Shown here piece by piece: positions 1-38,742 of a stretch of DNA of 38,742 bases (positions are counted from its first letter, which is position 1; every line of letters begins with the position of its first letter). The stretch is from assembly GCF_016863315.1 (NCBI RefSeq), contig NZ_BOOQ01000008.1, positions 1-38,742 on the forward strand, written 5' to 3'. The position numbers were made by a program, and so were the translations under genes. The stretch comes from Planotetraspora silvatica (GTDB taxonomy: Bacteria > Actinomycetota > Actinomycetes > Streptosporangiales > Streptosporangiaceae). The notes beneath the pieces are model-generated. The model was not told the DNA's origin. It did not search any database and saw nothing but the letters and a program-made list of their open reading frames with translations.

Positions 1-211
1 ACTAGTGGCCGCAGGTGGGCCCGGGAATGGCCGTCCTATTGCGTCCACAGCAGGACGCGGAGCCAGGCATCCGGAGTACGGCCAATGAGCCGGCGCAGGG
101 TTCTCAAGGGTGGGCCGCATTCGCCGCCCCTGCCGTGCACCGGGCAGACGGCCAGCACTGCCCGGGAAGCGCAACTACTTCCACGACTAGCCAGGCCAGC
201 GGGGATTCCTG

Positions 212-1195
212 TCAGGCCACCGCGTGCGGGGATGCAGTCGAGGTGCTGCTGCTCGGCCCGGGGATGGCGCTCATAGCGCCACGGTGCATCGCCCAATGCT
301 CACTGATCCACTTCTGGTGGGTCTTGGTGAGGGGAACAGTCAGCGGCTGGCCGTGCAGCTTGTCGTAGTCGGGGTAGGCGCGGGTGCTGGGTGCGATGTC
401 CAGAGCCATCGTGTTCGGGTCGATGGCGATCTGGCCGAGGTCGAATAGGCGGTGGACGTCGCGGCGTAGCAGCAGACCGCCGTAGGTGTGGTGCTTGCCA
501 TTCCCGGCGTAGCTGTACAGGTGTGCCGCTTCCAGAGCCGCCGCAGGCATGGGGCCGAGGAAGGCGCATATCTCGCCGAACTGCTCCAACAAGCTGGCGC
601 GGAAGGCGGCCTGGCCGTTGCGGACGCGGACCGTCCTGGTCTTATGCCCCCCGGCGATGACCTTGCGCGTGTTGTCCGCGACATCCAGTGGGGTGGCGTT
701 CTTCCCCGTCTCCACCCGGGTGCGGAAGTCGTCCCAGCGCAGGCGCCGCAAGGCATTCTGCGACTTGGGTTCCTCGCACAGGGCCCGCAACTCCGGCGCG
801 GAGATGTGACCGCGGAGGTCGATCCAGCCGGCCTCATAGCGGGCGCGGTAGGTTGTCACCGGGACGGTCTCAAGGGCCGGGGTGTCGAACTCCGCCTTGC
901 AGTGTCCGTTCCAGCACCGGTACTTCGGTGTCATCGTCTTGCGTTCGGCGATGTCCGCCTTCCCGCACGTGGGGCACGAGCTGAGGTCTTTGGTGCCGGA
1001 GCCAGTCGCAATGTCCTCAATCACGGACAGGCCCAACAGGGCTTCCCCATCCCACAACACGATCGTGTCCCCGACCCGGACGTGGGAGGCGTTGGGTACC
1101 CTGCTGTCCCAGCTGTAGTGGGTGGAGGGGTTGTCGTCATACCCCTCACCTACACGCTTGGCCTCCGTGCCCAGGTACATCAACCACGCCGTCAT
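212..1195 (-). CDS. HNH endonuclease with N-terminal PUA/EVE-like region and zinc ribbon
   Basis: Predicted DNA endonuclease of 327 residues. The C-terminal half carries a betabetaalpha-Me (HNH) signature: EAAHLYSYA (His225) followed by GLLLRRDVHRLFD (His248). In the middle is a zinc ribbon with Cys74, Cys77, Cys94 and Cys99. The first 65 residues (GDTIVLWDGEALLGLSVIE) look like the beta-barrel edge of an EVE/PUA/SRA-type base-reader domain. This layout is seen in modification-dependent restriction enzymes of the McrA type, so cleavage of modified DNA is a reasonable inference but not shown. The start at 1195 was chosen because GGAGG sits about 8 bases upstream; the frame stays open further up but without a ribosome site. 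It stands alone on the minus strand. Confidence 0.8.
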   Translation of the reverse strand: MTAWLMYLGTEAKRVGEGYDDNPSTHYSWDSRVPNASHVRVGDTIVLWDGEALLGLSVIEDIATGSGTKDLSSCPTCGKADIAERKTMTPKYRCWNGHCKAEFDTPALETVPVTTYRARYEAGWIDLRGHISAPELRALCEEPKSQNALRRLRWDDFRTRVETGKNATPLDVADNTRKVIAGGHKTRTVRVRNGQAAFRASLLEQFGEICAFLGPMPAAALEAAHLYSYAGNGKHHTYGGLLLRRDVHRLFDLGQIAIDPNTMALDIAPSTRAYPDYDKLHGQPLTVPLTKTHQKWISEHWAMHRGAMSAIPGPSSSTSTASPHAVA

Positions 1196-1552
1196 GTGAC
1201 TCCTCCGTTGCCCGGCATCCGCCCCACACCCGCCGGACACGCGCACTCGGACGGCCTTGGGGGACGGCTCATGTAGGTAACGTAGCGGGCAGTACTGACA
1301 ACGCCCCGAAAAACTCAAGTCCCGCCCCCTCAGCGAGGTTCACCTCACGCCCACCGCGTGATCGCTTCGCGCCCCAGGAACGCCGACCGGCACACCACGT
1401 GTAGGAGCCAGGGTGGACGACCTTTTCGCTTCGTACGGCCGGCAGCATGATGAAGGCTGGTAACAATCGACCTCTTTTCCTGGTTCCGGCACTCGGTGGG
1501 GCGCACCATTCGTTCGTAGGGCCGATCCGTTTGCTCACCGTCCGGAGCCAAA

Positions 1553-2275
1553 GTGCGCCTCCATCTTTCGCGGCACGCCGCGATCGGCATCGTGATGGCC
1601 ATCGCAGGTTGCTCCAATAGCGCGCTGTCACATGACGCAATCGAGTCGCCTCCGGCGACGCGTGGGGTTGCCCCAGCGCAGAAGGCTGACGCCGAGCCGG
1701 CGACGTCTCGTTCGGCCCGCCCTGCGCCGAGAACGGTAACCACGTACGAGATTCGGAGTGATCATGATGCAGCCGTGCGTGAGAGCCTGATGCTCCTCGG
1801 AGCCGCCGATATTCCCTCAAACGCGAGGACCTGGCAGAGAATCGTCGGCAAGTGTGTGCTCACCCCGATCCACTTCATCCTTGGGAAGAGAGCCTCATGT
1901 AGCCGGCCCGGTGCGATTCGCATCCTTGCGGTATCGGGCAAAGATGACTGCTCGGACCACTGGCCCTATGGACAGACCGCGAGACCCGTGGCAGACCTCG
2001 ACCTGTACTTGTGCTACGCGGCGACTCTTGGACAACCGGACGGAGGTACGGGCATGGAGTGGCAGCCTGACGCAGGCCTGGTCGTGTTCCTTCCCACCCC
2101 CGCGAACCTATTCGGTCGATGGAGGGTTACAAGTCCTGCTCCCACGAAGGCGCCCGTCCCCGTCCCGATATACCCGCCCGCTCCAGGATCCGTCGTCGCT
2201 TGCGCGGACGGCTCAATATCCAACGCGGGAGGACGGCACGGAGCTTGCTCCCACCATGGGGGGGTCGCCGGTTGA
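1553..2275 (+). CDS. DUF3761-type lipoprotein
   Basis: Predicted secreted lipoprotein of 240 residues. The N-terminus has a short basic stretch, a hydrophobic core and a lipobox ending IAGC (Cys20), followed by a Ser/Ala/Pro-rich linker. The last 25 residues (CADGSISN...CSHHGGVAG) match the C-terminal signature of the DUF3761 family: a Cys-Asp-Gly start and a Cys-Ser-His-His-Gly-Gly-Val-Ala end. The middle has several cysteines that could form disulfides outside the cell. The function of the family is unknown. The GTG start is preceded by GGAG about six bases upstream. It is divergent from the HNH gene and has no evident operon partner. Confidence 0.65.
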   Translation: MRLHLSRHAAIGIVMAIAGCSNSALSHDAIESPPATRGVAPAQKADAEPATSRSARPAPRTVTTYEIRSDHDAAVRESLMLLGAADIPSNARTWQRIVGKCVLTPIHFILGKRASCSRPGAIRILAVSGKDDCSDHWPYGQTARPVADLDLYLCYAATLGQPDGGTGMEWQPDAGLVVFLPTPANLFGRWRVTSPAPTKAPVPVPIYPPAPGSVVACADGSISNAGGRHGACSHHGGVAG

Positions 2276-2457
2276 TAGACGGCACCTCAGAGAAACGCCA
2301 GCGGTGAGTCATGGGGGCGTGTGACCGAGTGTCCGCGCCAGAGTCGGGCAGCGTGTGACGTCATGAACCCCGTGGAAACGCGATTACGTGGAAGTCGCGT
2401 GTAATGGGTGACGGACTAGGGGACGACCGCCATAGGATCGCCATGGCGTAGAAGGCT

Positions 2458-2500
2458 GACCGCCCGCCCCCGCTCTGGTAGGGCCGAGGGGCGGACGGTC
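2458..2500 (-). terminator. GC-rich hairpin, possible terminator
   Basis: Two 13-base arms (2458-2470 and 2488-2500) pair at 12 of 13 positions across a 17-base loop. It lies 54 bases past the stop of the 47-residue minus-strand ORF. There is no T-tract, which is common for actinomycete terminators. It could also be an unrelated dyad. Confidence 0.4.
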
Positions 2501-2554
2501 CGATGTGCGCCGGTTGGGTCGGGCTCGTGTCAGGGTTGCCTGATGCGGGCCCGA

Positions 2555-2698
2555 CTACTTGGCGCTGATCGGCAGAGGGTCAGGCCCTCCTTCCGTATAG
2601 ACGATCTTGATCTTGCCGAGCTTGGTCGTGATCTCGGCAAGGATTCGCCGCGGCGGACGTCCGTCCTGCCGGCGCCGGTGATTTGCGCTGGGCATCAT
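2555..2698 (-). CDS. small ORF, 47 residues, unknown function
   Basis: I do not recognise this gene. It begins with two consecutive ATG codons, the first preceded by GGAGG at a 5-base spacing, and encodes a basic N-terminal half (HRRRQDGRPPRR) followed by a sequence with alternating Ile and Lys residues (TTKLGKIKIVYTEGG) that could form a beta hairpin. The stop is followed by a strong GC-rich hairpin. The ideal ribosome site and the hairpin make translation plausible. There are no cysteines and no membrane segment. A short DNA-binding or regulatory peptide is possible, but nothing proves it. Confidence 0.45.
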   Translation of the reverse strand: MMPSANHRRRQDGRPPRRILAEITTKLGKIKIVYTEGGPDPLPISAK

Positions 2699-2934
2699 TC
2701 ATTCCTCCATGTCAGGCTCGTGTTGATACGAGCAAGGGTAATTCACGGAGGAATGTACCGCAGCTGGAACTCTCCGTCGAATGGAGAAAATGCCCGCGCG
2801 AACGGGACACGGCGCGCGACTTGTGACTTATATGGACTATGCCGCTGTATAAGGATGTATTGCATACGTAAGGCTTCCTGAGCGCCCAATTTTCCCTAGA
2901 GGTGTGGCGGTGTCGGAGCTTCGCCGAAGGCCTG

Positions 2935-3069
2935 TCAGTCTCGTTTCCGCAGGTAGATGCCTAGGTCGGGGAGATTGCTGACGCGGTTGCGCCCGTGACG
3001 ATATTCATGAGGGAACAAGGTCGCCATCATCACCGTGGGGTGGCCGATCACTCCGTAGGGCAATTCCAT
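2935..3069 (-). CDS. possible gene remnant, 44 residues
   Basis: A short open frame whose translation looks like the C-terminal end of a real protein (for example HPTVMMATLFPHEYRHGR and NLPDLGIYLRKRD). No good ribosome site precedes the ATG, and a stop codon lies ten codons upstream. I read it as the tail of a gene whose front was lost; I cannot name the family. It could also be chance coding in GC-rich DNA. Confidence 0.25.
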   Translation of the reverse strand: MELPYGVIGHPTVMMATLFPHEYRHGRNRVSNLPDLGIYLRKRD

Positions 3070-3458
3070 GGGCCCACGCTCTAGGTGCGTGCCATGTCAA
3101 CTTGTTAGTCGGAAGAAAAATTATCGGCCGACCTGCCTAGCAGCGGCTATTCGCGCTGATTGCGCCGAAAGTCGAATCGAGTCTTCTGGGAGATCTCTTT
3201 ATGTAAGAGGGCTTGTCAGAATCGTCACGAGGGTGACCCTTGCGGCCGAGCCGCCTGCTGGAGATGGTTCGCGCAGGTCGTGGCTCTCGAGACGGCCTGG
3301 GGCCGCGGGTAAGCCCTGCGGTGAGAAGCGCCGCGAGAGTTCCGACCGCCAGCCCCAGCAGTACATCCTCGACCAGATTCCTCAAACCCCAGTTCCGCTA
3401 CGGAGCGTTAGAATCCGATTGCCGGGCGGAGCTTAGGGTAGTGGTGTGTCGCCGCTCG
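3070..3458. other. no gene seen
   Basis: Both strands were read. Short frames exist, including an 82-codon minus-strand one with a hydrophobic start at a TTG, but none has a ribosome site or a recognisable product. This is the region downstream of the Z1 operon. Confidence 0.5.
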
Positions 3459-6365
3459 CTACGGGGCGTTGATGATGGGGGCGTCGCTCCTTGAGGTGTC
3501 GCGTGTCGTGAAGGTGACGAGCCGGCGATCAAGGGAGATCGCTGATCTCGGGGCGACAAGGTGGAATGCGACGACTACCAGTTCTGGTGCGATCGTCTCG
3601 GATGGGGAGCCCACGGCTTGGTTCTTCTCGATGACGGGGTAGATGATGACCGCGCCGCGTTTAGGCGCGGTCAGGGCGTCTGTTTCGGTGTCGCCGATGG
3701 ACGGCTCCGCTCCCGCGATCCTGTTGGCGACCGGACGGTGCCGGGACTCGCTGATGGCCCCGAAGTACGAAGGCCGGAGGCGGGACCGACGGAAGAGGCT
3801 AAGTGGGCCCTTCCCGAAGATTATTGACTTGGCTTCGCCGGATCGTACGTGCTGCGGGAACAGCAGTACCCAGTCCTTGATTTGTTCGGCTCCGAGACCG
3901 CGCAACCAGTGGAGATCGGGTTCTACGGTGTCGCGGTCATCCCATTGGAGGGTTGAAAATATGTCTATAAAAGCGTTGTGGTCTATGCGTCCGACGAAGC
4001 TCGGGAAGGAGATATTTGCGGAGGCGCGGAATAGGGCCGGCCCGTCGATACTGTCGAACAGGGGCTGACACGTGAGCGTGTTGTCACGAACCTGTTCGAT
4101 GTTGCTTGGATAGCCGCGGGGCTCGATAGGGAGGCCAGGAGAGCGTCGCTCCGTGAGGATCGCATTGTACATCTTGTTGGCGGTTGTGGGCTTGAGCCAG
4201 GGTAGGTGCTGGGCTACCAGCGGTGGTATCTGCTTAGGTGTCAGCTGGGGTCGTCCATCGACCATTTGGGCGTAGCGACGCAGTTCTGCGCGAAAATAGT
4301 CCTCGTCGCGGACGATCGCTTCGAAGGCTTCATAGAGCTCAGGCGTGATGTATAGGCGGACGAGATCTTGAAATCCTTTCCGATAGCCGAACCATCTGCC
4401 CATTTGCATTAGGGTGTCGGCCTGTTTCGTGAGTCGACGATAGTAAGAGACGGTCAATCCCTCAACGGTAAATCCCCGAGCCAGTTTGTTGCCGCCGATC
4501 AGAATGCGCCAAACATTGTTTCGGTCGAAATCGAGGGCTTCCTGTTCGATGTCCTTGTCGCTGTTCACGACGATGACGGGATTGCCTGTCTGGCCAATCC
4601 GTGCGACAGCCTCTCCGAGGTAAGGGAGCAGCTCGTCGAACGAGGCTGGCGCGGGCATGCTGCGCCCGATCGCTTGAGCGGCCGGCAGGGTATCTGTCTC
4701 ATATAGGGCGCGAAGCCGCTCGTGTGAGGCGCTGGAGAAGTAGCCTGCGGATCGCCAGATCCGGTGCATGTTCTCGGCCTGCTCGCGATGCACGTCTCGC
4801 CGCATCGCTTCATGGATGAGCATCGTGTGATGCTTGAAGGTCGCGAGACCGTGTTGTTCCCTGAAAACTTTTACGGCCCCCGCGAGGACATAGGCGTCCA
4901 TCGCTTCGAGGATCTCGCCAGCATCTCCTTCGGCCGAATCCGCGTTCACCATGCGGATGTGGGCTTTCTCGTTGGAGTTGGAGAAGGTGCGCTGGGAGGG
5001 ATCTAACTCGGAATCAAGATCGTGGAAATCTGAGGCGCCCATGTAGCCAGGTGTGCGGCTGAGAGAAATTAAGAAGTCCTTGGGGAAGATGTCCTCGGCG
5101 TCGCTGGGGTCAATGAAGACGTTCGCGAATGGGGTAGCCGTATAGCCCACGTATTGGGCGCGGGGCAGCATCATCAGCAGCTGTGAGATAAGTCGATTTA
5201 TGGAGGTGCGCTGGACTTGATCTGCCTGCCACTTCTTCGGATTGCTGGTATTGACCGAAGCCTGGTCCGATTCGTCGTCGACAATCAACGTGGGGATTTC
5301 GCCGAGGCGTGCGGTGATTTTGTTCAAGTCGTTCACGAGCTTGCCGAGTACTGTCGCGTTCTTCTTGACTACCAGAAGCCGGGCGTCGCTGAAGAACAGG
5401 TTCTCCGGATCGAAGAACGGCCGATTGCGTTCCCTCTTCTCGAAATCGAGTGCGGCGATTCCCACTCGGAGGCCCTTGTAGTCAAAGCGCTGCTGTGTCA
5501 GGCGATGAATATCGGGCCGGCCGACGTCGGCCGGGCGTACGCCGTGTCGGAGGAATCGATCGTCGATCCAGTCTGGGTCGTCCTGGTAGTCGACTGAGTC
5601 GAGGGCTTCATGGTCTGTGGGATCGATTCCACGAAGGATGTTCTCGCGGCCGACAAGCTCCATGTCGAGGCGTCGCTGCGTCTGAGCGCGTAGCAGGTCC
5701 GTCGTGCCGGTCAAGACGATGATCAAGCGGTAGCCGACGTCGACCGCCTTGGCGAGGACGCCTGTGAAGTTCGCGGTCTTCCCGCTTTGGACGTAGCCCA
5801 CGACAAGGCCTTTGGCCTGGTAGGCGTCCTCTCGTGTCGGATCCGAGAGCCTCTCCACGACACGGTCGGTCGCGATGTCGAGGGAGGCGATCGCTTCGGG
5901 GGCCCAGCCACGCTTCTCATTGAGGAACTGGCTGTAGTGATCCCAGTAGAAGCCACGCTCCTGGCGAATGGACTCTGTGTACCAGGGATCCCACTGGTCC
6001 GCGATGGTGATGGGTTCCTCGACGCCCGCGATGGGGAAACGCTCGCGAAAGAGGACGGCGGTTTGGTCATCGACCTTCAGCCGTCGAACGGTTTCCGCGC
6101 GGCGTTCCTCGGTGTTGGCGGTCGTGCCGGCGGTCCACACTTCGCTCGCGTCCGCGCTGTCCCATGTGGCCAGGCGCAGGTGGAGTCCCTTGCTGAGTGC
6201 GTCGTCTGGGTGAGCGTCGGCGAGATACGCGCTGAGTGCCGCGTCATCGCACAGGACTGACGGGTCCTCGCTGGCGAAGGCCGCCGCGGCGTGCAGATCG
6301 CGAGGACCCATAGTGTCCATCAGCGCGAGCGCGCCCATGTAAGCCTTGCGGAATGCCTCGATCAT
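3459..6365 (-). CDS. Z1-domain superfamily II helicase-like ATPase
   Basis: A protein of 968 residues that looks complete for the Z1 family. It is a superfamily II-derived ATPase found in restriction systems together with MutL/MORC-like GHKL ATPases. The Walker A loop is VGYVQSGKTAN (residues 189-199), and a DEAD-box-like Walker B follows (IVDDESDQAS). The Z1 signature is RILIGGNKLARGFTVEG with YYRRLTKQADTLMQMGRWFG, which corresponds to helicase motifs V and VI. It probably remodels or translocates on DNA in the cytoplasm to support cleavage by its partner nucleases. Its ATG overlaps the stop of the PD-(D/E)XK gene (ATGA), so it is the third gene of a translationally coupled operon. Confidence 0.9.
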   Translation of the reverse strand: MIEAFRKAYMGALALMDTMGPRDLHAAAAFASEDPSVLCDDAALSAYLADAHPDDALSKGLHLRLATWDSADASEVWTAGTTANTEERRAETVRRLKVDDQTAVLFRERFPIAGVEEPITIADQWDPWYTESIRQERGFYWDHYSQFLNEKRGWAPEAIASLDIATDRVVERLSDPTREDAYQAKGLVVGYVQSGKTANFTGVLAKAVDVGYRLIIVLTGTTDLLRAQTQRRLDMELVGRENILRGIDPTDHEALDSVDYQDDPDWIDDRFLRHGVRPADVGRPDIHRLTQQRFDYKGLRVGIAALDFEKRERNRPFFDPENLFFSDARLLVVKKNATVLGKLVNDLNKITARLGEIPTLIVDDESDQASVNTSNPKKWQADQVQRTSINRLISQLLMMLPRAQYVGYTATPFANVFIDPSDAEDIFPKDFLISLSRTPGYMGASDFHDLDSELDPSQRTFSNSNEKAHIRMVNADSAEGDAGEILEAMDAYVLAGAVKVFREQHGLATFKHHTMLIHEAMRRDVHREQAENMHRIWRSAGYFSSASHERLRALYETDTLPAAQAIGRSMPAPASFDELLPYLGEAVARIGQTGNPVIVVNSDKDIEQEALDFDRNNVWRILIGGNKLARGFTVEGLTVSYYRRLTKQADTLMQMGRWFGYRKGFQDLVRLYITPELYEAFEAIVRDEDYFRAELRRYAQMVDGRPQLTPKQIPPLVAQHLPWLKPTTANKMYNAILTERRSPGLPIEPRGYPSNIEQVRDNTLTCQPLFDSIDGPALFRASANISFPSFVGRIDHNAFIDIFSTLQWDDRDTVEPDLHWLRGLGAEQIKDWVLLFPQHVRSGEAKSIIFGKGPLSLFRRSRLRPSYFGAISESRHRPVANRIAGAEPSIGDTETDALTAPKRGAVIIYPVIEKNQAVGSPSETIAPELVVVAFHLVAPRSAISLDRRLVTFTTRDTSRSDAPIINAP

Positions 6366-7336
6366 GCGGTCTCTCCGGTCAGAGCTTTAAGCAGGAAGTC
6401 GGGGGCAACGGGGCCGAAGGGCTGTTGCGTGAGGTCCACGCGGTAGCGGACCTCGGGGATGCGTTCCAGCGCCAGACCGCGTAGTCGCTGGGGAGTCAGG
6501 CTGGGGAAGCCATCGTCGACCGCGAATGCTGCGGATGTCTCTCTTCGGCGCCAGCGAGTCCGGGAGGTCTCCCTGTAAGGCTCCCGCCATCCGGTGTCGT
6601 GCAGGCGGCGGTCGAACGCGGAGCGGAGGTCTTCTAGGCGGTGCCGCACCGCGTCGATCAGTTCTGGCAGGGTGTGGCCATCCGATGATTCGGCTCTGGT
6701 CAGCTGATGAGAGACCAACCAGAGCGGCCGGTCTCCAGTGGGATGGAGCTGTGTCAGCGAGCCGATCCAGTGAGTGCGTCGTTCGGCGCTAGTGGTCTTG
6801 ACTTCGATGTCGTGGCCGCGCAGTCCGAAGTCGTGTTCCTCACCCTCGGTGCCACGCCATGCGTCCAATGCTTCTTGTGGTCCCACTTCGCGACTCAATC
6901 CAAGGAGCAGCATGAGCTCGCCGAACAGGCCTAGTTCTTTCTCGATCGGCAGTGTGTCCGTGCGGGCGAGTAGCCGTCCGAGGATCCGGAGTGTGTCGCT
7001 CAGCGCCACCCTGAGGTTCAGCCCTTGCAGTTGAACCCGATCGGCCACCGCGCACAGCAGCGGGTAGGCGTCGGCGAACATGCGAGGATCGGTGATCGCG
7101 ATCTCCAGGAAGCGGTCGACGCCGCGCTGGACTGGGCGAAGGCGTACATGTTCGAGCCCGGTCTCAAGGCGCGGCTGGCTGGTGTCAGCCTGAGCCCGGA
7201 GGCCGATCTCTTGCCGTCGCGGGTCGATGAACAGGATTAGCCGCGGCTCTCCCGGAATCGGATGTTCAAGCGGAATCGCCCGCTGGACGAAGTCCTCGAA
7301 GCTGTCAGCGCTGATATGCCGGTCGGGGGCCGTCAT
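6362..7336 (-). CDS. PD-(D/E)XK motif nuclease-like protein (DUF4420 type)
   Basis: A protein of 324 residues matching the putative PD-(D/E)XK family that accompanies Z1 proteins. The nuclease core is visible: Glu140 in GLFGELMLL, Asp169 in EEHDFGL, and Glu178 with Lys180 in HDIEVKTTS, giving E...D...ExK. The spacing is normal, so catalysis looks possible. It sits between the GHKL ATPase and the Z1 ATPase with ATGA overlaps on both sides, which implies tight stoichiometry and probably one complex. The role inferred from family and context is DNA cleavage in a restriction system. No modification target can be read from the sequence. Confidence 0.85.
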   Translation of the reverse strand: MTAPDRHISADSFEDFVQRAIPLEHPIPGEPRLILFIDPRRQEIGLRAQADTSQPRLETGLEHVRLRPVQRGVDRFLEIAITDPRMFADAYPLLCAVADRVQLQGLNLRVALSDTLRILGRLLARTDTLPIEKELGLFGELMLLLGLSREVGPQEALDAWRGTEGEEHDFGLRGHDIEVKTTSAERRTHWIGSLTQLHPTGDRPLWLVSHQLTRAESSDGHTLPELIDAVRHRLEDLRSAFDRRLHDTGWREPYRETSRTRWRRRETSAAFAVDDGFPSLTPQRLRGLALERIPEVRYRVDLTQQPFGPVAPDFLLKALTGETA

Positions 7337-8835
7337 ATCTGCTCGCTCTTCGCCGCCGCAGTGAGGATCTCCTGGTACAGCTCGACGTTGTCCTTGTCTC
7401 GAGCGCCGAGATACTCACCACGGAACAACTCCTCCGCGACGAGGTACAGCAGGGCCTTGAGTAGCGGTGCGTCGTTCACGCTTCGACGCTCGCCGCGTGT
7501 GGGCGGGCGGTACTTCTCGTTCAGCCATAGGGAGCGTTGCTCTCGGTCGATCTCGAAGAAGTCGTCGCTGGAGAAGCGCTTCCATCGGATGTCGATCGGC
7601 TCCGATTCCATGTCGAAGGGGATCTCGCGCTCGATGGCCTTGCGTAGCTCGGGGGCGATGCCCTTGCCGAGTGGTGCCATCTTGCGTCGTTCGGTGCTGC
7701 GCTTTCGCGATTCCCGGAACGTGTGCTCAGCGACTTCTAAGTAGTCGTGGAAGGTGGTGCCGTCGTCGGCCTTGGCTTGCTCGGCCAACTGAGTGAACTC
7801 AGGTCCCACGTTGACCTTCGACTTCTCTGGGTTCATGGCGAAGAGCCGGACGATGTCGTCGTCGATCTCCACCTCGACGCGGGCGAGTTGTAGCCGTCGG
7901 TCGGAGGCGTGGATTCCGTGCCAGCCTTCTCCCGCCTGAAGAAGCCGGTCGCGTCGGTAGAAGTAGATGCCTTGTCGGGCTTCCGCTCCTCCGGGCAGTT
8001 TGAACTGGGGCAAGGTGGATCGGCCTGTCCAGATGTGGCATCGGAATCTCAGGTCGGTATCACCGAGCCGTGCCGACAACTCCTTGGGATAGCCGGCCCT
8101 GCCGGACCGGACGTAGCCGAAGGGGTTGAGCGCGGTCACGGGAATCCTGGGGCCAGGGGCGCCGGCTTCGATGTCCTCTACGTCGATCTCGATGGAGATC
8201 TTGCCCGCGTCGATGATCCGATGGAAGACGAGGCCAAGGTGATTTTGGAGCGCGTTGGCCGTACGGGAGATGAAGTCCTCGACCCGTGCTGGATTGTCGG
8301 TGGCGGGGAATCCCGTGACGTTGTCCCAACGGATGACCGTCCCGGTGTCCATCCCGTCGATACGCCACTGCCGCTCGAACTCGTCTGTCGCGAAATCGGT
8401 CGGGATGATGTCGCAGAGAAAGCCTTCGCGGTTCTCGTCGAGGAGCCAGCGTCGACCGACGGCGGTCGATCCAAGTGCCTGCGATATCACGGTCAGGCTG
8501 CGAGCTTGGCTGAACGACGCCGCCTTCAGCCCTAGCCCGAATTTTCCAAGATCGTTAGAGCTGTACGCGCGTTGGCCGCCGATGGTCATCGCCGAGTCGA
8601 TCCTCGATTCGGGCATGCCATGGCCGTTGTCGACGACGTACAGTGCGCGGAGCCGGCCCTCAACCCGAACCAGGCGGATGAGAACGTGACTGGCCCCCGC
8701 GTCGATGGAGTTGTCCACTAGGTCAGCGATAGCCGTTTCGAGAGAGTGGTTCCGGCCGAGCCCGTCGAGGGCGCGTGGATCCGGCGGCAGGTCGATAGAG
8801 CCGATCGTCGGAATCCGGTCGCGCCAAGTGGACAT
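7333..8835 (-). CDS. MutL/MORC-like GHKL ATPase, first gene of the Z1 operon
   Basis: A GHKL ATPase of 500 residues. The nucleotide-binding motifs are in order: ADLVDNSIDAGA (Asn42), DNGHGMP (69-75) and KFGLGLKAAS (98-107). The position of the usual catalytic glutamate before LVDN is Asp38 here; this looks like a subfamily trait, and Glu33 lies nearby. The C-terminal half is typical of bacterial MORC-like proteins in restriction loci, which are thought to form ATP-gated clamps on DNA. The start at 8835 has GGAGG seven bases upstream. The frame is open to 9099, but that extension is Pro/Ala/Ser/Thr-rich, low in complexity and has no ribosome site. Its stop overlaps the next gene (ATGA). Confidence 0.88.
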   Translation of the reverse strand: MSTWRDRIPTIGSIDLPPDPRALDGLGRNHSLETAIADLVDNSIDAGASHVLIRLVRVEGRLRALYVVDNGHGMPESRIDSAMTIGGQRAYSSNDLGKFGLGLKAASFSQARSLTVISQALGSTAVGRRWLLDENREGFLCDIIPTDFATDEFERQWRIDGMDTGTVIRWDNVTGFPATDNPARVEDFISRTANALQNHLGLVFHRIIDAGKISIEIDVEDIEAGAPGPRIPVTALNPFGYVRSGRAGYPKELSARLGDTDLRFRCHIWTGRSTLPQFKLPGGAEARQGIYFYRRDRLLQAGEGWHGIHASDRRLQLARVEVEIDDDIVRLFAMNPEKSKVNVGPEFTQLAEQAKADDGTTFHDYLEVAEHTFRESRKRSTERRKMAPLGKGIAPELRKAIEREIPFDMESEPIDIRWKRFSSDDFFEIDREQRSLWLNEKYRPPTRGERRSVNDAPLLKALLYLVAEELFRGEYLGARDKDNVELYQEILTAAAKSEQI

Positions 8836-9113
8836 GCCTGAGCCTCCAACGCCTATGTTCCGCCGCAAGGGTGATCTCGACGGTGCGGACGGAGCCACCG
8901 CTTGCCGGCCGGCCCGCTCGGGTGAGGTCGCTTCGTCAGACACATTGTCGGATGACTCACCTGTGACGGCTCTCTCTTCTCGTACCGATTGCGCCGCGAT
9001 ATCCCTGGCGGTCTCAGCCGCTGGGGCCACAGTCGTGGTCTCACGGATAGCGCTGTCGGACGTTGGGGCCGGATGATCTTGGGGGGCGGCGATAGTCATC
9101 CCGATGGTTCCGA

Positions 9114-9798
9114 TCAGGCTTGAACGCGCTGGTTGGACAGGTGGGCGAGGACGGCGCGGTTAGCTTCCCAGCCGTCCGGGAATTTGACGGGCACGTTGAG
9201 CTGGACGCGCCCGGTGGATGGATGGTTGTCGAGCAGTTCGGGATGCCGGCGCGGGCGACGACGATGCAGGCGTGGCGGTGGCGTGAGGCGAGCGTCGACG
9301 ATCGCCCAAGGCCGGGTGCGTTCGGACACGTAGGCCCATTTGTCCGCAGTGGCGATCACGACCGTGCAGGCCTCGACCTGGTCGATCTTGTTGGAGGTGG
9401 TGACGCTGGGGTGCCGCATCACGCGGGACGGTGAAGCCGTCGCTGTGCAGGCGGCCGATGGACAACTCGGGAGCCTTGGACGCCAGCTTGTCGGTGAGGT
9501 CGTCGACCTGCTCGTTGGTCTGAGCCACGATCATGAGCCGTTCACCCGGGCCTGCGAGTGTCGTGGCCGCGGTGACGACGAGGGTCGTCTTGCCCGCTCC
9601 GGGTGGGGAGTCCACGATGACGCCGCGGTGCGGGCCGCCGGTGAAGTCGGCCAGGATGGCTCCGGTCGCCCCGGCGGCCGCCTGCCGTGTCCAGGGGTGT
9701 CTTCTCCGCTGGGCAGGTGTGGACGTTGTCCGCCGCTGGGGTCGAGTTCGGCATAGCAGACGATCTCGCCGACCTCGAGAACGCATCTTTGCGTGCAA
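9114..9798 (-). pseudogene. SF1-type AAA ATPase/helicase pseudogene with internal deletion
   Basis: Pieces of one protein appear in shifting frames. An N-terminal part has a Walker A loop (GVIVDSPPGAGKTTLVV) followed by MIVAQTNEQVDDL, which is typical of superfamily I P-loop ATPases. After a frameshift near 9430 the protein continues with KIDQVEACTVVIATADKWA and reaches RPWAIVD, where the Walker B acidic stretch should begin. The central and motor parts are missing. The C-terminal tail then resumes in another frame (SRHRHACIVVARAG, then PVKFPDGWEANRAVLAHL). At least three lesions and a large deletion make it non-functional. It lies behind the GHKL operon and may have been a neighbouring defence gene. 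Confidence 0.7.
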
Positions 9799-10105
9799 TC
9801 CGCATTGCCTCCAGCGTCAAGTCGACATTAGCCCGACTCGGAGGGAGCTCACGCCCCCAGACGTGTGAGTGGGCTCCGGTCGGGGCGGCCGAAGTCGTTC
9901 TCTGCGTCCTGCGGACCGGACGAATAGATAGAGCGCGACATACCGAATAACAGCCAGCACGCCGTGGATGGATCCATAGCGCCGTATCGAATACGTCGCA
10001 AATTGACTGCTTAGATCGACAAACTAGTGGATGACGTGCGGTTAAATGAGGGGCTGGCGATGGCCGCAGGGGCCGACTTATCGAATGGGCCTGAATCGAT
10101 TGCTC
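9799..10105. other. no gene seen
   Basis: The spacer between the ATPase pseudogene and the end of the GIY-YIG nuclease gene. No frame with a plausible ribosome site and no clear hairpin were found. It may include the eroded front of the pseudogene. Confidence 0.5.
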
Positions 10106-11026
10106 TTACTCTGCGAGCTCATCGGCAGCGAGGACGTTGTTCTCCGCAGCTTCTTCCGGATCAGGCAACAGGTCTGCCGCTGTATCTGTGGCAAACCATT
10201 CGTTTTCGCGTAAGACCCTACCTATCGCGGCGTTTTCCTCAAGGAACGCCTCGCTGCGGTGGACGCGAAAGCGTTGATCCTTGCTTCTCTTCGCTGGCGG
10301 AGACCAGATCATATTCGCCCGTCGTGCTCGCAATGCGTTTAGGGTAATGTCGCGATCTCGTCCTGGCTCCATTAACGATATATCAATACCTAGACGGATG
10401 CGCTCGCGCATTTCGGATCTGGTGAATCGGCGGTTGCATGTGGTTCCTGTCACGCGAGACCTCCCTGGGTGGATCGTGTCCCATATCGATCTCGCGTTCT
10501 TTCTAGCCGTGCCCGCTGGGTTCGCGCCGAAGCCGGGCATTAGCGTGTTCCACAGCACTGGCGCGTAGGCCCGTAGGAGCGCGCGCTCACCAAGCACGAT
10601 CCATACGTCGTCCAGGAGGAGATAGCGCACCTCGAAGTCCGCCACCTTTAGATTTCCCCCTCGCTCGGCTGCCGATGCCTCCACGATGCTGGCCTTGTGT
10701 TTCTCGACGATGCGTTGGTACAGCTTGGGTTTGGTCTCGTCGGATGGGTCTCCGTAGCTGCTGTTACCTGCTTCGGCCTTGCCAATATAGACCGGTACGT
10801 CGCTGTCCTTGAGCCCCGTGTATAGGGGCAGTCCACCCTTGTAGTAGAGGGCGTAGAGGCCGGCCCCCTGAAACTCTCTCATTGTCTCGAGCGGAACCCG
10901 CGGTCGAGCGTCCAAGGCCTCGCGCAGGTTCCGGCTGAGGCGGTCGAGGCTAAGGGGGTTGAACTTCTGGCTTATGTGCGTGATCGCTGTGCCGAACAGA
11001 TCAAGATCCGCAGGGGGGTGGGGCAT
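10106..11026 (-). CDS. Eco29kI-family GIY-YIG restriction endonuclease
   Basis: A protein of 306 residues. The first 190 match the Eco29kI family: GAGLYALYY (the GIY element, residues 55-62), VPVYIGKA (the YIG element, 78-84), Arg105 in the following helix, Glu147 in VLGERALL, and VLWNTLMPGFGANPAG (158-172), ending with SIWDTIHPGR. Eco29kI itself cuts CCGCGG and is about 214 residues long. This protein carries roughly 115 extra C-terminal residues, rich in Arg in the middle and acidic at the end. No ribosome site precedes the ATG, so the message may be leaderless. It is divergent from the second GHKL ATPase gene, and its presumed methyltransferase lies 5 kb away. CCGCGG specificity is an inference from family only. 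Confidence 0.88.
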   Translation of the reverse strand: MPHPPADLDLFGTAITHISQKFNPLSLDRLSRNLREALDARPRVPLETMREFQGAGLYALYYKGGLPLYTGLKDSDVPVYIGKAEAGNSSYGDPSDETKPKLYQRIVEKHKASIVEASAAERGGNLKVADFEVRYLLLDDVWIVLGERALLRAYAPVLWNTLMPGFGANPAGTARKNARSIWDTIHPGRSRVTGTTCNRRFTRSEMRERIRLGIDISLMEPGRDRDITLNALRARRANMIWSPPAKRSKDQRFRVHRSEAFLEENAAIGRVLRENEWFATDTAADLLPDPEEAAENNVLAADELAE

Positions 11027-11075
11027 GGCGAGAGGCTACTGGATTGGAGACCGGAAGCAGGGCTGGGAGTGGCAG

Positions 11076-11124
11076 GACATAGCTGGATTTTTCGCCCGTA
11101 TAGGGCAGCGACCCCGGCTATGTC
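11076..11124. promoter_or_regulatory. concentric dyad in the divergent promoter region
   Basis: Outer arms 11076-11086 (GACATAGCTGG) and 11114-11124 (CCGGCTATGTC) pair at 10 of 11 positions. An inner palindrome at 11094-11106 (GCCC-gtata-GGGC) has the same centre, position 11100. It lies between the nuclease start (11026) and the second ATPase start (11201), where a shared operator would sit. No control-protein gene is obvious nearby. Confidence 0.45.
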
Positions 11125-11200
11125 GTAGGACTTGTGTTAACTATGGCGTGACGTACTGGCGGCACGCGGCGTGCCCCGTACCCGGACTCTGGAGGACGCG

Positions 11201-13600
11201 TTGACCGATGGATGGGATAGCGATGGGACGGGGGAGCTTGACCTCACCCCGTCACCTCGTCTGTTGGAGGTCCTGGGCGATATCCCCTATCAGCCTTGGC
11301 AGTGTTTGGCTGAGTTGGTCGACAACTCCTTCGACGAGTTCAGGTCTGACCTTGATCGTGATCCTGCGGATCCGCCGGCCATCCACATCACCTTGCCCAG
11401 GGCCAACACCGCGCTGGTCGACGCCCAGGTCGTTGTCTCCGATAACGGTCGTGGCATGAGCCTGCAGACTCTGCGGGACGCGTTGCGGGCAGGCTTCTCG
11501 GGTAACGCACGCTACGGAAGCCTCGGCCTGTTTGGGATGGGCTTCAACATCGCCACCGCCCGGCTCGGCAGTAAGACGACGGTGCGGACCAGTCGAGCCG
11601 GTGATCCCGTCTGGCTGGTAGCCGAGATCGACTTCAAGGATCTCCAGCGCCGGGAGACGTTTCACGTCCCGCTCCGGCGAGAGAGGAAGGAGGATCCTCT
11701 ACTGCATGGGACCGCGATCACTATCCGTGACCTTAGACCGAACATGGTGGACGCGCTCAAGCGGCCGAAGACGATCTCGACCGTCAAGGATAAGCTTGGT
11801 CGCGTCTACTCCTATCTGCTTCGTGATCACAGCCCGATCCCGGAGCTACCCGATGACGATACCCTCGCGGGATCTGGAATCGGGCTGTACATCAATGGCA
11901 AACGCGTGAAGCCGCGGATTCCCTGTGTCTGGGCCGCCTCTCGATCGGTCACCTATAGTGGCGCGGAGATCAAGGCGGTACAGGTTATCGATCGCAAGCT
12001 ACAAGATGCCTACGCATGTATGCGTTGTGGGCATTGGCATCGACACTACGATGTTGTGAACTGCGTGGAGTGTGGCAGTGACGATCTGGAACTTCGCCAG
12101 CGCCGCATCCATGGATGGTTGGGCGTCCAACGCTACCTCGATGAATCCGACTACGGAATTGATTTCTTGCGTCACGGCCGCAAGATCCTTCTTGGTGATA
12201 AGTCGTTGTTCACCTGGGTAAACCCGGATACCGGTGAGACGCTCGACGAGTATCCGATCGAGATCCCGGCCAACCAGGGCCGGTTGGTGGGTGAGATCCA
12301 TATAGATCATGCGCCTGTCAACTATCAGAAGACGGATTTCGATCGTTCGTCTCGCGATTGGAACGACGCGGCCTTGTATCTGCGTGGCGAGGGCCCAATG
12401 CGCAAGACGAAGGCGAAGGATCGCGGGTTCGCCGAGAACGATTCGCCGTTAGGAATTCTTTTCAAGGCATTTCAACAGAACGACCCGGGGATTCGGTGTC
12501 TCATTCCTGGCAATGGTCAGAGCGCTACGCATAAGCTCACCAGCGATTGGGGTTCGAAGTTCCACGAAGGCCTTGCGGAGTATCAGTTAGATGAGAAATG
12601 GTACGAGGCTGTACTCAATCATGAAGAGATCAAGAATCGAGCTACCACTCAGGGTGGTTCTGATGTCTCGCCGGCGGGAGGCGACCTAGGATCCCGGACG
12701 GGCCTCGACCCCCTGCCCCTCAACACGCCCAATCCCGGGCTATCGCAGCCCCCGGTGGTTCTGGTAGAGCCGGAGCCACCTGTGGAGACCGAGGAGCAAC
12801 GGTACGCCAGGTATCGCCAGCACGCCCGCAAGCTGTATGACCTCGAGGGAGAGGTATCGGCGCTAAATCTCGGCAAGCGCAACGTCTCGGTATTTGAGAC
12901 CACAATTCCTGTCGCGGACGCGTCAGGTGCCTATATGCCGACGATCTCGCGAGTTACCTCGGGTCTCAATCTCGAAGTATACGTTCATGGTGATCACGAG
13001 GTCTTCCGGGAGTTCGGTCGGGACCCCCGCGACTACGCGATATTGGAGATCTCGCAGGTCCTCCGCGCTCTCGCCCGGGATGTCGATACTAAGATCACCG
13101 TTATCGCGGCCGAGGTGACGTGTCAGTTCCCCGACCAGCGAAGGACAGACTCGGCCCTGCGGGACCGCGCGGCGGAGGTCTTGCGGCGAGTTCGGGACCT
13201 CGCGACGCCGGTGATCACTGCGCAGGCGCCTCAGATGTGGACGCTTTTGTCCAGTGACAGCAAGCTCAGGGCCGAGCGCGACGCCGCACGCGTGGATCCG
13301 CGGCTGGACTGGTTAGGGGCGATCCATGATGGGCGCTTTAGTGCATATCTGAGCTATGACGCGCTAGCTGGCCTTGTGCGAGGCGCGCCGGCTGCCTTTA
13401 TGGATGGGGCGGTCTACTCGATGGCTTGGGCGAGCTGGACTGATGAGCAGGCGCGCGACCGACAGGTTTCTCACGTCGCCCGGCTACTCGAAACGGTCGG
13501 AGAGTTTGTCGCTGACGCCAGCCACAAGAGCCGCCAAGAGCTAGTCATGACTCGCCTGGCTATCGACATGCTGGACGATATCGTCGCTCGCCGGGAGTGA
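11201..13600 (+). CDS. second GHKL ATPase with zinc ribbon
   Basis: A GHKL ATPase of 799 residues, distinct from the first one. Its motifs are CLAELVDNSFDEF (Glu38, Asn42), DNGRGMS (81-87) and GLFGMGFN (109-116), so the catalytic glutamate is present. A four-cysteine zinc ribbon (Cys273, Cys276, Cys288, Cys291) interrupts the transducer region. A Pro-rich linker around residues 485-530 leads to a C-terminal domain of unknown fold. The TTG at 11201 is preferred because GGAGG lies five bases upstream and the family usually starts just before the acidic LDLTPSPR segment; an in-frame GTG at 11171 has no ribosome site. The Mrr-helicase gene follows four bases after the stop. It is probably an ATP-driven clamp or switch in the restriction complex. 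Confidence 0.88.
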   Translation: MTDGWDSDGTGELDLTPSPRLLEVLGDIPYQPWQCLAELVDNSFDEFRSDLDRDPADPPAIHITLPRANTALVDAQVVVSDNGRGMSLQTLRDALRAGFSGNARYGSLGLFGMGFNIATARLGSKTTVRTSRAGDPVWLVAEIDFKDLQRRETFHVPLRRERKEDPLLHGTAITIRDLRPNMVDALKRPKTISTVKDKLGRVYSYLLRDHSPIPELPDDDTLAGSGIGLYINGKRVKPRIPCVWAASRSVTYSGAEIKAVQVIDRKLQDAYACMRCGHWHRHYDVVNCVECGSDDLELRQRRIHGWLGVQRYLDESDYGIDFLRHGRKILLGDKSLFTWVNPDTGETLDEYPIEIPANQGRLVGEIHIDHAPVNYQKTDFDRSSRDWNDAALYLRGEGPMRKTKAKDRGFAENDSPLGILFKAFQQNDPGIRCLIPGNGQSATHKLTSDWGSKFHEGLAEYQLDEKWYEAVLNHEEIKNRATTQGGSDVSPAGGDLGSRTGLDPLPLNTPNPGLSQPPVVLVEPEPPVETEEQRYARYRQHARKLYDLEGEVSALNLGKRNVSVFETTIPVADASGAYMPTISRVTSGLNLEVYVHGDHEVFREFGRDPRDYAILEISQVLRALARDVDTKITVIAAEVTCQFPDQRRTDSALRDRAAEVLRRVRDLATPVITAQAPQMWTLLSSDSKLRAERDAARVDPRLDWLGAIHDGRFSAYLSYDALAGLVRGAPAAFMDGAVYSMAWASWTDEQARDRQVSHVARLLETVGEFVADASHKSRQELVMTRLAIDMLDDIVARRE

Positions 13601-13604
13601 TTGC

Positions 13605-15275
13605 GTGAAGTCATCCTTCGTAGATCCAACTTTTCTGCGGGACCTTGGTCCCGCTGGGTTCACGCGTCAGGTAGAACGGCTCGCGTGGCATCTCGGCTTC
13701 AGCGATGTGCTTAATATCGACGGCCCGAACGACCAGGGAGGGGACCTCCTCGGTATTCGTGCGGGACGTCGCTGGGTATTCCAGGCGAAGTGGAAGTCGA
13801 GGGGTCCGGTGCCCGCTGCGGCGATTGACGAGGTGATCAAGGCAAAAGGCTTCTATAACGCTGATCAGGCTGTCGTGGTCACAAACGCTCACTTCAGCCC
13901 TCAAACTCGCCGACGTCGAGACGAACTAGCGGCGGTGGGCATACGTATCGAGCTCTGGTCGGGTAAGGAACTGATCGATCTGCATGGCGACGACCGGTTC
14001 ACGCCGCCGCGCCTTCCTGGTCGTATCCTGCGCCCCTATCAGATCAAGGCCTTCGAAAGCGTCATCAACGACATCGAGAGCACGGGTAGAGGCCTACTCA
14101 TCCTCGCGACCGGCCTTGGAAAGACCGTGGTCGGTGGCGAGGTTATCGCCCGACACCTTGGACGTCATCCAGGCAGTAAGGTGCTGGTCACCGCGCCGAC
14201 CAAGGATCTCGTTGACCAGCTCGAACGAGCGTTGTGGCCACACCTGACTAAGGCGACCCGGACTCAGCTCCTCACGGGTGACCACAGGCCCGATGACCTT
14301 CGCGGGGTAACGTGCGCGACGACGGCCAGCGCCCTGCGCTTCGCCAAGAGCGGCTACAGCCCCGACTTGATCATGATTGATGAGGCGCATCACGTGGGCG
14401 AGGATGGTCAACTGTCCGAACTACTCGATAGATTGTCCGGCCGCGTCCAGTTCGGTGTCACCGCGACGCCGTGGCGTGGAGACCGTTTCGACATCCGTGA
14501 GAGGTTCGGAGAGCCGAGCTACACACTGGGGATCGAGGATGGTATGAACCTCGGCTATCTCGCCGAGGTGAGGTATCGCCTCTTCGCAGACAATATCGAC
14601 TGGGACTTCGTTAGCGACGTAAGTGAACACAGCTACACGATTAAGGATCTCAACGCCAGGCTGTTTTTGCCGCAACGGGATGAGGCTATTCGGGATCGCC
14701 TCATCGAGGTATGGGGCCAGACCCCAGGACCTAGAGCTGTCGTCTTCTGTCGCACCATCGAGCACGCTGAACGCATGGCAGAAATGCTCGCTCAAGTCCC
14801 GCAATGGAAGGGCGCCGAAGCCATCCACGCTCGGTTGGATCGCAGGGAGCGGCAACTTCGCCTCATGCGCTTTCGTAACGGCGACGTACCTATTATCACC
14901 GCAGTAGATATTTTGAACGAGGGAGTGGACATTCCTGATGTCAATATACTATGTTTCGCGCGCGTGACGCATAGCCGGAGGATATTTGTCCAGCAGCTAG
15001 GACGGGGACTTCGTCTACGCCCGGGAAAGCAGCATGTAGAGGTACTTGATTTTGTGAGTGACATCCGCCGCGTCGCCGCTGTTCTGAGTCTAAGTAGTCA
15101 GGTCGCGACAGATGAAATCGAGACATTAAGACTAGCCGCGCGCGGAACCAGTTTCGAATTCGACGACCAGCGGGCAGAAAGTCTTATGAGGGAATGGATT
15201 AAGGATGCGGCCAGCCTGGAAACGGCGCTCGACGAAGCTAGACTCCAGTTTCCCAATCCGGAAGCGTTCAATTAA
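13605..15275 (+). CDS. Mrr-like nuclease fused to superfamily II helicase
   Basis: A protein of 556 residues. The N-terminal 130 form an Mrr-type PD-(D/E)XK domain: Asp47 in NDQGGDLLG and Gln60-x-Lys62 in VFQAKWK, the QxK variant. The helicase follows: ATGLGKT (168-174, motif I), TAPTKDLVDQL (Ia), IDEAHH (DEAH at 259-262, motif II), VTATP (III), NEGVDIPDVN (V) and QQLGRGLR (463-470, motif VI). All motor motifs look intact. The GTG start has GGGAG seven bases upstream, and the gene follows the ATPase gene after four bases. It is likely a DNA translocase with its own nuclease, as in type I-like and DISARM-like restriction systems. The next gene starts two bases after its stop. Confidence 0.9.
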   Translation: MKSSFVDPTFLRDLGPAGFTRQVERLAWHLGFSDVLNIDGPNDQGGDLLGIRAGRRWVFQAKWKSRGPVPAAAIDEVIKAKGFYNADQAVVVTNAHFSPQTRRRRDELAAVGIRIELWSGKELIDLHGDDRFTPPRLPGRILRPYQIKAFESVINDIESTGRGLLILATGLGKTVVGGEVIARHLGRHPGSKVLVTAPTKDLVDQLERALWPHLTKATRTQLLTGDHRPDDLRGVTCATTASALRFAKSGYSPDLIMIDEAHHVGEDGQLSELLDRLSGRVQFGVTATPWRGDRFDIRERFGEPSYTLGIEDGMNLGYLAEVRYRLFADNIDWDFVSDVSEHSYTIKDLNARLFLPQRDEAIRDRLIEVWGQTPGPRAVVFCRTIEHAERMAEMLAQVPQWKGAEAIHARLDRRERQLRLMRFRNGDVPIITAVDILNEGVDIPDVNILCFARVTHSRRIFVQQLGRGLRLRPGKQHVEVLDFVSDIRRVAAVLSLSSQVATDEIETLRLAARGTSFEFDDQRAESLMREWIKDAASLETALDEARLQFPNPEAFN

Positions 15276-15277
15276 CC

Positions 15278-15886
15278 ATGAGTGAGCTTCCCGAGCCGTT
15301 GCGCCGACGAGTAATCATTGAGATCTATCGCCAGGCTGCAGAGCTTGACTGGGATGGCCTAACTGATAGACAGCGGACGGAACACTACAACCGCTGGCTA
15401 GACGATTTGGATATTGGTGGTGAGCTAGCTCGGTATCTTCACCGCGACAAGATCAGGTACTGGCTCAAGGACGTACCGATGAAGGAGTACGCACGCGCGC
15501 GTAGTGGAATCGGACCACTCGCTGACTTGGTGAGCGTGAGGCTGCCTGGCCCTGATCAGATCGTTAAGCAAGTCATAGGACCCGATTGGTCGGCGGTGGA
15601 CGGAAGTGTCCGCGAAAAACCTAATCGGTGTTTAGTGACTAACGGCTGGGAGCAGAGGCTGATGATATGGGGGCCGCCCAAGGCACTGCGTGACTTGGTT
15701 TGGGCCGGCATCAACAGCGTGGTGGACGATCTCGAGCCGACGCCTCTCTTAGTTATAGCTAGCCCGCGAGGTCTCGAACTTGATCCCGGCGAGAAGAGAA
15801 GGCATGTGCTGCTTGGAGACGTCGCGGGCCTAGAGGTTCTGCATACCGTGCTTCGCGTCATCAGAGTTACCCCGGCGGAGTCCTAG
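15278..15886 (+). CDS. unknown protein of the restriction operon
   Basis: I do not recognise a named family. It has 202 residues and no membrane segment. The N-terminal half is charged and helical and contains WDGLTDRQRTEHYNRWLDD, a pattern seen in proteins accompanying helicase or restriction genes. The C-terminal half has several beta-prone segments (PTPLLVIASPRG, RRHVLLGDVAG). The ATG starts two bases after the helicase stop, so it is almost surely co-translated and acts with that protein. Specificity subunit, inhibitor or scaffold are all possible; the sequence does not decide between them. Confidence 0.7.
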   Translation: MSELPEPLRRRVIIEIYRQAAELDWDGLTDRQRTEHYNRWLDDLDIGGELARYLHRDKIRYWLKDVPMKEYARARSGIGPLADLVSVRLPGPDQIVKQVIGPDWSAVDGSVREKPNRCLVTNGWEQRLMIWGPPKALRDLVWAGINSVVDDLEPTPLLVIASPRGLELDPGEKRRHVLLGDVAGLEVLHTVLRVIRVTPAES

Positions 15887-15981
15887 CCCGCCCGAGGTCC
15901 AGCATCGGCGTCCTATTGGAATACGGCGCTTGCTTGGTAGGCGTCAGACGGGAGGTTCTCTGGGCCGCCTAGCCTCCGTGC

Positions 15982-16054
15982 CGAGTCCGGGATGAGGTGT
16001 GAGACGTGCTTTCAAGCCACGTTGACTCACAAGCCGGGCTGATCGCCGGACTCG
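15982..16054. promoter_or_regulatory. long imperfect stem-loop before the methyltransferase gene
   Basis: Perfect 9-base arms (15982-15990 CGAGTCCGG and 16046-16054 CCGGACTCG) enclose a second stem made of GTGAG/CTCAC (15999-16003 and 16026-16030) and ACGTG/CACGT (16004-16008 and 16018-16022). It starts about 95 bases after the upstream operon and ends about 75 bases before the methyltransferase ATG. It could end transcription of the helicase operon or control methyltransferase expression. Confidence 0.4.
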
Positions 16055-16128
16055 ACGTAACGCATACGATTCGCTCAGGTGTCCAGTTTCACACATAGAT
16101 CAACTTTTCTGCGCGGTACACTTTGGCC

Positions 16129-17400
16129 ATGTCTGAACTGCGAGAAGTCTTGCCCGCGAAGGGTACTAGCGTCGAATTGTTCGCTGGTGGAGGCGGCCTG
16201 GCTCAGGCGATCCATCGCTCTGGATTTCGGCCACTCCTTTTCAATGAGCATGATAAGCGCGCGTGTGAGACATTGTTGGAGAACGGTGCCTATCTTGCGG
16301 ATCCGGAGCGGAACCCGCCGATACCGCAGCCGGATGAACCGTGGCCACTCATCGCCGGGGACATTCAAGACATCAGCTTCAACTATCTCGATGGGAAGGT
16401 GGATGTCCTCGCGGGAGGGCCTCCATGCCAGCCGTTCAGCCTTGGAGGTGTAGCCAAGGGGGACGAGGACAAGCGGAACATGTTTCCTCAGATGTTTCGC
16501 GCCATCCGTCAGATTAGTCCGAAGGCGGTCATTTGTGAGAATGTCCGTGGGCTCATACGGCCCTCATTCAAGGCCTACTTTGATTACATCGTCAGAGAGC
16601 TCACGTTGCCCTTCGAGGAGCGACCAAGGGAAGCGGAATGGCGGGAGCACGACGACGTTCTTCGCCGCAGGCTTGACGAGGTGGAGCAACGTTCCCCAAA
16701 GCGCTATGACGTAATCGTTACACCAGTAAACGCAGCCGACTATGGCGTGCCCCAGATCAGGAACCGGATCATCATCGTGGCCTTCCGAGCCGATCTCGGG
16801 ATTGACATTCAGCGATTCAAGAAACTTGTCGAACCAGAGTTTTCGGAGACCGCGCTTCTCCATTCGATGGTTGACGGCGAATACTGGAAACGTCACGAGA
16901 CGGTTCCCGAAAGTGTCCAGAACGCCGTAATGGCGCGAATACCAAAGGCCCTCCCATCCCCGGACGGAAAGCGGCCTTGGCGTACGTTTCGAGATGCCAT
17001 CGGTGGTATCGATGGAGCCAAACCGCTCCCACCGATTCCGCTCGAGTATTTGGATCGGACGGAGCGGCTTCTGGATGGTTTCACCGACCATGTCGGATGG
17101 CCAGGGGCAAGGATCTATCAAGGCCATACTCCAAATGAACTGGATCGGCCCGCGAAGACCGTTAAAGCAGGTGTCCATGGAGTGCCCGGTGGCGAATCGG
17201 TGGTGCTGCTCGATGATGGCACTTACCGGTACATGACCGTCCGCGAGGCCGCGCGTGTCATGACCTTTCCTGATGAATGGAAGCTTGAGGGTCCCCGTGG
17301 CGAAAAAATGCGCCAGCTGGGAAACGCCGTGCCGGTACTACTTGGAGAGGTCTTCGCTAAGGCCGTGGCTACAGTGCTGCGCGAAGTGGATCGCGATTAG
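16129..17400 (+). CDS. DNA (cytosine-5-)-methyltransferase
   Basis: A type II C5-cytosine methyltransferase of 423 residues that transfers a methyl group from S-adenosylmethionine to a cytosine within the recognition site. Motif I is VELFAGGGGLA (15-25), motif IV is GGPPCQPFS with catalytic Cys100, motif VI is ENVRGL (137-142), motif VIII is QIRNRIII, and motif X is QLGNAVP near the end. The target recognition region lies between VIII and IX. It should protect host DNA from the linked nucleases. The Eco29kI-like partner suggests CCGCGG, but that is inference. The ATG at 16129 is preferred over an in-frame TTG two codons earlier. Its TAG shares one base with the GTG of vsr. Confidence 0.93.
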   Translation: MSELREVLPAKGTSVELFAGGGGLAQAIHRSGFRPLLFNEHDKRACETLLENGAYLADPERNPPIPQPDEPWPLIAGDIQDISFNYLDGKVDVLAGGPPCQPFSLGGVAKGDEDKRNMFPQMFRAIRQISPKAVICENVRGLIRPSFKAYFDYIVRELTLPFEERPREAEWREHDDVLRRRLDEVEQRSPKRYDVIVTPVNAADYGVPQIRNRIIIVAFRADLGIDIQRFKKLVEPEFSETALLHSMVDGEYWKRHETVPESVQNAVMARIPKALPSPDGKRPWRTFRDAIGGIDGAKPLPPIPLEYLDRTERLLDGFTDHVGWPGARIYQGHTPNELDRPAKTVKAGVHGVPGGESVVLLDDGTYRYMTVREAARVMTFPDEWKLEGPRGEKMRQLGNAVPVLLGEVFAKAVATVLREVDRD

Positions 17401-18212
17401 TGAGCGCGCAAGGCGAGACAGGACGGTGGAAGGACAGGCCACCTCCCCTTCGAGCGTGGAAAGGGTATACGCGAACGAGGGCAGGACGGGTGGCCGAACA
17501 AGATCGCGGCGCGGGCGGGAACGATAGGCGCGTGGTTGACTTGGGCGATGGTCGCTTCGCTCGCGCGTCTATCGAGTTGAAGGTCGATAATAAGAGCCGG
17601 CGTATTCGTGCGTATCTTCGTTGGTCAGATAAGGGGCGATCCGCGGCCGTATACGTCGGAGAGGTCGATCACGAGACACGCGCCGAGAATTTGGTCAAGG
17701 CGTGGGATATGGCGAGAGACCAAGGGCTGCTTGTTGACCTTCAATCCTTCGCTTCGCGGGAGTCGTGGGCTTCAAGTCCTGCGACCCGCGCTGTCATGCG
17801 GGGCAACCGGAGTCGGGACACACGGCCAGAGCGGATACTTCGTTCCGCTGTTTATGCTCTTGGGCTCCGATACCGTGTCGCTTTCCCGCCGATGTCAGGT
17901 CTCCGTCGCACTGCGGACATGGTGTTCACAAGAGCGAAGGTCGCAGTCTTCGTGGATGGATGCTATTGGCATGGGTGTCCGGAGCATTATCGACCCGCTC
18001 GAAAGAATTCGGACTTTTGGAAGAAAAAGATTGAGTCAAATCAGGAGCGTGATCGGCAGACGCAGGCCCTGCTCCAGGAGGAAGGATGGAGCGTTATCCG
18101 GGTATGGGAGCATGAAGATGTAGACGTCGCCGCTGCGCGCATCGCTGAAACGGTTCGTAACAGGGGGGACGTTTCTATTCCTACTCCGGAAAATCGCGAG
18201 AGGTTGGATTGA
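17400..18212 (+). CDS. vsr: Vsr-type very short patch repair endonuclease with N-terminal extension
   Basis: A protein of 270 residues. The Vsr domain spans about 123-265: MRGNRSRDTRPE, LGLRYRVAFPPMSG, then RTADMVF with catalytic Asp173, FVDGCYWHGCPEH (His191), and VIRVWEHED. Vsr nicks beside T:G mismatches made by deamination of 5-methylcytosine, so it is the natural partner of the upstream methyltransferase, whose stop overlaps its start by one base. Typical Vsr proteins are about 150 residues; here about 115 residues precede the domain, including a positively charged segment and a small beta-rich stretch (RRIRAYLRWSDKG, SAAVYVGEVD). That extension may bind DNA or a partner ATPase. Confidence 0.9.
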   Translation: MSAQGETGRWKDRPPPLRAWKGYTRTRAGRVAEQDRGAGGNDRRVVDLGDGRFARASIELKVDNKSRRIRAYLRWSDKGRSAAVYVGEVDHETRAENLVKAWDMARDQGLLVDLQSFASRESWASSPATRAVMRGNRSRDTRPERILRSAVYALGLRYRVAFPPMSGLRRTADMVFTRAKVAVFVDGCYWHGCPEHYRPARKNSDFWKKKIESNQERDRQTQALLQEEGWSVIRVWEHEDVDVAAARIAETVRNRGDVSIPTPENRERLD

Positions 18213-18362
18213 TGTTGGCGATCGGCGCCAAACTGGCCTGTACCTGAATTGTTTGTCTGTAGTTACATTTACTAACGAGTCTGGGTCTCAAGGTGGTGAG
18301 GCTCGGCCTACGCCTAGGATTTCGCGCCCATACATTTGAGTGTGCGCGTTGTATGGCAGAGC

Positions 18363-19148
18363 TCAAGTGTCAGAATCTGGATCAATCGCAAGCAGATCTT
18401 CGAATTCCTGCAGTGAGTCGATAACGGCCTGCCATCGATCCCATGCGTCTCGCAAGGATAACTGCTGCTCAAGAGGGGCAGGTAAGCCCTTAAATGGCCA
18501 GCCATTCGACTGAGCCGCTCGATGAGCAGCTTCGCCTCGTGCTGCGGCTAGGCCCGCGAGGGCGCCACAGAGCACGGAACACTGTTCCTTTACGAGGCTT
18601 CTGCTGAAGCCCAGAGGCGAGAGTAAATTCTCAAGATTGTGGCTACTTATACCGTGGTTAGGTCTCACCACGTCGTCTCTGTACCAATTGCACAGGCGAA
18701 TAATCAGCGTTCTCTTGTTTAGGAGCGGCGATTCAGTCCCTAGTCTATTTTGATTATTCTTGTTGCGGGACTTTATGTCTTTCGTGAATCGCCTGGCCTG
18801 ATCGTCGCTAGCGTAAAAATCTACGAAATGCCCGCCGGCCTCCAGTAGATTTCCAATATTGTTGCGAAAATGGATGCTCAGTGCATGCAAGCAGTTATGC
18901 TGGCTCGACTTGCTGGACTCGTTCACGCATGTAGAGAGGAAGTTTAAGCAGCGAGCTTCGACGTACTCCTCTAGTTCTGCGCTGCATAAAACTAGGAAGG
19001 CGCGAGTATTGGTCGAGATGTCGCGCAAATATTCATCTGTGATTTCATCTGGATCTACTCTTACGCGTCCATCAGAATCTAAGATTCCGAGCTGAATGGC
19101 TAATCTCTCCGCCGGTGCGGCGAGAGGTGTAAGGGATTGGATTGTCAT
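18363..19148 (-). CDS. HEPN-family protein (MAE_28990-like), partner of DUF262
   Basis: A mostly helical protein of 261 residues. The HEPN RNase signature R-x4-H is present at Arg204-His209 (ARGEAAHR), preceded by the helices and NHGISSHNLENLLSPLG that mark the MAE_28990/MAE_18760 type. HEPN proteins of this kind are thought to be RNases in toxin-like or abortive defence units. The ATG overlaps the DUF262 stop (ATGA). Base composition is visibly less GC-rich than in the neighbouring restriction genes, suggesting separate arrival of the pair. It converges with vsr across 150 bases without a clear terminator. Confidence 0.75.
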   Translation of the reverse strand: MTIQSLTPLAAPAERLAIQLGILDSDGRVRVDPDEITDEYLRDISTNTRAFLVLCSAELEEYVEARCLNFLSTCVNESSKSSQHNCLHALSIHFRNNIGNLLEAGGHFVDFYASDDQARRFTKDIKSRNKNNQNRLGTESPLLNKRTLIIRLCNWYRDDVVRPNHGISSHNLENLLSPLGFSRSLVKEQCSVLCGALAGLAAARGEAAHRAAQSNGWPFKGLPAPLEQQLSLRDAWDRWQAVIDSLQEFEDLLAIDPDSDT

Positions 19149-20335
19149 CCCAGTGTCTCCGGAACCGCAGGTGGGAACTTGTGGGGAATGCCACTGGCTT
19201 GAGCGAGTTTGGTCCCCCAGGCGTTAAATCTAGTGTAGACAGCGTAGGGAGTCTTCGTGGTACTAGATACTGCATCGATGAATTCAGGGTCTGTCCGGCA
19301 AAGTTCTTGGAATAGAGCCACAGTCTTAGCGGGATTAGCTACTTGCCAGTCCCTCAAGGGCGAGTCTGTCAGGTAGTGTATTTGGACATCGAATAGTGCC
19401 CGGTTCACCGAGCGTTCGAATTTTCCTGCGGAAAATTTCCTGCATACCTTGTCGGAGAATATTTCACGTGCTGCGAAAATCGCTCGTTCCATTGCTTCGG
19501 TCGCAGCCTGAACCTCAAATTCGGCGCCGGCGTCCCACCTGGTCGACAATTTTTCGGCAGTGTGGTCTAGGAAATTCTTTAGATTTCCGTCGTACTGTTC
19601 GATGCCCATATGGAAAGAAAGGAAGCGCAGGAGTAGTTCAGCGTCGACCATGCGACGGTCAGGCTTGGGCTTGTTGAGTAGCCAGCGCAGTGCTGGACTT
19701 GTGCCGGAGTACGAATCGATATACTCCATGAATGCGCCTGGGTAGAGGGCCTGCCGTAGTTCTTGCGCGGAAAGTTTCAAGCTGCCGGAATTAAGGCGAT
19801 AGAAGACCGTATACAAAAAGTCTTGGCTATGCCACTTGCGTAGTAGCACCGCCCGGATGGTGGCGTTCTCGAAGCGCATGGTTTCTGATGGATATTCCTC
19901 TTCCATCGTCTCATACGTTTTTCCGTTAAGCTTGATAGCTTCCGTGAGACCGGTGAGCTTGATCTTTTCCTCTAGCCAATCGGTGTCGCGAGGATCGTTG
20001 CTGTCGGCGCAAAATTGTCGGATCGCGAGGAGACGCTGCTTTCCATCAATCACCAGATAGCGTCCCGGGCGTTTCGGGTCTTCGGCGAGAACGATCTGAG
20101 GGACGGGGTAGCGTTGTACCAGTGACTCGATATAGCGAGATTTAGCGATCCGCGTCCAGGCGTCTCGTCGCTGGAAGTTCGGTGTTAGATCGATACGACC
20201 CTTGCGCATCTGACTGACTACGGTCTCGACCGTCCAATCAACGGTGGTTGTGGCCGCTTCGTCGTCTTCCCTGGGGGCCAGGTCGCGCTCATCTTCGGCG
20301 GACTCGTCCTGGTCCCAGTCTGCAGCGTCAGTCAT
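19145..20335 (-). CDS. DUF262 protein (ParB/Srx-like N-terminal domain)
   Basis: A protein of 396 residues with an acidic, probably disordered first 30 residues. The DUF262 signature follows: LTPNFQRRDAW (50-60), the segment RYIESLVQRYPVPQIVL, and VIDGKQRL with the D-G-K-Q-R motif at 97-101. DUF262 domains belong to the ParB/sulfiredoxin-like NTPase group found in GmrSD and BrxU type-IV restriction enzymes, where they hydrolyse nucleotides and gate an HNH nuclease. No HNH domain is fused here; instead the overlapping HEPN gene supplies the likely effector. The rest is helical and of unknown function. Confidence 0.85.
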   Translation of the reverse strand: MTDAADWDQDESAEDERDLAPREDDEAATTTVDWTVETVVSQMRKGRIDLTPNFQRRDAWTRIAKSRYIESLVQRYPVPQIVLAEDPKRPGRYLVIDGKQRLLAIRQFCADSNDPRDTDWLEEKIKLTGLTEAIKLNGKTYETMEEEYPSETMRFENATIRAVLLRKWHSQDFLYTVFYRLNSGSLKLSAQELRQALYPGAFMEYIDSYSGTSPALRWLLNKPKPDRRMVDAELLLRFLSFHMGIEQYDGNLKNFLDHTAEKLSTRWDAGAEFEVQAATEAMERAIFAAREIFSDKVCRKFSAGKFERSVNRALFDVQIHYLTDSPLRDWQVANPAKTVALFQELCRTDPEFIDAVSSTTKTPYAVYTRFNAWGTKLAQASGIPHKFPPAVPETLG

Positions 20336-20362
20336 GGTCTGATCTTAGGACGTAACGGTTCC

Positions 20363-20392
20363 GTGCGTGTTCGGGTTTATCTATACACGCAC
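20363..20392. promoter_or_regulatory. 8-base inverted repeat upstream of the DUF262-HEPN operon
   Basis: Perfect arms GTGCGTGT (20363-20370) and ACACGCAC (20385-20392) with a 14-base AT-richer spacer lie 28-57 bases upstream of the DUF262 start, a usual place for an operator overlapping the promoter. Binding by a dimeric repressor is an inference. Confidence 0.4.
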
Positions 20393-20832
20393 ATCGCGGA
20401 AGCGTCTCCCAGGCCGAGCTTCTCGTGCGGCCCGATGCCGAGCAGGACGTGGGGCCAAGAGATTGTTATTCGGTGAGGCAGTGGTCGCTGATGATGGCGG
20501 CGAGGGGAGAAGGAGTGCTCCCGCAGTGCTCATAGCGATGGTGTAGCGGCGACCGCTTGCCAGCCCGTCGACTACTCAGCGGTGGTGGCTGAGCCGGCGA
20601 CTGGAGCCGATCCCTCGCAGGCGATACGAGGGACAGGCCCACTCTTGTGGGAGGGCGCGAGGCTGGATAGTCATGGCATGGTCGGTGTGACGTTGCACGT
20701 GGCCGAGGTCTCGACCGGCTCTCACCGAACGCGGATGTTCGCACATGTTGTCCTCTCAGCCCGCCCCGGCTCAGGTTTTCACTTCCCAGGTAGTGGTCAG
20801 GGACCACATCTCCGCAAGTAGGGTCGCGAGGT
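20393..20832. other. no gene seen
   Basis: The spacer between the divergent DUF262 and MazG-like genes. Small frames on both strands have no ribosome site or recognisable product. A short hairpin (GTGGTC/GACCAC) lies near 20793-20807 and may matter for the MazG-like gene. Confidence 0.5.
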
Positions 20833-21180
20833 GTGACGACTGGTATGGAAGAGCTGGCCGCGCGAATGCGGGACTTCGCGCAGGCTCGTGAGTGGGAGCA
20901 GTTCCATACGCCGAAGAACTTGGCAATGGCTCTCGCTGGCGAGGTCGGTGAGCTGATAGGGGAGTTTCAGTGGTTGACTCCGGCGGAATCGAGCAGCCTG
21001 GATGAGGAGACCTTTGACCGGGTGAGGTCCGAACTCGCCGACGTTACCGCCTACCTCGTTCGGCTTGCCGACCTGCTCGGCGTCGATCTGATCGAGGCGA
21101 CCAAGGCCAAGCTGGAAGAGAATGAGCGGCGTTACGATGCCAATCTTTACCGCGGCTCCGCGAGGAAGGCACCTCACTAA
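20833..21180 (+). CDS. MazG-like nucleotide pyrophosphohydrolase (RS21-C6 type)
   Basis: An all-alpha NTP pyrophosphatase of 115 residues that would hydrolyse a (d)NTP to the monophosphate and pyrophosphate with magnesium. The metal site is ExxE (Glu37, Glu40 in AGEVGELIGEFQW) followed by ExxD (Glu67, Asp70 in SELADVTAYL), the normal pattern. WEQFHTPKNLAMAL is a hallmark of the short RS21-C6/iMazG group with preference for dCTP-like nucleotides. Length is normal for a single-domain member. The GTG at 20833 or the in-frame ATG at 20845 could be the start; GAGG lies better placed for the ATG. It may clean the nucleotide pool or deplete nucleotides during phage infection. Confidence 0.85.
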   Translation: MTTGMEELAARMRDFAQAREWEQFHTPKNLAMALAGEVGELIGEFQWLTPAESSSLDEETFDRVRSELADVTAYLVRLADLLGVDLIEATKAKLEENERRYDANLYRGSARKAPH

Positions 21181-21546
21181 CGTCGCAATAGGCGTGGTGG
21201 GACCCTCCGGGGTCCACGTGCGTGCGGCTGTACTCGGAGCAGGCATGTCTCACCGCTCGTGTGGTCTTGACACCGCCTGTCGGTGGCGAACAGTGACGCT
21301 GGGCGGGCTGGCCCCGACCGTGGGATATAGCCGCTGAAGTGTCGGCCACCGCGGTTAGCGTGCGACTCGCACTTCCCTGCGTTCCCCCGGCGACGGCCAC
21401 CGTTGCTGTCGAAGGAGCTTTCGTGGGCCGCCCGCGGCTACGGCGGCTTGGTCTTGGCGGCGTGGTGGTGCTGGGGGCGATGGGAAGGCCGTGCTCGGAG
21501 AGGACGCGGCAGATTGAACTGCTCCGGCCTCGGTGAACATCATCCG
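21181..21546. other. degraded region, no intact gene
   Basis: This region lies downstream of the decayed JAB remnant on the minus strand and should once have held the rest of that gene, perhaps with a ThiF/E1 domain. I could not find a GxGxxG nucleotide-binding loop or a JAB HxH motif with certainty in any minus-strand frame. Confidence 0.4.
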
Positions 21547-21666
21547 TCAGTACGGCGGTGGTGCGCTGGTCGCCGGTCGAGGTGTGTACGTCGCCAGACA
21601 GACGTCCTCCTGTCCATCCTCTCGGAGCAGGTGGCCGCGTGCTCGCGAGTCGAGTCCGCTGGTCAT
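21547..21666 (-). pseudogene. JAB/MPN deubiquitinase-like gene remnant
   Basis: The ATG at 21666 overlaps the stop of the E2-like gene (ATGA). The frame reads RGHLLREDGQEDVCLATYT, which matches the start of the JAB domain in bacterial ubiquitin-like loci (LL-x-DGQED-x-CFA-x-Y). The family normally continues with a STG-x-x-RTTAL segment; that appears as STGDQRTTAVLTD in a different frame just downstream, showing a frameshift. Nothing clearly homologous follows. In intact loci this protein is a JAB metalloprotease, often fused to an E1-like domain, that removes or processes the ubiquitin-like modifier. Confidence 0.55.
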
Positions 21667-22043
21667 CGCCACGGATGCCCTGATCGCACGGCACCTCTTA
21701 GGACTCCACGCACGTGCGCAATAGGCATGGACGGGCACCCGTGCGCTGCCCCAGGCAGTGATGTTGTGCGAGCGAGCCGCCGCCCAGCCGTCCATGGGAG
21801 ACGGTCCGGCGTTCGCGGCCGCGACGCCACGTTCGCGGACAGGCGGATCAAATGTGGCGGCACAGTCGGCCGCGCTGCGGCCTCGTCCACGCCGGTACGC
21901 ACCGCCAGGCCCGCGAGCGGCCCGGTCACCGGGACGACGGTGTAGGTCACCAGGCGCGACTCGAGGACGGGTTCGGCGCCGAACTCCTCGAGCCCGGCCA
22001 CCAAAGCCTCGACCCCCGTCGGGAACCAGTTTTGGGCGGTCAC
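21663..22043 (-). pseudogene. bacterial E2-like ubiquitin-conjugating gene, frameshifted
   Basis: The first 80 residues match bacterial E2-like proteins encoded beside multiubiquitin genes: VEALVAGLEEFGAEPVLE, VTYTVVPVTGPLAG, and PTVPPHLIRLSANV. The signature then moves to another frame between about 21795 and 21725 (DGWAAARSHNITAWGSA) and returns to the first frame for IAHVRGVLRGAV, so two compensating frameshifts break the gene. The GTG start overlaps the multiubiquitin stop (GTGA) and the stop overlaps the JAB start (ATGA), preserving the old operon layout. The family is expected to carry the modifier on a cysteine; that residue cannot be assigned in the damaged copy. Confidence 0.65.
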
Positions 22044-22300
22044 GCCACCATGTCCTGCCGGTTGACGCTCACAAACACGTCGCCGTCAACATTCACCTCC
22101 TCATCACGGGACGTCTCCGCCTCGCCGTGCTTGCGGACACGAGTGAGGTCGTAGCCGGTTGCGGGGAGCCCGGCGAATGCCAGCAACTTCGCCGCCGTGT
22201 AGTGACGATCCTCGATGGCGAAGCGCTGTCCGTCGATGGCGACCAAGATCTACTCGTCGTGGTCCGGCTTGGGCTTCGTGGGCTCGGCGGTCGAGGCGAT
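22040..22300 (-). pseudogene. multiubiquitin-like modifier gene with nonsense codon
   Basis: The translation from 22246 (VAIDGQRFAIEDRHYTAAKL, then LAFAGLPATGYDL, ending VDGDVFVSVNRQ) fits the beta-grasp multiubiquitin domain of bacterial ubiquitin-like systems: an IDG start, T-x-x-x-LL-x-x-AGL, and an acidic turn before the last strands. Upstream in the same frame is a natural N-terminus (STAEPTKPKPDHDE) cut off by a TAG at 22250-22252, where the family usually has an aromatic residue. The former start codon position reads ATC, just after AAGGAG. A TTG at 22246 could still give a 68-residue product, so some function cannot be excluded. Confidence 0.6.
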
Positions 22301-22451
22301 GCTCCTTGTGTTCAGTGACGACCTCGGGTCTGCCTCGCCCGTCCTGGACGCTGCACCGGCTTGTTCCGTCCGGCGGCGAACCGGTCCACCTAAGCATTAC
22401 CGTAAGAGCGCCGATAGGCACGCAGACCCTGTCAACCGGGGGGACAGGCCA

Positions 22452-22823
22452 GTGCGGTGCGACGTCAGGACGGGGGAATCGCTCTCCGATTCCGGCCCCG
22501 CAGGAGGCTTGCCAGCACATGTCGCGCTGCGGTTGTCGGTCGCGTGTCTGGTCGTCGGGGAGAACGGGGAGTCAGCTGAGCCACCCTTACCAAAGGTCGG
22601 GGAACTGTACCTCGCCAGAACGATCATCTGCCGGACACATCTGTGCGGTGCGACGTCAGTAACCGGGGAAAGGGCCCTCCGAAACCGGCCCGGCAGGAGG
22701 GTTGACGAGTCATGTCGCGCGGCGATGGTCGGTCACACGCGTGGCTCCCCCGGAAGAAGGGGGAGCCTGGCGAGCCGTTCTTACCCAAGATTGGGGAGCT
22801 GTACCTCGTCAGCACCATCATCT
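22452..22823 (+). repeat. diverged tandem duplication of the operon leader and first-gene start
   Basis: Copy 1 (22452-22629) and copy 2 (22643-22823) align over their length at a 191-base offset. Shared blocks are GTGCGGTGCGACGTCA at each copy's start, a CAGGAGG-type ribosome site, the start ATGTCGCG (22519 and 22712), and GGGGA/GCTGTACCTCG near the end. Copy 2 leads into the PemK-like gene. Copy 1 is truncated and frameshifted (KVGELYLARTIIC appears in a different frame from its ATG). Confidence 0.7.
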
Positions 22824-23095
22824 ACGGCTACGACCCGGCCGCAGACCGGCCCGCGGTCGTCATCACCGTTCCTTCGAATCCGGCAGCACGCAGCCCGATC
22901 CAGATTGTCACCCGGACGTCGAAGTACGTTCCCGGCGTTGCGCACCCGGCCGACCTGTCGCTGAAGTGTGACCGCGACGGCGTGTTCTCCGACTTGAAGT
23001 CCGTTGAGCAGCAGTTGTGGAGGCCTCAGAACGTCGAGTACATCGGCACCTTGCCCGACCCCTACCTGTCCGACGTGCTGAGGCGATTCAGTTGA
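22712..23095 (+). CDS. PemK/MazF-like protein, first gene of the Rad50-like operon
   Basis: A protein of 127 residues. After a charged 25-residue N-terminus it has the layout of the PemK/MazF/Kid fold: IGELYLVSTIIYG (first strand), DRPAVVITV (the RP-x-x-V segment), IQIVTRTSK (where MazF has its TS motif), ADLSLKCDRDGVFSDLKSVE, and a final IGTLPDPYLSDVLRRF helix. MazF-type enzymes cleave mRNA; members of this barrel also include non-enzymatic regulators, and which applies here is unknown. AGGAGG precedes the ATG by 11 bases. No classical antitoxin lies upstream. The next gene starts inside its stop codon (TTGA), so it belongs to a four-gene operon. Confidence 0.6.
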   Translation: MSRGDGRSHAWLPRKKGEPGEPFLPKIGELYLVSTIIYGYDPAADRPAVVITVPSNPAARSPIQIVTRTSKYVPGVAHPADLSLKCDRDGVFSDLKSVEQQLWRPQNVEYIGTLPDPYLSDVLRRFS

Positions 23096-24090
23096 CCCCA
23101 CGCGAAGAGCTCCTCAGCACCCGCCAACTCGGGCAGGCAGGAGCCGAACTCCTCTACAAGACGGTCTGGCTTGTCGCGACCGGAAACGGGTTCCCGCCGC
23201 CCGAGGGCTCAGCCAGCTGGAACGAGACCGCCGTGACAGAGACAGCCCACGACTTCGTGAAAGACGAACGCGGGCGTAAACGTCTCCTCGACATTGCCGT
23301 CCGCTCGGTAGACGAGCGCTCGTTCGAGCGGCTTCTCGAAACCGCCGTCCTGAACTTCTTGCGCGATATAGCCAGAGGAACGGACTTTGGCAAGCTAATC
23401 GTACGGGTCAAGGAGATCTTGCGCGACGAGAACGAATTCCACGCGACGCTTGGACCGCCTGAGCGGTGGACTCTCACCGGAGGCCCGACCGCGCCCGGTG
23501 CGACAAGCCCGGACGATCTGATGTCGGCAACCGCTGGGGTGGAAGTTGTCGTCCCTAAGTGGACGAGTGAGCGCCGCGATGCGCCGTTGGCGGATCGGCC
23601 GTCCTTCGTCCGGCTGATGACCAGCGTGCTTACCGCCGCAGGCGGCAGCCTCACAGCAGTTGACATCGCCCGTGCCCTGACAGCGCGGCTTGACCATCGC
23701 AAGACTCCGCATGCCACGATGCTGGACATCCGCGAAGGGGTGTCCGAACCTGCTCAGACCACCGGTGACCCGGCTACCCGCACAGTCGCCGAGCTCCATG
23801 CGGTTGAGATCTTCAACGGCCTCAGCGACAGGGAACGCATCATCATCCCGACCCTGGACAGGAACGTACGCGATCTCGCGCGGTTGATCGGAACAGGCAG
23901 GACACAAGCAGCGTTCATCCGCCAGCGACTCATCGACCGCCTCGGAGATGAGCTCGCTGATGACGACGACCCGGATAGCACCGCAACCGTCCTGTGCGAC
24001 CTTTGCGACGATTGGCTCGCAAACCGGACAGGAACAGACGATGCAACGTCTAGAACTAATGTACGCAACGAAAGGGGTGACAACTCATGA
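23092..24090 (+). CDS. sigma-70-like helix-turn-helix protein
   Basis: A protein of 332 residues starting at a TTG that overlaps the previous stop; a longer frame back to 23017 exists but lies inside the upstream gene. Residues 48-112 (TETAHDFV, then ERLLETAVLNFLRDIARG) resemble sigma region 2. Residues 243-285 (GLSDRERIIIPTLDRNVRDL, then ARLIGTGRTQAAFIRQRLI) resemble sigma region 4, including the recognition helix-turn-helix. A 125-residue insert separates them, much longer than in ECF sigma factors. Near the C-terminus a CDLC motif (Cys302, Cys305) may bind metal. It could bind core RNA polymerase or only DNA. Its stop overlaps the next gene (ATGA), whose product carries an anti-sigma-type zinc motif. 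Confidence 0.55.
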   Translation: MTPREELLSTRQLGQAGAELLYKTVWLVATGNGFPPPEGSASWNETAVTETAHDFVKDERGRKRLLDIAVRSVDERSFERLLETAVLNFLRDIARGTDFGKLIVRVKEILRDENEFHATLGPPERWTLTGGPTAPGATSPDDLMSATAGVEVVVPKWTSERRDAPLADRPSFVRLMTSVLTAAGGSLTAVDIARALTARLDHRKTPHATMLDIREGVSEPAQTTGDPATRTVAELHAVEIFNGLSDRERIIIPTLDRNVRDLARLIGTGRTQAAFIRQRLIDRLGDELADDDDPDSTATVLCDLCDDWLANRTGTDDATSRTNVRNERGDNS

Positions 24091-25487
24091 TCGCAAATGT
24101 CCATCCCTCGTCCAGCGAACTACTAGCAGCTCAGCACGATCCTGACTGTGTAACAGCGGCCCCGACACTTGAGCATCTCGAGGAGTGCCTCGCCTGCCGC
24201 GTGCGCCTAGCGCGCATCCGGCGCGCCTCAGGTCCCGATCCGGCCAGCGCCAATAGCCTCCAGCGGATTATAGAAGCCTCGACTCCGCTACCGGAGGCCC
24301 TAGCCGCCATTGCCTTAGAGGGCAAAGTCGGCGAACCGCAGCCAAACGAGATCTGGCGCATCGGACGAAGCGAAGCTCTGCTGGTGTGGGTCCGACGGGT
24401 CTTTGAGGACGGCATCGCCGACGTTATCCCGTTGGTGCTCGATGTTGAGCTAGCGGATCAGGAAAGCGTCGTGCTCAGCGCAGACGCGACCCCTCTGGCT
24501 ACGGAGACCGCTGCCATGGTGTCGCTGCGAACCCATGTCCATACAGGCGCGTTCCTCAACCGCGTCGCGATCCTCGACATCGGTGAGGACGTCACCGAGG
24601 TGATGACTGCGATGCGGGAGAGCCGCCGGCCCAGCAAGGTTCGGGTTGGCCCGCCGATCGACGATGACGACGACCAGCGGCTCGAATACCGACAGGCGCT
24701 GCGCGATCTACTCGCAGAGCTCGCCCCGAGCGCGTGGCTCGATACCCAAGATGGCATCGGCGCGGATACCAAACAGAGCACGAGCGAGCCGACCGCGAAC
24801 AGCTCACCAGACGGGCTCGACCAGATCAAGGCTGACCTTGGCGAACGACTAAGGGGTGCGCAGATTTGTGACCTCCACCCGCATAGGGTCACGGTCGACG
24901 AACAAGTACAGGCCACAAGCCTTCTAAAGGTTGTGTATCTGGATACCGCCGTTCTCGTCGCGGCCCTCAGCGGGGGGAGCCTTACTGCGTTCCCGGAAAT
25001 CAGAGTCGTCGCTGCGGCGTGTCAGCAATTGACCCTCATCGAAAAGGACGCCGACGCCGTTGCTATGGCCATCCCACATGACGACTGGCCGACCCTGCTC
25101 TTCACGACAGCGCACATGCGCAGTGCGTTGGTGCTCCCCGGTGGTGCACAAACGGGACCAACCGTGACCCTGGAGGGCCTCGGACTTGTCGATACCCTAT
25201 GCAAGCACCTTGAAGGTGCCATGCCCGCATGGGAGGTCACGGAGCGGGCAAGCGGCCGTATCGCAAGGGCTGGCCTCCATCAGATCGCCGCAAGGCACGC
25301 GAGCATGTCCATCGCACAGATCACCGCCGAAGCGAAACGGGCGCACCAGATTGCGAAGCGGACCGCTTGGGGCAGCCTTCCCGACAAACTCGACGAGCGA
25401 GTGGCGAGGTTCGTCGTCGCTGTTGCCAACCAGGAAGCCATAGACGACGCTTTGGCCGAGCTCGCCTTGGAGACACGCAATGATTAG
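24087..25487 (+). CDS. protein with anti-sigma-type zinc motif, third gene of the Rad50-like operon
   Basis: A cytosolic protein of 466 residues with no membrane helix. The N-terminus has HLEECLAC, an exact H-x3-C-x2-C motif (His30, Cys34, Cys37) as in zinc-binding anti-sigma domains. Residues 84-170 (PNEIWRIG, VIPLVLDVELAD, then LRTHVHTGAFLNRV) may form a MazF/CcdB-like barrel; this is a weak match by eye. An acidic linker (PIDDDDDQRLEY) leads to a second half of unknown fold (270-466). An anti-sigma role towards the product of the preceding gene is the simplest reading, since the genes overlap by ATGA. It overlaps the ATPase gene by eight bases. Confidence 0.55.
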   Translation: MIANVHPSSSELLAAQHDPDCVTAAPTLEHLEECLACRVRLARIRRASGPDPASANSLQRIIEASTPLPEALAAIALEGKVGEPQPNEIWRIGRSEALLVWVRRVFEDGIADVIPLVLDVELADQESVVLSADATPLATETAAMVSLRTHVHTGAFLNRVAILDIGEDVTEVMTAMRESRRPSKVRVGPPIDDDDDQRLEYRQALRDLLAELAPSAWLDTQDGIGADTKQSTSEPTANSSPDGLDQIKADLGERLRGAQICDLHPHRVTVDEQVQATSLLKVVYLDTAVLVAALSGGSLTAFPEIRVVAAACQQLTLIEKDADAVAMAIPHDDWPTLLFTTAHMRSALVLPGGAQTGPTVTLEGLGLVDTLCKHLEGAMPAWEVTERASGRIARAGLHQIAARHASMSIAQITAEAKRAHQIAKRTAWGSLPDKLDERVARFVVAVANQEAIDDALAELALETRND

Positions 25488-27255
25488 GCGACTGACGCTG
25501 AGGAACTGGCGCAATTATGAGGACGTCACCGTCGAATTTGAGACTGGAACGACGTTCGTGGTCGCATCGAATGGTGTGGGAAAGACCTCGCTGGTCGAAG
25601 CTGCACGGTGGGCGCTCTTTGGGACGGTTGCTTCAGGTGGCTACGCCGCAGTACGCGCCGGCGCCGCCACCGCCGTCGCCATTATCGAGATCGAACTTCC
25701 TGACCTACGGATCCTCACTGTCGAAAGAACGCTCGCAGGAAAACCCCGCAGTGCCCGCCGGCCTCCGGTGGTCCGTCTCGACGGGGCGCTCGTGCCTCAC
25801 GAGGAGCTCAACCAGCACCTGATCAGCGCCTATGGAACCGAGCCGGGATTTCTGGCGGGTCTAACGATGCCCGCCGTCGACCGAGACCGTGACAAGCCCT
25901 CGGAGCTCGGCCTCGAAGACCACCTGGGCCGATACTACGGAATCGACGGCCTCAGGAATGCGGTCAACCAGCTCAAGACCAAACGGAAGTCTAACGAAGC
26001 CCGCATCAAGCAGATCAAGGCTACAAACTCCACGAGCTCCCAACGGCTCACCCAGCTGCAAAACGAGGTGGAACAAACAGCACGCCGCGTCGAGGAGGCC
26101 GCTACAGAGCACAAGGCCCTGCGAGACAGGGTCGATAGGGCACGGGAGCGGGAGCGCCTCAAGGCTGACATGCAAAAGTGGCAGGACCGCCACTCAACCT
26201 GGACCGAAGCCGTCGAGAGGCTGGCTGTGCGGGTCTCTCCCGACCTCGGCCGACCCGTCGACGTCGACAGCGTCGAGAGACTGCTCGACGAACGACTGGC
26301 CGACCTGGATCAGCGGATCGAGACCATCCGTGTCGAGGTCGCGGTCAACGTCACCAAAGATGCGGCCCTGACGGCCAACGAACAGCGCCTCGATGCGGCG
26401 CATGACGACTGCCCAGTCTGCCGGCGACCACTCGACGACGCGACACTCGCCTTGGCCCACGAGGCCAACATGCAAGATCTCTCTGCTATCCGCAACGCAA
26501 TCCTCGAACTCAGGACAGCCGAGACCGATCTTCTCGCTCAGCGCGAACGCGTTAAGGCCTCCCAGGCTGAGTGGCGACGAATCTCGCAGCCTGGGGAGCC
26601 GCCCCAGGCTCCCTTCGCTGACGATGACCCGCCCGTCGCCGCTGCTCAACTCGCTGCGATGGCCGAGGTCGCACTCGGCACGCTAGTGGAGGCTCGCGCA
26701 TCCCATGTCCAAGCGACACGAGAACTCGACGAAGCTCGCGCGGCTGACGAGTCGATGCTTGAGCTCGAGTCGTTGTTCAGGCAAGAGGCGAGCCTCAGGG
26801 TAGCTGTTGAGGCAACCGAGGCGACGCTCACGGAGCTGCTCGACGAGACGATTCGCCCGCTCGCGATAGAGGTGGACCAGCGTTGGAAGGCGTTGTTCCC
26901 CGCCCGTGGAGACCTCACAACGTACTCAGATGGAAACATCACGAGGACAGTCAACGGGCACTCACTGCCCTATGACTCGTTCAGCACCGGCGAAAGTATG
27001 GGCGCGACCATCCTTTTGCGGCTCCTTGTTGCACAGATGGCCACGACGGCTGACTTCTGCTGGTTTGACGAGCCTCTGGAGCATCTCGACCCAGATGTCC
27101 GTCGGAAGGTGGCAAGCCTTCTGTCCCGCGTCACCAGCGGGGAAGGTCCGCTAAGGCAGGTAGTAGTGACCACCTACGAGGAGCCGCTCGCGCGCCACCT
27201 ACAAGCTCGGGACCGACACAAGGTCAAACTCCTAGACGTACGCCAGGCGGGCTGA
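25480..27255 (+). CDS. compact Rad50/SMC-like ABC ATPase with CxxC hook
   Basis: An ABC ATPase of 591 residues built like a small Rad50. Walker A is NGVGKTSLVE (31-40). Two short coiled coils (about 165-220 and 340-460) flank a CPVC zinc hook (Cys311, Cys314). The ABC signature is SFSTGESMG (500-508), and Walker B is FCWFDEPLEHLDP (Asp530, Glu531). All catalytic elements look intact. True Rad50 is usually 850 residues or more, so the arms here are short, as in OLD-, Lamassu- or ABC-3C-type defence ATPases. It probably senses or tethers DNA ends and drives an effector encoded upstream. No nuclease partner such as Mre11 is adjacent. It is the last gene of the operon. Confidence 0.88.
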   Translation: MIRRLTLRNWRNYEDVTVEFETGTTFVVASNGVGKTSLVEAARWALFGTVASGGYAAVRAGAATAVAIIEIELPDLRILTVERTLAGKPRSARRPPVVRLDGALVPHEELNQHLISAYGTEPGFLAGLTMPAVDRDRDKPSELGLEDHLGRYYGIDGLRNAVNQLKTKRKSNEARIKQIKATNSTSSQRLTQLQNEVEQTARRVEEAATEHKALRDRVDRARERERLKADMQKWQDRHSTWTEAVERLAVRVSPDLGRPVDVDSVERLLDERLADLDQRIETIRVEVAVNVTKDAALTANEQRLDAAHDDCPVCRRPLDDATLALAHEANMQDLSAIRNAILELRTAETDLLAQRERVKASQAEWRRISQPGEPPQAPFADDDPPVAAAQLAAMAEVALGTLVEARASHVQATRELDEARAADESMLELESLFRQEASLRVAVEATEATLTELLDETIRPLAIEVDQRWKALFPARGDLTTYSDGNITRTVNGHSLPYDSFSTGESMGATILLRLLVAQMATTADFCWFDEPLEHLDPDVRRKVASLLSRVTSGEGPLRQVVVTTYEEPLARHLQARDRHKVKLLDVRQAG

Positions 27256-27934
27256 ATACCATCAATAGATGATTTCGGCCGAGTCTCCATGAAACCCGAC
27301 GCGGTTCAATCTCGCCCCAGCGCACAAAGCCTGCAACACCCTCAAGAGTAACCGCCCGCCCACATCCGCTGAGTTCTACCTACTGACACAGCGCAATGAA
27401 GCGATCATGCAGTCCCCGCATCCACTCAAACGCACTCTGCAGGTGACCTTGCAATGGTATGGGCAAAGCGGTAGCCCACGTGGTGGCGCTATTCATCCGG
27501 CGGGTGCGTGAGCTCCTCTGAGCTCCTGAGAGCAGACCTCGTGACGTCTTCTGGGGTCCGATCTTTGACCCGCATCACGCTTGGTGGCACATCAGCGATG
27601 CCGGCCGGTTGTGCGCACGGTCCCCGCCATCGATGTCTTCGGTGTGAATACCCGAAGGTCTTGATCAGGAGTGTCAATGGCTGCCGACTAGACCTCCTGC
27701 CGCGGCTCACAACGCTTATGGGTGATCTCTAGTGCGATCCAGTGTCAGCCGTCTTGCTGACTTCTCGCTGACTCGCAGGACCTCACTCAACTGGCTGCCG
27801 CAGTCGCCGGCGAACGCGTTGAACGCGGGCCATGCACTTCCCTGGGGATCAATCCCGAGCTCTATACGTCGCCTGAGGGTGTACTGCACGCTTCAAACGC
27901 ACCGCAAATGCTTCCTCGTAGGGACGACGAACCG
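27256..27934. other. no gene seen
   Basis: About 680 bases between the convergent Rad50-like and PD-(D/E)XK genes. Several 60-75-codon frames exist on both strands, but none has a ribosome site or resembles a known family. The block may be eroded mobile-element DNA. No clear terminator hairpin with a T-tract was found. Confidence 0.5.
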
Positions 27935-29389
27935 TTAAGGCTGCCGGCCGTCGTCTCGCAACTCTGTCTCCTTACTGGCCGGCTTCTTCGGTAATGCATC
28001 AATCCGGGCCACTTCAATGGTTAGGCCAGTTTTTTCGCGGAGCAATTCTGCCTCCGCCTCCAACTTCCGCCAACGCTCCCGCATCGGAGCGGTTTCCGAG
28101 TCTCTTATTACAAGGAAAATTGCGTGCTGCACATCCTGCCCCTTCATATAGAGAGGAGTCTGGACTTGTAGTCCATTCCAGAATTTGCCATGGGTTAGCT
28201 TCTTCATTTCCAAAAGAACTCGCAGTCGCTCACTACCCGTAAAGGTGAAATCGACTGGACCCCGGCCAGTTTCAACCTCTCGGTCTAACCTTACTCCTGC
28301 ATAGCGGCAGAAATCATCTAGGACACCTAGGAAGATGAGCTGCATAATAGGCTCTGGCACGGTTATCTTTTCGGCAACGTCGCCCCAAAAGGCACGCCAG
28401 CCCCCCTTGTCCTCGATCCAATGACGGAATTTTTCCACAGCTTTGTGAGCGAACTCCAGAAGGTCGTCGCCAGAATTAATGGAGATATCTTCTAGATCCG
28501 ATTGGGCTACCGCAGAAGACGCCACCTTCTGCCATTTAACCAAGAGCTTCGGATCGCCGTCGACGTCGTACGGTTCCGCACCAGCTTGCTCCATTAACCT
28601 GATCCACTCGCGAAGACGGTTAGGAGCACGCCGCGCAGCAGCGACGATGTCGTCCTTATTAACATTCGTCGAAATATCTAGATTAAGATCGTCCCTAAGC
28701 GATGTATCCAAATGCTTCGCCCAATTTCCCGAGCTAAGCTTCGGCAGTTCCGCCAAGAACTTCTTCGGGACCAATATTATCGGCTTTCCAGTCCTCGGAT
28801 CCTTAGGCAATAGCACCTCAGCCTCGACCCATCGCCGCCTGAATTCATCGTAACGACCGTGCTCAACTCTCGACACCTCCAACGGAACACCTAATGAATG
28901 GCATGCATGTTGCGTATAGTCGATAAATTCCGGCTTCAACACATTGCAGGTTATATCAGATATGCGATCCTTGTTTATGCCTTTAACCAGAATGCCCAAT
29001 TCTTCAAAATGTTCGATATCCTCTAGCCCGCGCTTTATTGCCTCGCACATGGCCTCGATAATGCTTGTTGCTAACCCTTCACCCGCGCCCGAACCATCCG
29101 CGCTATCCGAGCCGAAACCCAGTCGGAACTCTTTGGGCTCCGGAAAAAGCATTTGAGTCCAGGCACGCTGGAATAGCTGATGCTTAGGTTTCAACCCCGA
29201 CCTAGCGAGGAGGGCGAATGTGTCGTGGAAATGCTTAATTATCTTCGCATGAGCCTCACGCCATCGTTCATCCTCCGACGAGAAGATCAGAAAAGGATCC
29301 ACGAAAAGGAGCGTGTCACACTCAAGGAGCGGGTCGAACCATTCATACTCTTCCGGGTCCTCGATACCGAAGGCTTCACTGAAATACAT
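27935..29389 (-). CDS. stand-alone PD-(D/E)XK nuclease-like protein, unknown family
   Basis: A protein of 484 residues. The C-terminal part has a clear PD-(D/E)XK core: GRGPVDF (Asp), then VLLEMKKL (Glu-x-Lys), and FWNGLQVQTPLYMKG, where the glutamines often orient the lysine. The N-terminal 300 residues contain FVDPFLIF and INKDRISDITCNVLKPEF, which look like a conserved domain I cannot name. The ATG at 29389 is preferred because the 36 upstream codons look unrelated. The gene is less GC-rich than its surroundings, a sign of recent transfer. It has no methyltransferase or helicase beside it, so it is probably a single-gene or modification-dependent defence nuclease. Confidence 0.6.
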   Translation of the reverse strand: MYFSEAFGIEDPEEYEWFDPLLECDTLLFVDPFLIFSSEDERWREAHAKIIKHFHDTFALLARSGLKPKHQLFQRAWTQMLFPEPKEFRLGFGSDSADGSGAGEGLATSIIEAMCEAIKRGLEDIEHFEELGILVKGINKDRISDITCNVLKPEFIDYTQHACHSLGVPLEVSRVEHGRYDEFRRRWVEAEVLLPKDPRTGKPIILVPKKFLAELPKLSSGNWAKHLDTSLRDDLNLDISTNVNKDDIVAAARRAPNRLREWIRLMEQAGAEPYDVDGDPKLLVKWQKVASSAVAQSDLEDISINSGDDLLEFAHKAVEKFRHWIEDKGGWRAFWGDVAEKITVPEPIMQLIFLGVLDDFCRYAGVRLDREVETGRGPVDFTFTGSERLRVLLEMKKLTHGKFWNGLQVQTPLYMKGQDVQHAIFLVIRDSETAPMRERWRKLEAEAELLREKTGLTIEVARIDALPKKPASKETELRDDGRQP

Positions 29390-29744
29390 AGGTGAGATCA
29401 ACCCCTCTCTGCCCTCACGATCACAGTAGGCGCGTGTAAGGGTGTGCGCTAGTCCCACCTTCCAAATCAATGCTGCAGCCAGGCATGCGGCTGGCACTCC
29501 AATAAGACCATCAGCCGAGAGCCAGGTGAGGTCTGGGGCGGTGGATCCCGTCTTGACTGCAGTAGCGGAGGAGTTGACCTATAGGGCCGAGTTCTAATTT
29601 CACGTGCTTGTGACCTGCAGGAGGACCGGTGTCTCCCCATCCGCGCGGGGAAAGGCTTCCCTGTCGAAAATCTGGTTGCTCGTTACTGCGTCCGCAACCA
29701 TCGGCGCCGCAAGGCCGCCACCGATACCCCGCCCCCTCGAACCC

Positions 29745-29991
29745 CGGTTCACCGCTCGGGAACTGTCGGCCTCGGTAGCCGACAATCTCCGCGTGTGCTG
29801 GCTACTCCATCCCTAACCCTGGCTCGTCGAGTCTGGGGCTGATCAACCGATTGGATCTGCCGCTCAACCTGGACCAGAACAAGAACTACGCCTTCCACGC
29901 GCCCAGCATCAGGAACGAGTCGCGTGGGCTGAACCGCGATCAGACGTTCAGTCGCCTTAGTAGGTACTGCAATGTGACAGGTGCACGGTAG
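29745..29991 (+). pseudogene. C-terminal remnant of a GIY-YIG nuclease family protein
   Basis: The frame ending at 29816 reads RFTARELSASVADNLRVCWL and stops at a TAA. It continues past the stop as PWLVESG, then shifts frame to LINRLDLPLNLDQNKNYAFH. The pattern PPLNL-x-x-N with H/F following is the end of actinobacterial GIY-YIG family proteins. Front and active site are missing and there are at least one nonsense and one frameshift lesion. The sequence from 29390 to 29744 shows nothing recognisable. Confidence 0.45.
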
Positions 29992-30054
29992 TGATCAAAC
30001 TGTCGGTGGATCCTCGTAAAGTTGCGTTCACCCCCAGGATGAGGAGTGTGCTAG

Positions 30055-30519
30055 ATGGAGCTGCGGTGGCTCATCGACCGAATCGGCGAGACCTACGATC
30101 GTTCGCTAGGGATGTCGAGCGAAGCTCAGCAACTCCTGCGACAAGCTGGCAGAGAATTCCACCGATGGCTCCCCCGCCGGCTACCTTCCCGTCGGTAGCG
30201 GTGGAAAAGGGGCCGCAGCCTTCGTGCCCTGGATCTCCGTATTCGATCCGGACGGTGACGCGTGGCTCATCGAGGTCAAGATGGTCCGCCGCGGTGACGC
30301 GGTCAGTGCTACCCGGGAATTATCGGCCAACTGCTGTCGTACCGACATTTCCTCTACCCGGGCCGCGCGGAAAAGGTGAAGATGCTTGCAGTCTTCAATG
30401 AGGACATCGGCGACGCCTGCGTCGAACTCTTACAAGGACTGGACATCGCGAGCGTCTGGCGCGAGGGAAATCATTGGGGTGGTTCAGAGACTGCCGCATC
30501 TGCTGGACTCTGTAAATAG
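30055..30519 (+). pseudogene. MrcB_N (DUF3578) restriction gene, frameshifted and deleted
   Basis: It starts at an ATG with GAGGAG eight bases upstream. Frame 1 gives LIDRIGETYDRSLGMSSEAQ and stops at a TAG. Frame 2 gives GYLPVGSGGKGAAAFVPWIS, then VFDPDG, the core of the McrB-type N-terminal DNA-binding domain, and runs directly into WLIEVKMVRRGDAV. Frame 3 gives GQLLSYRHFLYPG and LDIASVWREGNHWGGS to a TAG. So two frameshifts break it, and the second half of the MrcB domain is missing where it joins an ExK nuclease-like C-terminal domain. The intact parent would be a modification-dependent restriction protein. Confidence 0.6.
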
Positions 30520-30558
30520 ACGCCAGTGAGTAAACTACGCAGCCCAAGGTGATGACCA

Positions 30559-31119
30559 GTGATTAATTGGGACACAGTAACCACTTCGGCGATTACTGCA
30601 CTTATCGTCGCGCTATCAGTGGAGTATTTCGCTAAGCCACGGCTTGAAGCGCGTAAAGAGCGAATCCTAGAACTCCTCCGTGGCCGCAGAGAGCTCAAGG
30701 CAGCGCTCATAAGCATGTCCGTCGCGACCAGCATACTCACGATCGAGCTGTCTTTAGACATGAAGCCGGCTGCATACCAAGCTCTGAGAGATGAGCAGAC
30801 ACGACAATACCAAAGGCTTTGGGAACAGATTCAGCAGATGGTCGACAACATCGGCCGATACGCTGGCCCTTACGTGTGGAAGGCTCGTGATCTGGTCATC
30901 CAGTACGTGCTGTGCCTATACACCGTCATGATGTCTACACGTACACGTGCTGAAAAAGCCGCGACCATCCAGAGTCTGATCAAACCTATGGCTGCGGTGA
31001 TGGACGCAGCCCCTCCATGGTTCTTCTGGCGTATGCCTGCACAGATACGTGCATGGGGCGAGGTGAATCGGTTGATCGCCGCCGCGATGCAAGACATACC
31101 GCCAGCTTCGGAGCGCTGA
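30559..31119 (+). CDS. small membrane-anchored protein, unknown
   Basis: A protein of 186 residues. Residues 8-24 (TTSAITALIVALSVEYF) form one N-terminal membrane helix, followed by a basic, helical cytoplasmic part (KPRLEARKERILELLRGRRE). A second moderately hydrophobic stretch lies near residues 114-126 (VIQYVLCLYTVMM). The GTG start has AAGG about ten bases upstream. I do not recognise the family. The layout, one membrane helix plus a helical domain beside a HEPN-like protein gene 75 bases downstream, is common for effectors or sensors in abortive defence. Confidence 0.6.
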   Translation: MINWDTVTTSAITALIVALSVEYFAKPRLEARKERILELLRGRRELKAALISMSVATSILTIELSLDMKPAAYQALRDEQTRQYQRLWEQIQQMVDNIGRYAGPYVWKARDLVIQYVLCLYTVMMSTRTRAEKAATIQSLIKPMAAVMDAAPPWFFWRMPAQIRAWGEVNRLIAAAMQDIPPASER

Positions 31120-31194
31120 CACGACCAGGGGATTCTTCCACTTTGCCGGCAAACCCTGTTGGCAATTTACGTCAGCCCTGCCAAGGTAAAGCTC

Positions 31195-32235
31195 ATGTCT
31201 GACGACACCTTCTACTCCGACCGAGTCGGGCTGGCCAGACCACGCACGAACGAGGAAGTCACGGCCGAAGCGTGGGCGGGCTTGACCTCCCTGATCCGCC
31301 AGCGGATCAACGACGCTTCTTTTGCTCGCGTTTTTCCGAAATACGACTGTCCAGGCGACCCCACTGGCCGCAGCACCATCACTGGCAGCGATGAAGAGAT
31401 GTTCTTCGATGCCCTCAGAGGCCACATCCCCCAGCTATTCGAACCCCCCGAAGACCCGGACACGGAGCAAGGTATGGGTTCGATGCAATACCTTGACTTC
31501 GACACTTCCGGACCTGCGTCCTCGGTGGTGACTGCAAATCCGCTCGATCCCCGTAGGGTGCCGGACACAGTCACCTCACTGGATCTGGTCGACTTCGTCG
31601 CGTTGTACATTGACCAGCCCACTGGTAGCACCTCGCACAATTGGGACTTCCCGCATACTCACTACTCTTTTAACACTTACTCTGATCCGCTAGCTAATAC
31701 GGAGCTAACCCCCGGGCGGGCCAGGTTTCGGAAGGACATCGACCGCTTATTTGCCAGGAACGGGATCGCTTTCACTCTGGGTGACGATCTACGGGTCCGT
31801 CGGCTCGGGCCACCTGAGGGGCGTTCACTAATCAGCGCATTCACACCCAGAACGGGCGACCAGCAGCTCGACGGCAAGCTTGATGACGCAATGGCCCGTT
31901 TTCTATCCAGAAACTCAGCGGACCGACGTGATGCTCTTGAAAAGCTTTGGGACGCTTTCGAGCGGCTCAAGACCCTGGAACTCGGCGGAGGCACACTCAA
32001 GAAGTCATCCGCTAGCCAGCTGATCACGCGTGCCGCATCCGGTTCGGAGTCCTTCCGTGAACTACTGGATACTGAGTTCAAAGCACTGTCGACCATCGGC
32101 AACAAGTTCACCATTCGACACCATGAGCACGATCAGGAGGAACTCCCCACTGACGCCGCCATCGACTATCTCTTTCTGCGACTCAGCTCAGTCATAGCTC
32201 TGGTCTTGCGCAGCACAGGCCGCATGTCCAGCTGA
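31195..32235 (+). CDS. AbiJ/HEPN-like abortive-infection type protein
   Basis: A protein of 346 residues. The C-terminus (GNKFTIRHHEHDQEELPTD, then AIDYLFLRLSSVIALVLR) resembles the end of AbiJ-type and related HEPN proteins: an R-H-x-E-H core followed by the D-Y-L-F-x-R-L helix. The N-terminal 220 residues are of unknown fold, with WDFPHTHYSF as the most distinctive segment. The ATG at 31195 (AAGG 10-12 bases upstream) is preferred over one 12 codons earlier. It follows the membrane protein gene by 75 bases in the same direction and may work with it. An RNase or toxin role is inferred from the family only. Confidence 0.5.
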   Translation: MSDDTFYSDRVGLARPRTNEEVTAEAWAGLTSLIRQRINDASFARVFPKYDCPGDPTGRSTITGSDEEMFFDALRGHIPQLFEPPEDPDTEQGMGSMQYLDFDTSGPASSVVTANPLDPRRVPDTVTSLDLVDFVALYIDQPTGSTSHNWDFPHTHYSFNTYSDPLANTELTPGRARFRKDIDRLFARNGIAFTLGDDLRVRRLGPPEGRSLISAFTPRTGDQQLDGKLDDAMARFLSRNSADRRDALEKLWDAFERLKTLELGGGTLKKSSASQLITRAASGSESFRELLDTEFKALSTIGNKFTIRHHEHDQEELPTDAAIDYLFLRLSSVIALVLRSTGRMSS

Positions 32236-32982
32236 CCAGCAAAGTGGCCCCCCAACGGGCCCCGTCTCGTAGCGTCGAGTCATGGCACTACATCTTCGCG
32301 AGAGGCTCGATCCCCAACCTCTACGTTGGTATAACGACCAGGGCGGGACTGCTGCACATGGCGGCTGTAGCGCGCATGGCACTCCCCCACGCAACGAGCC
32401 CATTGTCGCCAGTCTCGTGCTGGAGGATGCGGAAAGCGACGACGTTGGGTGGGCAGTGTGCCACCGAGGACTGGAGCGATTTCTCAACGACACCGCCAGC
32501 AGCGGATAACTCCTGATCGCCCCATGCACCGTCATCCCACCGCGAAGCGGCACCCGGGCCGGTGGCAGAGCTGTGTGGCCTCGTTGCTGCACTCCGCTGC
32601 TGTATAGCCTGCGCTTGTTGATGTAGCGCAGAAGCTTGCGCCCTGACCAGGGCAGACATAGGAACATGCTGGTCAGTCCAAGATTTCAGCTTGCAGTGTC
32701 TTTCGTGGATCTTCGCTGTTTCTGATGCTCATGTGCCCTCGATGTGCCCTGACCTCTCCGATGCGAACGAGGGTAGGGCGACCGGTGCCCGACACGGGTG
32801 GGTACTGTCCAGTGCTCTTCTAGCGCAGGTGTGATCTCGACTGCTCCTCTTGCAAACCGTCACGTGTCAGCCGGTTAGCTGATTCGACTCGTGTGATTCA
32901 TTCGCCTCCGCCGACGGCGGGTAGCCTTGCGATTGGATAACAGCCCACGCCATACCTTCCCCGGCTGACTTACACATGGGTC
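32236..32982. other. no gene supported
   Basis: Several short frames occur (for example 32282-32509 plus, 75 codons), without ribosome sites or recognisable products. The last 60 bases should hold the promoter and ribosome site of the STAND gene that begins at 32983; no clear -35/-10 pair stands out. Confidence 0.45.
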
Positions 32983-33041
32983 ATGACCTTGTGGCCTCGT
33001 TTGCTGTTTGTGGTGGGATTGGCGTTCGCGGGCGGTGTCGC
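32983..33041 (+). pseudogene. 5' end of the STAND-TPR gene, left of the IS21 insertion
   Basis: The ATG opens a frame of 19 complete codons, MTLWPRLLFVVGLAFAGGV, and a split twentieth codon, forming the start of a membrane helix. It ends at the 5-base target duplication GTCGC (33037-33041). Joining base 33041 to base 36921 removes both insertion sequences and the second duplication and continues in frame as AGALADGKPLVTAAG. A TAA stop 15 codons upstream in this frame supports this start. The rest of the gene lies at 36916 onward. Confidence 0.8.
33037..33041. repeat. 5-base target duplication of the IS21 element
   Basis: GTCGC precedes the left IS21 end at 33042, and the same five bases follow the right end at 36916-36920. 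The length is within the usual 4-8 bases for this family, and removing one copy restores the STAND reading frame. Confidence 0.8.
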
Positions 33042-33054
33042 TGTCAACGACGGC

Positions 33055-33062
33055 TGAATTCT
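33055..33062. repeat. 8-base target duplication of the ISL3 element (left copy)
   Basis: TGAATTCT occurs here and again at 34769-34776 directly outside the two ISL3 ends. The unduplicated sequence is part of the IS21 left terminal repeat. Confidence 0.9.
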
Positions 33063-34768
33063 GGTTCTGGCGCGGTTTCTGTGAGGTCATTGCTCTGGGT
33101 GATGGTGGGTCAGGGTGTGAGCAGGATCCTCTTGCGGAGTAGGTCGAAGTTGGCGCGGCCGAACATCTGACGTTTGATCATCTTGATGCGGTTGACGTGG
33201 CCTTCGACGGGTCCGGAGCTCCACGCGTGAGTTAGCCCGGCAGTCACCGCGGCTTGGTCGCGTTCGACGCCTCGGATGAAGGAGTTGAGCCCTGGCAGAT
33301 CGCTTGCTCGGGCGCTGGTGAGCCACTTGTGAAGTTGGTCGCCGTGCCGTTCGCTCATCATGACGGCGAACGCGCGGACGTGCGCGGTGGGTTGGGCCAG
33401 CTCAGGACAGCGATCGAGGATCTGCGCGAGTCCGCGGGCGTGCTCTTCCTCCAGGTTGGCGGGGTGTCGGGTGATCCATCCGACTACATGGTGAACGGCG
33501 GGGGGTGGGGCGGTCGCCGGATGTCTTTGTGCCCAGCGGCGGAGGCGGCGGACATAGTCGCGAATATTGGGGTAGCTGCCGGTGTAGCCCTGAGCTTGAA
33601 GCTCCGCGAACAGATGAATCGGACGCGTGGTGCCGGCAGCGAACCGCTCATGAAGATAAAGCTTGAAGTCATCGAGGTTGCTCGGCCTGGCGGCCGACGT
33701 TAGAAGCTCCTCGACGTTGGCGGGGCGGGCGTAGCGTCGGACGGTGCCACGAGCGAGTCCGAGCTCCCGCATGATCCCTCTGATGCTGTGGCCCTGTGCA
33801 ACCAGCTCTTGCACAGCGGTGTATCGCTCTTGGATACGCGTGTTCAGACCTGTTGCCACCTCAGGGTTCGTCTCGATTTCCGGGGCAGGTCCCAGCTGCG
33901 GGAGGGCTCCGCCATGGTCACCCTCACTCGGCTGGCGCAGGCAAGCGCGGTGTTGGACCACGCACTTGTCCACCGCCTCGACGAGGTTGTGCCACAGGTG
34001 CCAGCGGTCGGCGACCTGGATGGCCTGGGGCGCGGCAGTGGTGACCGCCTCGGCATAGGCCGAGGCGCGATCACGGCACACGACCTCCACCTGCGGGTGC
34101 GCGGCCAGCCACTCGCTCACGGTCTTGGCATCGCGGCCGACGAGCACCTCGATCGGCCGATGGGTGACCATATCGATCAGGACAGTGCCGTAGACCCGTC
34201 GGCGGCGTAAGGCGAAGTCATCAATTCCCACGACGGTCGGATTCCCCTGATGTGGTTCAGGGAGCGCGCGGATGAGGCGCAGCAGCGTGCTGCGACTGGT
34301 CACTACGCCGAGGGCATCGGCCAGGCGGGCCCCCGCACGACCGGCCAGCGCCAGCGCGATCGCGGTGAGAACCTCGGCCAGGGGAAGGCTCCGCCGCCCA
34401 TACCTGCGGGTCAGCCCTGGGACCTGCTCGACAAAGGTCTTTCGCCTGCACGCGGTGTTGACACAAACGAAGCGGCGGACCTGCAGCCGGATCACCACCG
34501 GTCGGCCGCTGATGGCCAAGTCATCCACCCGACGCTCGTAGCGGCCATGAACCCGGCCAGATACGGCGCCACAAGCCGTACACGTCGCCGTCATCTCACG
34601 GGCACGACCCCAGATCCGCAGACCACCAGCGGTCCGCTCGAAGCGGTCTATATGGATGAACCGCAGGTGCGGGAACACCACGTCAAGATCGTTAGAACTG
34701 CACGGGGGCCATGATCACAGAAACAGCACACGGACGGTCACCAGATCCACAGAAACCGCGCCAGAACC
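33063..34768 (-). mobile_element. ISL3-family element inserted in the IS21 left terminus
   Basis: A 1706-base element with perfect 21-base terminal inverted repeats beginning GGTTCTGGCGCGG (33063-33083 and 34748-34768). It is flanked by the exact 8-base duplication TGAATTCT (33055-33062 and 34769-34776), the size expected of ISL3. It contains a single intact transposase gene. Both ends look fresh, so it is the youngest event here. Confidence 0.92.
33110..34681 (-). CDS. ISL3-family transposase
   Basis: A transposase of 523 residues, full length for the family. The N-terminus has the zinc-binding segment CTACGAVSGRVHGRY and CVNTACRR, then the helix-turn-helix region. The DDE catalytic domain shows VVGIDDFALRRRRVYGTVLI (first Asp), VCRDRASAYAEA (second Asp) and SSGPVEGHVNRIKMIKRQ (Glu). 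VADRWHLWHNLVEA is a hallmark of ISL3 transposases. GTG codons at 34681 and 34678 are both possible starts. There is no frameshift or stop, so the element is probably active. Confidence 0.93.
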   Translation of the reverse strand: MVFPHLRFIHIDRFERTAGGLRIWGRAREMTATCTACGAVSGRVHGRYERRVDDLAISGRPVVIRLQVRRFVCVNTACRRKTFVEQVPGLTRRYGRRSLPLAEVLTAIALALAGRAGARLADALGVVTSRSTLLRLIRALPEPHQGNPTVVGIDDFALRRRRVYGTVLIDMVTHRPIEVLVGRDAKTVSEWLAAHPQVEVVCRDRASAYAEAVTTAAPQAIQVADRWHLWHNLVEAVDKCVVQHRACLRQPSEGDHGGALPQLGPAPEIETNPEVATGLNTRIQERYTAVQELVAQGHSIRGIMRELGLARGTVRRYARPANVEELLTSAARPSNLDDFKLYLHERFAAGTTRPIHLFAELQAQGYTGSYPNIRDYVRRLRRWAQRHPATAPPPAVHHVVGWITRHPANLEEEHARGLAQILDRCPELAQPTAHVRAFAVMMSERHGDQLHKWLTSARASDLPGLNSFIRGVERDQAAVTAGLTHAWSSGPVEGHVNRIKMIKRQMFGRANFDLLRKRILLTP

Positions 34769-34823
34769 TGAATTCTGACCCCTTGTCGCCGGCTGAAAGT
34801 TGACCCCCTGGTGTGCTTGATCG

Positions 34824-35624
34824 TTACTGGTCGTTGCTGTGGTTGGCCGCGGGGACGCGGCCGAGGTCGCGGTTCTTCAGCCGGTAGCTGTCTCCTTTCA
34901 TGCTGATGACTTCGGCGTGGTGGACGAGCCGGTCGATCATGGCGGCGGCCACGACGTCGTCGCCGAAGACCTCGCCCCAGCGGCCGAACGGTTTGTTGCT
35001 GGTGACGATCAGGCTGGCGCGTTCGTAGCGGCTGGAGACCAGCTGGAAGAACAGGTTCGCCGCTTCGGGTTCGAAGGGGATGTAGCCGACCTCGTCGACG
35101 ACCAGGACTGGGATGCGCGACAGCTTGGTGAGTTCGTCTTGGAGTCTTCCGCTGGTGTGGGCGTCGGCCAGGCGGGCGACCCATTGGGCGGCGGTGGCGA
35201 AAGCGACCCGGTGCCCGGCCTGGCAGGCGCGGATGCCGAGCCCGATCGACAGGTGGGTCTTGCCGGTTCCGGGTGGGCCGAGGAAGACCACGTTGTCTTT
35301 GGCGGTGACGAAGTCCAGGGTGCCCAGATGGGCGATGACCTCGCGTTTCAACGACCGTTGGTGGTCATAGTCGAAGTCTTCGAGGGCTTTGCGGGCGGGG
35401 AAGCGGGCGGCGCGGATGCGAGCCTCGCCGCCGTGAGATTCACGGGCGGCGACCTCACGTTGCAGGCAGGCGGCCAGGAACTCCTCATGCGTCCAGGACT
35501 CATCGCGGGCCCGGTCAGCGAGCCGGGTAACAGCCGCGGCCAGCGACGGTGCTTTCAACACCCGAGTCAGGTAGGCCAACTCGGCCGCGAGGTTGCGGCC
35601 GCTCCCGGCCGGCGAGGCGGTCAT
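34824..35624 (-). CDS. istB: IS21-family transposition ATPase IstB
   Basis: An AAA+ ATPase of 266 residues that assists IstA by assembling on target DNA. Walker A is FLGPPGTGKTHLS (114-126), Walker B is VLVVDEVGYIPF, and sensor 1 is LIVTSNKPFGRW. The N-terminal IS21-specific domain (ELAYLTRVLKAPSL) is present. The length is normal. The ATG shares one base with the istA stop (TGATG), the usual coupling in IS21. The frame is open to 35789 inside istA, but that extension is shadow sequence. Confidence 0.93.
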   Translation of the reverse strand: MTASPAGSGRNLAAELAYLTRVLKAPSLAAAVTRLADRARDESWTHEEFLAACLQREVAARESHGGEARIRAARFPARKALEDFDYDHQRSLKREVIAHLGTLDFVTAKDNVVFLGPPGTGKTHLSIGLGIRACQAGHRVAFATAAQWVARLADAHTSGRLQDELTKLSRIPVLVVDEVGYIPFEPEAANLFFQLVSSRYERASLIVTSNKPFGRWGEVFGDDVVAAAMIDRLVHHAEVISMKGDSYRLKNRDLGRVPAANHSNDQ

Positions 35625-36847
35625 CAGGCGACCCCTTCGATCCCGAACATGGCGTCGTAGTCGGTGAGTTTGCGTTGTTCCACCTCGGTGTCGGCGGGAC
35701 CAGGTGCCGTTTGCAGCCGCATCTGACGCATCAGCGTCGCGGCCTGCTCGTGACCGGGATCGGTGATGGTCTGATGCGGAGCCCAGCACCGGTCGTGGCA
35801 GGCCACTTTGTGCCCGTCGCAGGCCACCGTCACCTGTTCCAGATCCGCGACCACCTCGACCCGGCGGCCGATCACCGCCGGATGAACCGAGTAATCACAG
35901 GACGCGATCCGGACGTAGTGGTCGCGTGCCAGCCGGGTCGAGGTGCGCCAGCCCAGCGCGGGTGGCACCGGTGGCAGGGCGACCATCGCAGCCAGGTCGG
36001 CTTGCAGCCGATCAACAGGCCGGCACTCGATCCGCCGGTGATGACGCCGATTCGCCCGCCCCAGCCAGTCGGCCAACTGCGCGTTGAAGTCCTGCGGTGA
36101 GACGAAGGCCCGTCCCGGCAGGAACGAGGTTTCCAGGTAGCCGTTGGCCCGCTCGACCAGGCCTTTGGCTTCTGGGTCGCCGGGCTTGCACTGCAGGATC
36201 CCGATGCCCAGCATGCCGCGGAAGGTCTCCGCGTCACTGGTCAGCTGCGGCCGCCCGGACCTCCATTGGCCGATCGCCGACTCGTTGTCCCACACCAGCG
36301 TTTTGGGCGTCGCCCCCAGTTGGGCCAGCAACGCCCAATGCCCGGCGAACAGATCGCCTGCCGTCCGCGAGGGCAGCATCCGCGCCATCAGCCAGCGCGA
36401 GTAGCCCGACACCATGACCAGCACCGGCGGGCTGGCCGAATGCCCGGCCCCGACCGGTACCTTCACCGGCGGGAACCACAGATCACACTGCGCCAACTCT
36501 CCAGCCTGGTAGCTGGTCCGCGACGCCGGATCCGCCGGCCGGTACTGCGGACGCAGAACACGAACCCGCTCCTTCAACACCGTGATCGACCGTGTCCAGC
36601 CGATCCGCTCGGCGATCACCGTCGCGGGCATGTCGGGGAAGTCCCTCAACACCGCCCGAATCTGCGGCTCCACCGCATCCACGATCGACCCTCGACCCGC
36701 CCGAACGTACTTCGGCGGCTCCGGCGCCGCCAGCGCCCGCTTCACGGTGTTCTTCGAGATCCCCAACCGCCGCGCGATCGCCTTGATCGGCATCGCCTCA
36801 GCCCGGTACAACCGGCGGATCTCTGCCCAGTCCTCCACACTGATCAC
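35624..36847 (-). CDS. istA: IS21-family transposase IstA
   Basis: A DDE transposase of 407 residues. The N-terminal helix-turn-helix is MPIKAIARRLGISKNTVKRA, which binds the terminal repeats. The rve core has LAQCDLWFPP (first Asp), TLVWDNESAIG (second Asp) and AKGLVERANGYLE (Glu). The GTG at 36847, giving a start of VISVEDWAEIRRL, matches the usual beginning in actinobacterial copies; the frame stays open to 36871 inside the terminal repeat. The gene looks intact. Confidence 0.92.
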   Translation of the reverse strand: MISVEDWAEIRRLYRAEAMPIKAIARRLGISKNTVKRALAAPEPPKYVRAGRGSIVDAVEPQIRAVLRDFPDMPATVIAERIGWTRSITVLKERVRVLRPQYRPADPASRTSYQAGELAQCDLWFPPVKVPVGAGHSASPPVLVMVSGYSRWLMARMLPSRTAGDLFAGHWALLAQLGATPKTLVWDNESAIGQWRSGRPQLTSDAETFRGMLGIGILQCKPGDPEAKGLVERANGYLETSFLPGRAFVSPQDFNAQLADWLGRANRRHHRRIECRPVDRLQADLAAMVALPPVPPALGWRTSTRLARDHYVRIASCDYSVHPAVIGRRVEVVADLEQVTVACDGHKVACHDRCWAPHQTITDPGHEQAATLMRQMRLQTAPGPADTEVEQRKLTDYDAMFGIEGVA

Positions 36848-36884
36848 CCTCCAGAGACTGAAGGGGGTCACTATTCACCCGCCG

Positions 36885-36915
36885 CCAGGGGGTCAGTTTT
36901 CACCCGTCGTCGACA
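36885..36915. repeat. right terminal inverted repeat of the IS21 element
   Basis: Read inward from 36915 it begins TGTCGACGACGGGTGAAAAC and ends in GACCCCCTGG. It pairs with the interrupted left end (33042-33062 plus 34777 onward) and with the inner left repeat at 34784-34811. Confidence 0.8.
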
Positions 36916-38742
36916 GTCGCGGGTGCTCTAGCGGATGGCAAGCCGTTGGTGACCGCCGCGGGAATCGCGATCGGTGGCACCCTGGGTGCGTTCGCGCCGA
37001 CACTATGGGAGCACTGGAAGCAGCGACACGAGGCGTGGGAACGCGCTGAGGAGGTCGCCGAACTGCTCCCCGCAGGAGGCGTGGCTCAACTACTGCATCC
37101 TTCCCAGCAGGTGGTCCCGTTTCATGGCCGTGAACGTCAGCTGGCTGAACTGTTGACGTGGTGCCGCGCACCGGGGACCGAGCCTGTGCGGCTACTAGTT
37201 GGGCCAGGCGGGGTGGGCAAGTCCCGCCTTGCCGTCGAGCTGGGCGTACAGCTTGGCCCGTCGTGGGGGGTCATCGAGGTCCGCGACGACGCCGAGAGTG
37301 ATGCTTTACCGCGGTGGAGAGCCGCTCACCGGCGCCAGGTGCTGATCGTGGTGGACTACGCCGAGACCCGCACAGAGCTCGCGTCTTTGCTGGAGGAGGT
37401 CGCCGCCGACGGCGGGCGCGACACCCGTGTGCTGTTGCTAGCCCGCAGCGCCGGAGAGTGGTGGCAGCGGCTCGGTGGCGGTTCGGTGCGAGTGCGGGGA
37501 ATGATCGCCGAAGCCGGCCAAGGCATCGAACTCGGCCCGGACGAAGGCATCGACTCGCCAGATGGTGAAGTGGCGCGGGCCATACCACACTTCGCCAAGC
37601 GGGTAGGCGTCGCATCTCCGGACGAGGTGAGGGTGGAGTTCGGCGGAGAGCGTCCTCGGATGTTGGATCTGCACGCGGCCGCCTTGGTGGCCGTCCTACA
37701 TGCGGCGGCAAGCAACGGTGGCCAGGTACGGGTGCAGGTGGGGGATGTGCTGGAGGAGTTACTCGGTCATGAGCAGCGGTTCTGGCTACAGAGCGCGCGG
37801 GCGTGGGGGATGCTCGGCGGTGGGAGTGGGCTGGCCCCGGTGACGGTGGAGCGACTGGTCGCGGCCGGCACGTTGTTGGGAGCCTCCGATGAAGGCCTGG
37901 CGACGGCGGTAGTAGCGCGGGTGCCAGGCCGTCCGGCGTCGATGGACGCGGCTCGGGTCGCGGTATGGCTGCGGGAGCTATATCCACCGGATGAGGGGCA
38001 TGAGTGGCTGGGGCGATTGCGTCCGGACCGGCTGGCCGAATTGCACGTCACCCGTGTTCTCAACAATGCCCCGGAGTTGCTAGATGCCTGGCTGGCGGGA
38101 GTGGAGGAACGGCAGCGACGGCAGGCGCTGGTCACCTTGGCTCGGGCCGCTCAGGACCATGTCGCGGCGGCGGGAATACTAGAACGGCTGCTGCCAATGG
38201 TGGTGGGCGAGGTCGGCTCGGTCCCGGCCGCGCGCGAAACGCTGGCGGCGTTGTATCAGGCGTTGCCCTACCCGTCCGACATGTGGGCGGAGGCGAACGC
38301 GTTGCTGACGAGGCGACTGGCGGACAGCGTCCAACCCGACGCCGATCCCGCAGAGCGGGCGCACTGGCTTGCTGGTCTGGAAGTTCACCTGGGGGAGCTG
38401 GGCCGTCACGCCGAGGCTCTGCCCCTGGCCGAGGAGGCCGTCACCATCCGGCGAGAACTGGCCGCTACCTACCCCGACCGCTACCGCCCCGACCTCGCCA
38501 CCGCCCTGCACAATCTCAGCGTCCGGTTTGTTGAGCTGGGCCGCCCCACCGACGCCCTGCCCCGGACCCAGGAGGCCGTCACCATCCGGCGAGAGCTGGT
38601 CGCCACCTACCCCGACCGCTACCGCCCCGACCTCGCCAGCTCCTTGCACAACCTCGGCGTCTTGTTCTCCCATCTGGGCCGCCCCACCGACGCCCTGCCA
38701 CCGGCCGAGGAGGCCATCACCATCTACCGAGAGCTGGCCGCT
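36916..38742 (+). pseudogene. STAND (NB-ARC-like) NTPase with TPR repeats, main part; 5' end cut off by IS21, 3' end beyond window
   Basis: An open frame without stops to the window edge, about 607 codons in the frame of codon 36922. Restored with the 20 codons left of IS21, the protein begins with two hydrophobic segments (residues 6-24 and about 28-46), so it was membrane-anchored. Next are VVPFHGRERQLAELL, Walker A GPGGVGKSRL (from residue 114) and Walker B VLIVVDYAE (Asp165), the NTPase core of STAND proteins. After a helical middle part come TPR repeats with a 46-residue (138-base) period: EEAVTIRREL, TYPDRYRPDLA, LHNLSVRFVELGRPTDALP. STAND-TPR proteins act as sensors that oligomerise on recognising a target. 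Separated from its start and promoter, it is probably silent. Confidence 0.8.

Follow-up and report, generated by a model that had tools for sequence, protein, structure and literature searches.

A four-gene operon (22712-27255) in the window, that is, the whole 38,742-nt stretch of Planotetraspora silvatica DNA analyzed here, encodes a MazF-fold protein (g1), a sigma-like protein (g2), a zinc anti-sigma-like adaptor (g3), and a Rad50-like ATPase (g4). We conclude that this module is probably a controller, composed of a sigma factor, an anti-sigma-like protein, and a Rad50-like ATPase, that switches on itself and an adjoining operon of ubiquitin-like conjugation genes, the Bub operon. Computation established which genes are present and in what order, the families to which they are assigned, the decay of the Bub arm in the window, and the promoter sequence common to both operons.

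Organization and Distribution of the Module

The first-pass annotation of this DNA had described four overlapping plus-strand genes, and the coordinates (Table 1) confirm overlaps of 4, 4, and 8 bases (g1/g2, g2/g3, and g3/g4), with all four frames open. When the window was compared with the Micromonospora veneta copies (locus L036), the differences lay mostly at third codon positions in the four genes (positions 1/2/3: 26/15/45 in g1, 57/38/158 in g2, 97/76/222 in g3, and 100/72/258 in g4).

Table 1. Features of the four-gene locus and of the decayed Bub arm upstream of it.
Feature	Coordinates	Strand	Remarks
g1, MazF-fold protein (subtype A only)	22712..23095	+	127 aa; model matches MazF chains
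g2, sigma-like protein, region 4-like C-terminus	23092..24090	+	TTG start, 332 aa
g3, zinc anti-sigma-like adaptor	24087..25487	+	466 aa; H-x3-C-x2-C N-terminus
g4, Rad50-like ATPase with CxxC hook	25480..27255	+	591 aa
BubA-like (ubiquitin-like) stretch	22043..22297	-	68% identity over 87 aa to L036
BubB-like (E2-like) stretch	21687..22043	-	51% identity over 121 columns to L036
BubCD remnant	21536..21681	-	First 49 residues, two frames
Predicted promoter CCGGAC-N12-TGCGACGTC	22631..22657	+	54 nt ahead of g1
Second predicted promoter, 1 mismatch, inside g2 end	24024..24050	+	36 nt ahead of g3; same place in L036-L039
Degenerate promoter copy, 2 mismatches	22440..22466	+	Ahead of partial g1 5'-end duplicate
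Partial tandem duplicate, promoter and g1 5' end	22452..22625	+	75% identity over 177 columns
Degenerate promoter, 2 mismatches	22347..22373	-	Faces BubA remnant

In 27 of 31 loci, the sigma, adaptor, and ATPase genes follow one another in this order on a single strand; the loci are labelled with several phyla and include one on a mycobacterial plasmid (L109). Thirty-three rows gave these 31 loci, L033 and L034 being counted with L035 and L031, respectively, as a further piece of the same genome; the overlaps are 93 and 423 bases, and the latter, 98.6% identical, may represent two copies. L025, L027, L028, L052, L055, and L056 are duplicates (97-100% identical) and were excluded, and g3 of L058 and the sigma gene of L031, the latter found by reading frames, served as their own queries in the count.

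The MazF-like gene is kept ahead of g2 in L036, L037, L038, L039, and L043, so that the complete set is present in the window and five other actinobacterial loci, all of the subtype called A here. At the subtype B loci, where the order of the three other genes is the same, searches detected no homologue of g1. The idea that homologues of these genes are rarely neighbors thus fails, because the MazF-like set recurs in these six places and the three-gene core in 27 of the 31 loci. The set proposed earlier is conserved, but not as a general four-gene system, its MazF-like member being confined to subtype A. PADLOC names no system with these four genes, in line with the earlier view that the set is absent from described systems.

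The MazF-Like Protein

No Pfam, NCBIfam, or PADLOC family matched g1 at E ≤ 1, and no MazF was found when its sequence was compared with the PDB. Its AlphaFold model (pLDDT 74, pTM 0.68) retrieved MazF or MazEF in 48 of the best 50 Foldseek rows, the other two being S. aureus toxin entries; the best E was 3.6e-3, none being ≤0.001, with probabilities of 0.99-1.00 and a TM of about 0.5 in these 50 rows. The MazF/PemK-type fold proposed for g1 is thus borne out by the model.

The Sigma-Like Protein and Its Adaptor

Region 2 and region 4 are the hallmark of the sigma-70 family, and both had been claimed for g2. The g2 profile gave a weak match (E 0.018) to FliA in its sigma region 4, and no region 2 was found with its N-terminal sub-profile, so that the claim stands, weakly, for region 4, but not for region 2 at the sequence level. 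No sigma factor was observed among the best 50 Foldseek rows for the model of g2 (pLDDT 74, pTM 0.50), which goes against the sigma fold sought by the first-pass annotation. PADLOC gave a weak match of g2 to PDC-M54A (8.7e-4) and none for g3.

The subtype B gene at the position of g2 encodes a plainly sigma-70-like protein with both regions (of 15 members, 11 matched Sigma70_r2 and 9 matched Sigma70_r4, the best at 5e-9) that matches sigma factors of the PDB at 1e-7; the plasmid copy is labelled a sigma-70 factor by NCBI. The g2 profile aligns with this protein at region 4 alone, and weakly. A bridging locus, L103, encodes a g2-like protein that contains Sigma70_r4_2 (1.1e-6) and can be aligned with the g2 profile at E 1e-6. 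We treat g2 as a probable sigma factor on the basis of region 4, the unmistakable sigma factor that subtype B encodes in its position, the bridging locus, and the promoter described below.

Zinc anti-sigma (ZAS) proteins carry H-x3-C-x2-C in an N-terminal helix pair, are encoded beside a sigma gene, and bind and inhibit the sigma factor. The exact motif reported for g3 was recovered as H30-x3-C34-x2-C37, is invariant in the six aligned subtype A homologues, and is also present in L058; subtype A thus has H-x3-C-x2-C beside its sigma-like gene. As a feature of the system as a whole, the motif holds for subtype A, but it is missing from subtype B adaptors, which have a different N-terminal part in its place. 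The C-terminal domain of g3 is common to the adaptors of both subtypes (E 3e-13). Matches to zf-HC2 (0.18 in L043 and 0.004 in L103) both fell under the family cut-off, and g3 had no meaningful match in the PDB. No match was found for g3 in plasmids or for the L109 adaptor in phages, and two matches of g3, in G033 and G041, were dropped as other reading frames of dehydrogenase-like genes.

The Rad50-Like ATPase

The features that characterize a Rad50-like protein, namely ABC-type ATPase ends together with coiled coils and a CxxC hook, were all found in g4, as first described. Pfam gave SMC_N (1.9e-13) and AAA_23 (1e-12), with the Rad50 hook at 0.0025, below the family cut-off, and the family profile matched Rad50 structures of the PDB (6e-18) and the Rad50 hook 6zff (4e-10). 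C311, P312, and C314 are invariant in 19/19 sequences. No match to a nuclease family, which would point to an Mre11-type partner, was found in g1 to g3.

PADLOC matched g4 to mad3 (2.4e-23) and LmuB (1.8e-15); a MADS or Lamassu label was dropped, these matches concerning the ATPase alone. Eight of 18 matched genomes were also discarded, their short matches (E 1e-9 to 2e-10) being taken as generic Rad50-type ATPases. Relatives of the ATPase were found on one plasmid only, and none was confirmed in phages or in viral contigs, of which 100 stretches matched.

The Adjoining Bub Operon

In 13 relatives, ubiquitin-like BubA, E2-like BubB, and the JAB-E1 fusion BubCD are encoded together as a divergent or colinear neighbor of the module. 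With the decayed window counted, this operon adjoins 14 of the 27 module loci; some ubiquitin-like piece is present in 18 (four have pieces only), and the other nine, four of them from one genus, have no ubiquitin-like neighbor within the locus DNA examined, which includes some short contigs. Conversely, four of six sampled genomes with a BubCD match had no g4 match. BubCD matched the Citrobacter BubCD structures (9ea5) at 6e-25. Multi_ubiq matches of BubA (6.9e-5 in L062 and 0.065 in L044, a Caldilineaceae locus) were both under the cut-off, L030 being excluded from the BubA alignment, and the BubB family, without a match in Pfam or the PDB, is named by its place.

In the window, the Bub arm (21536-22297) is decayed: it consists of remnants, with no intact BubA, BubB, or BubCD gene. 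The conserved PPHW and HSR motifs of BubB are not retained in the frame listed in Table 1, and the remainder of BubCD, including its E1 half, was not found in the window. Nor did any of the 61 candidates scored in the same genome prove to be a BubCD. BubCD of this family was absent from 12 of 14 genomes searched whole, namely this genome, G970 (positive), and 12 selected for the lack of a canonical BubCD at the locus in earlier inspection. A Prok-JAB scan was set aside as evidence on the Bub arm since all 28 genomes had a match above the cut-off and, among the listed places compared, none was at a module locus; with this model, the JAB half of BubCD scores only weakly (0.081).

The broken Bub genes, the partial duplication of the g1 5' end, and the lack of a close copy of the module among 249 genomes of the same order could suggest that the four genes are themselves a decaying remnant without function. 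Such a reading is very unlikely in view of four open genes with third-position bias and a perfect promoter ahead of g1.

A Predicted Two-Block Promoter Common to Both Operons

The first-pass annotation had the kinds of genes right but overlooked the remains of the Bub-type operon upstream and a promoter that it shares with the module. The module operon and the Bub operon carry the same two-block predicted promoter, which is present as a sequence and may be recognized by the sigma-like protein. In leave-one-out scans of 12 of the 17 subtype B loci of the motif survey (L040-L042, without a Bub arm, and L062 and L035, without a recognizable site, being excluded), the Bub-side and sigma-side sites ranked 1 and 2 in 10 of the 12. 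On the plasmid (L109), outside the training set, they ranked 1 and 6. Block variants are paired between the two sides (GCAACG/GCAACG in L029 and TCGACA/TCGACA in L109).

The type A motif is perfect ahead of g1 in four of seven loci, a second site lies ahead of g3 in five of six, and L039 has a 1-mismatch site ahead of its multiubiquitin gene. Shuffles gave no site with ≤1 mismatch (0/2000 in each of four regions) for a motif first spotted by eye in the same loci. The motif could not be recognized at three loci, namely L035, L058, and L062, the last of which has a Bub arm. The site ahead of g1 in the window is the only perfect one in the 8.66-Mb genome; a genome-wide type A regulon was abandoned as too noisy, with 169 places at ≤2 mismatches versus 113 for the reversed pattern, and 9 versus 6 at ≤1 mismatch.

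The same motif could be an operator, g2 being a DNA-binding repressor made from sigma-like parts and g3 and g4 relieving repression much as CapH+CapP or CapK+CapS reportedly do. This agrees with the detection in g2 of the DNA-binding region 4 alone, and repressors are among the other controllers described for Bub operons in the accessible part of PMC13373217. We nevertheless regard it as improbable, since region 2 is also present in 11 of the 15 subtype B proteins, and the motif is non-palindromic, has a fixed spacer, and always points toward the gene, the distance from its end being 33-102 nt to the annotated g1 starts and 33-37 nt to g3.

The promoter also bears on a further reading, in which the module stands alone as a defence or toxin unit: g4 would sense DNA and free the MazF-like RNase, as suggested earlier, and the Bub neighbor would be incidental. 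Only the four-gene module is intact in the window genome, which has no BubCD elsewhere, and at L038 and L043 all four are present without ubiquitin-like genes in the locus DNA examined. This reading is unlikely, since the module and the Bub genes have the promoter in common at loci that have been rearranged (divergent and colinear), and since the sigma-adaptor-ATPase order persists in subtype B without a detected g1 homologue.

Proposed Mechanism

For the controller that we favor, we infer a mechanism comprising inhibition of g2 by g3, DNA sensing and release through g4, promoter use by g2, and the resulting outcome for the cell. The sigma-like g2 would be kept bound by g3, itself coupled to g4. 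When g4 meets DNA ends, or damaged or foreign DNA, g3 would release g2, which could then direct RNA polymerase to the two-block promoter ahead of its own operon (autoregulation) and, in relatives having one, to the promoter of the adjoining BubA-BubB-BubCD operon. In subtype A, the MazF-fold protein would be made from the same promoter as the module. Because the Bub arm is decayed here, the intact module could serve only itself or unlinked targets, and the MazF-like protein may be the one visible effector in the window genome.

Whether this describes a class of controllers is a more evenly balanced matter: a sigma/anti-sigma pair would be informed of DNA ends by a Rad50-like ATPase, and the sigma factor thus freed would switch on Bub-type conjugation, and in actinobacteria a MazF-like RNase as well, via its own co-evolving promoters. 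If so, DNA-damage sensing would be wired to protein tagging via an alternative sigma factor. The module would explain why a Rad50-like ATPase stands next to ubiquitin-like genes, and it would provide exact promoter sequences and a handle for turning Bub on.

Comparison with Known Systems

MADS (mad3) and Lamassu (LmuB) share the ATPase family of g4, but g1 to g3 match no mad or Lmu family. The predicted fold of g1 resembles that of MazF in MazEF, whereas g1 has no sequence-family match and no MazE-like or antitoxin family was matched among g2 to g4. The module resembles ECF-type sigma factors with a ZAS partner in the sigma regions of subtype B, in the H-x3-C-x2-C of subtype A g3, and in the predicted promoter ahead of the sigma operon itself; it differs in that its operon adds a long adaptor domain and a Rad50-like ATPase, and in that subtype A g2 has no detectable region 2.

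Operons of Ubl, E2/RWD-like, and JAB-E1 genes were described earlier, as the accessible part of PMC1779556 indicates (row 6e), in an article (Iyer 2006) whose main text contains neither "sigma" nor "SMC". These operons correspond to the neighboring arm of the module in 13 relatives; g1 to g4 are not Bub genes, and the Bub arm of the window has decayed. In its accessible part, PMC13373217 reports that Bub protection against phage is not yet demonstrated, and that Bub and other immune operons are controlled by CapW, CapH+CapP, and CapK+CapS, three kinds of DNA-damage-responsive controllers. The module resembles these in adjoining a Bub operon, divergently or colinearly, and in place, the neighboring position at two other BubCD loci (L104 and L105) being occupied by CapH+CapP-like HTH and Peptidase_M78 genes. 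No Pfam match to WYL, HTH-peptidase, or STAS/GHKL domains was found in g1 to g4, and where the Cap controllers are WYL, HTH-peptidase, or STAS-kinase designs, the module combines a sigma-like factor, an adaptor, and a Rad50-like ATPase. If our model is right, this sigma-factor route would be a mechanistically different, fourth kind of Bub controller, with predicted promoters.

Gene Content of the Window and Distribution of the Module

The window is one entire contig (C8, 38,742 bases) within an 8.66-Mb genome, and the checked positions of the four genes agree with the arrangement described in the first-pass annotation. The MazF-type fold proposed for the first gene, g1, was supported by matches of its model to MazF chains, and no family match was obtained in Pfam, NCBIfam, or PADLOC family searches. 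The sigma segments attributed to g2 were upheld in part: its C-terminal end resembles sigma region 4, but region 2 was not detected by sequence profile, and a structure search of its model, which is helical, showed no sigma factor among the 50 matches listed. The zinc motif of the adaptor g3 (H-x3-C-x2-C) is exact and of the zinc anti-sigma (ZAS) type. The g4 gene, previously called a Rad50-like ATPase with a hook, gave the corresponding family matches and contains a CPxC hook.

A search with g3 in 249 genomes of the order returned its own copy and two further matches, both spurious reading frames. A search of 396 genomes from the phylum gave long family matches to g4 in 10, and g4 matches were found in 4/100 relatives and 4/394 genomes of the class, the own genome being counted each time; a g4 alignment scan of the species-genome collection yielded 23 loci. 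After duplicate removal and addition of one plasmid, 31 distinct loci were obtained, 27 of which keep the sigma-like–adaptor–ATPase trio together on one strand, a clustering that goes against the refuting condition, set earlier, of homologues being rarely neighbours. The remaining loci were cut by contig ends (L032 and L047), lacked the partner genes (L063), or contained a partial ATPase (L064). The loci are labelled Actinomycetota and Chloroflexota, together with MAGs labelled Gammaproteobacteria, Deltaproteobacteria, Hyphomicrobiales, and Thermoanaerobaculia, for which misbinning may have produced wrong labels.

Two Subtypes and a Bridging Locus

Subtype A comprises the window, Micromonospora veneta (L036, with an ATPase 73% identical to that of the window), Williamsia maris (L037), Mycobacterium deserti (L038), Aeromicrobium Root495 (L039), a Nocardioidaceae MAG (L043), and L058. 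Both g2 and g3 are long in this subtype; in subtype B, the sigma-70-like protein has ~200–270 aa and the adaptor, without the zinc motif, ~300 aa. The four-gene set was retained for subtype A, where a MazF-like gene was found in 6/7 loci, but not for subtype B, where no g1 homologue was detected. Adaptors of both subtypes have a common C-terminal domain (hhalign 97.9%, E 3e-13), and the sigma groups align weakly, at region 4 only (E 0.034, probability 1.5%).

Judged from its sequence, L103 is a bridging locus between the two sigma groups. Its g2-like protein aligned over g2 38–211 (E 1e-6) and matched Sigma70_r4_2 significantly (1.1e-6), its g3-like protein was recovered at E 2e-5 (zf-HC2, 0.004), and a BubCD gene lies near this sigma-like/anti-sigma-like pair. 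The g1-like protein of L103 is doubtful (probability 11%, E 0.003), and no g4 was found at this locus.

The Neighbouring Ubiquitin-like Operon

The four-gene description overlooked a partner, the ubiquitin-like (Bub) operon that lies beside most subtype B operons and that of L036. At these loci, one of its three genes encodes a ubiquitin-like protein and another an E2-like protein of ~115 aa. The third specifies a JAB-E1 fusion, which gave matches to Citrobacter BubCD structures (6e-25) and to Pfam ThiF (3e-25) and in which the H-x-H and D of the metalloprotease motif are invariant (13/13). Because the E2-like protein matched nothing in Pfam or the PDB and its alignment shows no cysteine that is invariant, its name rests on its place and on the row 6e operons of Iyer 2006 (PMC1779556).

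All three Bub genes were found at 14/27 loci, the decayed window copy included, and some ubiquitin-like piece at 18/27; the nine others had none within the available flanking DNA. Most loci have the two arms in divergent orientation; the arms are colinear in L053, L057, and the M. avium plasmid pP7a (L109), in which all six genes are colinear and the sigma gene is labelled by NCBI as 'sigma-70 family RNA polymerase sigma factor'. Tn7-like carriage of this array is possible. In L037 and L039, a different ubiquitin-like set lies directly downstream of g4, consisting in L037 of Multi_ubiq (8.8e-19), DUF6791-ThiF, and DUF6527. In the window, the Bub arm survives as remnants only, and a whole-genome search found no BubCD elsewhere in this genome. 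The ubiquitin-like gene of L105, another BubCD locus, contains two tandem repeats.

Coordinates of additional features in the window and in other loci
Locus	Position	Strand	Feature
Window	11171-18212	+	Restriction-type cluster: HATPase_c_3 protein, Mrr/ResIII helicase, C-5 DNA methylase, Vsr-like nuclease
Window	18363-20335	-	Weak RiboL-PSP-HEPN match (4.6e-5, under cut-off) beside GmrSD_N protein matching NsnA (8.5e-65)
Window	20833-21180	+	Small MazG-like protein (1.8e-7), directly before the decayed Bub arm
Window	27935-29497	-	Protein adjoining g4 on the opposite strand; matches candidate defence family PDC-M36A (5.5e-32)
L038 (Mycobacterium deserti)	5109-5135	-	Site resembling the type-A promoter (2 mismatches), directed toward a divergent gene; no Bub arm seen
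L103	2083-4538	-	Sigma-like, zinc anti-sigma-like, and doubtful MazF-like genes, BubCD nearby, without Rad50-like ATPase
L105	6149-11159	-	BubCD split in two pieces; the two genes between resemble an IS21-type element by eye
L109 (pP7a)	12753-16770	+	TnsA-like, Mu-transposase-like, and AAA ATPase genes (annotation) downstream of the six-gene array

Predicted Promoters

A two-block motif was first spotted by eye between the operons, on both strands, and the predicted promoter of subtype B reads (C/T)TTTC-N16-GCGACA. Compared with one fixed pattern, sigma-upstream sites had at most two mismatches in 13 of the 17 subtype B loci and three in 2/17, and no recognisable site was present in L062 and L035 (four mismatches each). 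Leave-one-out weight matrices, trained only on the sigma-side sites of other loci (L044–L046 omitted together), were run along the full length of every locus on both strands (9,278 to 35,534 positions). The Bub-side and sigma-side sites ranked 1 and 2 in 10/12 loci, the exceptions being L048 (3 and 1, respectively) and L029 (5 and 2). Since L029 carries the variant block GCAACG identically on both sides, and the plasmid L109, which was outside the training, carries TCGACA on both sides (ranks 1 and 6), the paired promoters seem to vary in step. In L040–L042, the second block before the sigma gene is TCGATA or TCGATG.

In subtype A, the predicted promoter reads CCGGAC-N12-TGCGACGTC. Perfect copies precede g1 in the window (the sole perfect match in its genome), L036, L037, and L039; the site has two mismatches in L043 and three in L038, and was not recognisable before g1 in L058. 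On the Bub side, the site has a 13-base spacer in L036 and two mismatches in the window. A second site (≤2 mismatches) lies 33–37 nt before g3, inside the end of g2 or just past it, in five of the six loci examined (L043, four mismatches), and the site before the multiubiquitin gene has one mismatch in L039 and four in L037.

Proposed Mechanism and Related Systems

The genes are linked, their products were assigned to families, and the operons share a promoter sequence. The module, which combines a Rad50-like ATPase with a sigma/anti-sigma-like pair, is classed here as a putative controller encoded alongside the operon of the bacterial ubiquitin-like pathway that it would regulate. In the scheme by which it probably works, the sigma-like protein would transcribe both operons, the adaptor would restrain it, and this restraint would be relieved when the ATPase meets DNA. 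The module may serve other targets, because 9/27 loci have no ubiquitin-like neighbour in the available DNA and BubCD of this family is absent from 12 of the 14 genomes searched whole, the own genome counted. Four of these nine loci belong to one genus (L026 and L040–L042) and contain the sigma-adaptor-ATPase genes without any Bub gene. In the reverse case, g4 went unmatched in four of the six sampled genomes that gave a BubCD match.

The module was not found described in our literature search, whose coverage was incomplete, so an earlier mention is possible; the words 'sigma' and 'SMC' are absent from the main text of Iyer 2006 (PMC1779556). An analogy is offered by two other sampled BubCD loci, L104 and L105, whose neighbouring genes resemble CapH+CapP, one of the controllers reported for Bub and other immune operons (PMC13373217), with an HTH and a Peptidase_M78 domain in one protein in L104 and in two in L105 (the second below the cut-off).
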